A DNA stretch of 64,000 nt from Trichobilharzia szidati (taxonomy: Eukaryota; Platyhelminthes; Trematoda; Strigeidida; Schistosomatidae). The position numbers and the translations under genes are program-made. The notes under the pieces are model-generated. The model worked only from the letters and a program-made list of their open reading frames with translations. It was not told the DNA's origin and did not search any database. The stretch is taken from contig OX235279.1 of NCBI GenBank assembly GCA_944472155.2, positions 176,183,868 through 176,247,867 of the forward strand, in the 5' to 3' direction. Every line of letters begins with the position of its first letter. Positions within the stretch are counted from its first letter, which is position 1. Of the stretch, positions 1 through 64,000 are shown piece after piece.

Positions 1-1213
1 GCCCCACCATGCTCTAGCTAGATGTTTAGTAAATATTCTCAAACCTTTGCATCAGAAGATAGTGAAATATAGCATCAAAGATGTATTTGAATTCGTAGAC
101 AAAATCAAAGATATTAATATCAAGGACAAAACCATGATATATCTGGACATAACATATTTATTCACAAATGTACCTCTAGTAGAAACAGTTAACTACATAT
201 GTGAACAAGTAGATAACCAGTCGATAAACATAAGCATCCGTACTGAAATCTTAAAAGAATTGTTTTAAAGGTGTAAGATGAATGTAAACTTCAAATTTGA
301 CGCCACCCTTTGCAGTCTCCCCACTGGGACCCATTTTGGCTGATTTCTTTCTAAGTAAGCTAGAAAATGAACCTTTGAACAAGCTTATCAGTAAGTTCTC
401 ATTTTATTGCCGGTATATGGATGATACCTTTATTCTTTGTGATAATGATTAGGATAGGAGTACAATAATTACTGAATTCAATGAAGTACATTCGGCAATG
501 AAATTCACGTGAGAAGAGGAATCCCAAAACAGAATAGCCTTCCTGGATGCCCTCTTTACAAGAAAACCAGGTGGTAGCATAAAATGAAATCCACATAGAA
601 AAAGTACTTGGACAGGATAATATAAAAAATTTTCACAGCTTCGTTCCTATCAAGTACGAAAGAAATTTAGTGCAGACCCTCAGCCACCGAGTTAGACCTA
701 AATGCTGAGAAGTAAATGAAGACGAATTAAGCATTGTTTATGATACTGTGATCGAAAATAGCTATCCCGACAAATTTATCAAGAAATACATGACAAAGAA
801 AGCGGAAAAGGACTACTCACTATCCGACTGCAATTCAAGGTCTATATACCAAGTGAGATAATTGCCTAGACTAGCTAGCTACTTCAAATTGTATCTACCA
901 ATTCAACTGCGCTAGTGGTGGAGCGAGTTACATCGGCCGTTGCACTAGGAACTTGATTTTTCGTCCTCGAGAACACCTCCCAGTATGGCAAAGTAAAGGT
1001 GTAGTAAAAACCATCAACAGTTCGACATTGGACCACCTGGTGAAAACCGGCCACAAAGCCAGCGTTGAAGAATCCTTCTCTATCATCTACCGGTGCCTAA
1101 TAAATTACCTCAGAACATTGAAGCACCGCATGCTCCAAACAGCAGAGACTAATGCAATTCACCTCAAACAACCAGTGCTTGTGTTCGAAAGAAGCAAGTC
1201 AGGATTATTTTGA
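1..1213 (+). pseudogene. Penelope-like element (PLE) reverse transcriptase/GIY-YIG endonuclease, degenerate
   Basis: Remnant of a PLE polyprotein that would copy element RNA at a nick made by its own endonuclease. Reading across frames shows an RT segment with an MIYLDITYLFTNVP-like motif (133-180), the catalytic RYMDDT motif (411-428), a FLDALFTRKPGG-like block (540-575) and a C-terminal GIY-YIG start GASYIGRC (920-942), followed by the usual REHLPVW and AIHLKQP blocks up to a stop at 1211-1213. The 5' end lies outside the window. Several stops and frameshifts make it a pseudogene. PLE identity is firm; the exact subfamily is not determined. Confidence 0.8.
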
Positions 1214-1247
1214 TGTAGTTGTCTTCTCTGAGGTGGATAGTTTATTT

Positions 1248-1840
1248 GCATAGCTTTCATCGCCCTTACCAGGCAACATCTTCAGCACATACTTCAATTT
1301 CTTGAAGTGAGCTTTTAGATTTCTCCAAGAGTTTATTAGTCATCTCTCCTGCTGACGTTGAACGTGATTGGTTGTTTTTGTGTGTTTTCACACCCTCTAG
1401 ACTACTTCTATTGGAAGTGATTGTTTCCTTGACCTGAAGTTTAACAATCTGTTTATGAGATTTCCTTCTTATCGGTTGGTAAATTTCCTCTATTTCGATG
1501 TGTCTATTGATTAACGATTCACTGGAATACCAAACAGGCTTCTAAACATTCTCCAGCATTCTTGGTGTTCCCTCTGTCTAATGTTTGGATGTTGTCTCAG
1601 TCGAATTGATGTAGGTTGTTGTCTGTATTCAGTGAGGTGATATGAGGGAGTGGATGTCATGTCTTTTGACAGCTAGCTTATGTTCATGGATACGAAGGCG
1701 AAGCGGACGTCCACTTTGGCTAATGTAGTGTTTTTCGCAGTTGTTATAATTTATTTTGTAGATGATGTTGGTTCTAATAGTATGAAATGCAATTAAAACT
1801 AAAAAATGTTTGTGATTATAATCATAGTTAAATGTCAAGT
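1248..1840 (-). pseudogene. PLE GIY-YIG domain (second subfamily) with 3' hammerhead-like terminus
   Basis: Read on the minus strand, residues NCEKHYISQSGRPLRLRIHEH (about 1750-1680) are a GIY-YIG domain of a different type from the preceding PLE. Downstream come a WYSSESLINRHI-like block (about 1520) and a basic C-terminus. The 3' end carries a compact motif (1248-1288): CTGAAGA, a stem, then GAAAGC, resembling a hammerhead core and typical of PLE termini. A sister copy lies at 32239-32560. The element faces the PLE at 1-1213 tail to tail. It has several stops and no RT domain. Confidence 0.7.
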
Positions 1841-1849
1841 GTCAAATGG

Positions 1850-2300
1850 CAAAACAATTAATGTCATATATAGAATAATTCATAGGATGGATAGAACTTG
1901 AAAAAAGGTTGTGCAATTATAAGATTAGTAGACAAATCGAATAAAATAAAAACACTACGTAATATTGTGTGAAATTTGATAGCATAGAATTTATTGTTGT
2001 AAAAAGAATTGATTTAGAATGACAAGTGGAACAAGTGAAATAATACGAGGGACAGTTCAAAGTGAGAGTAGTCATAGTAACAATTGACATAATAAAGAAG
2101 AGACTACAAATTGAATAGATCAAATGAAAAATTGGTAGAGCTAAAATATGATTCTCACGTGATGCTGTTTGCAAAATTAGTAATGAAGTCATAATATCAT
2201 ATCATCAGCGAGTAACCTGTTTTACACTTAGCAAGTAGTCTGACAACTAGTTGAATTAATTATGATAAATCTACATGCCAAACAGCCTTTTAAACATATT
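1850..2300. other. Unassigned AT-rich intergenic stretch
   Basis: No coding or repeat signature was recognised. A 91-codon minus-strand open frame (1917-2192) has a skewed, hydrophobic composition that fits chance in AT-rich DNA, possibly part of a PLE terminal region. Confidence 0.4.
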
Positions 2301-2306
2301 TAAATC

Positions 2307-2749
2307 TTCAAGCGTTGGTTTGTAGGGATTTGATTGGTTACGGGATTTCATCATGAGCTGACATTGGTTAGAGAAACATTGGAAAACCTGGGAGTACTGG
2401 ACAGCTTTTTCGTTCTAGTTTGGGACTCTTCATCAGTACGCACCCACCAGGATTCGAACCCAGGACCTTCTGGTTACAAGGCGAGCTCGTATACCATTGA
2501 GCCACTGGGACCCGATCCAATGGTCCATGAATTCTAACTTCTGCGAATTCACGACATAGCGCGAACTCTAGCCAATGTCTTCGGCGAGGATTTGTCCTAA
2601 CGCCCGACCTGCTGCACCCTACTGGTCACGACTTCTCATTAGAACCCCAGGCAACTACCTACCTGAATAGGGCAAGTCACTAGTGAGCATCTCATTGATA
2701 TTCAAGTGTTGGTTTGTAGGGATTTGATTGGTTACAGGATTTTCATTTT
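2307..2749 (-). mobile_element. SINE B: tRNA-headed SINE with hammerhead ribozyme, about 1.1 tandem units
   Basis: On the minus strand the unit has a leader of about 200 bp (2700-2530), a tRNA-like head with box A TGGCTCAATGG and box B GGTTCGAACCC-type (about 2515-2445; anticodon loop CTTGTA, like tRNA-Thr), a hammerhead (2394-2439) and a tail ending near 2307. The tail sequence TCAAG..TTGGTTTGTAGGG occurs at 2307 and again at 2701, so the unit is directly repeated with a 394-bp period and the second copy is cut off near 2749. The leader-head-ribozyme-tail order is the reference against which the broken copies in this window are read. Confidence 0.75.
2394..2439 (-). ncRNA. Hammerhead ribozyme in SINE B, mutated core
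   Basis: Minus strand: stem I GTACTG/CAGTAC is intact and GAAA is present, but box 1 reads ATGAAGA instead of CTGANGA and stem II is GTCC/GAAC with a mismatch. Probably weak or inactive if C3 is really lost. The alternative register CTGATGA with three extra bases before stem II would keep the box but disturb stem I. Confidence 0.6.
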
Positions 2750-2754
2750 CTTTG

Positions 2755-3287
2755 TTCTCTTGTATATACCGAATTCTAAAATTTCAGCAAAACACTGAGT
2801 AAACATGATCTTATAACATCCGATCACCTTAAACTGACTCTGAAAAGTTATTACAAAATATGAATACTATCCATCTGTGTGGAGAAATACGCTGTTTGGA
2901 TATCAGGAGACAGAATGAATGGCACTCCTAGAAGACTATGTCCACTGCAAATATTTAGGTGTTGAAAATATTGAACAATCAAGTTCGTTAAGCCATAACC
3001 ATAACGTTCACTTTACATGCTTCCTTGTTTAAATAGAACTTCATCACCAGCAGCTTTTGGAAGCAACATCTCTGTGGTATATCACAGCATCAGTCTGAAT
3101 GAAATCAATTGCACCTAATAGATTATATAGTTTTGTAGGTCAGAATCTGAAAATATCCCACAGAACTATGGATTACATTGCTTAGAAAGCTAGACAAAAC
3201 ATTTGTGATCATTTCAATGCAACCATGCTATGGATCTGACCGTGAGCAACAAAGATCTTCAGTGTTAACTAATCAATTGTGATAATT
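2755..3287. other. Unassigned intergenic stretch
   Basis: No open frame, repeat or RNA signature was recognised here. Confidence 0.4.
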
Positions 3288-3297
3288 ATTTCCATGT

Positions 3298-3534
3298 CGG
3301 TGCGTCGGTGGCATAGCGGTTAGGACACTCGCCGACCATGCATGTGGTCTGGGGTTCGATCCCCAGCCACTGACGCACTCCTTTACCTCGCTAAGCCAGA
3401 AATAATGCTGGTAAAGAGGAAAGGTTGAGCATGAGGCTAGCAATCCCATCCTGTAAAATAAACACTGCTACAGAAACTTGAAGCGTCTAGCTTGAAGCCC
3501 TATGTTCCACTGGGGAACGTGAAGGACAAAAAAA
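3298..3534 (+). mobile_element. SINE A (tRNA-derived), full length with target duplication
   Basis: The head has box A TGGCATAGCGG and box B GGTTCGATCCC, perfect RNA polymerase III promoter boxes, followed by a body (CTCGCTAAGCCAG..) and a tail GTTCCACTGGGGAACGTG then an A-rich end. It is flanked by the 10-bp duplication ATTTCCATGT at 3288-3297 and 3535-3544. The tail closely resembles the 3' end of the RTE-like LINE in this window, so it probably uses that LINE's machinery. Confidence 0.85.
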
Positions 3535-3782
3535 ATTTCCATGTTAACTGTCAAACGTTAACTTTCCTAGTTTTTGATCGTTTTCCTATGTGAAGTCAAG
3601 GAATATCGACTTTCTGTGCGATAAAAAGCTATCAGCTATATTTTTCAGATTACGTATCTCCGCATTTCAGATCAAATGGAGAAGGAGACGAATTGACTAG
3701 TTCTAAATCAAGCCAAGTAATGTAATCTTATGCGACTAATTGATCTTCTGTGTATACAAGGATAACACAGTAAGCGTACTGC

Positions 3783-5160
3783 TATTAATATTGTTACTGC
3801 CTCGGGTTCCAAGTGGAACATTAAACCTCAACAAGAAATATCCAATTTCTTCTGTTTTCTGCTGTTCTCTTCACCTGCCTGACCTGACGACTGACCAGAA
3901 TCTCATCTCTGATCTCATCCTCACCACAAAATCTCCTCCATGTCACCTTTGCATCAACGACCCACTCATCGCTGCTCATTCATATTCCATTCGGGCGATG
4001 ATGGCCCGTATTGCGCGCAATGTCATTTAACGGCCTTCTCAACGTATACTCTATACATGCGCCTCCGCTTGTTGAGCGATCAGCTCTTAGTTGGTTCTTT
4101 CTCTGCCTGCCAGCCAGCCAGCAAGTCAGAGTTTGTTGCTGCTAATTCCTTCTGCTCACCCAGCCAGTCGGCCGGTTAACCATTTGATCCTCAGTGTTGA
4201 GCCAGCGAATGGTGTTAGCTGTTCATAAAAATCCGCAGTAGCCTGTTGAAAACCCTTTCATGAGATGTAGACCAAACTGCTGATCCATATGAAAGTACTG
4301 ACTGACTGACTTCACTGACATTTGTGTTGCTGGGGCGGAGTGCAGAATATTATCAAACTAGTTTCAGGTTGATGAAGGTTAATTCTGCCAGCCAGTTTGT
4401 TAGTTTTCGCCTTCAAGTCTTCGAATCTGTATGACATTAAACATAAATCATCCACGCGCGAAATCCAGACCTTCTGTAGTCCTTATTTTGGTCCAGTGTG
4501 TTTCAATCTTCTCACTACCCACTGACACAGTCTGGTGCATTATCCAGTCCAACATGATCACGAATATAATCGTTGGTGGTAACAGGCAGCCAGCCTTATC
4601 TTACTCCTGTATTCACTTCGAACGCCTCACTAAGATTCCCTTTGTGGACATCCGACACATGTCACTGTCGTATAGCTGTGGTTGAATGAGGTTGGCAAAG
4701 ACTTAGGCACTGCACACCATAGTGTTAAAGCAGTTTCCAAATTACTTCTCGGTCAACACTGTCTGTGGAAGGCCCTTTCGAAGTCGATGAAGTTGAAACG
4801 GAGATAGACTTGATTGCCATTCTATGCTCTGTTTTATTATGACGACTACAACTGCAATAAGATGAGCACATGATTTGCCTTTCCTCAATCCAACTTGTTA
4901 CAGGCTGACGGAGTTCTAGACCCAGTGAACCCTGTATTCGTTGCAGGAATGCAACGAATGATGCAACATATTATTTCACTTGGCGTCGATAAGATCATAA
5001 CTCCACGCCAGTTTTGGCAGAGACGTAAGTCATCCTTCTTTGGCAGCTTGACAAGGTAGCCTTTCTTCCAGTCGGTGGGTACCTTTCCTTGCTTCCAAAC
5101 CTTTTGCATTATTGGCCTGAGTATATCTGCAGCAGTCCCTGGATGTGTTTTCAATGCTTC
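3783..5160 (-). pseudogene. RTE-like non-LTR retrotransposon, RT and C-terminal part
   Basis: Minus strand. From 5154 downward the reading contains LPKKDDLRLCQNWRGVM (RT entry region), a KSCA..EQSIEWQSSL-type block (about 4860-4800) and palm-region remnants, ending at the 3' tail near 3783, where ..GTTCCACTTGGAACCC..AATATTAATAG recalls the usual short-repeat end. Frames are broken repeatedly. In RTE elements this polypeptide nicks target DNA and reverse transcribes element RNA; here only decayed sequence remains. The endonuclease part is missing. Confidence 0.75.
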
Positions 5161-5221
5161 GGGAGGACTTCCTTCTGGTCCCGTTGCCTTTCAGACAAGT
5201 AATCAGTAGCTTGACTGCTTT

Positions 5222-5357
5222 CAATGCAGTGCGCAGTGCAGGCCATCGCTGGAGTGGAATCCCGATGGGAAGTGACTAGTGGGTCGTCGGTGCGAGGATG
5301 TGTTGTTGAGTTCCTATTTGACACTTGAAACCCAAAGGGGTAATAATAATAATGAAT
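5222..5357 (+). mobile_element. RTE-like LINE 3' end fragment
   Basis: The last ~130 bp of the same LINE family on the opposite strand (GGCCATCGCTGGAGTGGAA.., ..AAACCCAAAGGGGTAATAATAATAATG), ending in the characteristic TAA/AAT short repeat. It abuts the 5' break of the minus-strand copy. Confidence 0.65.
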
Positions 5358-5359
5358 CT

Positions 5360-5880
5360 CGAAAAATAACACTTCAATAGTTCAAAACATGAATACTTTT
5401 CATGCGATTCGTTTTCTTCACAAAGAAAGCGTAAAGCAAGGCTGGCAGTCTGAGCGGAATAACATGCCATCACTTTCTTTCTTCCGCTTTTGTCACCCAC
5501 ACACACTCGCACGCATGCACACAACCTCAATACATCCAAACGCAAGATCGCATCACTTAACCAACTGTCTTGTTGCCTTTCTAAGACCGAAAGAATTCAA
5601 TGAAATCGGACCATAGCGAGAGACGTTTGCTGTCTATAAAAACACAAAAAGTCTGAACAAGTATATTTTAAAAATTAAAAAATGGAAAATAGACGTTTTA
5701 AATTAAGAAAAATGGCAACACATGATGCGTCAGAATAATTATTGTTAGAGAATTCAAATCAGTCAAAATATGCTGAGAAGAAAGGCAGACATCAAGGTCT
5801 GGGCAGTGAACTAAATAGCATAGTAATAAAGTGATATATTTCAGCACTGTGATAGAGTATGCGCCTAAAACAGAATAATT
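5360..5880. other. Unassigned stretch
   Basis: Contains a short segment (about 5425-5475, AAAGCAAGG..GAGCGGAATAAC) echoed near 8920-8960, so it may be part of an unrecognised repeat. No coding signal was seen. Confidence 0.35.
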
Positions 5881-5881
5881 T

Positions 5882-5992
5882 TATTTGATATAATACAGTG
5901 GCGGTTTATTTCTGTTACTGATGATGAAAGATAAATTTTGTCCGAAATGCAGTCAGTAGATATATCTGTTTTAGTTTCTATTATATCAAATA
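5882..5992. mobile_element. Small inverted-repeat element with hammerhead-like core
   Basis: A 14-bp perfect inverted repeat, TATTTGATATAATA (5882-5895) and its complement (5979-5992), encloses a sequence with TACTG..CAGTA, an ATGATGA-type box, a hairpin GATAA/TTGTC and CGAAATG (about 5915-5960). This is the layout of PLE termini. It could be a decayed PLE terminus or a small hairpin element. Confidence 0.45.
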
Positions 5993-6083
5993 TAATTTTT
6001 CGAATAAGGCGATATTACGAAGGCGAAGATAACTGAAATAATAAGAAGCATGGAAGTAAGCAAGTATGAATATATATATATAT

Positions 6084-6893
6084 ATGCAAGCGAAAAGCAA
6101 CAAGTTGGCATAAAAAGCATCAAAGATAGGAATTCAGGTGAACATTGAGGAAACAGAGGTGATGAAGATTCCTGGGCAACACCACCAACACCACCAACAA
6201 CAACAGAAAACAATCAGCATAAATGGGAGGAACCTGAAAGAAACAACATCCTTCACCTGCCTACCTGAGAAGCACCGTTTCAACTACAGGCGGACGGAAC
6301 TGACGAGGATATCAAAGCAAGAATCGGAAAAGAAAGACAAGCTTTCACTACTCTCAAGTCTGTGTGGAGGTCAACAGCGCTCAGCCTGAAAATGAAAATA
6401 AGACCGGGATTTTCAACTCCAATGTGAAGTCAGTGCTACTCACTATACAGATCAGAGACTTCCACTGCGCGTCATGAAGAGCATCTCAAACAAACTACAG
6501 ACCTTCATTAACAGTTGTCTTCGCTCAATACTCAAGATCAGATGGCCAGCCAGAAAAGATCAGCAACAGGGATCTTTGGGAGCGAACCAACCAGGAACCG
6601 ATTGTGAAACAAATAGACAGGAAGAAATGGAGGTGAATTGGCCGGCCATACTCTGAGAAAACATACCATCAAGTGACGTCACTAGACAAACCATCGCTCG
6701 AGTGGAACCCGAAAGGGAAGCGGCGAGTTGGTCGTCAGTGCAAGGGTGACTTGGAGGAGGTCATGTGAAGAGGAGATGAAAGGGTGTGGGCAAACATGGA
6801 GCCAAGTGAAGATTCTAGCAGAGAACCGAACTCAATGGAGACGCACGGCTGAAGCCCTAGGAATTAAAGGAAACAATAATAATAATAGTAATA
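6084..6893 (+). pseudogene. RTE-like LINE, C-terminal third and 3' tail
   Basis: Starts in the post-RT region (KASKIGIQVNIEETEVMKI-like, poly-Gln track, ISINGRNLKETTSFT) and continues through [19 protein letters not shown], the basic [18 protein letters not shown] C-terminal motif in broken frames, and a 3' end GAATTAAAGGAAACAATAATAATAATAG. The short AAT repeat is the usual 3' terminus of this family. It is 5' truncated and frameshifted. Confidence 0.75.
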
Positions 6894-6970
6894 TATCTTT
6901 TTAGCTATATAAGTTAAATCTTAATTTCGGATTAGATAATACTTCAATGAAACAATCTCTCAACCTCATC

Positions 6971-7185
6971 TGTTTTTTTTATCCCTAACGTTCCCAGTGC
7001 TTCAAGCTAGACGCTTGAAGTTTCGGTAGCAGTTGTGTTTATTTTCACGGGATGGTGTGGCTAGCCTCATGCCCAACCTTCCCTATTTACCAGTCTTACT
7101 AGTGGCTTCGCGAGGTAAAGGAGTGCGTCGGCAGGGGATCAAACCCAAAACCACATGAATGGTTGGCGAATAACTTCACACTATA
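6971..7185 (-). mobile_element. SINE A, degenerate copy
   Basis: Minus strand. The T-run at 6972-6980 marks the 3' end, followed by body sequence (CTTGAAGTTTCGGTAGCAG.., GCGAGGTAAAGGAGTGCGTCG) and a decayed tRNA-like head (about 7130-7185) in which box A is largely lost. Confidence 0.7.
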
Positions 7186-7740
7186 GGTTTCTTGTCGACA
7201 ATTCACCACGCCACTGGTCACTGCATCACCAAAGATTCGTTGACCTTGAAATCACTCATTTCTTGGAACATGTTCAGGCGAACCTACTCTTTAGTAAGTA
7301 CAACATCAGATAGTATATGCAGCTATAGGTAACATGAAAAGCGCTGTTGTAAATCTGATACGGATACGTGAATAGGTCATTTGGAATACAACCACTGTTC
7401 TATATTCGGTTCATACAGAAAGTTTATCAACTTTGAAGTCACAATTATTTATGTACATTTAGTGCATTTTGTATTTTTATTGTACTTATCTCTTAGATCA
7501 AAGGTATGTTTCACCATTAGGAGGTTATTTATTCTTTATTTATTTCTTTTTGCAGAATGAACTTTTTATGAGATGTGAATGCAAATAGACTGGAGTTTCG
7601 TTGATTGGATATAAGTTGTGCAATCTAGGAAACAGTGTGCCTTATAGTTAGCTCCTCCACTTCTAAATGATATTTTCCAATATCGTTTAGACAATAATCT
7701 ACGTTTCAACTGAGTTGTTCAAAACCATTTCATATAAGAT
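7186..7740. other. Unassigned AT-rich stretch
   Basis: No recognisable element. It may include 5' sequence of the following CR1-like LINE, but no motif supports that. Confidence 0.35.
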
Positions 7741-7741
7741 G

Positions 7742-8560
7742 GATTAGAGGTCGACTCCTTAAGCTTAATCCCTCCAAATGTCAGATGGTTAATTTCACTT
7801 TCACATGCAAGCGTGAATTACGTGAACTGGTTAGTTAACACGGTTCCACTATCATAGATGTTGGTGAAGTTGAAACCAAATCGAATGTTAAATGTACCTT
7901 GGACTGTGTATTTCCTCTGATCACCTTTCCTGGTCTTCCCACAGCATGTTGGTTTCTCGAGAGATATTTCGTCTGATGTTCTATATAAGGAAGTTAAGAC
8001 GATCTAGTATTATCCAGTCTCTAAGGTTACTGTTTTTTCAATTCTTGTGTTCTGTCTGTACTTCTTTACTGTTCCTCTATACTCTTTCCCTGGCTGCTTA
8101 AGAAGAACTTTGTTATGCTGAGAAGGATACTAAAAGCCGGCAGTAGGGCGGGTGGGTTGTTGCTGAACTAACTCGTTAATACTACTGTAGGTAGACATTT
8201 GGATTCCTGCAAAAAATTAGTAAATATTATCCTATCAGACTCTGAACACCCTCTCCGTGAACAACTCTCTCCTTGCATCTCATCGAGTAGAACTAGAAAC
8301 AATTATAGAAGACTGTATGCTCGGACGATTAAGCACAAAATCTCTAAGATGCCCTATTGATGGGCACACATTATATGTGATGAGAAATGTGTAAGGCAAG
8401 AAATTACCAACTTACTGAGGAATTCAATCTAAGTATATGGCATTGTTTTTGGTTCTCTTTTTGTTACACTGTTGTTAATATTTTCACTTGATTTAATTTT
8501 ATATTTATTTTTTTTTTATTGAACAATATTATTAATGCAATGCCCTATTTTAATTATTAT
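7742..8560 (+). pseudogene. CR1/Jockey-like LINE, RT C-terminal fragment
   Basis: Matches the copy at 47715-48173: LNPSKCQMVNFTF-like, then DHLSWSSHSMLVSREIFRL and FYIRKLRRSSIIQSL, which correspond to the RT thumb of CR1/Jockey elements (the LGV.LSSDLSWSSH motif). The downstream part (8220-8420, NP..E.PL..QLSPC-type) matches the minus-strand copy at 61.3 kb. It has many stops. The AT-rich end near 8560 is probably the 3' UTR. Confidence 0.65.
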
Positions 8561-8599
8561 CTTTGTAATGAGAAAAATTATTTTACAACTAAAAGCGGA

Positions 8600-8755
8600 T
8601 TACTGCCTAATACAAATTGGTTGAAAAATTAAATTCAGTGGAATACCTCTTAGAGTATTTGGCACCCAGAGTAAATCAAAACTGGGTGAACTTCCATCGC
8701 ATGTTACCTCCAACTGCTTTTACCAATTTGTCAAAGCACATAGGGGTTATTGTCC
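8600..8755 (+). mobile_element. PLE fragment upstream of the GIY-YIG domain
   Basis: One frame reads LPSHVTSNCFYQFVKAHRG (about 8693-8750), equivalent to the SHVTSNCIYQFTC segment that precedes GIY-YIG in PLEs. It stops matching where the inverted repeat at 8755 begins. Confidence 0.5.
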
Positions 8756-9140
8756 GTGTAAGCGCAATATCGCTTGAAATTAAGTCACGCGTAGATAAAG
8801 GCTATCCCGTTCCAGAACAAACAAGAAGCCGGTCACTGTTTCTACGGTACTATTATTAAACAAATCAATAATTATGTATACAACAAACCTTAACGGTTTC
8901 ATGAGTACAAAGCACAACGCTTAACAGAAAGCAAGGTACCGCTATCAGAGCGGAATAACGTTAAGGCCAAAAGTGCGAACTAGCCGGAATCAGACATGAC
9001 GGTTCAGGTAAGCAGTCAGTAGAAGAATGAACCCAAGTAAAGCAGGGCGTAGAAACAGTGACCGACTTCTTGTTTGTTCTGGAATGGGATAGCCTTTATC
9101 TACGCGTGACTTCATTTCAAGAGATATTGCGCTAACAGTC
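8755..9140. repeat. Inverted repeat with about 90-bp arms
   Basis: Arms 8755-8845 and 9049-9140 are near-perfect reverse complements (GTCACGCGTAGATAAAGGCT.. against its complement), separated by about 200 bp. Both arms translate to the same peptide, SAISLE.KSRVDKGYP..PEQ. The element was not recognised. It could be a foldback transposon or an inverted dimer of an unknown repeat. Confidence 0.6.
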
Positions 9141-9369
9141 CGTATTGCTGAACACATACCAAAGAACATGAGACTACAAGGCTGACAGGCATTAAACAGT
9201 GCGACTGAGTGCCGTCTACTGGACACTGGTCATATTGTGAACAGGGCGTTCAAATAACCGACAGGCTTCCTATATTTTGCTGGGGCAGCTGGCATCGAAC
9301 GATTAGAAATAAATCTATATACACAGAAAGTGATAGTGGTGAATATTGTAGTACCTTGTTGATCTAACT

Positions 9370-9660
9370 TACGTAACGAATTATGAAATTTTACTAGGCC
9401 ATGTATTCACCTGTATCTTCTGACATGTTCAGAAAATTTTACTGTTTTTTTATCTAAACATTATTCACTCTACCGCCTCATAAAATCATGTTTTCTGTAC
9501 TCACGTGACCTATCATCTTGTTATAATCTTTCTAGCTAACCTTCCTTTCTACCCAAAAAATCTTAAAATCTCTTCCCAAGGATATATATATGTACACGAA
9601 AGTACAGCCTAGTTGATGAATTCATGAGAAAGAAAGCTGTCTTCTCTTCAGTCTAATCCA
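9370..9660 (+). mobile_element. PLE terminal repeat (pLTR)
   Basis: A C/T-rich lead-in is followed by the core seen at many PLE ends in this window: TGTACACGAAAGTACAGCCT, AGTTGATGAATTCATGAG, AAAGAAAGCTGTCTTCTCTTCAG (about 9590-9650). No ORF is attached. Confidence 0.55.
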
Positions 9661-10205
9661 TTGATGTGTCCTGGAAGCTGGGAATACTGTTCATTAGGAG
9701 ACTCGACACTCAGAATCCCACACACATGATTCCGTTTTCTACTTTCAGCAGAAATGATTGAATCTCAATGAAATGTGATGCAATGCATTTGTTTAGGGTA
9801 TGGATTGAAACGGCAGTGACTAGCAAGGTAGTTAACTGTTGACATTGAAACCTCATAAAAACATATTTCGTTTCCGTGAATTTCAACTACCGTAAATCAA
9901 ATTGGCAATAAAATTTACCGTAGTAGAAATACTGTCTAGGTTAAGCGAGATAATAAAACAAATCAACCACAGAAGCCAATCATAAAAATGACTATGTATG
10001 GTTATTGTGCCTTAAAACATTTTGTAGAATATGAAAATATATATATATAGTGAACCTAAATGTTTACGGAATGCTGAAATCTGTATGCTAACCACAGAAA
10101 TCGATTTTTAGGACTGAATAAAGAGCTGAATTCCAGAGGTTGAGACAAAAACAGTCGGTTAGCAATGATTGAAGAATAATTTTATGCACATTATTCCAAA
10201 AGATA
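9661..10205. other. Unassigned stretch
   Basis: No open frame or repeat was recognised apart from a short (TA)n run near 10040. Confidence 0.35.
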
Positions 10206-10207
10206 AC

Positions 10208-10333
10208 CTCGCGTAGATAACTAGCTGGCTAGTTTTCTAGCTGGTCCCAAGCCCGGATAAAGAGGGAGGGTTGGGGCGTGGTGCTAGCAACTCCACCCCC
10301 AAAACTTAACCAAATTGCTACAGAAACTTCAAC
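10208..10333 (+). mobile_element. SINE A-related body fragment
   Basis: CTAGTTTTCTAGCTGGTCCC.., AAAGAGGGAGGGTTGGG and GCTAGCAACTCCACCCC match the body of SINE A without its head. Similar headless pieces occur at 19375-19425 and 24765-24838. Confidence 0.5.
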
Positions 10334-10334
10334 A

Positions 10335-10590
10335 CAACGCCCAACAAATATGCAGGAGAAAGTGGAGATGGATTGGACAGTCGCTGAGTAGGCCACTGGG
10401 TGACATCGCGCGTCAGGCCATCACTCGAGGCAGTGAGGAGTGGGACGTCCAAGGGTGATATGGAGAAGGTCGTGTGAAGAGGAGTTGAAACAGTATGGAA
10501 AGTACAGCAGAAGACAGAACTAAGTGAAGACGTGCAGTTGAAGCCCTATTTTCCACTAGGAACCCAAGGGAACAATAATAATAATAATTC
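10335..10590 (+). mobile_element. RTE-like LINE 3' end
   Basis: Begins at CAACAAATATGCAGGAGAAAG (C-terminal Q.CRRKWRWIGQSL-type motif), runs through GACATCGCGCGTCAGGCCAT and GTCGTGTGAAGAGGAG, and ends ..TTGAAGCCCTATTTTCCACT..GGAACCCAAGGGAACAATAATAATAAT. A clean 5'-truncated copy of about 250 bp. Confidence 0.75.
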
Positions 10591-10639
10591 CAGAAGATCA
10601 TTTCTACTTCCATAGTTTTCAACTAAAAAATACCCAAAT

Positions 10640-10886
10640 TGTCTAGATGTTCCGAGAATTACCTTTATTTCATGAAGTATGTGTAATTCGTTTTGAAACA
10701 GATGGATACTTAAAAACCTTATGGTGTGTTAGATTAGATTTAGCATGCATCTTGATCCATCAAGTGGATACAATAGTCGTTATCGTCAGTGTTAGTAGTG
10801 ATAAACTGATGCTCATTAACCACGTGACTATTGACTGTATTTTTAGAAATAACTTTTTGGAATGCTTTATTATGTTGCTTTTTTAA
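10640..10886. other. Unassigned open segment
   Basis: A 79-codon plus-strand open frame (10647-10886) has no recognisable motif and no splice context that stands out. Probably chance. Confidence 0.3.
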
Positions 10887-10887
10887 T

Positions 10888-11115
10888 TTCTTTGCGTTTC
10901 CAGAGGAACATAGGGCTTCAAGCTATACGCTTGAAGTTTTGGTTGCAGTGATGTTTAATTTTACGAGATAGGGTGGCAAGTATCATGCCCAACCATCCCT
11001 CTTCATCGTTCTTATTATTGGCTTGACGAGGTAAAGGAGTGCGTCGACGGCCGAGGATCGAACTTCAGACCACCTGCATAGCTGGCGAGCATTCTACCGC
11101 TGTGCCACCGACCTA
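10888..11115 (-). mobile_element. SINE A copy
   Basis: Minus strand: tail (TTTCCAGAGGAACATAGGGC), body, then a tRNA-like head with box B GAGGATCGAACTTC (one or two changes) and box A complement CCGCTGTGCCACCG at about 11096-11109. Nearly full length. Confidence 0.75.
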
Positions 11116-11119
11116 CGGT

Positions 11120-11500
11120 TTATGATGTTACCATTCATTTATTCTACACCTTCTACACACTGTTTAGTTGAACAGTCTACTATCCGTGTTCATTAGTGTG
11201 TGTATCTCGGTCAACTTACACTTGTTATCGACAAGAAATTGGAAACAAGTCACTATTCAAATTAATAGTGAATATGTCTCTTTCTCTCTCGCGAAAAATA
11301 CTTCATGAAAAACACGCTAGATAGCTAGTTTCTCTAGAATATTTATGTAGCCAGTTGGGTTCCACCGTCTTAGTAAAATAAAGCCTCTACAACGAAGGAA
11401 TGACTGCATTTGCATTGTAAAATTGTGTCATTCTACTTCATCATCAGCTGCAAACTACCTGAAATTCCAATGGTTATCTGAAAACGCAACTCTGATACAC
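11120..11500. other. Unassigned stretch upstream of a PLE terminus
   Basis: Nothing coding was recognised. The 11400-11500 part may belong to the PLE 3' untranslated region that leads into the core at 11605. Confidence 0.35.
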
Positions 11501-11700
11501 TTATTCAACTGCCTTTATTCCTTGACTAATACTATTGACCACTATGTTTGTTAGAACTCACCACTTTTGTCAATACCCTCTTTCATGGAAGAGGAGTTGT
11601 ATATAAATGCGACTGTACAGCTAGAGAGAAGGATGCGTTCGCCGAAAAGAGTCTCTTCTCTGGACTACGTGTTTTGCTTTTATTAAGGATGTAGAATGGA
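11500..11700 (+). mobile_element. PLE terminal repeat (pLTR)
   Basis: TATATAAATGCGACTGTACAGC (about 11598-11619) followed by GGATGCGTTCGCCGAAAAGAG, TCTCTTCTCTGGAC. Same core as 20945-21010 and 27255-27320. No coding region attaches directly; the next PLE ORF lies on the other strand. Confidence 0.65.
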
Positions 11701-11739
11701 CAAACGGTGAGTAGACCGCTGATCGGTATCGTACGGTAG

Positions 11740-13345
11740 ACAATAAAATAGAATATTCCCATAATTTATTCAGAACAAAATATTTAGAGCGAACAATTGT
11801 GGTTTCAATAAATTCTTCTTCAGGCTCTACAATTATAAATCCATTAATTTAAGCATACAATAGCCAGTAATTAAAGGCAAATTAGAATCATATCAGAAAG
11901 TGTATTGTGGAACAAGTATAAGTAAGATGGATGGGATGAAACAATAGTCAGATAGTTTTATATAATATGCATGGTCAATGAGAACATGGGACAAAATCAG
12001 ATGAAGTAATTTAATTTAATGATATGTATGTATATACATAAATATAGTCAACAGAAATACAGGTTTCGAGAGTGAGTGTGATCACGGTGTGTGAGACAAT
12101 GTGAAAATAGACCAACGAATGGGGCGGACTAGACATAAGTTCAAGGTTGAAAATAACAACAATAAGAATGATTGTAAAATAATAACGATGATATGGTGTA
12201 AAATTACAAGCACTATTGGTGAATGATTGTCAAATAATAACAATGAATATAATGAAGTGGAATGAACAGGATTTTGTAAATATGATAACAAGTTAGAAAA
12301 GCATTACTTGAACCTAAGGTAATAGAATCATAAGAAAGGTCATGAAATCATAAAAGTCGAAAATGAACGATTGTCAGTGAAACAGAGGAATAGAAGAAGA
12401 AGAAAAGAAAATTGTGAAAGGAATTTATAGTGTTAATGGAGGATTTTTTTGCTTTATTGTAGGCCAAGGTAAACATAGTGGTTGAACATACTTCTCCTGT
12501 ATGCAAAGAGATGGTCTTCTGGTATTAATTGCGACCGCTTCAGCTACTGATATAAGACGCAATCGAGCTCCTCTAGATAAATTACTAGGAACGCGGTAAA
12601 TAAGTGAAAACGCCTGGTCAAGTTTTATCGGGTATCTAGTATCTACCAAGTGGGCTAAGACTGCACTATTTACGCATTTGTTTACCCCTTAACTCAACCA
12701 TACAGGTACATGTTCACGCACACGCATGGATAAAGCCGTCTGAGTACGGCCAATGTAACCAGCTCCACATGAGCAGTTCAATTCATAGATACAAATTGAT
12801 GAGGCCATCTTTGGTAATTTATCCTTGACTTGCTGTGTGAGTACAAAGATAAAGAAAACTTATAATTTGCATCCTTCAGACCACATGATGGAGAAATTTC
12901 GAAATTGTGAACGTCGATGTCAATGTAACAGGCTGTAAATGAGAAAGAATTCACTGATATACACAACTTATGCATTCTTTTGTATGCAAATATTCATCAG
13001 CTTGAAGAATATTGTATCGTACGAAACACAGAACCAATGTCGAGCATAGGATATAATCGTTAACATCCTGTCAAAACCAGTGAACGCAATATACATTCGC
13101 ACTATCTTTTTCTAGTTCTCTGTCGTATGCAAACAAACAAAACAAGCTTTTAGTAATTGTGTGCATCTGAGACTTTCCTTGTAATATGGAGAAAAAAATA
13201 TTTATATATATATATATATATATCAAGAAATAAACAAATAAATATATCTCACAAATACTGTGGCGAAAATGAAAATTAACAAACTAAGATGCAACCTGTG
13301 TACCCCGAAAGAGTATATATATATGTATACTCAGCTAAATAATGT
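11740..13345 (-). pseudogene. PLE GIY-YIG remnant within a composite segment
   Basis: Minus strand. The GIY-YIG domain (about 12840-12425) reads CSCGAGYIGRTQTALSMRVREH, then VDTRYPIKLDQAFSLIYRV and AVAINTRRPSLCIQEKYVQP, with one stop. Downstream (12420-11740) is the terminal region with a decayed core at 11755-11840. Upstream of the domain, 12840-13345 holds non-PLE sequence that also precedes the domain in the inverted copy at 31003-31905, so the fusion existed before the segment was copied. The RT part is absent. Confidence 0.7.
13196..13225. repeat. (TA)n microsatellite
   Basis: Run of alternating TA within the composite PLE segment; the matching position of the copy at 31138-31158 also carries a TA run. 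Confidence 0.85.
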
Positions 13346-13693
13346 GGATGGAGCTTGTCGGGAATGCTTTTCGTGACACCGACGCCAAGATTCTGACCCA
13401 TATGAAAGACTTGACTGAATTCACTGACATTTGTGCTGAAAAGAATCACAATCCCTTTCTTTGTGATGGTGAGGCGGAGTGCAGAATACTTCCAAACTGG
13501 TTTCAAGTTGGTGAAGGCAGGCGTATATTGCCTTCCCGATTCTGACTGGCTGGTTGGCTGGCTTTGACATCTTCATCCGTTCAGTGTATCTTTAATTGAA
13601 GCGATACTGCCTTGGCAAGTGAAGGAAGTAACCTCTTTCAGGTTTTTTCTGTTGATGGTGATTGGTGATGGCTGTTGTTGTTGTTGTTGTCAA
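13345..13693 (-). mobile_element. RTE-like LINE internal fragment
   Basis: Minus strand equivalent of the post-RT region: poly-Gln/Asn track (complement of the TGTTGTTGTTGT run at 13673-13690), AACCTGAAAGAGGTTACTTCC-type sequence, GKARN..INLKPVWK-type sequence and QSKI.VLFST. It matches 25260-25620 and 44760-45090. Ends abruptly at the LTR-like repeat. Confidence 0.65.
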
Positions 13694-14090
13694 TAGTGGT
13701 AATGTGACAGCAGAAGACAAGGGCCAGGCAACAGATCGTTTATGGGGAAAATCAAGAGATATCTATAGATTTTTATGTACATTATTGCCAAAGGAGAAGC
13801 AACCTCTCCTGATTGATTGTTTTCTTGCTGAAGATTATTCTGTACTGCTTGTGACCGTTTCTCAGAAAGTTAAGCCATATATCTGTGAATTCCATTTGCA
13901 CTCGTGAAGTCTTCTGTGACTGGTTGGTGAGTTCCTGAAGGTTAAGCTTTGTTATTGTTTTTTCTCATGACCACGATTCGGGATGTAAATATTGACATAA
14001 ATTGTTGTCTACAATTTTGGCCTGCAGTCAGCTCTCACCTCAGTAGTAGTCAAGTGTCTTCATCGCGTTCATCTTCCCTGTGTACACTGG
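13694..14090 (+). repeat. Dispersed LTR-like repeat
   Basis: TGTGACAGCAGAAGACAAGG, GCCAGGCAACAGATCGTTTA and, further on, GACATAAATTGTTGTCTACA plus CAGCTCTCACCTC match the repeat at 45695-46260. It starts TGTRACA and lies inside LINE sequence, which fits a solo LTR, but no terminal CA or target duplication could be fixed. The 81-codon open frame across its start has no recognised motif. Confidence 0.45.
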
Positions 14091-14174
14091 AAAAGTGTCT
14101 ATTTGCTGAAGGCATATTCATCAGACATGCAACATGCAGTAAGCTTTTGTTCTGTGATTTTGCAGAGAACCGTA

Positions 14175-15025
14175 CTACCAACCGATAGCTGCTACCTTGA
14201 CGTGGTGGTCGGTCAAGTACAGAGGGCTAGTTACGCATATGCCAGTTTACGCTGTCTCTGGCGTAGACGTGATATCCGGCTTGCTGTCAATCAAAGGACG
14301 TGTATACTACTCAGCAGTCCGCTCTGTCCTCCTTTATGGCAGGATGTGAGACCTGGCCATTGAGAGTGGAAGACATGAAAAGATTAGCTGTCTTTGATCA
14401 AAGATGTCTGCGTTCTATCTCCCGTGTAAAGTGGTATAATAAGGTAAGAAATACTGAGGTTAGGCGTTGAGTGCTAGGTAAAGAGGCAAAATCAATCGAC
14501 ATGACTGTGAAATTACATCGACTGAGATGGTTAGGACATGTGTTACGTATGCCTAGTCATCGCCTTCCTCGACTACGGGCAATCTTAGCTGACATAGGGT
14601 CAGGGTGGAAAAGAGCTAGCGGCAGTCAAACCAAAACATGGCTTCACCAGTCAATGAAATCTACAACAGTTACTTTAAGCCAGCCAGCCACGTAGGAAGG
14701 TGTAGACTTCCTGATTGGTTGGGTTCCTCGGGATGGTAAAAACCAGTGGCTGTAAACAACCGGTGATCTAGCTGAAAATGGTTCTCAACTCATAGTACAG
14801 ATGCATCCACTCTTTGTGACTTATGATTTCCAATTAAACTGTTTTGTTCTTCGTTATTACTATTCCTTTGTCTCACACCTCTGTTTACTGTCTCTATTAT
14901 GCATTGCTTCTACTTTCTTCTCTTGCTTTGTGTGTTACATGGAGTGTGGCGACTTGAACTGCCACACATGTGTGCAAAGTTCTATGTCGAATACAGATAG
15001 ACAGACAGACAGACAGAGAACTGTG
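14175..15025 (+). pseudogene. Second non-LTR LINE family (LINE-1 here), C-terminal part and 3' end
   Basis: Contains YASLRCLWRRRDIRLAVNQR (about 14240-14300), CLRSISRVKWYN, KLHRLRWLGHVLRMPSHRLP (about 14510-14570) and SGWKRASGSQTKTWLHQS, with stops between them. The 3' UTR ends in a (AGAC)n run at 14997-15018. The RLRWLGHVLRM block is a common C-terminal signature of RTE/CR1-type retrotransposons. Four more copies of this 3' end occur at 34.4, 35.4, 39.4 and 42.2 kb, all on the plus strand. Confidence 0.75.
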
Positions 15026-15127
15026 CAACAACTTAAACAGAATTAGAATAACTAATAATGGTTAAATTAAACAAAATGTGAACTATCTCATTACGACAAC
15101 GAGGACGACGTCATAACACAGAGAGGA

Positions 15128-15246
15128 ATCGGTTACAGGATTTCATCATGAGCTGACACTGGTTAGAGAACCAATGGAAAACCTTGGAGTACTGGACAGC
15201 TGTTTCGTCCTAGTTTGGGACCCTTTGGCAGTACGCACCCACAGGC
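15128..15246 (-). mobile_element. SINE B, ribozyme-to-tail part only
   Basis: Minus strand copy of the SINE B tail (GAGCTGACACTGGTTAGAGA on the plus strand) plus the ribozyme; it ends a few bases beyond the ribozyme's 5' strand, with no tRNA-like head. Confidence 0.75.
15189..15234 (-). ncRNA. Hammerhead ribozyme in SINE B, box 1 mutated
   Basis: Minus strand: GTACTG/CAGTAC stem I, stem II GTCC/GGAC, GAAA, self-complementary ACAGCTGT stem III and cleavage C are all intact, but box 1 reads CCAAAGG instead of CTGAAGA, so it should be inactive. Confidence 0.65.
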
Positions 15247-15485
15247 ACGAATCATAATGATAAAATAATGAGGAGAATTATGATCAAGATGAATTAGGTA
15301 TTCTGATATATGTTTTTGAACACAGAAATCAGATTTGCAATGGTGAACTAACATAGATTCTAGATCTCTTCAGACAGAGAAATCTTATTTCTGCCTAATA
15401 ACTTGATCTTACCGAGTAAATAATACTGAAGTAGAATTTCACTGAATCTGAGTAATCATCGTTAACCAAGAGTTTGGAGATTTAC

Positions 15486-15620
15486 CTTTTGAACAATATT
15501 CGCTTCCACATCAGCAGGTAAGAAGGATAATAATCGAAGATGTATTACGACAGAAAGTTTGTATGGAACTTGTAACAAGTTGAGCCTTATCAGGTGACCA
15601 ATGGATACGAATAGATGTGG
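15486..15620 (-). other. Candidate host exon (135 bp, open, splice-like borders)
   Basis: On the minus strand an acceptor-like TATATTTTCAG precedes 15620 and a donor-like AAG|GTAAAT follows 15486. The 135 nt between are exactly 45 codons and open in the first frame (it starts PHLFVSIGHLIRLN and ends DVEANIVQK). The segment is not repeated elsewhere in the window. No domain is recognised. It lies next to a PLE terminus, so chance remains likely. Confidence 0.25.
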
Positions 15621-15699
15621 CTGAAAATATACTATTTTCAGAAATACATCCTTGAAATATTTTTTACTGAATTGGACAACCTGGAGTTGGCTAAGGTAT

Positions 15700-15960
15700 A
15701 GTGAGTTCTTCAGTGGTATATGTGAACTGATTTTAGGCATTTCGCCATATATATATTTCACGGAATATGCGCAGTGGATCATAGGAAATATCAAACAGAC
15801 GGTTGCAGCGAAGGAAATTTTCTTTTCGACGAAGTCATCAACTAGGCTGTACATTCGTGTATTTATATATTACATGTGTAAGAAAGTTCCAGAATTATTT
15901 CCGGTCAAAGGTCAAATTAATAAAATTCCAATGCGTAACCAGCAGGAAGATCGGGTAGAA
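15700..15960 (-). mobile_element. PLE terminal repeat (pLTR)
   Basis: Minus strand core GTACAGCCTAGTTGATGACT, TCGTCGAAAAGAAAATTTCC, TTCGCTGCAACC (about 15800-15855), the same as 32903-32955. Upstream sequence (15870-15960) matches the end of the PLE 3' region. Confidence 0.65.
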
Positions 15961-15999
15961 AAGACAAAATAGGATTATAATTACTGCAAAACTCGTCAG

Positions 16000-17490
16000 T
16001 TTGTATAATTATGGATTAATGATGTAGTACTAACGAAATGGGTACGTGGTTCTGACGTATAAAAACAGTAACCAAATCTAATAATGCAGATAGGAATTTC
16101 AAAAAGTAAATATAACAAATAAACAGGAAGGTTGGACAAGAAAAGTAGTAGGATAATCATTATTGGTGGGACTGACTTTTCATGATGGCCACAGTAGGGA
16201 CAACAGTTGGACGTATTTCTTTTGGACACATAGAGTAGTAGGCTTGAGTTTTTGGATCTACAGTGCCTCACCTCTTCCTAGATGTCTTGATTTCACTCCC
16301 TTTGGTGTGTTGAATCGGGTCTTGTATGTGGCTTTGAAGGACTTTTGAAATGAGGCTGAATGTCCAGAATTTACCAGATATTCGCTTATCAAACTGTATA
16401 CCCCTTTATATTCTCCGTTTGCTAACCATGCTGGATAGTGTTCCCGCGCGCGTTTAACAAGCGGAAGCATGATATGGCCAATATGCTCGGCTCCACACGA
16501 GCAAGTGAACTTGTATATGCATGTTGAAGTGGCCCAATGCGACAGCTTGTCTTTCACGTACTGAGTGAGTAGTTTCTTGCAGGAGAACGGAACATATGGA
16601 TTGCCGTACCTTCTACGGTTTTAACAGTTTTGCCTCATACCCCTTTGTCAAGATTTCCGTGCAGTTGGCTTGTGGGTTAACTTGGTGTCCAAAGCAAATC
16701 AGGTATCCCACAAAAGAGCTGGAGGAGATATTTTCACTGCTTTGTAAAACCATGACAGTATATGTTCCATGATACGTTTGGACAGCGAACACTGAGTACA
16801 GCGGACATACCTAGCTCCATAGTAGAAGGGGAATTGATGATGCGTGCATACTGATGAAGCCAGTAGTAACAACTTATCCTTCATGGGCATACGAGTAACT
16901 GGTTTTGTAGAGAAAGTATGTTAGATTTTAGCTGAGAAGGTTTTCTTCAATCAAAGCGACAAGTGATTTCTAATTATTTCTTGAAACAAACTTTCATCTG
17001 ATTGTAGATTCAGACAGAGCATTTTGAAGGTAGAAAATTTCTGTGGTTTTAGAAGTGTAAGCTTCATGAATTTTGTGATGAGGCGTTCACGGTAGCCGTC
17101 TTCAGCGAGAATCTATTTTAGAGTGTTCAGTTCCTATTCCACGATGGCATCGCCACAAATGTTGAGGATTCTGTGGTTCACTGGACGCATCAGCCATAGG
17201 CAGGCATCCAGCTGTGGAAATTTGTCAGTTGTCCGTTCCGCGTTGGCTTTCTGAGGAGAGATCTTTTTAATGTCCCACTGTCACACCTTGTGAGTGATGT
17301 CTTTGGAATCGAACTCCTTCTCTAACGTGAAATTGAATGCGGGGTGGCAACAGTTAAAAAAACAACTACTGATAATTAACTGGGTTCTCTTCATTGAGAG
17401 AAATAATAAAATTATCATCCATGTATCTGTCGTAAAACCCATAGGTGTCATTAAACCTATAATAGACTCAATTTATCTTTATAAGTAAAA
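16000..17490 (-). pseudogene. PLE with RT catalytic motif and two GIY-YIG remnants
   Basis: Minus strand. RT palm motif FYDRYMDDNFIISLNEE at about 17440-17385, then a FPQLDACLWLMRPVNHRI-like block, LNTLK and a region down to KPVTRMPMKDKL (about 16900), followed by a damaged GIY-YIG (ARYVRCTQCSLSKRIMEH, about 16815-16750). A second GIY-YIG follows at 16557-16180: CSCGAEHIGHIMLPLVKRAREH, ATYKTRFNTPKGVK. The tandem domains suggest one copy inserted into or was joined to another. Multiple stops. Confidence 0.75.
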
Positions 17491-17494
17491 ACAC

Positions 17495-18262
17495 AGTTTT
17501 TTCGTTCAGCGAAGAAATTTCTTTTCAATGACTTCATTTTCAAGCTGTACAGTCGTATTTATATTACAGAAAATGTTATTAAGTGGCACTAAATAATTGC
17601 TCAGTCAATATATACATATATATATGTGATAAGAATAACGATAATTAAAATGTTATAAGGGGTAGAGTTGAAGTGGATAAATTACAAAATTATTAAAGAT
17701 TGTTCTATAAGTGAATTGAAATCAAAAATGTTTTAAAAATGTCAAGTGTTGTCTAAAAATTTTAAAAAATTAGGAGTACGATTACGATAAGAATGAAGAT
17801 GTGAATTGAAGTGGAAAGAATTCAAGTGGTAAAATAAAATAAAGTAGAAACTAGAAAGAACATTACTATGACCAAGGTAAAGAAAGGGGTTTGACAAAAC
17901 GTATCTGAACACATAATTTAGGTTTCTGTTCATGTATAGCTAAAGCTTCGGCTATGCATAAGTGAAGAAAACGTAAACTTTTGGATCGATTCGATTTTGC
18001 CATGTAGATAACTTTGAAAGATGAATCACGTGGGGCTTAACGACCTGACTCTAACAGGTGATCACAGATAGACGACTTCGCAGTTCTACGTTCGCCTTTC
18101 ATTAACCAGACTGGATAGTGTTCAGCTACACTTTTTCGGAGATTACGCTTACAACGTCCAATATAAACAGCTCCAAAAGAGCAGGTAAAAGAGTAAATAC
18201 ACATGGATGTGGACAAAAGTGGTAATCTATCCTTGACGCATTGTCTAATCATATTTCGGCTG
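17495..18262 (-). pseudogene. PLE GIY-YIG domain with complete 3' terminal region
   Basis: Minus strand. GIY-YIG: CIYSFTCSFGAVYIGRCKRN, then REH-like AEHYPVWLMKGERR (18200-18080), KSSICDHLLESGR, then LMHS..SYTRTET near 17930. Downstream to 17495 runs the 3' region with the core TACAGCTTGAAAATGAAGTC, ATTGAAAAGAAATTTCTTCG, CTGAAC (about 17565-17510). The same terminal sequence forms the palindrome at 23.8-24.3 kb. A frameshift follows the HLLESGR block. Confidence 0.75.
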
Positions 18263-18264
18263 GT

Positions 18265-18640
18265 AAAAACTAGTTGTAAGTCAGCTTAACAAATGCTAGG
18301 TAACTTTTGCTAATACGAATTTTCTTTTTTCCCTAATTACGTTATTCGTCGCCTATCCCACTAATACGTTTATTCACCTTATGACACTGATATTAACTTG
18401 AATCTTTTTCAATTTTAGCTGATTTCTACTCATTCCTGTCAATTCTATTACTTCACACAATTTATTATCAAGCTTTATGTACAAACATATATATATATAT
18501 ATATAGTGAACTGCGAAAAAATATTCTCCCTCGTTTTGTTCATCCCCTTCTTTCTAAACATCCAATTGTGACATTTCATTTTTATCCCTTAATTATGTGA
18601 TTCATTTCAGTATATCCTAAAATTGATTTTTATCGTCAGA
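18265..18640. other. Unassigned pyrimidine-rich stretch
   Basis: TTTTTTCCCTAATTAC.. and a (TA)n at 18486-18505. The composition resembles PLE 3' untranslated regions (compare 20530-20940), but no core was found. Confidence 0.35.
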
Positions 18641-18643
18641 TTG

Positions 18644-18897
18644 TGCGTCGGCGGCACAGCAGTAAAATGCTCGTCAACCACGTATGTGGTTTGGAGTTCG
18701 ATCCCTGGCCGACTTACCCCCACACCTCACTAAGCCAGTAATAAGACTGGTAAAGAGGGAAGGTTGGGCATGAGGCTGGCTAGTAACCCCATCCCGTAAA
18801 AATGAATACCACTGCTAACGAAACTTTAAGCCTCTAGCTTGAAGAATCTAATTGGTGGAAGTCCTATTTTCCACTGGGAACATAAAGGAATAAAATT
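18644..18897 (+). mobile_element. SINE A copy
   Basis: Head with box A CGGCACAGCAG and box B GAGTTCGATCCC, body CTCACTAAGCCAGTAATAAG, GGTTGGGCATGAGGCTGGC, and tail CCTATTTTCCACTGGGAACA then A-rich. Nearly full length, with small insertions. Confidence 0.8.
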
Positions 18898-18899
18898 AG

Positions 18900-19370
18900 C
18901 TGTTAGTTAAGTGTATGTCTCCTCAACTGGCGTCAAAATTTCAATGCCACTTCTGTTTGCACCGTCTTAACTGTGCACAGTTTTTGCAACAAAAAAGAGG
19001 AAAAACCGGAAAAAAACTTCTGTAGTCAGCGTAGATTAGAATTATTGATTTCTTAAATAATATACCCTATGTGGTGGAAATGAACAGTCAGCTAAATTGA
19101 AAGTCCATCGCCACCTATTTGTGTGTGTTTTTGTCCACTCTGCATAGATCCTTGAGAGAAAATTGTTCAACTCAGAGTTGGAGTGAAAGACTTCGACAAT
19201 GGCATAAGCTGCCGTCAAAAAAGAATGACGTGCAAAAATTGATCACTTAGTGATAACCAGTGCAAAAGTTGAGTCACTGTGATTGATGAAAACCTCTTTG
19301 AAACAGTTTTATATCTGAGCTAACTGTGTTGTTCCCCACTAGTGTAGTTTTTAACCACGCCTAATTTAAT
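18900..19370. other. Unassigned stretch
   Basis: No coding or repeat signature was recognised. Confidence 0.35.
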
Positions 19371-19374
19371 ACCT

Positions 19375-19625
19375 CTCTAGGTTTTCTTGCTGGTCCCATG
19401 CCCGTAAAAGGTAAAGGAGACCTCAGATGTGAGTCGGTGACACAGTGGTTAGGACTCTCGCCGACCATGCACATGGTCCGGGGTTCGATCCCCTGCCGGC
19501 GCACACCCGATATCTATGGTATGCCTGAATTTGGGCAACCGATATCCATGCTGAAAATTCCATACTTGTACTGAAAATACGGTGTGGAATCAAGCTGTAA
19601 ATAAAAAAAATAAAAAAAAATAAAA
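19375..19625 (+). mobile_element. SINE A2 (tRNA head with a different body) behind a SINE A fragment
   Basis: After a headless SINE A piece (19375-19425), a tRNA-like head with TGACACAGTGG and GGTTCGATCCC (19433-19500) joins a different body: CCCGATATCTATGGTATGCC.., GTGTGGAATCAAGCTGTAAA, then a long A-rich tail. Two more copies of this head/body pair lie at 51229 (minus) and 55729 (plus), so it is a separate subfamily. Confidence 0.75.
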
Positions 19626-19639
19626 TTATTATACCAAAA

Positions 19640-20010
19640 ACAAGGTCTCTATGAGGGAAGAGATAAACCCAGGTGATGAAACCAATAAAAGACGCTCAAG
19701 GGAACCTGATTACCAAGGAGGACAAACAAATAAAACAGTGGGCTGATCGATTCAAAGACTCTTGGATCGACCATCACCTGCACCTCGGCCGAAAATGCTG
19801 CCAGCACCAACAGCAAGCACAGAACTGCCTTCCAGTAGGCATCAATCCTCCAACGAAAGCAGAAATCTCGAATACAATCAAGTTTCTGATAACCAGCTGC
19901 TACTGCAGCAAGACCGCAAGGACTTCCTGCCGAAACAGTTAAAACGCATCCAGAGACTACAACAGATATGCTGAAGCCACTGTTGCAAAAAATTTAGAAG
20001 GAAGAAAAAG
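19640..20010 (+). pseudogene. RTE-like LINE, linker between endonuclease and RT
   Basis: Reads KPIKDAQGNLITKEDKQIKQ, W..RFKDSW and, after frameshifts, PPTKAEISNTIKFL and DTTTDMLKPLLQKIW-like sequence, the conserved region that precedes the RT in RTE-type LINEs. It supplies a part missing from the other copies. Confidence 0.7.
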
Positions 20011-20149
20011 TGCAACTAATTAGAAGAAAGGCTAGCTTTTCAACATAACGACGAAAGGAGACTTACGCATATTATACTACTAATTATGAAGTTCCAACTG
20101 AGGGAATAAATAAATCCACTTACTTTTTGTAATGGATAGTTTAGTTCTA

Positions 20150-21060
20150 CGCTTTCTAGTGAGATGAACTGTAGAGAAACTCATCAATGGGTATCTATCA
20201 ATTCACCTGCTCGTGTGGAGGCAAGTATGTCGGCCAAACCCAGAGTTCGCTTTCCAAGCGTATCATCGAACACTTACCAGGATGGTTTAACAAAGGAGGA
20301 AAATGATGCCACTGCAGCTATATCTTAGAACATCTGATAGATTCCGGACACCAAGCTACACCGCAAACAAACTTCTAATTCGTACACAGAATACGAAGCA
20401 GTCTTCCTGAAAGTGTACGAGTCAAACTTCTTCAAACTGCAGAAGGAATAGCAATTCACTTGCTAAGTCCTGAACTGTGTATACCGAACAAGTTCGTCCA
20501 ATCACCACACTTGCAACTGACGTAATATGTCTTAATACCTGACAGGCAAATTCTATTTCTTTCTGTCTGTTCATTTGTATTATTTTATCTTTTCAATTGT
20601 GATATTTTACATTTTCAACTTTCTTGTCCTCTACCCCCACCCGATTTAATTTCTACACCTCAATACCACTGTTACTGACTTGACCAACGCTAAATTTCTA
20701 GTCATTTATGTTACGTCATCCAATTTATTTGCTCAACTTTAGTTCTGATTTAAATGGCATTATTCTCTACCCCACCTGTAAATAGTCTCTACCTGTAATT
20801 ACTTCTGTTAATATCCTGACCTAAGTTGAAACATTTTAGTCAGTTGCATTACGTCATCTAACCTAATAACTCAATCTTAATTTAGCTGATGTCTGATTAA
20901 CCTAAACTTGACAAACCTCATGTACACACACACACACAAAATAATTGTATATAAATGCGATTGTACAGCTATGTGAATGAATTCGCCGAAAAGAGTCTCT
21001 TCGCTGAACGTCTTCTCTTTTTCATAATCTGAAATAGCAGGTGTGTGGATACTCGCAAGT
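20150..21060 (+). pseudogene. PLE GIY-YIG domain with 3' terminal region
   Basis: GIYQFTCSCGGKYVGQTQSS (about 20187-20250) then LSKRIIEHLPGWFNKGGK, HLIDSGHQ, VRVKLLQTAEGIAIHLLSPE and CIPNKFVQS to a stop at about 20523. This is a nearly complete GIY-YIG domain with an in-frame stop after GGK. A 400-bp pyrimidine-rich 3' region leads to the terminal core TATAAATGCGATTGTACAGC, TGAATTCGCCGAAAAGAG, TCTCTTCGCTGAAC at 20950-21010. The RT part is missing. Confidence 0.8.
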
Positions 21061-21199
21061 CAATATTCACTTCCACAAAATTTGTCAAGAACATCAGGAT
21101 GAATAAAGTGCTGTCATTATCTGCATTATTTAGTGAGTTGTCTGATACACAAAGAGTAGGAAAAGGAGATGTTATCTGTGATGGACAAGATAAAGCGTT

Positions 21200-22132
21200 A
21201 CCAATTATTTGATCACGATTCAGACTACAAGTCTTATTGTTTTTGAACAAAGCAAGAACTACAGTTTTAGCAGAATAAAATGGTACCATCTTTTATTTCG
21301 TTGCCTTCTCGTCAGCTGCTTACAGGCCAAAGACATTATTAAATGTATCTACAAAAACAATTTTAACATACTTGCACAGAGTTCATTTTAAACAAAAAAT
21401 CAATCGATCAATATATGCATACAGTAATAATATATACATATATATGTAATATTAAACACACTTCCGAACAATAATAATCATTTTATTTTTTTTATTTTGA
21501 TCATACACAATGGAAACTTTACAGCATTACGCATTCAGATGAAAGAGAGATGAAAATATCCAGTTACCAGGGTAAAGAAAGGCTGATAACTGCTTCTTTC
21601 CGAACGCACAAATCGGGTTTAGGCACTGGATGGAAATGGCTTCAGCAAACTGGAGGAGAATTGAGCTCTTTTGTCTACTGATAATTTTGAACGATCTCGC
21701 GAGGTCCATGTCATGACCGTTGTCAAGGAGATCGCTGGCGATGGCACTGTTTAAAGCATATGTTCCCTTTAGACATAAGCTTTTGGCACACGTTCAGAAA
21801 ATCGTAGATATGCCCTTCTTTCTGTCCTCCCAATGTAACTGCTCCCACAGATACATGTAAATTTGTATATACAATTGGAGGTAACATGAGAAGGATATCT
21901 ATCAATTTTTGATTGCACCAAAGAGTAAGTTGTTCGATAGACGGGGACGAGTTCAGCTGCAGGAAAGGCTCTGGCTAGTGACGTACTCAGCCTTCTGCTG
22001 ATAAACTCCTCAGGATTTTCTTGGAAAACGTCACACAGTTTCTCCTTTGTCAGGGATTTCGACAGAGTTTTGTAAAAGTTTTCACAGGCAACGAAATAAA
22101 AGTTGGTACTACTTTATTCTGCAAAAACTGTA
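21200..22132 (-). pseudogene. 5'-truncated PLE with hammerhead-bearing ends in inverted orientation
   Basis: Minus strand. The GIY-YIG region (about 22080-21520) reads YKFTCICGSSYIGRTERRAY (about 21855-21800), ERVPKA, then FSSSLL..FPS and an ending near 21515. Downstream on the same strand a hammerhead lies at 21269-21320. At the other end (22087-22132) the ribozyme's 3' half occurs on the plus strand, starting in the middle of stem II. The copy is therefore bounded by inverted terminal repeats. Stops and frameshifts disable the ORF. Confidence 0.75.
21269..21320 (-). ncRNA. Hammerhead ribozyme at a PLE terminus
   Basis: Minus strand, 52 nt: stem I AGCAG/CTGCT, box 1 CTGACGA, short stem II GAAGGCAAC (only the closing G-C is sure), GAA, stem III ATAAAA/TTTTAT around GATGGTACCA, then T as the cleavage base (between 21274 and 21273). 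All conserved core bases are present; the weak stem II is the doubt. Hammerheads are known at PLE termini in other animals. Confidence 0.75.
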
Positions 22133-22139
22133 GTTCTTG

Positions 22140-22980
22140 CTTTGTTCCCATAGACAAAATGACTGCAACCTTATAATTTTACCATGAACCAAATTTATGT
22201 AATTTAAATAATACTTATCCATGCCTGTACAACTGGTGTGTCCTACACAGGTGGGAAAAAATGTATTTTATTAAATTACTATTATTAAATATGCTTACTA
22301 ATCGTATATGTAATTTATCATATTGATGATGCCTGTAAACTGGCGTCCCTCATGTAAAAAATGAGAATATATTATTATTATTATTATTAAGGGGAATAGA
22401 TGTATGAAATTTCTTATTGTTTTCTTGAAAGAATCTTGGATTTAGGACATCCAAGCCGTACAACCGGCGTATTATTCTCCAATAAACTCATCAATTCCTA
22501 ATGCACAATGCTTGCAATTTCAAACCAAACCGTCGGGGGGATGCAGATTGTTACACACAATAAACGAAACACATGAATGACATAAGTTGTTCAGTCAGGC
22601 TTAGTTGCAGATAACTTTGCCTGCTAAACGTAGAGTTGCATTCATTCAGTTCATCATTAATGTCACTCTTCTATTTGCAGAACATTTCCTTTGGACACGA
22701 ACCTTTGTGTGACGGTTACATCCTGTTTGACCTCGAGTTACCAAATTAACTACAAGATTTTATGTATGACCTTTATGTTTTCCAGTCGAAAAAATTATTT
22801 TAAGCTAGAGGTTAATGTATTTTAATTTTATAGAAAAGTCTATTTCGAGCTGTGCTGATTTTTTTATATTAATTTAGCTTTCGGGACAAAACTATGTATA
22901 GTTCAGTTCGTTTTGGCATTTTCATGCTACTTTTCACTTTTAAAGTAGTATGTGCAAAGTTGTGTAATTTTTATAATTAG
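22140..22980. other. Unassigned stretch with an ATT repeat
   Basis: TGTCCTACACAGGTGGGA.., GCCTGTAAACTGGCGTCC and a (ATT)n run at 22372-22390 suggest the 3' end of an unidentified retroelement. The remainder (22400-22980) shows nothing clear. Confidence 0.35.
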
Positions 22981-22989
22981 AATGTACAG

Positions 22990-23345
22990 GTATTCGTTTT
23001 GTAAGGATGTTGAGTTGATTGGTTGGAGGATTTCATCATGAGGTGACATCAGTTAGAGAACCATTGGAAAACCAACTAGGGGTAGTGAACAGCTGTTTGG
23101 GGCTCTTCAGGAGTATGCATCCGCTAGGGTTTGAACCCAGGACCTTCTGGCTACAAGGCGAGCTAGCTCGTAGACCTTTAAGCAGCCACTCTCTGGGACC
23201 CAATCCAATGGCCAGCCCATGAATTCTAACTTCTGCCAATTCATGACATAGCGCGACCACTTCGCAGTGTCTTCTTCGATAAGTTACTGCCTCACCTTCA
23301 ATCTGCTGCACCCCACTAGACACGGCTTCCCACTGGAATCCCAGC
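22990..23345 (-). mobile_element. SINE B copy, ribozyme deleted
   Basis: Minus strand: leader (23345-23215), tRNA-like head with box B GGTTCAAACCC-type (23210-23125), then tail to about 22990. The ribozyme segment (23085-23120) is shortened to CTGTTTGGGGCTCTTCAGGA on the plus strand, so the GAAA box and half of stem II are gone. Confidence 0.75.
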
Positions 23346-23650
23346 ATCACGGGAAAAATTAGTCAAGTGTTAGAATAACTGAATCAAAATCAATATCTTT
23401 TCACATGCAGTGTTCTGGTTTTAAAGCCTTATGATAACCCAATGAAGGGAGAAATATTTTTAAAAGTGAGATTTATTGATGAAAAAGAACAGATTTCAAC
23501 TCCAATTTGTATTTCTTTTCTCTGATTCACTACGGTTCAAAAGTAAATTAAGTAATCCTTCACCAAATGATTTAGATTCCCATATTTCCAAAATTCTGCA
23601 GGTGGTTCTTCCAGAAAATCCATCCAGAAAAGTTTTTTTCAATATTCCAT
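23346..23650. other. Unassigned stretch with an open frame
   Basis: A 75-codon plus-strand open frame (23476-23703) runs from here into the SINE A tail. Its first 50 codons have no known motif. A donor-like CAG|GTGGTT at about 23602 exists, but there is no convincing exon evidence. Confidence 0.3.
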
Positions 23651-23776
23651 TACGTTCTCAGTGGAACACAGTACTTCAGGCTAGAGCCTTGAAGTTTCGG
23701 TAGCAGTGGGTTCTTTTACACGGAGTGATATTGCTATTGTGGTTGGCGAATGTTCTACCATTTAACCGCCGACGTA
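23651..23776 (-). mobile_element. SINE A copy, internally deleted
   Basis: Minus strand: tail and first body part (AGTGGAACACAGTACTTCAG, CTTGAAGTTTCGGTAGCAGT) join directly to the box A side of the head (TTGGCGAATGTTCTACCATT.., CCGCCGACG); the middle, with box B, is missing. Confidence 0.65.
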
Positions 23777-23826
23777 CACTCCACAAAATAATGGTTGTTC
23801 TTATTTCCAGTCAAAATACACTTGTA

Positions 23827-24338
23827 AATTTATAATTCATTAGGAAAAACACAATATTTTTGTTCAGAGAAGAAATTTCTTTTCAACGACTTCATTTTCA
23901 AGCTGTGCAGTCGTATTTATATTACAGAAAAAAGGTTATTAAGTGGCACTAAATAATTGCTCAGTTAATATATATACATATATGTGATAAGAATAACGAT
24001 AATTAAAATGTTATAAGGAGTAGAGTTAAAATTTTTAGACAACACTTGACATTTCTAAAACATTTTTCTTTTCTATTCACTTATAAAACAATCTGTAATA
24101 ATTTTGTAATTTATCCACTTCAACTCTACCCCTTATAACATTTTAATTATCGTTATTCTTATCACATATATGTATATTGACTGAGCAATTATTTGGTGCC
24201 ACTTAATAACCGTTTCTGTAATATAAATACGACTGTACAGCTTGAAAATGAAGTCGTTGAAAAGAAATTTCTTCGCTGAACAAAAAAACTGTGTTTTTAC
24301 TTATGAATAAATGGGTATTTTTCGTAATTTATAATTCA
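23827..24338. mobile_element. Palindromic PLE terminal insertion with 13-bp target duplication
   Basis: Two copies of the PLE terminal region stand head to head: 23858-24030 is the reverse complement of about 24137-24310, each with the core (TACAGCTTGAAAATGAAGTC.., GCTGAAC on the plus strand in the right arm). The whole is flanked by AATTTATAATTCA at 23827-23839 and 24326-24338. It has no coding part. The arms match the terminus at 17495-17700. Confidence 0.8.
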
Positions 24339-24339
24339 A

Positions 24340-24764
24340 AGGCCGTTATAAACAGTTTTTTCTGAAGTACACAGTGTAGTTATTTATCACACTAAGGTAT
24401 TATCTTTAGATAATCTTACCTCAAACCAGTCCCATGTAGAGAGTCACTGGAAGCTGGAGGAAACTAAACAGCTGTTTCTTCTTCTCCAACCTACTTACAG
24501 TCTCCTCAGTCTTTTATATTAATAACTCCATGAACAGTGTGTCCTTAGCTATCGAATCTTGCATCAAGTACCTTTTCCCCTACTTGAATAATTTGCGTCA
24601 GAATGATTAATTCTAAGTAATTTCCAATGTGGACAGGCCTCAGCTGAACAATCACTAGATGTTGCATCCAAACATGCTACAACTATATAATAATTATTGA
24701 GTGTCCCGTTGATTTTCTAACTGCCATGAGAGTATAAAAACTCCAACCTTGCCTGGTTAACTGC
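24340..24764. other. Unassigned stretch
   Basis: No coding frame or repeat was recognised. Confidence 0.35.
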
Positions 24765-26015
24765 GTCGCTAGTTTTCTAGCAGGTCCGAAGTCCCCGTAA
24801 AGACGAAGGATTGCGCGTGGGGTTAGTGACCCTACCCCACCTCTACTTCGACTTCATCAACTTCGAAAAGGCCTTCGACAGACAACGTTGATCGAGAAGT
24901 AATTTGAAAACTACTTCAACACTATGGCGTGCCTCAAGTCTTTATCCGCCTTATTCAAGAGCTGGCTATATGACAGTGACCCGGGTCAGGTGATCCACAA
25001 CGGAAGACTCAAAGAGGCATTTGAAGTGAAGAAAAGAGAAAGAGAAGGCTGCCCACTAATATCACCAGTTATATTCCTAATTATGGTGGACTAGACAATG
25101 CATCATACTGTGTCAGTGGGGAGTGAGGCGACTAAAATACGCCTCACTGACTGATAAGAAGACTGTAGAAGGTCTGGATTCCCTGCGTGGATGATTTGTG
25201 TTTAGTGTCATGCAAACCAGATGACTAGATGACCAACAAACTGGCATAAGAGGCTGTATGGCAGCGAAGACAGAACTCCTGGTGAACATCGGAAAGACGG
25301 AGGTGACGAAGATAACCAACCAACCAACCAACAGCAACAACTGCCTGCACAAATCACTGTCAATGGGAGAAACTTGAAAGAGGTCACATCCTTCATTTAT
25401 CCGGCTAGGAAGCATTATTTTAACTAAAGGCACACCACATGGATGAAGATATCGAAGCCAGCCAGAATCCGGAAGGGAAGATACGCGCACCTTCGTCAAC
25501 CTGAAACGAGTTTGGAAGTATTCTGCACTCCGCCTCACCATCACAAACAACAAGATACGGATTCTGTTCAACAGAAGTGTCAGTGAAGTCAGTCAGTTCA
25601 AATACATGGGTCAAAATCTTGACGTCAGTGTCACGAAAAGCATTACCAACAGGCTACTGCAAGCTTTTATCAACAGGTACCAACATTCTCTGACTCAATA
25701 CTGAAGATCAAATGGCCAACCGGCGGGCTGCCTGGGCAGAATGAATTAGCGGAAAGAAACTTTGGCTGGCTGGCTGGCTGGGAGCAAACCAACAAGCAAG
25801 AGTCGATTGCTCAGCAGATATGTTGAAGCAAATGAAGATGGATGGAGTGGGCACACACTGAGGATGCTGTCGAATGACAGTGCAGTCCATCGCCGGTGTG
25901 AAAACTGACGAGTGTGTCGTCGGTGCATGGGTGACAGCAGAAAATATAACAAAGTCGATATGTGTTGTTGAATCCCTATGGTTCACTCGGAACGCAAAGG
26001 AATATTAGTAATATA
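24765..26015 (+). pseudogene. RTE-like LINE, RT to 3' end, behind a SINE A body fragment
   Basis: Starts with a headless SINE A-like piece (24765-24838). The LINE then reads YFDFINFEKAFDRQR (24840-24885, RT motif), VIHNGRLKEAFEVK, LISPVIFLIMVD (25045-25090) and a degenerate DLCLVSCKPD block, followed by LLVNIGKTEVTKIT, poly-Asn/Gln, NGRNLKEVTSFI and a C-terminal region, ending ..TATGGTTCACTCGGAACGCA, AAGGAATATTAGTAATA near 26013. The longest RTE-like copy here (about 1.2 kb). The F/YADD catalytic pair is not preserved and frames are broken. Confidence 0.75.
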
Positions 26016-26518
26016 AAATCCAGCCAGCAACCAATGACCTTTTCACATATCTTTTAATTAGAACAACTATTTGTAAAAGTTGTTTATAACGTTTAACGAT
26101 AAGTTCTGACAGTGTAAGTATTAAAATCCAGGGTTTAAACAAACAAAAAAACTTTCAACACGTCCTTATTTCTTGCTATGCCCTGGTATTTGCCACTAAA
26201 TAAAGACAGTGCATGTTGTTGTTTTTTTGTTTTTGTAAGGGATCAGTAAAAGTTTTGTGACATAATGGCATAATTTCCAAAATTTAATGAATATATATTT
26301 GAGTGATATTTTAACGATTCTAGGCATTCTGCCAAATTTATCGATTTTCCAGAGAATAAGTAGTGTTTAACTCGCTCGCTGCTACCATTCTAAGCCTGTT
26401 CTTTTATTGAGTATGTGCATAAAGCAGATTTTTAATTATTTTACACTGACCTACAGTTAATTTTAAAAGCCACAAAGTATCCCCTATGCATACTACTATT
26501 GAAAAATATCAAGACTGA
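26016..26518. other. Unassigned stretch
   Basis: No coding or repeat signature was recognised. Confidence 0.35.
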
Positions 26519-26588
26519 TGTCAGTTAGAGAACCATTGGAAAACCAGCTGGGAGTACTGGACAGCTGCTTCGTCCTCCTAGTCTGGGA
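26519..26588 (-). mobile_element. SINE B 3' fragment truncated in the ribozyme
   Basis: Tail plus the 3' half of the hammerhead (GTACTG at 26554-26559 on the plus strand, then AGCTGCTTCGTCC, CTAGTCTGGGAC); the match is lost at about 26588, before box 1. Confidence 0.65.
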
Positions 26589-26596
26589 CTGTGCCT

Positions 26597-27345
26597 GATA
26601 CCACATCTTTAATTGCTTATAATTCTTGTATTCATTCAGAACTCTTACGTAATCTGGCGTTCTCTACTTTGTTTCTATATGCATCCTGAGTAGAACTCAA
26701 TCATCAAACTATTCATATTATTACATAACTTCTTCTAACAACTGTTTGTGACAACTCATAACCTACGTTTGTTGCTACCCTAATTTTATTTACACCCAAT
26801 TTTCTTTACTGATTTTGTAATACGTAACTCCAATTACCAATCTTCACCTGTTTAGTTGAAATAACTATAACCAATTGTATTTTTGCTTGACAAACTTAAT
26901 GTACATATACATACAAAATAACCCATATGTATTTGCGCCTATTTTTTTTCCTTCACGTTCCCCAGTGGAACACTGGGCTTCAAGCTTGTGGCTTGAAGTT
27001 TCTGTAGCAGTGTTTATTTTACAGGATGGGGTTGCTAGCCTCATGCCCAACCTTTCCTCTTCACCAGCATTATTTCTGGCTTAGTGAGGTAAAGGAGTGC
27101 GTCGACCGGGGATCGAACCCCGGACCATGTCCATGGTCGGCGAGCGTCCTAACTGCTATACCACCGACGCAAAGAAGTGTGACGGCTGTGGATCGAACCC
27201 CAGACCGCATGATTAGTCGGCGAACATTCTACCGCTGTGCCAATGACGCATTTGCGCCTATACAGCTGAGAAAATGAATTCGCCGCCAAAAAGAGACTCT
27301 TCACTGAACTACGTGTTTTGTTTTCATTATGGATGCAGAATGAAC
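26597..27345 (+). mobile_element. PLE 3' terminal region interrupted by SINE A
   Basis: 26597-26942 matches the PLE 3' region at 29940-30235 (for example GTAATACGTAACTCCAATTA, CAATCTTCACCTG). The terminus resumes at 27250 with the core CTATACAGCTGAGAAAATGA, ATTCGCCGCC, AAAAAGAGACTCTTC. The 26943-27249 SINE lies between 12-bp duplicates ATTTGCGCCTAT. Confidence 0.75.
26943..27249 (-). mobile_element. SINE A with two tandem tRNA-like heads, target duplication
   Basis: Minus strand; 12-bp duplication ATTTGCGCCTAT at 26931-26942 and 27250-27261. Tail and body are complete. Two heads follow in tandem: one with box B GGGATCGAACCCC (27108-27170) and one with GTGGATCGAACCCC (about 27185-27248). Full-length insertion into a PLE terminus, so younger than that PLE. 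Confidence 0.85.
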
Positions 27346-28470
27346 ATACCCTGGTATTAGATGGTTGGAGGCAATCGACAGGAAGCCTTGGAACTAATTT
27401 TCATGCTAGTTGCCACTCATCAGCAAGGCGTATCTGCAACCTCGAAGGGACTTATGTCCATTCTGAGATTTGAACCCAGTGCTGCAGTCAGAGACGTTAC
27501 CACTGTGCTATTCAGGCTCACGATTGACCTCCTGTAAGAATGTATTGAATATCACCGAAAATACCCATTCAGTCATGAAGAAAATAAAAGACAGATTCAG
27601 AGAAGAAAATTTTCTTTATCGACGAAATCATCTTCAGAGGCTGTTCAGTTGTATTTATATTTACCAGAAATGTATAGTGGTCTGTTGTTGAGCAATAAGG
27701 GGCGACATAATTGATATAATTACTCAGAAGTGGCTTTAGAAGTGAAAATAAAAAGTTGTAAATTACGTGGTAATCAACGGGACAAAGATAGAAATTTGAT
27801 AAGGTTAAAATTGCTATTGAGTCAGAGTAAAGGTATTTGAGTGTCAATTTAACAAGTGTGAAGAGGGTGTGAAAATATACAAAAGGAGCATATGAGAGTG
27901 ATAATAGTGAATTAATTAATAAAGCAAAAGCAAACTAAAAGTAAGATTAAAAATTACAAAAAAGAAAAGAAAAAAATCAAAATTTTTTTAAAACAAGGAA
28001 CGATTAATGAGAAGGTAAAGACTAAGGTAGAATTAGAGACTGGACAAACTTTTTCTGTTTACAGAGTTCAGGGTTGTATTGATGAATTGCCAGAGCCTCC
28101 GCCATACACAAAAGCTGAAACCTGACGCCCTTTGTACCATTTGGCTTCACTTTGTAGACGTAATCTACAACTTTTATTTTATTTTACTTCTAAAGCCACT
28201 TCTGAGTAATTATATCAATTATGTCACTCCCTATTACTCAATAATAGACCACTATATATTTTTGTAAGTATAAATACGACTGTACAGCCTCTGAAGATGA
28301 TTTCGTCGATAAAGAAAATTTTCTTCTCTGAATTTGTCTTCTTTTTTCTTCATAATGTATTAGATATTTTTGATTGGACACAGTCTGCGCCGAAAATAGA
28401 ACTAGACACAGTACACCAGTTACTGACTAGTGTCCAATCAAAAAGAACATACGCTGGACAGACAGTTGAG
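27345..28470 (-). mobile_element. SINE C copy split by a PLE insertion
   Basis: SINE C on the minus strand has a tRNA-like part (box A TAGCTCAGTGG-type, box B GGTTCGAATCT-type; here 27520-27460 with some decay) and flanks (GGTTGGAGGCAATCGACAGG.., CTAGTGTCCAATCAAAA). The left part is 27345-27558 and the right part about 28365-28470, separated by the PLE. The joining sequence AATGTATT..ATAT occurs on both sides (about 27550-27563 and 28357-28371), consistent with a target duplication of about 14 bp. Confidence 0.6.
27560..28372 (-). pseudogene. 5'-truncated PLE with inverted terminal copies
   Basis: Minus strand. The centre holds only the last part of a GIY-YIG domain: VRFQLLCMAEALAIHQYN, PELCKQKKFVQS (about 28125-28035). 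The terminal region follows downstream to 27590. The same terminal sequence occurs on the plus strand at 28160-28372 (core CTGTACAGCCTCTGAAGATG, ATTTCGTCGATAAAG at about 28280-28320), giving inverted ends of about 200 bp. Inserted into SINE C. Confidence 0.7.
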
Positions 28471-28534
28471 TGGAATTATGCGACAGACAGGACCGTGACT
28501 GATATCAATCCGTAGGCAGACTGGAGACAAATCA

Positions 28535-28930
28535 AATCCTTACAAACAAACTTTTTAAAATGTCAAAATGATGAGTAAATTCTGAGTAACGAGTGTATAC
28601 ACTTCACAAGTTTTCTGTGAAAACAAAGTAGTTAACCAGGTTCAGATCTTGCGGTAGATTGCGGGGGTGGCGTGAATTAGAACCTGTAGCTCCTAGATAA
28701 CTAATACATCAGTCGGGCGATCTAAAATTATCTCAAATAGTCTTACGAAACTAAGATATGAGACAGTTGGTATGACAAATACATGAATTAAAAATGGTAA
28801 AACCATAGAATAGTCTTTCACATCCTAAATGGCGTTCATTCATCTATCAAAGGTAGTGAATTCTTGCCAGGTAAAGAGAGACTACAAGAATGCGGAATGT
28901 TCATATGAGGAGAAGCTCATTAGGTATATC
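28535..28930. other. Unassigned stretch
   Basis: No coding frame or known repeat was recognised. Confidence 0.35.
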
Positions 28931-28934
28931 AAGA

Positions 28935-29060
28935 AACACTCTGATATGTGTGTAAACCTTGGGCGCTGTGGTAGCAAGTAATTCCATATTAGTTTGCTTA
29001 TTAGATGTTTCACTGTGTTATATATCTAATAAACAAACTAATGTGGAAGAAACACTTTGA
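28935..29060. repeat. PLE terminal fragment with short palindrome
   Basis: CTTGGGCGCTGTGGTAGCAA, GTAATTCCATATTAGTTTG matches the PLE edge at 38480-38515. ATTAGTTTGCTTATTAGAT (28988-29006) is repeated inverted at 29023-29042. Confidence 0.5.
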
Positions 29061-29219
29061 ATGAAGTAATAAATTAGGAAATGTCACCCAATCAGGATCA
29101 GCATGCCTAACACAATTAGAATAATTTGAAACATTAACTAAGAAGATCGATCCATAGAAAACCTACTTGGAATGGTCAACTAACAAGCTTCTATAGGTGA
29201 GTACCCATTCGACAAAAGC

Positions 29220-30235
29220 GGAATTTAATTTAATCACTTGCCACCCGCATCCGACGCATCTGTAGTCCCAACGTTCTGGAAACAGTACTAGATATTCTAA
29301 GAGGAAAATTCATCCAAAATGGATACCCAATAAGATTCATTGACAAAAATATCAAACCAAGAATTCGGAGAAACGAAACTTTAATTGCACCAAAAAAGAA
29401 ACTCTACATGAACTTGGATTTCAAGGGAGATTTAGCAAGCGATATTCTCAAGAGAAGGATTACATCATCTCTGAGAAGAACATTCTTTGCAGCAACGCTA
29501 AGAATAGTGTTCTCCGGTCGCCCACTGATCTGCAGAAGCTTCAAGGACAAGATCCCGCATCTGACCACTTCTATGTGCATATATCAGCTCACCTGTGGCT
29601 GTGGAGCCAGCCAGGTACATCGGTCGTTCGACGCGCACCCTGTCCAAGAGGATTCAAGGACACTATCCAGCATGGTTGCGAAAAGGCAAAAGTGGTGCAA
29701 TAAGGAGTGCGATAGCTGGACACCTGGTTAACACTGATCATTCCATCTCAACAAACGCCTCCTTCAAAGTAATCTACAGAGTCAAGAACAACCTATCAAA
29801 GGCAATACGGTTTCGCCTTCTTTGTATCGCTGAAGCTCTGGCCATTCGCACAGAAAAACCAGAGCTGTGCATACAAAAGAGGATTACTCAACCACTTCAA
29901 CTATCATGGTAACAACTTTGTTAATTTTTGATGACTTAATTTTGTTTCTTTGCCTGTTCTTTAATTGCTTTGAATTCTTCTATTCATATAGAACCCTCAC
30001 GTAATTTCGTATTATCTACTTTGTTCCTATGTGCATCCTGAGTAAAATTCACTCATCAAACTATTCATATAAGTACAGAACTTCTTTTAACAACTCTTTG
30101 TGACAACTCATCACCTTTGTTACTACCTTAATTTCATTAACACCTAATTTTCTTGACTGATTTTGTAATACGTAACTCCAATTACCAATCTTCACCTGTT
30201 TCGTTAAAATAACCATAACCAATTGTATTTTTTCA
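29220..30235 (+). pseudogene. PLE GIY-YIG domain, well preserved, with 3' region
   Basis: Reads FIQNGYPIRFIDKNIKP, KLYMNLDFKGDLASDILKRR, a region to IPHLTTSMCIYQLTCGCGAS (29550-29610), then after one frameshift ARYIGRSTRTLSKRIQGH (29613-29665), YPAWLRKG, AGHLVNTDHS, FKVIYRVKNNLSKAIRFRLL and ELCIQKRITQPLQLSW to a stop at 29910-29912. A Cys-rich CGCG motif precedes the GIY motif, as is usual in PLEs. The 3' region runs to 30235. Only one frameshift separates the linker from the nuclease domain, so this is one of the youngest copies here. Confidence 0.85.
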
Positions 30236-30830
30236 GAACAAAATATTTAGAGCGAACAATTGTTTTCAATAAATTCTTCTTTAGGCTCTACAATTATAAA
30301 TCCATTAATTTAAGCATACAATAGCCAGTAAAGGCAAATCAGAATCATATCAGAAAGTGTATTGTGGAACAAGTATAACATGGGATGGAACAATAGTCAG
30401 ACAGTTTTTTAATATGCATGGTCAATGAGAACATGGGACAAAATAAAACGTATATGTTCAGAAGAATGCATTAAGGAAGAAATGCATAAACTGAAACTCA
30501 CACTACAAGAAAATGGATATCCACAGAGCTTCCTAAAAAAGTATATGTCAATACCTGCAGACAAGGTAAAGGTGGATACCGTAGAAAAGAAACCTTTGTA
30601 TTTTAAGTTATGTTACAAAGGGGAAATTGCAGCTGACATTCTAAAATGTCGACTTAATAGAGCAGTAGATAGAACATTTTCTGCAGCTAAACTTCTCAAC
30701 TAAACCAGTACTCACACAGCAAGTCAAGGATAAATTACCAAAGATGGCCTCATCAATGTGTATCTATGAATTCAACTGCTCATGTAGAGCTAGTTACATT
30801 GGCCGTACTCAGAGGGCTTTATCCATGCTC
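30236..30830 (+). pseudogene. PLE terminal repeat followed by linker and partial GIY-YIG
   Basis: 30236-30440 is the terminal sequence also found at 11752-11990. An open stretch (30425-30703) follows, with LKLTLQENGYPQSFLKKYMS, KPLYFKLCYKGEIAADILKC and RAVDRTFSAAKL, the PLE linker before the nuclease. After a frameshift comes QVKDKLPKMASSMCIYEFNC and SYIGRTQRALSM (30790-30828), where the copy ends at the SINE fragment. A pLTR directly 5' of the linker is consistent with a head-to-tail PLE arrangement. Confidence 0.7.
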
Positions 30831-30999
30831 GCAGCAGTGTTTATTTTACAGGATGTGGTTGCTAGCCTCATGCCCAACCTTTCCTCTTCACCAGCATTAT
30901 TTCTGGCTTAGCGAGGTAAAGGAGTGCGTCGGTCGGGGATCGAACCCCGGACCATGTGCGTGGTCGGCGAGCGTCCTAACCGCTCTACCACCGACGTAC
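30831..30999 (-). mobile_element. SINE A 5' part (head and body), 3' tail missing
   Basis: Minus strand head with box B GGGGATCGAACCCCG (30938-30952) and box A complement CCGCTCTACCACCG (30980-30994), plus body to GCAGTGTTTATTTTACAGGA. The tail past GTAGCAGTG is absent and no target duplication is evident, so it was probably placed by recombination. Confidence 0.7.
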
Positions 31000-31002
31000 T
31001 AT

Positions 31003-31905
31003 CCACATTATTTAGCTAAGTATATACATATATATAATAAATACACTTTCGGGGTACACAAGCTGCATCTAAGTTTGTCAATTTTCATTTTCGCCACAGT
31101 ATTTGTGGGAAATATTTATTTGTTTATTTCTTGGTACATATATATATATATATATAATTATTTGTTTCTCCATGTTACAAGCAAAGTCTCAGATGAACAC
31201 AATTACTGGAAGCTTGTTTTGTTTGTTTGCATACGACGCAGAACTAGAAAAAGACAGTGCGTGTGTATAATGCATCCACTGGTTTTGACAGGATGTTAAC
31301 GATTATATCCCATGCTCAACATTGGTTCTATGTTTCGTACGAAACAATATTCTTCAAGTTGATAAATATTTGCATACAAAAGAATGCATAAGTTGTGTAT
31401 ATCAGTAACTTCTTTCTCATTTACAGCCTGTTACATTCACATCGACATTCATACTTGGGAAATTTCTCCACCATGTGGTCTGAAGGATGCGAATTATAAG
31501 TTTTCTTTATCTTTGCACTCACACAGCAAGTCAAGGATAAATTACCAAAGATGGCCTCATCAATGTGTGTCTGTGAATTCAACTGCTCATGTGGAGCTAG
31601 TTACATTGGCCGTACTTAGAGGGATTTATCCATGCGCGCACGTGAACATGTACCTGTATGGTTGAGTAAAGGAGTAACCAAGTGTGTAAATAGTGCAGTC
31701 TTAGCCCACTTGGTAGATACTGGACACTAGATAAAACTTGACCAGGCGTTCTCAGTTATTTACCGCGTTTCTAGTAATCTATCTAGAGGAGCTTGACTAC
31801 GTCTTCTGTCAGTAGCTGAAGCAGTTGCAGTTAATACCAGAAGAACATCTCTTTGCATACAGAAGAAGTATGAATTCATACAAATCAAACAGCATTTAAT
31901 GAATT
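31003..31905 (+). pseudogene. PLE GIY-YIG in composite segment (inverted copy of 12425-13345)
   Basis: 31003-31520 is the non-PLE leader shared in inverted orientation with 13345-12840. Then come CSCGASYIGRT (about 31575-31605), a stop, RDLSMRAREHVPVWLSKG, NSAVLAHLVDTGH, DQAFSVIYRVSSNLSRGA and RRTSLCIQKKYE near 31870. Several stops. The junction between leader and PLE lies just upstream of CACACAGCAAGTCAAGG in both copies. Confidence 0.7.
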
Positions 31906-31949
31906 CGTCAACATTTCGGTAGAATAATTAGAATAAAATCGATTTCAAA

Positions 31950-32140
31950 ATATTGAAAACAATGTGTAAGCGACTTGATATGATTATGAGCAGTAATGAA
32001 TTGTGCTCGAAATGTGGTCATCAGTTAATATTACTGTACAACACTGTGTGATTTATCAAAATAAAATCTTATCCATAATGGGGTTTTTTAATCTACCACA
32101 ATGCTCAAGTTTTATACTTATATCAACTACACCAAAAAGC
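31950..32140. mobile_element. PLE terminal repeat fragment
   Basis: Plus strand GAGCAGTAATGAATTGTGCT, CGAAATGTGGTCATCAG (31988-32025): a hairpin GAGCA/TGCTC followed by CGAAA, the same type as 38975-39045 and 55690-55730. Confidence 0.55.
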
Positions 32141-32238
32141 AACAGGATGAAACAATGTGACAGTGAAAAAGACAGTAAAAAAAGCATCAAATCAATAAGT
32201 TGAATTAGTTTTCTTCTCTTAGCTGGTTGATTTAACTG

Positions 32239-32560
32239 CGAAGCTTTCTTCGTCCTTCTACTAGACAACATCTTCAGAGCAGATTTTAGTTTAAAAATGA
32301 ACTCATTTAAATTCTCCATGAATGATGTAATTGTATCTCCTGGCAACCGGTGTCGTGACTGGCTGCTAATTTACCTCTCTCTCTATTGATCATATTTTTA
32401 TTGACTTAGAATTCGAATTTTCTTGTCATGTGATGATTTACTTTTTATTAGTTGGTAAATTTGATCTACTGTGAATTGTTTGTTAATTGCTAATTCACTT
32501 GAGTACCAGGTTTCTAGGAATTCTCTGGCACATCTAGTGTTTTTGCTTTATTTATTAATT
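32239..32560 (-). pseudogene. PLE C-terminal fragment with 3' hammerhead-like motif
   Basis: Minus strand: FLETWYSSELAINKQFTVDQ, IYQLIKSKSSHDKKIRI (about 32530-32410) matches the C-terminus of the copy at 1248-1840. Its terminus at 32282-32239 reads CTGAAGATGTTG, then GGACGAAGAAAGC, the same motif as at 1248-1288. Confidence 0.65.
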
Positions 32561-32564
32561 AATT

Positions 32565-33160
32565 TATTCATGTTACTTTTGAGTTTTTCTTAATCCCTAT
32601 ATACACTACCATATTTTCGTATCCGAACTTCCTGTCTATTTTGCCATTTAATTATTTCTACATATTTAATCCCTAATTGCATTAACAATTATTCGTCACA
32701 TTAGCCATGATCTCACTAGATATTTTTTATCCAAACATCCTGTCTATTGTTGTTATTTCTACATTCCTAACCCCTAGTTGCACAATACGTCAATCTTCTC
32801 AGTAATTATGATGCTACTTTGTTTGAGTTTCTATTCCGTCCCCCTGTTTATTATGGCATTTTAATTCCTTATTGTAATTTTATTAGTTTGACTCTTGACG
32901 GGAATGTACAGCCTTGTTGATGATTTCGTCGAAAAGAAAATTATCTTCGCTGTAACTGTCTTTTTATTCCCTATGACCAAATGTGTATATTCCGTGATTT
33001 GAAAAGGCGGCCTAGCTGAGAATTTCTCCAGATGTTGGAAACCACTACAGATGACGTAAAACTGGTACAACTCGAAACTAGTCAGAGTGACATCAGATGT
33101 TATTTCTTTACATCCTACAACATCCATATAAAATGCTATCAACTTTTTAAACACTTATCT
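32565..33160 (+). mobile_element. PLE 3' region and terminal repeat
   Basis: The pyrimidine-rich 3' region (32565-32890) leads to GGGAATGTACAGCCTTGTTG, ATGATTTCGTCGAAAAGAAA, ATTATCTTCGCTGTAACTG (32900-32955). TACAGC and GCTGTA are complementary and enclose a hairpin GATGA/TCGTC and an AAGA/TCTT hairpin. 33000-33160 continues to the next PLE. Confidence 0.6.
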
Positions 33161-33189
33161 TGTTTCCATTAATTCTCTCGTTGAACTAA

Positions 33190-33883
33190 GTGCCTTCTGT
33201 GAGAAATTTAAAATGGTACTTGTTATCGAGCAATTAAATCCAATTGAAAAAGAAAGATAACACCTGACTGAAATACTGTTAGATAATAATTACCCACTGA
33301 GATTTATTAGACGTTACGAAGGTGTCAACCATAGAGCTTTACCAATCCAATCAGCTCTCAAAAAGGATATTTACATATCCTTGCCGTTCATAGGTGATCA
33401 ACAAAGTCTAGTCACTAGACAAAGACTCAAGGCCGCAATTAATAGAACTTTTTATGCAGCTAAACTTATCTTTATAGAGAAAACGAGAAATATGCTGTCC
33501 TGTAGCCCTCACATTATCCGAACGATAGTGTCACATCCCACTGTGTTTATCAATTTACATGTATGTGTGGAGACACGAACATAGGGAGGACCCATCGGTC
33601 CCTACAGCTTAGGGCTACAGAACACCTTCCAAAGTGGCTGCAACAACAAATGAAATTGCCAGACACAACTGAACACGGAAATAGATGTCAGACATCATCT
33701 ATAGCGAAGCATATTATAGAGACGATTCATAAGGTTGATTTCAACAATGCCTTTAAGCCGATATACAAAACAAGGTTGGGCCACATACTTAAATTCGTTG
33801 AAACCTTATCCATAAAAGGACTTAAACCTGCCTTATGTGTCCAAAAGTTATTTGTTATTACTTTAAACCAGCCTTGGTAATCC
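33190..33883 (+). pseudogene. PLE linker and GIY-YIG domain
   Basis: LVIEQLNPIEKER, then TEILLDNNYPLRFIRRYEGV and RLKAAINRTFYAAKLIFIEK form the linker (33210-33490). After one frameshift near 33540, VYQFTCMCGDTNIGRTHRSL (33548-33606) starts the GIY-YIG, followed by EHLPKWLQQQ, SSIAKHIIETIHKVDF, FKPIYKTRLGHILKFVETLS and ALCVQKLFVITLNQPW to the stop at 33878-33880. The GIY motif is NIGR instead of YIGR. Otherwise intact over 105 codons. Confidence 0.8.
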
Positions 33884-33919
33884 AATTTAAAACCAACGAC
33901 CAATTTACTCCATAATATT

Positions 33920-34066
33920 CAAGTATTGGTTTGTAGGGATTTGGTTGATTGGTTACAGGATTTCATCATGAGCTGACATTGGTTAGAGAACCATTGGAAA
34001 ACCTGCAGGAAGTACTGGACAGCTGTTTCGTCCTGGTTCGGGACTCTTCAGCAGTACGCACCCATA
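33920..34066 (-). mobile_element. SINE B tail plus intact hammerhead, head missing
   Basis: Minus strand. Tail TCAAGTATTGGTTTGTAGGG.. (plus strand, from 33920) through GAGCTGACATTGGTTAGAGA to the ribozyme; homology ends at about 34066, nine bases past the ribozyme's 5' strand. A 5'-truncated retrotransposition product is likely. Confidence 0.75.
34012..34057 (-). ncRNA. Hammerhead ribozyme, fully consensus core
   Basis: Minus strand, 46 nt in order: stem I GTACTG; box 1 CTGAAGA; stem II GTCC, loop CGAACCA, GGAC; GAA; self-complementary stem III ACAGCTGT; cleavage C (34018); stem I CAGTAC. Every conserved position of a hammerhead is met. Stem III has no loop, so activity would be best in a dimer, as for SM-alpha and newt satellite hammerheads. 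Confidence 0.85.
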
Positions 34067-34079
34067 ACCAATTACTCCA

Positions 34080-34350
34080 TAATATTTTCAACCCCTTCTT
34101 TGCTTTGTTTTTTCCTTTTTTATCTTTCTTACCCACACCTTTGCGTCTCCCTATCCATTACTTATGACCTTGATCTGTACACAATCTGACCTGTTTTATA
34201 TTATTCATGCCTTCTTTAAAAACTGTGTATGACAAGTACGCGTGTGATCAGAATATCCGAAATGTGTTACGCCAATACATTACACGTTTCAGATAAACTA
34301 CGTCTTCTTATTGTGTTGTCGAAATTCATAAAGGGAACTAATTGCTTTAA
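34080..34350. other. Unassigned stretch
   Basis: Pyrimidine-rich at the start, with no recognised coding or repeat content. Confidence 0.35.
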
Positions 34351-34354
34351 ATCC

Positions 34355-34700
34355 ATGACAGGTAGTTTAAGCCACGTCGAGAGGTGTAGACTTTCTGGCT
34401 GGGATCCTTGAAATGGTAAGAACCAGTGAAGACTGAAGACAATCGGTGATAGGTATCGAAATCCTCGTTTTCAACAGCTCAGATGCATTCACGTTTTGTA
34501 TGATTTGTCATATCCAGTAAAACTCCATCCTACTTCTTCTTTTTCTTCTGTATCACTATTCTTCTTCCCTCACTCACATTTTTCGTCTTTTGACTCCATC
34601 TCTCTACTTTTACTTCATGTTCCGTATGAAGGGACTGTGACAGCTCAAACTGCTGTGCATCTGCGCAAATTTCTGTGCTGAAACCAGTCGGTCCAGTCAT
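34355..34700 (+). mobile_element. LINE-1 family 3' end fragment
   Basis: GGTAGTTTAAGCCACGTCGA, GAGGTGTAGACTTTCTGGC, AACAGCTCAGATGCATTC and ..TCAAACTGCTGTGCATCTGC match the 3' UTR of the copies at 14.7 and 42.9 kb, with greater divergence and no microsatellite end. Confidence 0.6.
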
Positions 34701-34879
34701 GGTACATTGATTGCCTTCCTCATCACAAGTATTTGTATTTCTCTACATAGAATTAAAAAGCGTCCCCGAAAAAAACACATACCCTTTAACAAGCAAAAAT
34801 TAGCAAACTGAAGCCTTCTGTAGACCTAAAGAACAGCTACTGACCATCTAGTAAGGACAGTTTAAAATTATTAATCATA

Positions 34880-35260
34880 ATGGAAAGGAGTTTACCGGAT
34901 GACAATGTTTCGAACACACTTCTATATTCTTCATATATCATGTCGCCAATTATAACCACACAAATTTGAAACTTGAGTTTTCTATATTTCTCTTTGTTTT
35001 TTCCTATTTGTCAAAGGGGTAGTAGGATTTACCAGGTGTCCGGGTGCTTAGTCATTCCAATTACAGGTGTTTGCAGTTGATTCGATAGACAAAGCTTCCG
35101 TTATCAATCTCTCCATCCACACTGTTACAGTAGATTTTAAAACTGTCATATTATCCCATCCATCCTATTGTATGGTTGTGTGTAATTGCATGTAGTGAGT
35201 GGTATAGCTGAACTATTCTCTAGATTTCTTACCTTATTAAGGTCAACTAATGTATATTTT
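34880..35260 (-). pseudogene. PLE C-terminal fragment (third subfamily)
   Basis: Minus strand counterpart of 38720-39000: NHTIGWMG-like, TVLKSTVTVWMERLITEAL, ESTANTCNWND and the terminus GAAGTGTGTTCGAAACATTG, TCATCCGG (about 34945-34905). Broken frames. Confidence 0.6.
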
Positions 35261-35424
35261 TGTCCTCCGCTAGTCTGACTGACGCCGTTCTACTACTTCC
35301 ACCTGTGTATTTCACCTGACAATCATTTCAACAAGCTAGTAGATAAACTGAATTGTTTTCTTTAATGGGCTGTTCTGCACCACTAATTCTTCAACTGACA
35401 AAGCTTATTTCTAATTCACTTTGT

Positions 35425-36480
35425 GGGTGATTGATTGACAGTCCTTCTAGGCGAGGACTCTGACAAAATGCAGAGTCTACTGAACACCATGAGCAACAAT
35501 CTTCGTATGTTTGGCATGCGATTCGCCCCTGTAAAATGTAAGATGATGAAGAAGGATTGGAGTTCACCGACCTCTAGATTAGAAATAGGAAGTGAAGTGG
35601 TAGAGCACGTTGACCGCTTCACTTACTTGGGAAGTACCATCAGCCCCAACGGGTTGATCTCAGACGAAATATCAGCACGGATACAGAGGGCTAGGTTCGC
35701 ATTCGCCAGTTTACACCGTCTCTGGCGTAGACGTGATATCCGACTATCGACCAAAGGGCGTGTGTACTGCTCATCAGTCCGCTCCGTCCTCCTTTATGGC
35801 TGACTGTGAGACCTGGCCATTGAGAGTGGAAGACATGAAAAGGCTGGCTATCTGTCTTTGATCATAGGTGCCTGCGTTCAATCTCCCGTGTGAAGTGGTA
35901 TAATGAGGTGAGCAATATTGAGGTAAGGCATCTGTCGAGTGCTAGGTAACGAGGGGAAATCAATCGACGAAACTGTGAAATTACTTCGACTGAGATGGTT
36001 AGGACATGTGTTACGTATACCTAGTCATCGCCTTCCTCGACTACGGGCAATGTTAGCTGATATAGGGTCAGGTTGGAAAAGAGCTAGCCAGTGGTGGTCA
36101 AATCAAAACATGGCTTCACCAGTCAATGAAATCTACAACAATTAGTTTAAACTAGCCACATAGGAAGGTGTAGACTTCCTGACTGGTTGGGGTCCTCGGG
36201 ACGGTAAAAACCAATGGTTGGAAACAATTGGTGATATGGCTCAAAGTGATCGTTCTCAATGGCTGGCGCAGATATATCCACTCCTTGTGACTTATGATTT
36301 CCGATGAAACCGTTTTGTTCTTCATTATTACTATTCCTTTGTCTCACACATCTGTTTACTGTCTATATTATGCATTTCTTCCCCTTTCTTCTCTTGCTTT
36401 GTGTGCTACATGGAGTGTGGCGACTTGAACTGCCGCACATATGTGCAAAGTTCTATGTCGAAAACCGACCGACCGACTGA
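35425..36480 (+). pseudogene. LINE-1 family, RT thumb to 3' end
   Basis: VLLGEDSDKMQSLLNTMSNN (35440-35500, just after the RT catalytic YADD position), RMFGMRFAPVKCKMMKKDWS, HVDRFTYLGSTISPNGLISD, ISARIQRARFAFASLHRLWR (122 uninterrupted codons, 35435-35803), stops, then KLLRLRWLGHVLRIPSHRLP and SGWKRAS. The 3' UTR ends in CCGACCGACCGAC at 36463-36478. The best-preserved copy of this family here. Confidence 0.8.
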
Positions 36481-36717
36481 GCCACTCTTATTCCTGCCAG
36501 TATTGGTAAGATCTCTCTGCCGTAATGTTTCCGAGGTTTCTTCTTTGAATGGAAGTGGTACTGATGATTTAGACTCCCTATTGTTGGTGTTGTCATTATT
36601 CTGTGCATGTCTGACATGCATGTCGTCATTAATATTATTATTACTACCACTATCATAATTATTAATCTTATTTTTAAATTTTCCTGTATACTTCCTGATT
36701 AATTTATAAGAGTAATT
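36481..36717. other. Unassigned stretch with AT-rich microsatellite
   Basis: ATTATTATTATTACTACC run near 36632-36650. Open frames on both strands are short and overlap, with no motif. Confidence 0.35.
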
Positions 36718-37145
36718 TTAAAGCTTCAAAGCTTCTCTTATATGACTCACTTCCTCTCTTAGATTTTCCTTCGTACTACTTAGTTTTTGTGCCCTATCAT
36801 CACCTGAGCACTTCAGCAATCTCATTTTTACTGGCATAGCATGGGATGATCGGAAATCCAAATATCTGTTTGAATGTTTGGGTTTTCTGTAAACACTAGT
36901 GTTTAACTTCCCATCTTCTCTCCTTTTTACGCTACAATCTAATATTGAAAGCTCCCCGTCTTGACTTTCCCATTCATAAGTGAATTGAATTGCCTCCACC
37001 TTTGAGTTGATGTGTTCGAAAAATCTGTTTATGTCCTAAGTTCTAAATACATTGAATGTGTCATGTACATACCTCCACCATACCTTTGGGCAGGAGTGGT
37101 GCGGCGGGGCTGAACGTTTCAATCGCTTTGTTTTCCCACCTATCC
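36718..37145 (-). pseudogene. PLE RT domain fragment
   Basis: Minus strand 93-codon open stretch (36999-36718): EAIQFTYEWESQDGELSILD, CSVKRREDGKLNTSVYRKP, HSNRYLDFRSSHAMPVKMRL. This is the PLE RT segment after the catalytic motif (FLD..V.R..DG.L.T.VYRKPTHS.RYL). Upstream (37145-37000) ETFSPAAPLLPKGMVEVCT continues it with a frameshift. It stops where an oppositely oriented PLE end begins. Confidence 0.75.
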
Positions 37146-37450
37146 ATAAGTATATGCCACTATTGAAGAATGATTCAACACCTATCTACTGACACAGCTG
37201 GAAAACTCTACTACCCCAACCACGACAAATAGAAGAACACAAAGAAAACTATAAAACTCAAGTTCCGAATTTGTGTGCTTATAATTGACGATATGATTAT
37301 GAAGAATAAAAAAGTGTGTTCGAAGCATTATCATCCAGTTAGTAATAATACTATTTCACTCACTGTGTGAAATATCTAATAAACAAACTAATATGGAATT
37401 ACACACTACCACAGTGCCCAAGTTTTACACATACATTAAAATTAATCTTT
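37146..37450 (+). mobile_element. PLE C-terminal tail and terminus
   Basis: HPDIWKTLLPQLRQIEEHKE-like sequence (about 37185-37245) followed by the terminus ATATGATTATGAAGAATAAA, AAGTGTGTTCGAAGCATT (37300-37336) and TCTAATAAACAAACTAATATGG. It matches 38900-39100. Confidence 0.6.
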
Positions 37451-37483
37451 CACATCTCCATACACCAACAACAACACATTTAT

Positions 37484-37715
37484 ATATTAGATAGTTGGGG
37501 GCAATCGGCCTCAGGAAGCACTGGACCTAGGTTTCGTGCTAGCTGGCACTCACCAGTCAGCAAGGCGTGTCTGCAACCTTGAAGGAACTCATGTCACTTC
37601 TGTGATGGTCACATTGCAAACGTGACTTACTGATAGAACTCAGTCTGCACCAAACAAACAAAGGACTAGCCAGACACATCACACTAGTTACTAACTACTG
37701 TCCAATCAGAAAACA
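37484..37715. mobile_element. SINE C copy, tRNA part deleted
   Basis: ATTAGATAGTTGGGGGCAAT, CAGTCAGCAAGGCGTGTCTG and, after a junction at about 37605 that lacks the box A/box B region, GACTTACTGATAGAACTCAG and CTAGTTACTAACTACTGTCC. The flanks match SINE C copies at 46.7-47.3 kb. Confidence 0.55.
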
Positions 37716-37719
37716 CATT

Positions 37720-38465
<746 letters not shown>

Positions 38466-38469
38466 TATG

Positions 38470-39100
38470 TGTAAAACTTGAGCACTGTGGTGGTAAGTAA
38501 TTCCATATTAGTTTGTACAGTATTATTTACTGGATGACGTTTCGAACAAAATTTATTATTCATAATGGTATCAATTGTAATCACACGACTCTGATGCCCT
38601 GCAATGATTGTCAGGTCAAATACACAGGTCAAACTAGTAGAACAGGGGCAGTCAAACTAGCAGAACATAAAAACTTAGCAAAATCTAGATTGGTTGACCC
38701 GAATAAGATAAGAAATCTAGAGAATAGTTCAGCTATACCACTCACTACATGCAATTACACACAACCATACAATAGGATGGATGGGATAAGATGACAGTTT
38801 TAAAATCTAATGTCATAGGGTATAGGGAGAAATTGATAACAGAAGTTTTGTTTATCGAATCAACTGCAAATACATGTAATAGGAATGACTCAACACTTGT
38901 CCACCCAGATATCTGGAAAATTCTACTACCCCAACTACGACAAATAGGAGAGAACAAAGAAAACTATAAAACTCAAGTTTCGAAGTCGTGTGATCACAAT
39001 TGATATGATTATGAACAATAAATTGTGTTCGAAACATTGTCATCCAGTAAATAATACTGTTTCACTCACTGTGTGATATACCTAATAAACAAACTAATAT
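38470..39100 (+). pseudogene. PLE GIY-YIG (third subfamily) between inverted terminal repeats
   Basis: CNDCQVKYTGQTSRTGAVKL, AEHKNLAKS (38605-38695), then NSSAIPLH..NHTI and TVLKSNVIGYREKLITEVLF, ESTANTCNRNDSTLVHPDIW to a stop at 39001-39003. The GIY motif is KYTGQT. The terminus at 38975-39045 reads GAACAATAAATTGTGTTCGA, AACATTGTCATCC. The same terminus in reverse orientation precedes the domain (38530-38575). Frameshift in the middle. Confidence 0.75.
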
Positions 39101-39354
39101 GGAATCAAAAGCAAGTTTTTGAGAGTAGGTGTTAATATCATTTACAATTAATTCAAAAAATGCAATAAGTTAGGTTAAACTGGTGATTTTAGTGCCTAAG
39201 TAACGGACTCGCACGCGTACCACTTATCGAAAATCACTCAATCCTAGTTAAAGCTAAGTGTATTCAGTAAGAGAAGTTTCAAGCCATATCGTCAGTGGTT
39301 TTTTCTAAAGCAAGCATTCTGAAGACCGTTGTCAGACAATTTGCAACTCCGAAT

Positions 39355-40092
39355 ATCAACCGAAGGGCATGTGTACTGCTCATCAGTCCGCTCCGTCCTC
39401 CTTTATGGCTGGCTGTGAGACCCGGCCATTGAGAGTGGAAGACATGAAAAGGCTGGCTAGCTGTCTTTGATCATAGGTGCCTGCGTTCTATCTCCCGTGG
39501 GAAGTGGTATACGAGGGTGAGCAATATCAGGGTGCGGCCTCGATCGAGTGCTAGATATGGAGAGGAGGGGAAATCAATCGACTAGGCTGTGAAGTTACAT
39601 CGACTGAGATGGTTAGGACATGTGTTACGTATGCCTAATCATCACCTTCCTCGACCACGGGCAATGTTAGCTGACACAGGATCAGGCTGGAAAAGAGATG
39701 GCGGCAGTCAAACCAAAACATGGCTTCACCAGTCAATGAAATCTACAACAGTTACTTCAAGCCAGCCAGCCACGTAGGAAGGTGTAAACTTCCTGACTGG
39801 TTGGGGTCCTCGGGACGATAAAAAATAATGGTTGGAAACAACTGGTGACATGGCTCAAAATCGTCCTCAATGGCTGGCGCAGATGAATCCACTCCTTGTG
39901 ACTTATGATTTCCAATGAAACTGTTTTGTTCTTCGTTATCACTATTCCTTTGCCTCACACCTCTGTTTACTGTCTCTAATATGCATTTCTCCTACTTTCC
40001 CCTCTTGCTTTGTGAGCTACAATGAGGGAGTGTGGCGACTTGAACTGCCGCACATATGTGCAAAGTTCTATGTCGAAAACAGACTGACAGAC
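39355..40092 (+). pseudogene. LINE-1 family, C-terminus and 3' end
   Basis: STKGRVYCSSVRSVLLYG-type sequence (39357-39410), CLRSISRGKWY, KLHRLRWLGHVLRMPNHHLP (39589-39650), SGWKRDGGSQTKTWLHQS, then the 3' UTR to CGAAAACAGACTGACAGACC. 5' truncated; several stops. Confidence 0.75.
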
Positions 40093-40114
40093 CGTAGATG
40101 GTTAAAAAAAAATC

Positions 40115-40470
40115 GAAGACTTCGACTGGACACTAGTAGTTAGTGTGATGTGTCTGGCTAGTCCTTTGTTTGTTTGGTGCAGATTAAATTCTATCAGTCA
40201 GTCACGTTTGCAATGTGGCCAGCAACAATCTAGGTAGCTCGCTCACCATCACGGTGCACTCTGAATTGTTGATGTTGGATTGTTGGAGGCAATCGACTAC
40301 AGGAAGTCTTGGACCTAGGTTTCGTTTTAGTTGGCATTCGTTGCCAAGGTTCCTAATACGCCTTGGTGACGAGTCAGTGCCGAATAGCACGAAACCTAAG
40401 TCCAAGGCTTCCTCACCTGCAGATTGCCTCCAACCATCTAGTATCATCATCAACTCGAAGACTTCATAGA
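40115..40470. mobile_element. SINE C inverted pair
   Basis: 40270-40335 (TTGGAGGCAATCGACTACAG.., GACCTAGGTTTCG) is repeated inverted at 40390-40445 (CGAAACCTAAGTCCAAGGCT, CAGATTGCCTCCAACCATCT). The left flank (40115-40215) is the CTAGTAGTTAGTGTGATGTG / GTCAGTCACGTTTGC part of SINE C. Confidence 0.6.
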
Positions 40471-40479
40471 TAACTGGCA

Positions 40480-40905
40480 TAATTTCGTCTACCTATGCCT
40501 AACCTCTCTCTTCCCAACCCAGAGGAAATTCAAATGAAGGCGGTAGCTGGTGGTCGCATAACACGTGTCCTAGCTATCACAGTTGATGCATCTTCACATT
40601 CGCGTAGGGTGACTTACCTACATCACCTCATACTTTCCTCCTAACTTCATTATCACTGACCACACGGTTCCACCTAACAACGGGAGATCAAACAAAAGCA
40701 TTTATATTCAAATAGTTGCTAACGCACTCATATCTCCTATACCTAACGACAGTAAAGTAGTGTGGAGAGGACTAGTGCATAGTGCATACGTCCTTTGAAC
40801 ACGCCGCTTGGTAAACACTAGAAGAGCACTTCATTTCAGCGATGAAATTGTGTCCGCAATCAGTCCATCGGGACTGAAACATAAGTCTATGAAAATGTGG
40901 ACAAC
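40480..40905. other. Unassigned stretch
   Basis: No motif or repeat relationship to the rest of the window was recognised. Confidence 0.35.
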
Positions 40906-40918
40906 AAACATACTTAGA

Positions 40919-41010
40919 CATTTATAAAATTATATTTGTAAAATCTCAGCGAAATTGAAATGATTAATTCCAACGTTTCGTTCGGCAATCTGGTCCGAAC
41001 TTCTTCAGGG
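40919..41010 (-). mobile_element. 92-bp PLE-type mini-insertion with hammerhead-like core
   Basis: Flanked by the 13-bp duplication AAACATACTTAGA (40906-40918 and 41011-41023). Minus strand begins CCCTGAAGAAGTTCGG, loop ACCAGATTG, CCGAACGAAACGTTGG, then an AT-rich end. This is box 1 CTGAAGA, one extra A, stem II GTTCGG/CCGAAC, GAAA and a self-complementary ACGT stem III. The CTGAAGAAG..CGAAACGTTGG layout is typical of PLE termini in animals. Confidence 0.75.
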
Positions 41011-41023
41011 AAACATACTTAGA

Positions 41024-41662
41024 ATTAGTATTATTGTTCCCTTGAGTTCCTAGTGGAACATAGAGCTTCAACTGCACGTCTCCACTTGCTTACGTCTTCT
41101 GCTGTACATTTTTCACCTGCATCCATGTTAGTCCATACTGTTTCAACTCCTCTTCACACGATCTCCTCCATGTCACACTTGGACGTCCCACTCACCGCTT
41201 CCCTTTCGGGTTCCACTCGAGCGATGGCCTGACGCGCGATGTCACCCAGCGGTCTCCTCAGCGAGTGTCCAATCCATCTCCACTTTCTCCTGCATATTTG
41301 TTGGGCGATTGGTTCTTGTTTTGTTTGTTCCCATAGCTTCTTGTTGGAGATTCTTCCCGGCCATGTGATCTTCAGTATAGAGCGAAGACAGTTGTTGATA
41401 AAGGTCTGCAACAGGCTGTTGGAAATACTCTTGGTGACCCGCCAAATTTCTGATACGTATAGAAGAACTGACTGACTTGACGTTTGTATTGAAAATCCGA
41501 ATTTTGTTGTTGATGTTGAGAAGTAACGAAGATTTCCAGATTGGTTTCAGGTTGATGAATGTGTTTCTCGCCTTCCCGATTCTCGATTTGACATCCTCCT
41601 CCGTTCCTCCTGTAGTTGAGACACAATGCTCCCTAGATAAGTGAATGAAGTAACCTCAGTGT
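41024..41662 (-). pseudogene. RTE-like LINE, C-terminus and 3' end
   Basis: Minus strand: YTYQKFGGSPRVFPTACCRP-type region, LQTFINNCLRSILKITWPG, RISNKKLWEQTKQEPIAQQI, CRRKWRWIGHSLRRPLGD, IARQAIA, RGKR..GRPKCDMEEIV; the 3' end GTTCCACTAGGAACTCAAGG, GAACAATAATA is at 41050-41026. Its 3' end abuts the mini-insertion's target duplication. The C-terminal block is readable over about 85 codons (41411-41154). Confidence 0.8.
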
Positions 41663-41664
41663 GT

Positions 41665-42238
41665 TTAATAGATTTCATTCTGACAGCGAATTCATTCACC
41701 TAACAAGACTTTATTATATCTCAAAGTGTATCTCGGTTAGCAAGACTTTCTTCTGGTAACAGGCCGAATTCTTGAACACCGAAGTCGACTAGGGTCAAGA
41801 GTGATAACAATTGGCATTCCTCGTGGACAATACTGGCTGTTGTCAACTCAGATGGCAATTCACCATAAACTCTCAGTCAGACATTTAAATATTCTACAGC
41901 GTAGTGAAATCCATATAGAATAGAAGTAAATTAATAGAACAGTCAATAAAGTTTTCTGATAATTCAATTAAAATTAAAACACAATCATTTGAAGCGGCTT
42001 TCATGTGTGCAATGTAATTTACAAAGAATTCAATTTGAATGGAGAAATAACTCAACAGCATATTTGCGCTGGTTAGCATTTCAAAACTAATTACAAGTAC
42101 TCATGGCTTGATACTGAAAGACCGTTAAATGGTTCCGTTAAAAATTACTCTCAGTTTTCTTTTTCGTGATATTCTGAGTTTGTATATTCTTAAAGTGTCA
42201 GTTTGAGGGGATCTGACTGATTTCCAGTTAGATGACGG
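41665..42238. other. Unassigned stretch
   Basis: No open frame above background. No recognised repeat. Confidence 0.35.
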
Positions 42239-42239
42239 A

Positions 42240-43207
42240 TTGATATCAATTCATTATTTGGAGAAAGCGAAAGCTACTCAAACGAAAACTAACAAGAAGT
42301 CTTCGCAACGACCGTGAACAGTGGTGGGCGACAAAGGCGAAAGAGATTGAAAAGGCATCAGCGATTGGTAACACCAGACAACTATTTAGGCTTATCAGAG
42401 AAACAGGTGGTAAAAGGCAAATGATAAGCGAAAAAAATCTCTCCGCATATGCCAGTTTGCGCCGTCTCTGGCGTAGACGTGATATCCGGCTGGCTATCAA
42501 CCGAAGGGCGTGTGTACTGTTCAGCAACGAGTTCCGTCCACCTTTATGGCTGGCTGTGATACCTGGCCATTGAGAGTAGAAAACATGAAAAGGCTGGCTA
42601 GCTGTCTTTGATCATAGGTGTCTGCTCTCCATCTCCCGTGTGAAGTCGTATAATAAGGTGAGCAATATTGAGGTGAGGCATCGAGTGCTACGTAAGAAGG
42701 GTAAATCGATAGACGAGGCAGTGAAATTACATCGACTGAGATGGTTTGGACATGTGTTACATATGCCTAGTCTTCGCCTTTCCCGACCACGGGCAATGTT
42801 AGCTGACATAGGGTCAGACTGGAAAAGAGCTAGCGACGGTCAAACCAAAACATGGCTTTATCAGTCAATGAAATCCACAACAGGTAGTTTAAGCCACATA
42901 GGAAGGTGTAGACTTCCTGACTGGTTGGGGTCTTCGGGACGATAAAATACAATGGTTGGAAACAACTGGTGACATGGCTCAAAATCGTCCTCAATGGCTG
43001 GCGCAGATGAATCCACTCCTTGTGACTTATGATTTCCAATGAAACTGTTTTGTTCTTCGTTATCACTATTCCTTTGCCTCACACCTCTGTTTACTGTCTC
43101 TAATATGCATTTCTCCTACTTTCCCCTCTTGCTTTGTGAGCTACAATGAGGGAGTGTGGCGACTTGAACTGCCGCACATATGTGCAAAGTTTTATGTCAA
43201 AAATAGA
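42240..43207 (+). pseudogene. LINE-1 family with internal deletion
   Basis: The linker SLRNDREQWWATKAKEIEKA, SAIGNTRQLFRLIRETGGKR (42280-42425) joins at about 42440 directly to YASLRRLWRRRDIRLAINRR (42448-42500), so the whole RT core is missing. Then KLHRLRWFGHVLHMPSLRLS, SDWKRASDGQTKTWLYQS and a 3' UTR to 43207. The deletion joins two parts that are separated by the RT in a complete element. Confidence 0.75.
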
Positions 43208-43213
43208 CAGATT

Positions 43214-43350
43214 ATTTGGAGAACCAATGGGAAACCTGGAAGTACTGGACAGCTGTTTCGTCCTAGTTTGGAGTCCTCCACGAGTACGTACGTACCCATG
43301 ATCTCACCAATGGATCGAATCTAGGAAGGACCCTCAGTTTACGAAGCGAG
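43214..43350 (-). mobile_element. SINE B copy, decayed ribozyme and head
   Basis: Minus strand: tail, GTACTG/CAGTAC-type stem partly kept (43242-43287), GAAA and GGAC kept, box 1 lost (CGTGGAG). The tRNA-like part beyond is hard to recognise. Confidence 0.6.
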
Positions 43351-43354
43351 CTCG

Positions 43355-43685
43355 TCAGTAGGATACATTTCAAGAATTCTAGACCTCAGTTCAGTGTATT
43401 ATTCAGCCATCTTTAGTTCAATTGTCCAATGAAATGTGAGTAGTAAAAATAAAGTCTCGTGAATAGTGATAGCATCTTGTAAATATATCACACTGAGCTT
43501 CGATCACTAAATGCGTCCGTACACAAACCTATAGAGTTTAACGGGGGGAGAAGGAAATTCATAACCAATTAAAATCTGATTGACTTTTGTGTAATTACAG
43601 AAGTAACCTAGACTGCGATTAGGAAGGGGAAGCAATGCAATCTAATTTTCTGCATTCCTCGTTTTCCGAGTCAAGTATAAGTTTT
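43355..43685. other. Unassigned stretch
   Basis: Nothing recognised apart from the preceding SINE B edge. Confidence 0.35.
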
Positions 43686-43687
43686 CA

Positions 43688-43832
43688 GGCTTTCAAGTCC
43701 CAGTAGCAGCAGCAGCAGCAGGGTTTGTTTTGCTGGCCTCCTCCTTCATTTACAAATTGACTACCGGTTAGGTGAGGTTTAGGAGTGCATCAGGGGGAAA
43801 TCGAACCCGGATCACGTGCATGCGTGGTTGTG
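43688..43832 (-). mobile_element. SINE A fragment with (AGC)n
   Basis: The minus strand head side (GGGAAATCGAACCCGG, box B) and body fragments are kept. The plus-strand AGTAGCAGCAGCAGCAGCAG run (43702-43721) is an expansion of the body's GTAGCAGTG. Confidence 0.55.
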
Positions 43833-43944
43833 TCAGTGGATCTCGGAGGCACTAATATCATCCAATGCAATAACAAAGAATACAACAACAGAATCACTGA
43901 TGACAAAATCGAATAATAGATAAACGCAATGCAACTTGATTTCA

Positions 43945-44176
43945 GGTCCGTCGGTGGCATAGCGGTTAGGACACTCGCCGACCATGCACATGGTCCGGGG
44001 TTCGATCCTCGGCCGACGCACTCCTTTACCTCGCAAAGCCAGAAATAATGCTGGTAAAGAGGAAAGGTTGGGCATGAGGCTAGCAACTCTATCCTGTAAA
44101 AATTAAGCACTGCTATAGAAACTTCAAGCCACTAGCTTGAGGCCTTATGTTCCACTGGGGAACGTGAAGGAAATAA
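43945..44176 (+). mobile_element. SINE A, near full length
   Basis: Box A TGGCATAGCGG, box B GGTTCGATCCTC, body CTCGCAAAGCCAGAAATAAT.., tail TTATGTTCCACTGGGGAACG then GTGAAGGAAATAAAAAAAAA. Good copy. Confidence 0.8.
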
Positions 44177-44194
44177 AAAAAAACAGATGTGCTC

Positions 44195-44280
44195 CCGGAG
44201 CTGGGTAGTTGAACTGTGAAGCTAACAATGTCTTCATAAACACCATCTTCAGCGCTGATTTCAATACTGTACCATTTTTT
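44195..44280 (-). mobile_element. PLE terminus, degenerate hammerhead-like motif
   Basis: Minus strand CGCTGAAGATGGTGTTTATG, AAGACATTGTTAGCTTCACA corresponds to the CTGAAGATGTTG..GAAAGC motif of the 1248-1288 type, with the GAAA box lost. Confidence 0.45.
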
Positions 44281-44287
44281 TGATTAT

Positions 44288-45690
44288 CATTATTATTCCC
44301 TTGGGTTCTGAGTGGAACACAATAGTTCGAAAACACACCTCCACTTTGTTATACATTTTCTGCCGTCCTCTTCAGCTGGCTGATCCCACGATTGACCATA
44401 AATCTCATCTCCTCCTCTAACTCACACGATCTCCTACATGTCACCCTCGCACCGACCACCCACTAGTCGTTTACCAATGGGATTCCATTCGAGCGATGAT
44501 GGCCTGCACTACACGCGATGTCATTCGACGGCCTTCTCAGTGTGCACCCAACTCATCCATCTCCATTTTCTCCTACATATTTGTTGAACAATTAAGTCTT
44601 GCTTGTAAGTTTGCTCCCAGACAGCCAGCCAGAGTTTCTTTCCGCTAATTCTTTTTGCCCCACCAGCCGTCCTGCTAATCGACCCTCATTATTGAGCCAG
44701 AGAATGGTGGCAGCTGTTGATAAAAGGTTGCAGTAGCCTGTTGCAAATGCTTTTCATGACACTGATGTCAAGTTTCTGACCCATGTAGGTGAAGTAACTG
44801 ACTGACTGACTTAACTGACATTTGTGTTGAACAGAACCAGAATCCTGTTCTTTGTGCTGAAGCTGAGGCGGAGTGCAGAATATTTCCAAACTGGTTTCAG
44901 ATTGATGAAGGCGTGCGTACCTTGCCATCCTGATTCTGGCTGGCTGGCTGACTGACTGGCTTTGACATCTTCATCCGTGGGATGTGCCTTTAGTTGAAAT
45001 AACGCTACCCAACCGGATAAGTGAAGGATGTGACCTCTTTCAAGTTTCTCCGATTGACAGTGATTTGTGCAGGCTGTTGTTGTTGTTGGTTGGTTGGTTG
45101 ACCGTCTTCATCACCTCCTTCCTTCCGATGTTCACCAGGAGTCCTGTCTTCACTGACAGACAGCCTTTTATGCCAGTTTGTTGGTTTTCGGCTTCAAGTC
45201 TTCAAGTTTGCATGACAATAAACACAAATCATCCATGTGGGGAATCCAGACCTTCTACAGTCTTCTTATAAGTCAGTGAGGCGTATTTCAGTCTCCTCAC
45301 TCCCCACTGACACAGTATGAGGCACTGTCTAGTCCACCGTAATTAGGAACATAACTGGTGATATTTGTGGGCAGCTTTATCTTGCTCTTTTCTTTACTTC
45401 AAATGCCTCTCTGAGTCTTCTGTTGTGGATCACCTGACACGGGCCACTGTCAAATAGTCAGCTCTTGAATGAGGTTGATAAATACTTGAGGTACGCCACT
45501 GAGTTGAAGTAGTTTCCAAATTACTTCTCGGTACGGCCAACGCTGTCTGTTGAAGGCCTGCTCGAAGTCGATGAAGTTGAGATAGACATTTAACTGCCAT
45601 TCTATGCTCTGTTTGATGATGATGCATAGAGTTGCGATTTGTTCAGCACATGATTTGCCTTTCTTAAATCCAGCCAGCTTATTTCGGGCT
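44288..45690 (-). pseudogene. RTE-like LINE, RT to 3' end
   Basis: Minus strand. KSCAEQIATLCIIIKQSIEW-like sequence (45660-45600), FDFEQAFNRQRWPY, VPQVFINLIQE, FLIMVDXXLHXTVSVGSEET-like sequence, the CLLSCKLEDLKPKTNKLA region, poly-Asn/Gln, SIGETXKRSHPSLIRLG, ARYARLHQSETSLEIFCTPP (44928-44860) and the C-terminus with KTLARHN, to the 3' end at 44330-44290. Frames broken throughout; ordered RTE layout visible. Confidence 0.7.
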
Positions 45691-45694
45691 GTAT

Positions 45695-46260
45695 TATTGT
45701 AACAACAGAAGACAAGGGCCAGGCAACAGATCGTTTATTAAGGAAAATGAACACATATTTATAGATTTTGATGTACATTATTGTAGATTATTCTTAGTAG
45801 AAAATACAGTCTTTTGATTGGTTGTTTCTCACAGGAAGTTAACCTTGCATCTCTTTGTGGCTGTATCAGATGCTAACTGTATCCGCCTACGCAAAGCCCT
45901 TGTTCTCATTTTCTCACCACCAATATTGGGGACATAAACATTGACGTGAATTTTTTTTTTTTGAGCGAAGAAATATTTACTTTTCAATTAGATCCTCTTC
46001 TATGGCTCTACTCTAATATATATAGCATTTTTTTACAATACACAACAATTTACCAAACACGTGGCGATATATTTGTTAACAATGTTAACAATTAATTTAT
46101 TCTATCCATTTCTACCTTTTAATTGTGTATTAATTTTTTTCCTTAATTATCTACCCATTGACATTTTGACACTGGTTAATTATTGACATCAATTACTGTC
46201 TACCAACTTTGGCTAGCAGCCACCTCTCACCACACTATAAATCCAATAAAATCACTCTAC
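45695..46260 (+). repeat. Dispersed LTR-like repeat interrupted by a PLE terminus
   Basis: TGTAACAACAGAAGACAAGG, GCCAGGCAACAGATCGTTTA, GACATAAACATTGACGTGAA and, beyond an insertion, TTACTGTCTACCAACTTTGG, CACCTCTCACCAC; matches 13694-14090. The interrupting segment (about 45950-46165) contains a PLE-type core on the minus strand (about 45963-46015), flanked by similar ATTGAC..AAT sequences. Confidence 0.5.
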
Positions 46261-46509
46261 CATGGAAAATAAAAGCTTTTTAATCCTATCACCGAACTAT
46301 AAGCCTTACTGTTATCTTAATGATTTTTATAGAATCATAAAAAAACGTTATGAAGAAAAATGTTATGTTATATATATAGCCAATCAATCAATTATTGACG
46401 AACAGTATGGCGCTTCTCAAGACGCTTCTGCATTCTAATCTCTTTAAGCGTGAATGTGATGATCTGCAGTTGACAGTCGAAAAAAACAATAACAACAGCC
46501 AAAAAAAGA

Positions 46510-46575
46510 GATATTTTATCATAAGCTTCTCTCCAAGGCTGCACAGTCCTATTGCAGCGGTTTACACACGTACAA
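46510..46575 (-). mobile_element. Decayed PLE terminal core
   Basis: Minus strand CTGTGCAGCCTTGGAGAGAA, GCTTATGATAAAATATCTC resembles the TACAGCCT..TGATGA..GAAA terminal core with mutations. Confidence 0.35.
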
Positions 46576-46689
46576 TGGAAACTGACAACAAAACTCAGAG
46601 GTTACTTACTGTCAGCTAGTGTATATGTAGAAATTGGGCACTGCAGGAAAGTGTAATTCCATATCGAATAAGTTGATGATAATTGTTGG

Positions 46690-47260
46690 TATTAGATGGT
46701 TGGAGGCAATCGGCCACAGGAAGCCTTGGACCTAGTTGGCCCTCACCAGTCAGCAAGGCGTATCTGCAACCCTGAAGGATCTGATGTCCCTTCTGAGATT
46801 CGAACCCGCGTCACCCAGTGCTGCAGTCAGAGACGTTACCACTGAGCTATTCAGGCTCGTGACTGACCTCCTGTCGGACTATATTGGATATTTTTGACTG
46901 CACACTAGTCAGTGACTAGTGTAATGTGTCTAGTCCTATCTTCGGTGCAGACTGAATTCTACCAGTCAGGTTGTCTGACTGCAGCACTGGGTGACGCGGG
47001 TTCGAATCTCAGAAGGGACATCAGATCCTTCAGGGTTGCAGATACGCCTTGCTGACTGGTGAGGGCCAACTAGGTCCAAGGCTTCCTGCCGATTGCCTCC
47101 AACTATCTAATACCAACAACTCACAGTGCACCGTAATGGCGAGCCACCTAGCATGGTGGCTACATTGCAAACATGACTGATAGAATTCAGTCTGCGCCGA
47201 AGATAGGACTAGACACATTACACTAGTTACTGACTAGTGTGCAATCAAAAATAAGTTGAT
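46690..47260. mobile_element. SINE C large inverted pair
   Basis: 46690-46860 reads TATTAGATGGTTGGAGGCAA.. to ..GATTCGAACCCGCGTCACCC (box B complement) and GGTAACGTCTC..; the reverse complement occurs at about 46980-47130. The tRNA-like box A (complement of GAGCTATTCAGGC at 46844) is present only in the left copy. The central spacer carries the GACTAGTGTAATGTGTCTAG flank, which is also inverted at 47205-47245. Confidence 0.7.
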
Positions 47261-47261
47261 G

Positions 47262-47484
47262 ATAAATGTCACACACATACACACACTGTGATGATGCAGT
47301 ATTATTAACAACTGGATTCTTCTGCTGTTTTCACCTATCTTGCATGACTTAAAACCGGAACGCCTACACAAAGATGCCTAGGAATAATTCTTTTCTTTTT
47401 TTTACAAGTATTGAATGTTGAGTTATTGTCAGTTAGTGAAAAATAAACTAAATCAAAGTATTGCAAAAATATTCATTCAGACAT
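47262..47484. other. Unassigned stretch
   Basis: Short (CA)n near 47273-47287. No other signal. Confidence 0.35.
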
Positions 47485-47640
47485 CTATAAAACACAAAAT
47501 AATCGAGCAAAGAATATTCTTTTCGATAAATTTCTCTTCCAGGCTCTGCAATTATATATGCATGTTTATTTACACAGAATATTTTAAATTAGTATTTAAT
47601 AACAATATTAGCGTTTTTTTTAAATTTTAAATAATATCGA
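47485..47640 (-). mobile_element. PLE terminal repeat
   Basis: Minus strand core ATTGCAGAGCCTGGAAGAGA, AATTTATCGAAAAGAATATT, CTTTGCTC (about 47558-47503): the same layout as the other termini. Confidence 0.55.
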
Positions 47641-47714
47641 TTTGTAAAGTATGGTCAATGCTATTGCAGTTCATTAAAGATGCTTAAATTATAATATTAA
47701 TAAAGATATAGTAG

Positions 47715-48173
47715 CAAATAGAAAATGGTCTTACTCTAAACCCCTCCAAATGCCAAACAGTCAATTTCACCTTTAGGCATAAATCCGACCTAATCAAACT
47801 GTTTGGCTCTCATGAGGTATGCAACATAGACGGCACTGAAATAGAAACTAAATCGGAAATTAAATACCTAGGCGTCATTCTATCTTCTGATCTCTCCTGG
47901 TCGTCTCATATCTTAGCAATTTCTAAGAAAATATTCCGTCTTACCTTCTACATTAAGAAGTTAAAACATTCTGGTATTACCCAACCCTTACTCCTACAAT
48001 TCGTTAACTCTCGCATTCTGCCTATTATTCTCTATTGTTCCCCCTTAGTTTTTCCCGGGCTACTGAAGAAAGACTATAACATATTACGCAGGATGTTAAA
48101 TGTCGTCAGCAGAGTAAGCAACGTGCCACTTAACCAGCTTGTTAATATTTTGGTTGACAGGCACATGGACTCA
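47715..48173 (+). pseudogene. CR1/Jockey-like LINE RT fragment, cut by the gap
   Basis: Open across about 150 codons: LNPSKCQTVNFTFRHKSDLI, DGTEIETKSEIKYLGVILSS, DLSWSSHILAISKKIFRLTF, PIILYCSPLVFPGLLKKDYN, RRMLNVVSRVSNVPLNQLVN. This is the RT thumb and following region of CR1/Jockey-type elements. No stop is seen before the gap, making it one of the best preserved coding stretches in the window. Confidence 0.8.
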
Positions 48174-48672
48174 NNNNNNNNNNNNNNNNNNNNNNNNNNN
48201 NNNNNNNNNNNNNNNNNNNNNNNNNNNNNNNNNNNNNNNNNNNNNNNNNNNNNNNNNNNNNNNNNNNNNNNNNNNNNNNNNNNNNNNNNNNNNNNNNNNN
48301 NNNNNNNNNNNNNNNNNNNNNNNNNNNNNNNNNNNNNNNNNNNNNNNNNNNNNNNNNNNNNNNNNNNNNNNNNNNNNNNNNNNNNNNNNNNNNNNNNNNN
48401 NNNNNNNNNNNNNNNNNNNNNNNNNNNNNNNNNNNNNNNNNNNNNNNNNNNNNNNNNNNNNNNNNNNNNNNNNNNNNNNNNNNNNNNNNNNNNNNNNNNN
48501 NNNNNNNNNNNNNNNNNNNNNNNNNNNNNNNNNNNNNNNNNNNNNNNNNNNNNNNNNNNNNNNNNNNNNNNNNNNNNNNNNNNNNNNNNNNNNNNNNNNN
48601 NNNNNNNNNNNNNNNNNNNNNNNNNNNNNNNNNNNNNNNNNNNNNNNNNNNNNNNNNNNNNNNNNNNNNNNN
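48174..48672. other. Assembly gap (499 N)
   Basis: Run of undetermined bases inside the CR1-like LINE. Open frames crossing it are artefacts. Confidence 0.99.
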
Positions 48673-48800
48673 TAAGAATCCTTAAAGATAAAAATATACA
48701 CAACTTTGGATGACTGTACAGTCTATAAAGTAAATCAGACATGAGAAAAATATTTTCACCGGGAAAATTTTCATCACCTATATATTTTTGTTACAGTATG
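48673..48800 (+). mobile_element. Decayed PLE terminus
   Basis: GACTGTACAGTCTATAAAGT, AAATCAGACATGAGAAAAAT, ATTTTCACCGGG keeps the TGTACAG start of the terminal core, with other parts mutated. Confidence 0.4.
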
Positions 48801-49284
48801 TATATATATGTATATATGTATTAAGATACATATCTCTAAACTGTTAAATGGAATGTTTGCTTTTTACACTGTTAAAAGTTAAAAATTAAAGTTATTATAA
48901 TACAATACTAATGTGTATCCTAGTTTTTTTTTATAGCTGTGAAGAGTAAAACGGAAAAAAAACACACAAACAAAACAGGCAATAGTGTATTAAAAGGTGA
49001 GTATTCATTCACATCGATTACATGCATATAGGCTTGATGATTTCAAACACCAGATTTGAAATACCCTCATGGAATTTATATATATATATTTTTGAAAAGC
49101 AGGGAAAGAAGTCCTCATTCTACTTAACTAAACTATTCAAACAAGTGATCAATATATTATTGAAGTTTTGCCGCGGCAAGTAGCTCTCATACTTTTGTTT
49201 TCTCGCTATCTGAGTGGAAATGAGGAAAGAAGACCTTATGATTCTGTCCTCTAATTACACTGACTCCAATGAATATGAGACTAA
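48801..49284. other. Unassigned AT-rich stretch
   Basis: Short (TA)n runs near 48800 and 49077. No coding or repeat relation recognised. Confidence 0.35.
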
Positions 49285-49385
49285 GGATTTTCAAGTATTG
49301 GTTTTGTAGGGATTTTGTTTGATTGCATGGAGGATTTCATCATTAGCTGACATCAGTTAGAGAACCACTGGAAAACAGGCTGGGA

Positions 49386-49431
49386 GTACTGGACAGCTGT
49401 TTCGCCCTAGTTTGGGACTCTTCAGCAGTAC
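49386..49431 (-). ncRNA. Hammerhead ribozyme in SINE B, core intact
   Basis: Minus strand: GTACTG, CTGAAGA, stem II GTCC (loop CAAACTA) GGGC with one G-U pair, GAA, ACAGCTGT, C, CAGTAC. All core residues present; cleavage predicted between 49392 and 49391. Confidence 0.82.
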
Positions 49432-49791
49432 GCGCCCACCGGGATTCGGACCCAGGACCTTCTGGTTACAAGGCGAGCTCGTAGACCATTGAGCCACTAG
49501 GATCCGATCCAATGGTCAGCCCATGAATTCTAACTTCTTCAAATTCACGACATAGCGCGACCATTTTGCAATGTCTTCTTCGATGAGTTACTGTCTCATC
49601 TTTAACCTGCTGTACCCTACTGGTCACGGCTTCCCACTAGAACCCCAGGTTAACTGCCTCAATAGGGCCAGTCACTAGTGAGCATCAGATTAATTTTCAA
49701 GTATTGGTTCGGTAGGGATTTTGTTTAATTGTATGGAGGATTTCATCATGAGCTGACATCAGTTAGAGAACCACTGGAAAACCTGCGGGGA

Positions 49792-49820
49792 GTACTGGAC
49801 AGCCGTTTCGTCCTAGTTTG
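49792..49820 (-). ncRNA. Hammerhead 3' half (second tandem unit)
   Basis: Minus strand AAACTA, GGAC, GAAACGGCTGTC, CAGTAC: stem II 3' strand, GAAA and the cleavage site are present; box 1 was lost at the inversion breakpoint. Confidence 0.7.
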
Positions 49821-49869
49821 GTTCTCTAACTGATGTCAGCTCATGATGAAGTCCTCCATGCAATCAGAC

Positions 49870-50770
49870 TAAGGATTGTTAAGTTCTGCCATTCGACGCA
49901 TTTTTTTCTTCTTTTTGAAATGAGAAACATCACATTAACTTTAAGGGTAGATAGACAGTGTTTATATTGAGCGGATTTTTTAAATTAAGACTGGATTTCA
50001 AGTTTCAGCCTCATCATATCCGAATAGAAAAACAACTAGATAGGCAAACTGAAGAGTATGAAGCGTTGTGTATGAAATATAATCTACACTCCAAATTAAT
50101 TTTTTTTTTAAATAATAAAAATGTGATTATTCTTAAGTATGCGCGTCAGTGTTTCAATGGTAATATGTTCACTAGTTTTTACGCGGGATATGGCGGTTTG
50201 GTTCACGTCCGATGCATACCTTAACCGTACCTAGTTCACTTAGTAAACAGCGGTCATCCCGGAAAAGAGAGAAGGCTAGGCGTGAGGTTAACAACACCAC
50301 TACCACATAGGAGGAGATTGTATGTCTGCTAAAATTTTGAATATTAAGGTCGTTTCTACAGGTAAAGTGTCAACAGCGTAATATTAAAATCTCCTAGTAT
50401 GACAACTACTGAGGCAAGCCGAGCTTTTAAAAGGAACATTTCTGGGGACTCGGTTGAGTAAAGTTCACAGTCGAGTCTCTGCTGATGTCATAACGAATTC
50501 CTGGGAGGAAGTCGTCAGCTTGCTACAGTCAACATAAAACCATCAGAAAATGTATTGTTTACTAATAATCTTTCGAGCACAATTTATTGCGCATATTTCT
50601 ATTACTCATTGATGTAGGCACCAGCGTTACTCAAACAAGCCACCTGGGCTTCATCATGTCTTCTTTACGATTAGTTAAGATATTCAAATCAGTGATCATG
50701 GTGTCTTTCATTTAACATAAAGGGAAACAAAAGTTGTAACTTAAGATCTAGGTTTTGAGCTGGTTAGCAC
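49870..50770. other. Mostly unassigned; decayed SINE and PLE pieces
   Basis: An 88-codon plus-strand open frame (49958-50224) has a charged stretch (IEKQLDRQTEEYEALCMKYN) after an acceptor-like TTTCAAGTTTCAG, but an internal T/A run argues against a real exon. 50222-50320 resembles a SINE A body. 50555-50600 carries a minus-strand GCGCAA/TTGTGC hairpin followed by TCGAAAG, a PLE terminus of the 38975 type. Confidence 0.4.
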
Positions 50771-50775
50771 CAATT

Positions 50776-51013
50776 TTTGTATTCCTCCACATTCCCTAGT
50801 GGAACATAGAGGGCTTCAAGCTAGAGGCTTGAAGTTTCTGTAGCAGTGTTTACTTTTACAGGATGAGGTTGCTAGCCTCATGACCAACCTTTCCCCTTTA
50901 CCAGCTTTATTTCTGGTTTAGCGAGGTAAAGGAGTGCGTCGGTGGCCGGGGATCGAACCCCGGACCATGTGCATGGTCGGTGAGAATCCTAACCACTGTG
51001 CCACCGACGCACC
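50776..51013 (-). mobile_element. SINE A, full length
   Basis: Minus strand tail ATTCCCTAGTGGAACATAGA.., body, box B complement GGGGATCGAACCCCGG (50947) and box A complement CCACTGTGCCACCG. ACCAATT (about 50769-50775 and 51011-51017) flanks it as a target duplication of 7-9 bp. Confidence 0.82.
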
Positions 51014-51228
51014 AATTAGTACTACGTATCCTGCAACACACATACAAGAGAAATTTCCTGTGCTTAAGCTTTAAACCTGCTTAAAATGCAACCAAAATAG
51101 ATTGAATCCAACTTATAAAAAACGCTCTTTATCCTGTCTAACTTCCATTCCTATGTATTAAGCCATTACAGCATTCTGCTGAAACGAGTCATACATTTTA
51201 GCGACCAAGATACACATTTTTTTCAATG

Positions 51229-51413
51229 TTTTTTTATTACAGCTTGATTCCACACTGTATTTTTTGGAACAGGTATAGAATTTTCAGCATGTGAAATCGG
51301 TAGCTCAAATTTTGCAGGCCAACCATAGATATAAGGTGTGCGTCGGCAGGGGATCGAACCCCGGATCATGTGCATGATCGGCAAGCGTCCAAACCACTGT
51401 GCAGCCGACGTAC
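51229..51413 (-). mobile_element. SINE A2 copy
   Basis: Minus strand: T-rich 3' end (51215-51240), CAGCTTGATTCCACACTGTA, CCATAGATATAAGG and a head with box B GGGGATCGAACCCCGG (51350) and box A complement CCACTGTGCAGCCG. Confidence 0.78.
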
Positions 51414-51492
51414 AGCACCTATCGTCTAGTCAACTTCTCTGCATTTCCATATGGAATAGTTCAAAGATAAAACACGACTCCCTTGAATCCTC

Positions 51493-51660
51493 CATTTTAC
51501 AGGGTAGATCGGTTAGACAACCGGGGGAGTACTGGATAAATTAGGCACAAGTTCTTCATCAGTACTCACCCCCAAAACGGGGTTCGAGTTAAAGGATCTT
51601 CCACCCTGACAAGACAAGCTGTGCAGACCATTCAGTCAGTCAACGGGATCCAACCTGTTG
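51493..51660 (-). mobile_element. Diverged SINE B
   Basis: Minus strand: GAGTACTGATGAAGAAC.. and CCAGTACTCC keep the stem I and box 1 side (51508-51570), but the GAAA part is replaced (CTTGTGCCTAATTTATC). The tRNA-like head follows (AACTCGAACCCCG, 51578-51590). Confidence 0.6.
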
Positions 51661-53058
51661 GACAATCCAACCGGGTATTTTTAAAGCATACAAGGAAGCA
51701 AGGGAAAAGGCAGGCAAAGTTGACAGTTTTGTCCAACTAAAAATAGACAATTTATATATTGTTGTTTTATTCTATGCAACAGGCTGATTAAATCTACATT
51801 AAAATACTTTTACAATAATAATAATAATATGTATGCATATATACATGCCTGCATGGATGCATGTATATTTATTTTTAATTTTAATATCACAATTGAAAAA
51901 AAGACGAAACGAAATGAAACGAAACGAAACTTATTTAATGCTCCTAAATCCATTAGTGACTAGTTTGACAGGTAGACTCTGATATTTGTTTACTTGCATT
52001 GTAAACATAAATAATAATAGCTGTTGTAATAATGATGCTATTATTACTACTAATACTACTAATAGTGATATTAGTAGTAGTAATGATAATAATAATGATA
52101 CCCTCCTCCTCCTCCTCTCCCTCGTCATCAACATCATCAGCAGCATCATTCACACCATCATGATAACAACAATAGTTAAAATGTGATCGTCATCAACATT
52201 TCCACATGGCAAAAGAAAGACAAACTTCAATGAGTGAAAATTAATCTAACTAACACAGATGAAAAAGGGACAACAAAATGGAGAAAAAAAAAGAGAACTT
52301 CATCAACAGCAACAGCCATTAAAGGCAGTAGTAGAAGTAGAGGAGAGGCGGATGGTGGGGGCGACGGAGGGATGAGTCCTGTAACGACGAATATTTGTTC
52401 AATTGGACTTTTTTTAAAAAAAAAACAACAATAAAGAATACATTAACAGTGAAAAAATATGCTACTATTTTGTTTGTTTGGCCCTTTTTTTAATTGAACC
52501 GACACATTCACTAATGTATATTTGACAAGTTATGATGAGATAGACTAGAGGGAAACAGACAGAAAGAGAGATAGAGATTGATATAAGCATTACAATAAAG
52601 CGACAATCAGATCTTTTCAGTTTTTGAAATAAAAATACTTCAACTACTTACTAAAAAAATCAGTAATATAAAAGTGACAACAATAATTTTTTAGGATTGA
52701 TGATTGGAATTGATAGCTGTTTTCGAAATGCATCCCATTTTTATTCTCTATCTCTATTCATGAAACGAAGCGAACGGTGAATGAAAGACAATTAACTCGT
52801 TAATTATGTTTCACAGGTGATTATGAATGTGGGAATATACCTTATTCTGAGTATTATTAGTATACGTATACATAAAAAATAATATATATATGTATGTATG
52901 AAAATTTGTTAGTGTTTTTAATCACCTCTCATTCTCCATTAACTTTTAGCTTCTCTACTTGTTTTTTCAGTCTTTGATTTTTGCGCGTGATTTAATCTAA
53001 ACTCGATGAAACAAACACTCATTAGAACAAATAAATAATAAAAAGAAAGCATAAAAGC

Positions 53059-53097
<39 letters not shown>

Positions 53098-53380
53098 TAG
53101 GGGTGATAGACTAAAAAGGCCTAAGTATGAAAGACTGTTAATTTTTCTATGAATGTGTACATGCATGAGATAAACAGCATATACTTATGTGTCCAGAAAA
53201 GACGGAATGAATGAGAATAAAAGAAAAAAAGAAAGAAAGGAGAGATATACACGATTGAAAATGAACAGGACGAATGTAGACAAATACTGGAGAAATAAGC
53301 CACTGAAATCGACAATAAATCGAAATTATCACTGTCACATGTACTGACATATTTTTTGTTCAGCAGTTCGATGGATGATA
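51661..53380. other. Microsatellite-rich, otherwise unassigned
   Basis: (AAT)n at 51811-51828, (GAAAC)n at 51905-51930, mixed (AAT)/(ACT)/(AGT) at 52008-52105, (CTC)n at 52102-52120, (TA)n at 53062-53096. Open frames over the 51931-52434 part are translations of these repeats. No retroelement coding was seen. Confidence 0.6.
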
Positions 53381-53383
53381 AGT

Positions 53384-53430
53384 AGGAGTGGAATCCAGGA
53401 TTCGCGTTCCCTCCTATTTGAAACTTCAGT
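53384..53430 (-). ncRNA. SM-alpha-type hammerhead relic
   Basis: Minus strand CTGAAGTTTCAAATAGGAGG, GAACGCGAATCC, TGGATTCCACTC lines up with the schistosome SM-alpha hammerhead (CTGATGAGTCCCAAATAGGAC, GAAACGCGCGTCC, TGGATTCCAC). Box 1 and GAAA are mutated, so it should be inactive. It is the best lineage marker in the window. Confidence 0.75.
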
Positions 53431-53449
53431 TAGTGATGCTATTCCTATT

Positions 53450-54545
53450 GATTATTATTATTGTTTCCTTTAGTTCCTAGAGGAGCATAGGGCTTCAGCC
53501 GTCCGTCTTCATTGCATTCGGTTCTCTGCTAGAGTCTTCGCTTGGCTCCAAGTCTGCCCACACGCTTTCATCTCTTCTTCACATGACCCTTAGACGACCA
53601 ACTCGCCGCTTCCCTTTCGGGTTCCACTAGAGTGATGGCCTGGCGTGTGATATCACTTGATGGTTTCCTTAGTGTATGGCCAATCCATCTCCACTTCTTC
53701 CTGCCTATTTGTTTCACTATCGATTCCTGGTTGGTTCGCTCCCAGAGATCTCTGTTGCTGATCTTTTCTGGACGGCCATCTGATCTTGAGTATAGAGCAA
53801 AGACAACTAGCTGTTGATGAAGGTCTGTAGTTTGTTTGAGATGCTCTTTATGACGCGCAGTGCAAGTCTCTGATCCGTATGGTAAGTAGCACTGACTTCA
53901 CATTGGAGTTGAAAATCCAGATATAATTTTTGATGCTGAGTGCTGTTGACCTCCACACAGACTTGAGAGTAATGAAAGCTTGTCTTGCTTTCCCGATTCT
54001 TGCTTTGATATCGTCGTCAGTTCCGTCCGCCTGTAGTTGAAACGATGCTTCCCAGGTTGGTAGGTGAAAGAGGTTGTTTCTTTCAGGTTCCTCCCATTTA
54101 TGCTGGCTGATTGTTGTCTGTTGTTGTTGCTGTTGGTGGTGTTGGCCAGGAATCTTCATCACCTCTGTTTTCTCTATGTTCACCTGAAGTCCTATCTTTG
54201 ATGCTTCTTCTGCTAACTTGTTGCTTTTCGCTTGCATATCTTCCAGTTTGTGGGAAATCAGACATTTACATGTCATCGGCGAAGTCCAGATCCTCCAAGT
54301 TGTTTTTGTGTGAGTCCATTTTATGCCTATTTCCTCATCGCCCGCTTTTTGTCGCATTATCCAGTCTACTGCAATCAGGAAAATCATTGGCGATAGTAGG
54401 CAGCCAGCTTGTCTTACTCCTGTCCTCACTTCGAAGGATTCCGTGAGTTTCCCGTTGTGGATTACTTGGCATGCAGCATTGTCGTACAGTTGTTGTATGA
54501 GATGTATAATTATCGGTGGCAACCCGTAGTAGCGAAGTTGATTGT
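53450..54545 (-). pseudogene. RTE-like LINE, RT to 3' end, long open frame
   Basis: Minus strand; 224 codons are open (54522-53848): PPIIIHLIQQLYDNAACQVI, GKLTESFEVRTGVRQAGCLL, SPMIFLIAVDWIMRQKAGDE, then MTCKCLISHKLEDMQAKSNK (catalytic ADD replaced), LQVNIEKTEVMKIPGQHHQ, IGKARQAFITLKSVWRSTAL. The C-terminus IRRRKW..-type and the 3' end GAACTAAAGGAAACAATAAT follow to 53452. It is one of the least damaged copies but lacks the RT active site and the endonuclease. Confidence 0.8.
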
Positions 54546-54573
54546 CTTGGCTGAAATGTTTGGCTTCTGTCGA

Positions 54574-54831
54574 TATGTCAGTTCCTATTACAGACGCGTC
54601 GACAGTGTATGAGGATTAACATGAAGTAATATGGTAGATGATAACTAGCAGTGGAGTCCAAGATGTGCATTTTTCGTCTTATTCGAGGATGGCAGCTACA
54701 TCCGACTGATGGACCTCAAATAGGATGAAGTGAGCATCCTGGATTCCACTGATAATCACCATCCATCCAATTACTTTATGTTAATCCTCAAACACTGTCG
54801 ACGCGTCTGTTATAGCAGCTGACATGTCCAA
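54574..54831. ncRNA. Palindromic pair of SM-alpha-type hammerhead relics
   Basis: The left arm 54574-54693 is an imperfect reverse complement of the right arm 54697-54831 (both contain ACAGACGCGTCGACAGTGT, GAGGATTAACAT, or complement). Each carries a decayed hammerhead: minus, AAGACGAAAAATGCACATC, TTGGACTCCACTG (GAAA kept, box 1 lost); plus, CTGATGGACCTCAAATAGGA, TGAAGTGAGCATCC, TGGATTCCACTG (box 1 CTGATGG, GAAG). Confidence 0.75.
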
Positions 54832-54939
54832 CTGGTCAACGGAAAAATCAAGATTGACTCAAACAAATAACATTATTAAATTTAGTATTACGTTTTCATA
54901 ATTATTTCATAGAAGGACTTCGAAATCTCAAAATATTGA

Positions 54940-55020
54940 TTATTTTAACAAAGAATATTCTTTTCGACAGCTTCATCATCAGGTTCTACAGTTATATATA
55001 TGCATAATACTGACAAGAGG
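54940..55020 (-). mobile_element. PLE terminal core
   Basis: Minus strand AACTGTAGAACCTGATGATG, AAGCTGTCGAAAAGAATATT, CTTTG (about 54995-54948): standard core. Confidence 0.55.
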
Positions 55021-55625
55021 AGCGTTAGTGATAACACTAGTGGGTTTTACGAAGAGAGTAACATCGAATCATTTAGGTCAGAATTCCAAAAGTTATTTGC
55101 AATTAGATTGTTAGTAGATTATAGTCCAAAATATATGTGTCTGTATGTTGTAATATGTAAAATTGTAATACTAAATGGAACGCCAGTATCACAAAGTAAA
55201 TGATTATGAATGACAACGAATGTATAGTAATAAATTCTCGTGAGCTATGTCGTGTTCAAAATCCCATAACTCCTACAACTCAGTACTCTGAGTTCAACGT
55301 ACCAAACACTATGTTAAAATTGCATATTGACCTATTTTATTAGAGATTATAGGTTGTACGCTGCTAATGACAGCCAACGAACTAAAATGGATCCATGTTA
55401 TTCTTCACCGAGATTTGTTCTTCCTCCCCTACTCAAATTTATAAAAGGTAGTTCTTGTATACAATTCTTGAAGAATTGTCTCCCTACTGAATCAGTCATG
55501 TTGCTGAATCACTTATCAAGACTGAATGCAGTGAAGCAAGATCAGACAGAACTAAAAACCCAGTGTCCGGAATCAGAAACAAAGCGTCTGCTTCATTCAT
55601 CTAAACAAATTCCATTGCTGAACGA
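55021..55625. other. Unassigned stretch with two open frames
   Basis: Plus-strand open frames of 67 codons (55000-55203) and 100 codons (55327-55629). The second has a protein-like composition (PRFVLPPLLKFIKGSSCIQF, LLNHLSRLNAVKQDQTELK), but no domain or splice context is recognised, and it ends at a PLE terminus. Confidence 0.3.
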
Positions 55626-56060
55626 TTAGTTTCGAGTTCCATTATGGATAAGATTTTATTTTGATAAATCACACAGTGTTATATGTTAATATTAACTGAT
55701 GACCACGTTTCGAGCACATTTCATTACTGCGTCGGTGGTGCAGCGGTTAGGACTGTCGCCGACCATGCACATGGTCCCAGGTTCGATTCCCCGCCAACGC
55801 ATACCTGATATCTGTGGTCGGCCTGCTAAATTGGGCTACCGATATAACATGCTGAAAATTTCTTACTTATACCAAAATACTGTGTGGAATCAAGCTATAA
55901 TAATAATAACAAGTTACTCACATAACTTTTTTCCTTCATCTATATACATGAAACGTCATCAGTTAATATTACCGCATAACACATTATGTGATTTATCAAA
56001 ATGAAATCTTATCTATAGTGGAGTTATACTCTACCACCGTGCCCAAGTTTGAAACTTATA
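55626..56060. mobile_element. PLE terminal pieces in inverted orientation around SINE A2
   Basis: Left: TGATAAATCACACAGTGTTA, ATATTAACTGATGACCACGT, TTCGAGCACATTTC (55660-55725). Right: CATCAGTTAATATTACCGCA, TGTGATTTATCAAAATGAAA (55957-56005) is the inverse. The SINE at 55729-55912 lies between. Confidence 0.6.
55729..55912 (+). mobile_element. SINE A2 copy
   Basis: Box A TGGTGCAGCGG, box B GGTTCGATTCC, body CCTGATATCTGTGGTCGGCC.., GTGTGGAATCAAGCTATAAT then (AAT)n. Good copy. Confidence 0.8.
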
Positions 56061-56194
56061 CCAAAATCCCATAGTCCCTCAGTTATGCATTCTCTCTGTC
56101 TGCCTTTCTTCGATTTTGTCTATGCCTTATTCATAATATATATCGCAAAGACTAGATATCGCTGGGTCACACAATAAGATATATAAGTCCAAAC

Positions 56195-57235
56195 TATTAT
56201 TATTATTGTTCCCTTGGGACCCGAGTAGAACACAGGGCTTCAACAACACATTTCCACTTAGTTCTATTGTCTAAGCACCTCTTTGGGTGGCCTCACGACT
56301 ACCCCTAGTCTCTCATCCCCTTCGTGCACCGTCTCCTACATGTCATCTTAACGCCCAGCCCCATTTTATTGTTTCCCACTAGGGTTCCAATTGAGTGATG
56401 GCTTGGCGTGTGATGTCATATGTTGGTCTCCTCAGAATGTTTCAGGTCTATTTCCATTTCCCTCCACATATTTGTTGTGCATCAGCTTCTTGGTTGGTTC
56501 GTTCAAAGAGTTTCCCCTTACTGATTCCTTGTCGCAAGCCAATCACCTTCAATATGGAGGTAGTTAAGAAAGCTACTGATAAAAGCCTGCAGTTGGGTGG
56601 CTACTGCAAATGCTATCCGTGATGTGCAGTGCGAGTTTCTCACCCATAGAGAAGAACTCACTGATTTGACATAGTTTTTGTTGGCTGGTTTGTTATCTTC
56701 ATCACCTCCGTCTTCTCTATGTTCACATGAAGTCCTGTATTTGCTGCCAGCCACCTCTGCCAACTTGTTAATTTCAGCCTGTGAATCTTCGAGCTTGCGC
56801 AATATTAGACACAAATCGTCCGTGTAGTCCAGATCATCTGCAGTCTTCTTATCAGTCTAACGTGTTTCTGACGCATAATCCAGTCCACCACAATTAAGAA
56901 TATCATCGTTGGTGATAATAGGCAGCCAGCTTGTCTTGCTCCTGTATTCACTTCAAAGGCAGGCGCCACTGAGTTTTCCATTGTTGATCACCTGATACTT
57001 GGCGTTGTCACATAGCCAGCTGTTGATTGACGTTGATGAAGCCATAATGTTGGTTACTTCTCGGTCAAAACTGTCTGGAGAAGGCTTTTTCGAAATCGAT
57101 GAAGTTGAGGTAGAGACAGGCTTGACTGCCATTCTATGCTCTGTTCGATAATGATGCGTAGAGTTGCAATTTGATCAGCACATGATTTGGCTTTTCTGAA
57201 TCCAGCTTGTTCCGGTGGGGTGGGGGGGGTGGAGT
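56195..57235 (-). pseudogene. RTE-like LINE, RT to 3' end
   Basis: Minus strand: EQAGFRKAKSCADQIATLRI, IIEQSIEWQSSLS.PQL (57225-57110), then RFRKSLLQTVLTEK, VIHNG..SVAPAFEVNTGARQ-like sequence, LEDSQAEINKLAEVAGSKYR (56790-56730), EHREDGGDEDNKPANKNY, and a C-terminus to the 3' end at 56230-56196 (GTTCTACTCGGGTCCCAAGG, GAACAATAATAATAAT). Frameshifted. Confidence 0.75.
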
Positions 57236-57560
57236 TCTGCATCCAGTGCATCTTTTATTCTCGTCATAGACTGTAGATAATCCTTCTTGCGTTTCACTTC
57301 CTATTTCGCTCCCCCCTCCCAGGCATCTCCACTCATTCTCTGTTTCCTCTTCTCTCAATTGTCTTTCTTTTAACATTCCTATCCATATCCATTTCCCTTT
57401 CTTTCCTTTAGACAATTTTAGAAGAGGAAAAAAAGAAAATTAAGTTTTTGAAGATAGAAACACAACACAGAAATTTGGAATTACGATAATCAATACAGTC
57501 AGTTAGTTAGTTGTGTACGTGCTCATGTTATCCATGCAACTGTCTCTATATAATACATAC
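57236..57560. other. Unassigned, pyrimidine- and purine-rich tracts
   Basis: A G-rich tract at 57215-57228 and C/T-rich sequence to 57415 resemble no recognised element. Confidence 0.35.
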
Positions 57561-57562
57561 AG

Positions 57563-57722
57563 GGATAAAATAGAGCAAAAGACAGACTTACTTTCTAAGC
57601 ATGATTTTTTGTTCAAGGGAGACAACGATGAGAAAATTGGAAATATGCAAACACACAGTAATGAAATTTATGACATAATCAGTCAAAATAAATCAGTATG
57701 GAGAGGTTTTCGTCCTTATTAA
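57563..57722 (+). other. Candidate terminal host exon
   Basis: After an acceptor-like ATAATACATACAG (to 57562), an open frame continues to TAA at 57720-57722: DKIEQKTDLLSKHDFLFKGD, NDEKIGNMQTHSNEIYDIIS, QNKSVWRGFRPY. The composition is protein-like and non-repetitive, and the segment is unlike any transposon in the window. No domain is recognised and no partner exon is visible. Confidence 0.28.
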
Positions 57723-58055
57723 GTTCAGAGTTATTTGATAAGGCCATATATATATGTATATATATATGTCTGACAGCAATGATCATCAAATGCGAAAATA
57801 CTAACGATATTAAAATTATTTTCATAATTATCAGTTTGACCATGATAACTTTCATTATTTTTCATAGTGTATTTTTTTTTACCACGAAATGATGAAATAA
57901 TAATGAAGTATTTATTGCATTCTATTAGCAAATATCCCCTTAATTCTTGCTATTCGAATCTATCTCTGTTAAAATATTTCACAACAATTATATACTGCTT
58001 GTGAGTAGTCAAGATGTGATATCATAAATTTTCATTTATAGGTTAGACCACGAAT
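57723..58055. other. Unassigned AT-rich stretch
   Basis: (TA)n near 57745-57768. If 57563-57722 is a last exon, this would be its 3' UTR, but no clear polyadenylation context stands out. Confidence 0.3.
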
Positions 58056-58096
58056 CGATGTCAGCTGAAGAGAACCATTGAAAACCAACAGGGATT

Positions 58097-58649
58097 TCAT
58101 GCATTTATTCCCCTTGATGAATTTGAATAAAGCAAGAACAACAACAGTGGCGGTTTGTGCAGAATAATATATGGTACCATCATTGCTGATTTCTTTGGCT
58201 TCTCATCAGCTCAACTGCTTACAGCCTAAATAAATATATGTATGAGGTTTATGTACACAAAAGTTTTAACATACTTGCAAATTTTTTTCATGATGTCAGT
58301 TGACAGAAGGTTCCGCAATTAGGTAACAGTGCTCAGAAAATTGCGCTTATATAGTTTTTACACAGGCAGTTCAAGTTTAAATAAAGTTTAGTCACTCAGC
58401 ATCTTACGCATCTCTCGTCTTTATTACGTAACTCCTTTACCATTGTATGCATACATTTGTTTTGTTTAAACTTGAACTGAGCACTGTTCAGTAATTGCGG
58501 AAGTTTCTGTCAACTGACATCATGAAAAAAATTTGCAAGTATGTTAAAACTTTTGTGTACATAAACCTCATAATTTATTTAGGCTGTAAGCAGTTGAGCT
58601 GATGAGAAGCCAACGAAATAAGTAATGATGGTATCATATTATTCCGTAC
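58097..58649. mobile_element. Foldback PLE terminal element with two hammerhead cores
   Basis: Arms 58162-58321 and 58491-58643 are reverse complements of about 160 bp (for example CAACTGACATCATG against its complement), with further short complementary pieces in the loop. Each arm has a hammerhead core of the 21269-21320 type. The sequence GCAAGAAC..ACAG, TTTGTGCAGAATAATA at the left edge matches 21250-21275. Confidence 0.75.
58588..58645 (+). ncRNA. Hammerhead-like core in PLE foldback (right arm)
   Basis: CTGATGA (58599-58605), GAAGCCAAC, GAAA (58615-58618), then stem III ATAA..ATGAT, loop, ATCAT..TTAT. Stem I is weak. The left arm (58159-58221, minus) has CTGATGA and GAAA but GAAGCCAAA in stem II and a decayed stem III. 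Confidence 0.6.
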
Positions 58650-58665
58650 AAACCAACAGGGATTG

Positions 58666-58711
58666 CGGAACAGCTGTTTCGTCCTTCTAGTTCAGGACTC
58701 GTCGGCAGTAC
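58666..58711 (-). ncRNA. Hammerhead in SINE B, near consensus
   Basis: Minus strand: GTACTG, CCGACGA (U4 to C), stem II GTCC..GGAC with a longer loop, GAAACAGCTGT, T, then CCGC instead of CAGTAC. Stem I and one core base are lost. Confidence 0.55.
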
Positions 58712-58977
58712 GCACCCACCACATGGGTTCGAACCCAGGACCTTCCGATTACAAGACAAGTTAGCTCGTATACCATTCAGCCACTGGGACCCAATTCAAT
58801 GGCCAACCCATGAATTCTAACTTCTGCCAATTCGTGATTTAGTGTGACCACTAACCAATGTCATCGGCGGGAACTCTATCCTCACTGTCGACTAGATGGA
58901 CCCCACTGGTCACGACTTCTCACTAGAACTCACTCCAGGCAACTTCGTCGTTTAGCCAGTCACCAGTGAGCATTGAA

Positions 58978-59490
58978 TAGGGTCCCAGTGGCTGAATGGT
59001 ATATGAGCTTGCCTTGTAACCGGCAGGTTCTGGGTTCATTACCCAATCAGTGCGTACTGCCGATGATTCCTTAACCTCGCCTAGCCAGTAGTAAGCCCAG
59101 TAAGGAGGGGGGGAGAGGCATGTAGCTAGAAGTTTTAACTGCACTCTAGTTCGCAACTAGTGTAATGTGTTTAGTCGTTTGTTTGGTGCCGAATGAATTC
59201 TGTCAGTAAAGTTTGCAATGTGGCGACCATACCTGGTGGATCACTAAAGAGGTGCACTGTGAATTTTTGATATTAGATGGTTGGAGACAATCGGTAGGAA
59301 GCCTTGGACCTAGGTCTCTTGTTTGTTGGTGTATTTGTAACCATGAAGGAAATCATATCCCTTCTCAGATTCGAATTCGTGTCACTCTGTGCTGAGATCT
59401 CATCCTGTAAAGATAACTTCATCGCTACTGAAACTTTAATGCTTGAACTTGGAGCCATCTGTTCTTGTTAGAAGACAAAGAAATGAAAAA
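58978..59490 (+). mobile_element. Chimeric SINE (SINE B head, SINE A body) split by SINE C
   Basis: The SINE B tRNA-like head GGTCCCAGTGGCTGAATGGT..GGTTCTGGGTTCATTACCC runs into GTACTGCCGATGATTCC (start of the ribozyme) and then switches to the SINE A body (CTTAACCTCGCCTAGCCAG, AAGGAGGG..). The body is interrupted at about 59140 by SINE C (to about 59400) and resumes with CTCATCCTGTAAAGATAA, CTACTGAAACTT.. Confidence 0.65.
59140..59402. mobile_element. SINE C copy
   Basis: CTAGTGTAATGTGTTTAGTC, GAATTCTGTCAGTAAAGTTT, TTGATATTAGATGGTTGGAG, GCCTTGGACCTAGG and TTCTCAGATTCGAATTCGTG (box B complement) in order; the tRNA-like box A side is missing. Confidence 0.6.
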
Positions 59491-59924
59491 TAGACTCATT
59501 TTTCCAGTTCTTATGAAGTGATTGTTGCTTGACATCACTTTGAAGCTCCAATAAACGACAGTAGCTAGTCAGAAGACAGTTAAAACTCTCATTTACCACG
59601 AAAAGATGCATATTCAATAATTACGAAAAGTCCCGTATACTAAAGTTTCATTTCACCATTACTAGTTCTTCTGACAGACTTAGCAAAACTCGAAAACTTC
59701 AGTGTTTCTCTTTTTAATACAAAAGGATTGCATGTCAGGTACATTTTATGGACTTAAATGAATAGCGCAGGGCTTCACTAATTTAAGCATGCAGCTCAAG
59801 TGCTTTTTCCACCAGGTCTAAAAGCCATGTTAAAATCATCCTTATAACCCATCTTTATGATGCATTTTGAATGTGAAATCCAGGCATTAACTGAAAATAC
59901 TTTGATCGATCACTAGGTACCGAC
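59491..59924. other. Unassigned stretch
   Basis: No coding or repeat signature was recognised. Confidence 0.35.
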
Positions 59925-60200
59925 CAATGTCATGTGCCTCGTTCTTTGCTCGGTGCAGACTGAAATCTGTCAGTCAGGCTGGATGACTTGCCATCACGTT
60001 GCCCTCTGAATTGATATTAGATGTTTGAAGGCAGTCGGCAGTGGTAACATCTCTGACTGCAGCACTGGGTGACACGGGTTCGAATCTCACGAGGGAAATG
60101 ATTTCCTTCAAGATTAGCTGACAAATCCCAAAAGAGAACTTGAAACCCAGGTACAGTGCTTCCTACAGATTGGCTCCAACCATCAAATATCAGCAATCCG
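59925..60200. mobile_element. SINE C copy, rearranged
   Basis: ACCGACCAATGTCATGTGCC, CTGAAATCTGTCAGTCAGGC, ATATTAGATGTTTGAAGGCA, then GGTAACATCTCTGACTGCAG, GGGTTCGAATCTC (box B, plus strand) and, inverted, GATTGGCTCCAACCATCAAA at 60168-60188. Mixed orientation as in the 46.7-47.3 kb pair. Confidence 0.6.
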
Positions 60201-60229
60201 AAGATCTATATGCAATTAGTAGTGTTCTC

Positions 60230-60310
60230 TGAGCTGGTTGGTTTTTAGTTGCGGAGCTTTCGTCGTCCTTCTGGCCAACATCTTCAGCGCAGCTTTTAGC
60301 ATAAAGTGAA
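60230..60310 (-). mobile_element. PLE terminus with hammerhead-like motif
   Basis: Minus strand GCGCTGAAGATGTTGGCCAG, AAGGACGACGAAAGCTCCGC: CTGAAGA, a GTTG/CGAC stem, GAAAGC. It is the best of the three copies of this type (1248, 32239). Confidence 0.55.
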
Positions 60311-60465
60311 CTGGTCTATGTTGCCTAGCTGAAGTGTCTTGTTCCCGTCTCGGTTGATCATCATGGCTGATTAATAACTAAGTTAGTTGACATTGCTCAC
60401 CAATCTGGTCGTAGTTGTGTAACTCAAAAAACTATCTAACACACAGACACACACACACACTTTTT

Positions 60466-60690
60466 CCTTGGAGTTCCGAGTGGAGCATAGGGCTTCAAGC
60501 TAGACCTTTCAAGTTTCAGTAGCAGTGGTGATTTTTTAACGGGGTGGGGTTGTTAGTCTCACGCCCAACCTCCCGTACACTGTCGGGATTATAACCAGCT
60601 AAGGAAGGTAAAGGAGTGCGCCGGCTGGAACTCGAACCCCGGGCCACGTGCATGGTTGGCTGGCAATCTACCGCTAAACCTCCGACACAC
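60466..60690 (-). mobile_element. SINE A copy
   Basis: Minus strand tail CCTTGGAGTTCCGAGTGGAG.., body, box B complement GAACTCGAACCCCGG (60634) and box A side CCGCTAAACCTCCG. Preceded by (CA)n at 60440-60460. Confidence 0.75.
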
Positions 60691-60990
60691 AAAAAACTAT
60701 CTAAACACTTCAAAAACTTAAGAACTATCAAAGCATAAAACTGATATCGCTATTCTCAAAATACATCAAGGTTCAGATGTTGTCATAGTGAATAAAAGTG
60801 AGTATACAAAAGCAAAATGTTGTTCATTCTTGAAAGTGATAACTAATTCGGTGTGAGATTCTGCTTCAGGAGATAGATATATGTAGGCATTACAAAGTGA
60901 GGTGACCACCATTGACCTAGTGAAACTTCTGAATAATGAATGTTATGGTATAATGAAAAATTTAATGCATTTAAACCCACAAAATCTTAA
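60691..60990. other. Unassigned stretch
   Basis: Nothing recognised. Confidence 0.35.
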
Positions 60991-60994
60991 TTAG

Positions 60995-62660
60995 TACAAA
61001 TTTATAGTCTGCCAAACCCAATATTCCTCTAGTAATAATAATAGTAATAATAATGCCTTTATGTAAAAACAGTACTTTTGGCAAGAACATGGAGTTTTCA
61101 GTATGCAATACAATATTGCATCTAATTATCGCATTGCAAAGGTAATAATCAAAATAGGGCATTTACATTAATAATAATTTACGTTAATAATATTGTTCAA
61201 TAAGAAATGAATATAAAATTAAATCAAGTGGAAATACTAGCGAAAATGTTATAATGAGAACAAAAAAAGCAATGCCGTTTACTTTGAGTTCCTCAGTAAG
61301 TTGGTAATCTCCTTCCTGTCTTACACACTTTTCTCATCACATAAAATGTGTCCCGGCTAAATAAGGTAGGTATTATAGAGTTTTGTATTCAGTCGTCCGA
61401 GCATACAGTCTTCTATAGTTGCTTCTAGTTCCACCTGATGAGATAGATGCAGGTAGAGAGTTGTGTATGGAGAGGATGCTCACAGTCTGACAAGATAATA
61501 TTTGCTAATTTCTTGCAGGAATCCAAGTTTCTATCTATAATAGAATTAACGAGTTGGTTTATTAACACCTCAGTAGCCCTAGTGACAGCTTTTAGGGCCC
61601 CACGTAGTATAACAAAGTCTTTAGTAAGTAGCTGGGGAAAGATTATGGCGGAATAGTAAAGAAGTTTGGGCAGAATGCAAGAACTAACAAGCTTAGGTCG
61701 TCTTAACTTCCTTTTATACTGACTCCTGGTTCTACCAGATGAGATACGCGTGTGGGGAGAGATGAGAATAGGGGTGGTGGGTGTTGAGGGTGATAAAATG
61801 TGGATTTAGACCATTTCTCGCAAGCGTTCAGATGTTTAGCAACTAATGTAGTAAGTGACATGCTGAATGACTAAGTTCCACATCACTGGCCCCATTGACA
61901 ACTGCCGGTCCCCCCCCAATTGGCATAGTCCTTTCCCAGTTGATCAAGAAAGATCAAGTTTGGGGGAGCAGTAGTGTACCGTAGGTAGGAGAGTAGAGTT
62001 GCACAATTTTCAAAGGAGAGCTTGAGTGATTCCAGTTTGTCTTAGCTTCTCCATGTAGTAGCATAGACGAAACTTTTTCTTGGGATCAGCGAAGTATTGG
62101 ATGACCGAGTAAGCTCAGTCGATAGAAGTATACCAAGGTATTTTGTGCCAGACTTAGTTTCTCTGTTAGTCCTCTCTATGCCACAAGCGCCATGTGTACT
62201 AAGTATTCTTTGCAGACCACGTTTCCCTCTGAAGGATAAGTGAATAGTCTTGCAATTTTAAGGAATTTCACATGAGACCATTTAGCTTAGAGATCTGACT
62301 GATGTCCGACAATAACCCATCAGGTTTGCAACAGCCTAATTGGGACTTGACAGGAAGCGAGATGGTCAGATCGTCAGCGTATCTAACGGAGTTGAACGCG
62401 TTAGAATGAGCTGATTGATGTGAGAAGAATGAGATTAGAAGAGGGACAGAGAGAGAACAGCATCGTGAAGAACACCAGTTTCAGTAAGCAAGGCAGAGGA
62501 GGATTTACTCTTACAAACAGTATACTGTATTCTATAGAGAAATAAGGATGCAACCAGTCAGCAGCTCAAGACTCAGTTTGTGTGAGTGAAAGCTACTCAT
62601 AGAGGGCATCTAGGTAGTGAATCGAAGGCGGATGAGTGTTCGAGAAAGGTAAAACCTTCA
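60995..62660 (-). pseudogene. CR1/Jockey-like LINE, RT to 3' end
   Basis: Minus strand: a region near 62440-62380 reads SFNSVRYADDLTISLPVKS with the RT catalytic YADD, followed by SQLGCCKPDGLLSDISQISK (about 62340-62280). The thumb region (about 61720-61680) has the RKLRRPKLVSSCILPK type, then a C-terminus that parallels 8.0-8.4 kb, and an AT-rich 3' UTR to 60995. Frameshifts are frequent. The (AAT)-rich 61030-61060 segment marks the 3' end. Confidence 0.7.
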
Positions 62661-62669
62661 TCTTTCGGT

Positions 62670-62910
62670 AGTTTCAGGATTTCGTCATTATCTAACATCG
62701 TTTAGGGACACATTTGAAAACCTGCGAGTACTGGAGAGTTGTTTCTCCTTGTTCGGAATCATTGTGTACACTTGAATATCAGTCGGATACCCGCCAGTGA
62801 CTTGCCCTATTCATCAAGAACTAGTTACCTGGGTTCTAGTGAGAATTGGTGACCAGTGGTGTACAGTAAGGATAAACAGTCACCGAAGAAATTGGCTATC
62901 AGTCGCATTT
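62670..62910. mobile_element. SINE B pieces in opposite orientations
   Basis: 62680-62775 is antisense tail plus ribozyme remnant (GAGTACTGGAGAGTTGTTTC). 62800-62905 is the sense leader (CCAGTGACTTGCCCTATTCA, GGTTCTAGTGAGAATTGGTG, ACCGAAGAAATTGGC). An inversion junction lies near 62780. There is no head. Confidence 0.6.
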
Positions 62911-62914
62911 ATTA

Positions 62915-63415
62915 AATTGAGCTTCAATTCTGACGAATAGTCTCGCATGTGACTCGCGACAACTAACACTTGTATGATCCCAACAGGAAATGGGGAGTTC
63001 TTCGAATTTTGATACTTTTGTACACATATAAGTGCTTAACGGCTTAAGAAATCATGCGGAGTCATTCATTAGCTATGTGTCATGAGTACACGTATCTCCC
63101 GTGATTTGGCGAAGTGTAATGCCTCCTATCGACCTCCCAGTGGGTTATCATTAATAAAGTATTACTGCGGTCTGGATTCTTGACCGCACGCTAGATCACA
63201 AGGTTCTGTTCGGTGCTCTTGTAGACTGGAGATTTATTTCTGCTTATTCCTCATCCGCGTCATTGCGTCGACTGGGAAAAAGTCAACGAGGAATGATACA
63301 GGCGGTAGTGAGAAACATTTCAAAGCCAATACGTTAAGTTACAGTCCATCAACACTACTGTATGTTCACAATCCGTCGGCTTCTACTCTGAGAAACATTT
63401 CACTCTTGTATACTT
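62915..63415. other. Unassigned stretch
   Basis: No coding or repeat signature was recognised. Confidence 0.35.
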
Positions 63416-63417
63416 AC

Positions 63418-64000
63418 TTATACTCATGAACCTTATTCAACAGCTGCATGACAATGGCACATGTCAAGTGATCCACAACGGAAAACTCAGCGAGGCTTTT
63501 GGAGTAAGGACAGGAGTCAGACAAGGCTGCTTACTATCACCATTGATATTCCTAATTGTGGTGGACTGGATTATGCGTCAGACAGTGAGAAACGAGAAAA
63601 CAGGGATATCCTGGACCGAGGTGAAGAATCTAGAAGACCTGGATTTCGCGCGTGGATGATTTATGTTTGATGTCACACAAAATCGAAGACTCACAAGCGA
63701 AAACCGACAAACTGGTCGAAGAAACAGCAAAGACACGACTCCAGGTGAACATAGACAAGACGGAGGTTATGAAAATAACCAATCAACAACAACAACAGCA
63801 ATATCCAGCTCCAATCACCATCAACGGGAGGGATTTGAAAGAGGTTACTTCATTCACTTATCTAGGGAGCATTGTCTCAACTACAGGCAGCTGGAACGGA
63901 CAAGGATGTCAAATCGAGAATCGGGAAGCCGAGAAACACATTCATCAACCTGAAACCAATCTGGAAATCTTCGTCACTCAGCCTGCATCAACAACAAAGT
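63418..64000 (+). pseudogene. RTE-like LINE RT region, runs off the window
   Basis: MNLIQQLHDNGTCQVIHNGK, SEAFGVRTGVRQGCLLSPL, FLIVVDWIMRQTVRNEKTGI, NLEDLDFARG then a stop where the ADD motif should be (about 63650), then in shifted frames DKTEVMKITNQQQQQ, ITINGRDLKEVTSFTYLGS, IGKPRNTFINLKPIWK. Continues beyond base 64000. RT palm motifs are intact up to the catalytic aspartates. Confidence 0.8.

Follow-up and report, generated by a model that had tools for sequence, protein, structure and literature searches.

PLEs, retrozymes and satellite repeats of related flukes are the described systems closest to the element analysed here. A PLE studied in purified form cleaves both strands of its target and extends each of them (Frangieh 2024, PMC11167929). 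Its reverse transcription has two adjacent starting points inside the RNA, at the borders of a 30-40-bp 'tail', mostly in an AC-rich stem loop and with ATT preferred. In the portion of that report available to us, start sites do not differ between the top and bottom strands, ribozyme mutants still insert, and the authors' dominant substrate is unprocessed RNA. In A. vaga, the terminal repeats of PLEs are inverted and stand head-to-head, a 31-bp tail is optional and TSDs measure 8-10 bp (Arkhipova 2013, PMC3846280), and hairpin self-priming has been proposed there for PLEs with palindromic junctions. Animal retrozymes, according to published accounts, yield abundant circular RNA. What mobilises animal hammerhead repeats has been an open question: PLEs have been called a strong candidate for metazoan non-LTR retrozymes (Cervera and de la Pena 2020, PMC7229834) and strong or likely candidates elsewhere (PMC7761336, PMC11722881), with LINEs also named in PMC7229834 and PMC11722881. 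So far PLEs are candidates only, and within the earlier literature that we searched their link to retrozyme mobilization is conjecture. Among schistosome relatives, SMalpha of Schistosoma mansoni has a 335-bp unit (PMC8490949), and the ToSau3A satellite of T. ocellata has a 396-bp unit (AF442689) present in 10,000 copies, or 1.5% of the genome (PMC10968006). Our literature search, which took in few subscription papers, found no paper in which 'Trichobilharzia' and 'hammerhead' occur together. Here we describe a two-site, head-to-head insertion scar left by a retrozyme of Trichobilharzia szidati; the scar is what appears to be new; the kind of element is already known.

Trichobilharzia szidati infects birds and, like Schistosoma, belongs to the family Schistosomatidae; its assembly comprises 1.11 Gb in 907 contigs. 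We analysed a 64-kb stretch of this assembly (the window), in which one hammerhead-bearing element has its RNA sense on the minus strand (Table 1). An 11-bp TSD bounds the element at 49290-49866, so that the inserted length is 577 bp; when flanks were re-dealt, a TSD of at least 10 bp arose in 0.5% of cases. Read in RNA sense, the element begins with an inverted piece (unit 25-72), passes through a truncated second ribozyme and the remainder of that unit, continues into a tRNA-like head with an intact ribozyme, and terminates in CTTGAA(AA). This terminus is the 3' end of arm A, and its position in the unit is referred to below as site A. Arm A is 94.5% identical to a 403-bp consensus and its blast match spans 49287-49827; the blast match of arm B (unit 25-78) extends a few bases into the TSD.

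Table 1. Coordinates of the features of the locus and of related elements in the window
Feature	Position	Strand	Details
Left TSD copy	49279-49289		GACTAAGGATT, 11 bp; from the letters and an automatic TSD search
Right TSD copy	49867-49877		GACTAAGGATT, 11 bp; from the letters and an automatic TSD search
Arm A	49290-49827	-	Unit positions 374-403, 1-403 and 1-105 (1.3 units)
Arm B	49820-49866	+	Inverted, head-to-head; unit 25-72; outermost 3' end at site B
Intact type I hammerhead	49386-49431	-	Rfam RF00163, 50.9 bits (gathering 34), E 2.7e-10
Second hammerhead, 5'-truncated	49792-49827	-	3' half only, at the fold-back junction; no Rfam match
tRNA-like head	49433-49503	-	Box letters; anticodon loop CTTGTAA
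Dispersed copy	2303-2725	-	One visible arm, site-A end; hammerhead 2394-2439
Copy fragment	15137-15242	-	Hammerhead 15189-15234, core damaged: CCAAAGGG
Dispersed copy	22981-23344	-	One visible arm, ending at site A; 79% to consensus
Short copy, hammerhead and tail	33913-34062	-	Site-A end; hammerhead 34012-34057
Old diverged copy	58650-59070	-	74%; head-to-head with inverted piece 58968-59070
5'-truncated PLE	21230-22164	-	GIY-YIG endonuclease end and terminal repeat
Resident LINE, negative control	53440-55900	-	RT domain, AAT-repeat tail; upstream limit chosen by us

An earlier note on this DNA, made from the letters alone, had described 1.3 direct units at a 406-bp period, and self-comparison bore this out (49287-49421 against 49693-49827, 91% identity). 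The first ribozyme is intact, as the note had it, with a predicted cut at GTC^CAGTAC between 49392 and 49391 of the minus strand, and its stem III is indeed self-complementary, being the palindrome ACAGCUGU. The note's claim of a hammerhead in each unit failed: Rfam finds one at the locus, and of the second just the 3' half is left. With its second ribozyme incomplete, the locus is not a free-standing processing dimer, and the idea that it is itself a processing unit falls as well. Because just one complete ribozyme is present, excision of a 406-nt circle from this copy is not expected; the tandem arrays and the two-ribozyme dimers described below are better sources of circles than the 49290-49866 copy. 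The head contains B box letters (GGTCCGAATCC, 49442-49452, minus) and A box letters (TGGCTCAATGG, 49486-49496, minus), which we take to agree with the polymerase III box consensus. The polymerase III boxes that had been claimed are therefore present as letters, but a tRNA model gave an array unit 21.4 bits, under the cut-off of 29, and we accordingly keep to the label 'tRNA-like'. Nothing beyond the letters of the anticodon loop speaks for tRNA-Thr in particular. The note's wider reading, a SINE-like self-processing satellite or retrozyme, stands as regards the type I hammerhead, the unit of about 400 bp, the range from dimers to arrays and the TSDs, but it missed the inverted arm; neither that arm nor the TSD of this locus figures in the note.

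Three further Rfam hammerheads lie in the window beyond the locus, each within one of the copies listed in Table 1. The old diverged copy is also head-to-head, with outer ends at 19 and 380, neither of them A nor B. Directly adjoining it is a 90% inverted pair of PLE terminal-repeat pieces (58152-58336 and 58477-58654) with hammerhead-like core letters at 58599. A second dispersed family that bears hammerheads occurs at 27350-27550 (minus), 46687-47115, L019:4386-4669, L043:146-237, L032, L053 and L016; Rfam scores it weakly at 27385-27429 (24.7 bits) and higher at L043:162-206 (37.7 bits). Head-to-head arrangements of this second family occur at L019 (4386-4505 with 4511-4669) and also at 46687-46891 and 46974-47115, where 83 bases separate the two pieces. 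A separate, frequent repeat with tRNA-like letters is found at 26900-27170, 3301-3533, 43949-44178, 50764-51011 and 30833-30996, with a weak tRNA match of 23.2 bits at 27098-27170. The window also holds a short inverted pair (8757-8846 and 9048-9137, 94%, with a spacer of about 200 bp) that could be a MITE-like DNA element.

The inverted arm at the locus recurs across the genome. We collected 42 insertions, namely the best 40 scored places for the query 22981-23344, the window locus and L020. The query behind 40 of the 42 requires one long arm that includes site A, and the main count leaves out smaller extra copies at the same loci as well as L062-L073, where short flanks hide arms in some. 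Under this ascertainment, 28 of the 42 insertions are head-to-head pairs, with the 5' ends meeting centrally and the 3' ends outermost. We found that in 24 of the 28 pairs one arm ends at site A (unit position 104.8 +/- 2.5, 38 ends) and the other at site B (70.9 +/- 5.3, 27 ends), a spacing of about 34 nt. The other four (L038, L047, L050 and L057) combine A with a different end; blast breaks the second arm of L050 into pieces, the outer of which stops at 58, within the B range. Neither A+A nor B+B was seen among the 28 pairs, and a binomial test that assumes independent, equal choices gives p = 1e-7 for 24 A+B pairs out of 24. The 14 unpaired insertions comprise ten with A only, three with B only and one with neither, left unclassified. 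At A the final letters are typically CCAATACTTGAAAA, and at B they vary (CCTCCAT, GCAAT, AAACAA). A second sample of 12 of 40 places, with short flanks, yielded one A+B pair, one A+other pair, seven single A arms (two of which run off the stretch) and three insertions whose second arm runs off it.

The flanks of these insertions carry a further trace. A direct repeat of at least 8 bp flanks 15 of the 24 A+B pairs, and 22 of 79 element groups overall, against a chance level of 1.4% obtained with right flanks re-dealt at random; a few of the TSDs counted here sit 15-16 bases from the junction (L024, L038) and may have arisen by chance. In the other nine A+B pairs a flank repeat of 8 bp is missing. 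The 16 TSDs of the A+B pairs (15) and L038 are 80% AT, compared with 61% for the window. Hairpin self-priming of one cDNA was ruled out as the origin of the pairs by their variable junctions and their systematically different outer ends. The reading that we prefer, with a probability of roughly 0.7, is that PLE machinery mobilises this tRNA-headed hammerhead retrozyme from circular or multimeric RNA.

We next consider the template. Among 65 arms with an A or B end (five other arms were excluded), 57 cross the ribozyme cut site and 21 are longer than one unit, up to a maximum of 569 nt. The 5' ends do not accumulate at the cut: one lies within 5 nt of it, where 1.6 would be expected. An impression that they pile up inside the ribozyme, or else at the tRNA-like 3' end, came from the first few copies only and was dropped. 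Linear self-cleaved monomers would stop at the cut, and because 57 of the 65 arms pass it and no 5' ends pile up there, we reject them as the template. It follows that the template was a circle or an uncleaved multimer. In circular form the predicted fold reaches -121.6 kcal/mol, against -108.9 +/- 5.9 for 100 shuffles. Both start sites lie in unit 54-104, which is partly paired at about 80-92 and is the longest stretch that this prediction leaves mostly unpaired, and A+C amounts to 77% at unit 58-104 against 51% in the whole unit.

The alternative that survives best keeps the same PLE machinery and differs in the template, which would be an uncleaved linear multimer, with the ribozyme a passenger or active at another stage. 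The 57 arms that cross the cut are what such a template would give, and the purified PLE points the same way, as its ribozyme mutants still insert and the authors regard unprocessed RNA as the main substrate (PMC11167929). Set against this, more than half of the long B arms (7 of 13) end beside site A, at 85-110, as one lap of a circle predicts; the fit is weak and no more than suggestive. Long B arms are also shorter than long A arms (p 0.03, with a query that favoured long arms), and the animal retrozymes described so far make circular RNA in abundance. We treat the linear multimer as a tentative sub-variant at somewhat less than even odds, and these odds overlap with those of the preferred reading.

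The scar can be read base by base, and the same genome contains a PLE and a LINE that serve as positive and negative controls. For the PLE we used as reference a copy with an RT and a GIY-YIG end (L078). Excluding four internal fragments, nine PLE ends fall at an outer site, TGTATGAAA (one of them the reference itself), seven at an inner site, TTGTTCAAA, which lies 18-30 nt before the outer one, and one at 58. In L079 an 819-nt inverted arm with an inner-site end is joined to a 1880-nt direct arm with an outer-site end; L080 is built alike, and at L056 only the junction is seen. Eight PLE loci were fetched, and in six of them the fetched stretch contains a single arm with no inverted partner. 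The 5'-truncated PLE of the window has a head-to-head inverted terminal piece at 22086-22164, with 83 bases between the arms that do not align to the reference. Hammerhead-like core letters occur in its terminal repeat at about 21315; we rejected them as a hammerhead, as they give no Rfam match and fold no better than shuffles. In the one PLE family compared, we found no start-site homology with the retrozyme beyond the short end letters T-GAAA(A) and CAAA(A), and no cognate PLE sharing the start-site or terminal sequence of the retrozyme. Other PLE fragments lie in the window at 29139-29964 (plus), 30440-30794 (plus) and 16483-18285 (minus). A relative of the first of these stops at most 15 bases from a head-to-head retrozyme insertion at L042.

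The resident LINE behaves differently. All 12 fetched copies, of 40 scored, have a single orientation and one 3' end with AAT repeats, and none of these 12 copies of one LINE family has an adjacent head-to-head partner. An inverted piece with 64% identity lies 160 bp upstream of the copy at L088, and a 55-bp inverted piece (78%) lies just past the 3' end of the window LINE; neither is head-to-head. In 8 of the 12 LINE loci (L084-L095) the match starts at reference 1363-1365, a common start point that suggests a short derivative of the LINE.

These copies bear on a second alternative, which takes the element for an ordinary tRNA-derived SINE that a LINE mobilises, explains its inverted pieces by twin priming and has unequal exchange create the tandem form afterwards. 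TSDs of ordinary length, many single-arm copies and a tRNA-like head bearing polymerase III box letters all fit such a SINE. Twin priming is known for LINE-1 and can make inverted pieces, and it puts the inverted end anywhere upstream. By contrast, 24 of the 28 retrozyme pairs have their outer ends at two unit positions that are fixed and unlike each other, and A is kept in the remaining four, which makes two 3' ends and not a single one, and 21 of the 65 arms exceed one unit. An AAT tail like that of the resident LINE is absent from the retrozyme insertions, and the LINE itself, in the one family sampled, gave no head-to-head pair in 12 copies. We consider movement of this kind by a LINE unlikely.

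In the genome at large, the best matches of the locus element are mostly tandem arrays; a first look listed 6593 and 12247 candidate copies, both figures unverified. The earlier note had proposed to look for hammerhead dimers about 400 bp apart and would have counted a lack of other tandem copies as a refutation; such copies do exist, as arrays of dozens of units and as a two-ribozyme dimer at L033 with its hammerheads 405 bp apart. Unit spacing in the fetched array stretches is mostly 403 or 399-402 bp. One 17.9-kb contig, C639, has 45 counted sites at a spacing of about 400 bp, with 25 and 20 on its two pieces, and the other main array stretches have 9-24 each. We cut 158 units from ten stretches at eight places. 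The array consensuses are mutually 98.3-100% identical, and units match the consensus of their own array at a mean of 99.2-99.7%, the lowest unit at 97.0%; the 403-bp consensus used above is weighted toward the largest arrays. The ribozyme satisfies a strict pattern in 152 of the 158 units, the hammerhead of the array unit scores 54.1 bits with RF00163, and 156 of the 158 units contain exactly one Sau3A site (GATC). By their unit length, their genus and this one GATC per unit, the T. szidati arrays are probably the ToSau3A satellite.

The edges of two arrays resemble the ends of dispersed insertions. The fetched right edge of the C7 array lies exactly at site A. In the 11-unit C6 array (L015), one edge falls at about site A (109), whereas the other carries an inverted piece that ends at unit position 293 and not at B; by eye, no TSD was seen around this array. 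These two edges, at or near site A, suggest that some insertions carry many units and grade into long arrays. A more far-reaching idea, which we think doubtful, is that the arrays are made by Penelope-type reverse transcription circling a ribozyme-made RNA circle, many laps producing an array in one step. If so, a satellite DNA family would have been born from circular RNA, with a two-primer landing leaving the head-to-head scar. That the scattered copies are instead debris of satellite arrays, produced without an RNA step by fold-back or breakage-repair of DNA or of extrachromosomal circles, is very improbable: the arrays are long and homogeneous and the L015 array does have an inverted piece at its edge, but DNA debris would break anywhere, whereas the copies have fixed 3' ends at A and B, scattered 5' ends and TSDs, and the C7 array stops exactly at A.

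On our preferred reading, mobilization by PLE machinery, the locus would be one insertion of a non-autonomous retrozyme whose tandem form is probably ToSau3A. Transcription of tandem units, perhaps driven by the polymerase III boxes inside them, would come first; by analogy with published animal retrozymes, the hammerhead may then trim the transcript to unit lengths of about 400 nt, which are possibly circularised. A PLE reverse transcriptase/endonuclease would then bind a short way downstream of the ribozyme, in the open, A+C-rich stretch at unit positions of about 58-105. An AT-rich target would be cut on both strands, at points about 8-13 bp apart, a distance read from the scars, with a PLE as the putative agent. 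Each target end would prime cDNA synthesis inside the unit, one at A (about 105) and the other at B (about 71). The template would be uncut at the ribozyme, as the arms indicate, and could be a circle or an uncleaved multimer. The two cDNAs would be joined head-to-head, leaving the TSD, as read from the scars, and some insertions may be many units long and grade into arrays, as the two array edges suggest. If this is true, it hints at why the ribozyme sits upstream of the start sites in PLEs and retrozymes alike, and it would tie a satellite known from a parasite-detection review (PMC10968006), which we infer to be the same family, to RNA-mediated spread. The scar also offers a simple test that can be applied to SMalpha and to newt, mussel and coral retrozymes.

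How, then, does the element compare with known systems? Judged by its sequence features, it is a metazoan non-LTR retrozyme: it has a canonical type I hammerhead (50.9 bits at the locus, 54.1 bits in the arrays), short tandem repeats within the 150-450 bp range that run from dimers to large multimers, and TSDs of more than 4 bp, which reach at least 8 bp in 15 of the 24 A+B pairs. It differs from the retrozymes of PMC7229834 in its tRNA-like head and its two-site head-to-head scar, neither of which is seen in the available part of that description. With SMalpha it shares the animal family, a SINE-like character, a type I hammerhead and satellite-like repeats; unit length, the feature compared here, sets the two apart (335 bp against 399-406 bp), and according to the earlier note the ribozyme arms and the leader differ as well. 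ToSau3A comes from the same host genus and has a 396-bp unit near the 399-403 bp found here; the probable identity draws on such features, and the description in the part of the review available to us mentions neither a ribozyme nor mobility (PMC10968006).

The element also resembles PLEs. Both have a pair of neighbouring RT start sites inside the RNA, separated by about 30-40 nt, extension of both target strands, head-to-head inverted ends, an AT-rich target and a hammerhead upstream of the start sites. In T. szidati the tail of the PLE measures 18-30 nt, compared with the A-B spacing of about 34 in the retrozyme. Unlike the PLEs, the retrozyme is a unit of 403 bp headed by tRNA-like sequence, and the fold prediction leaves its start stretch open, whereas the published PLE start is mostly in a stem loop. 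Strict A+B pairing is not predicted by the purified PLE, whose start site did not differ between the strands. The scar of the retrozyme matches a PLE insertion in most features, the start-site letters and the strict A+B pairing being unmatched, and the element works like a PLE passenger.
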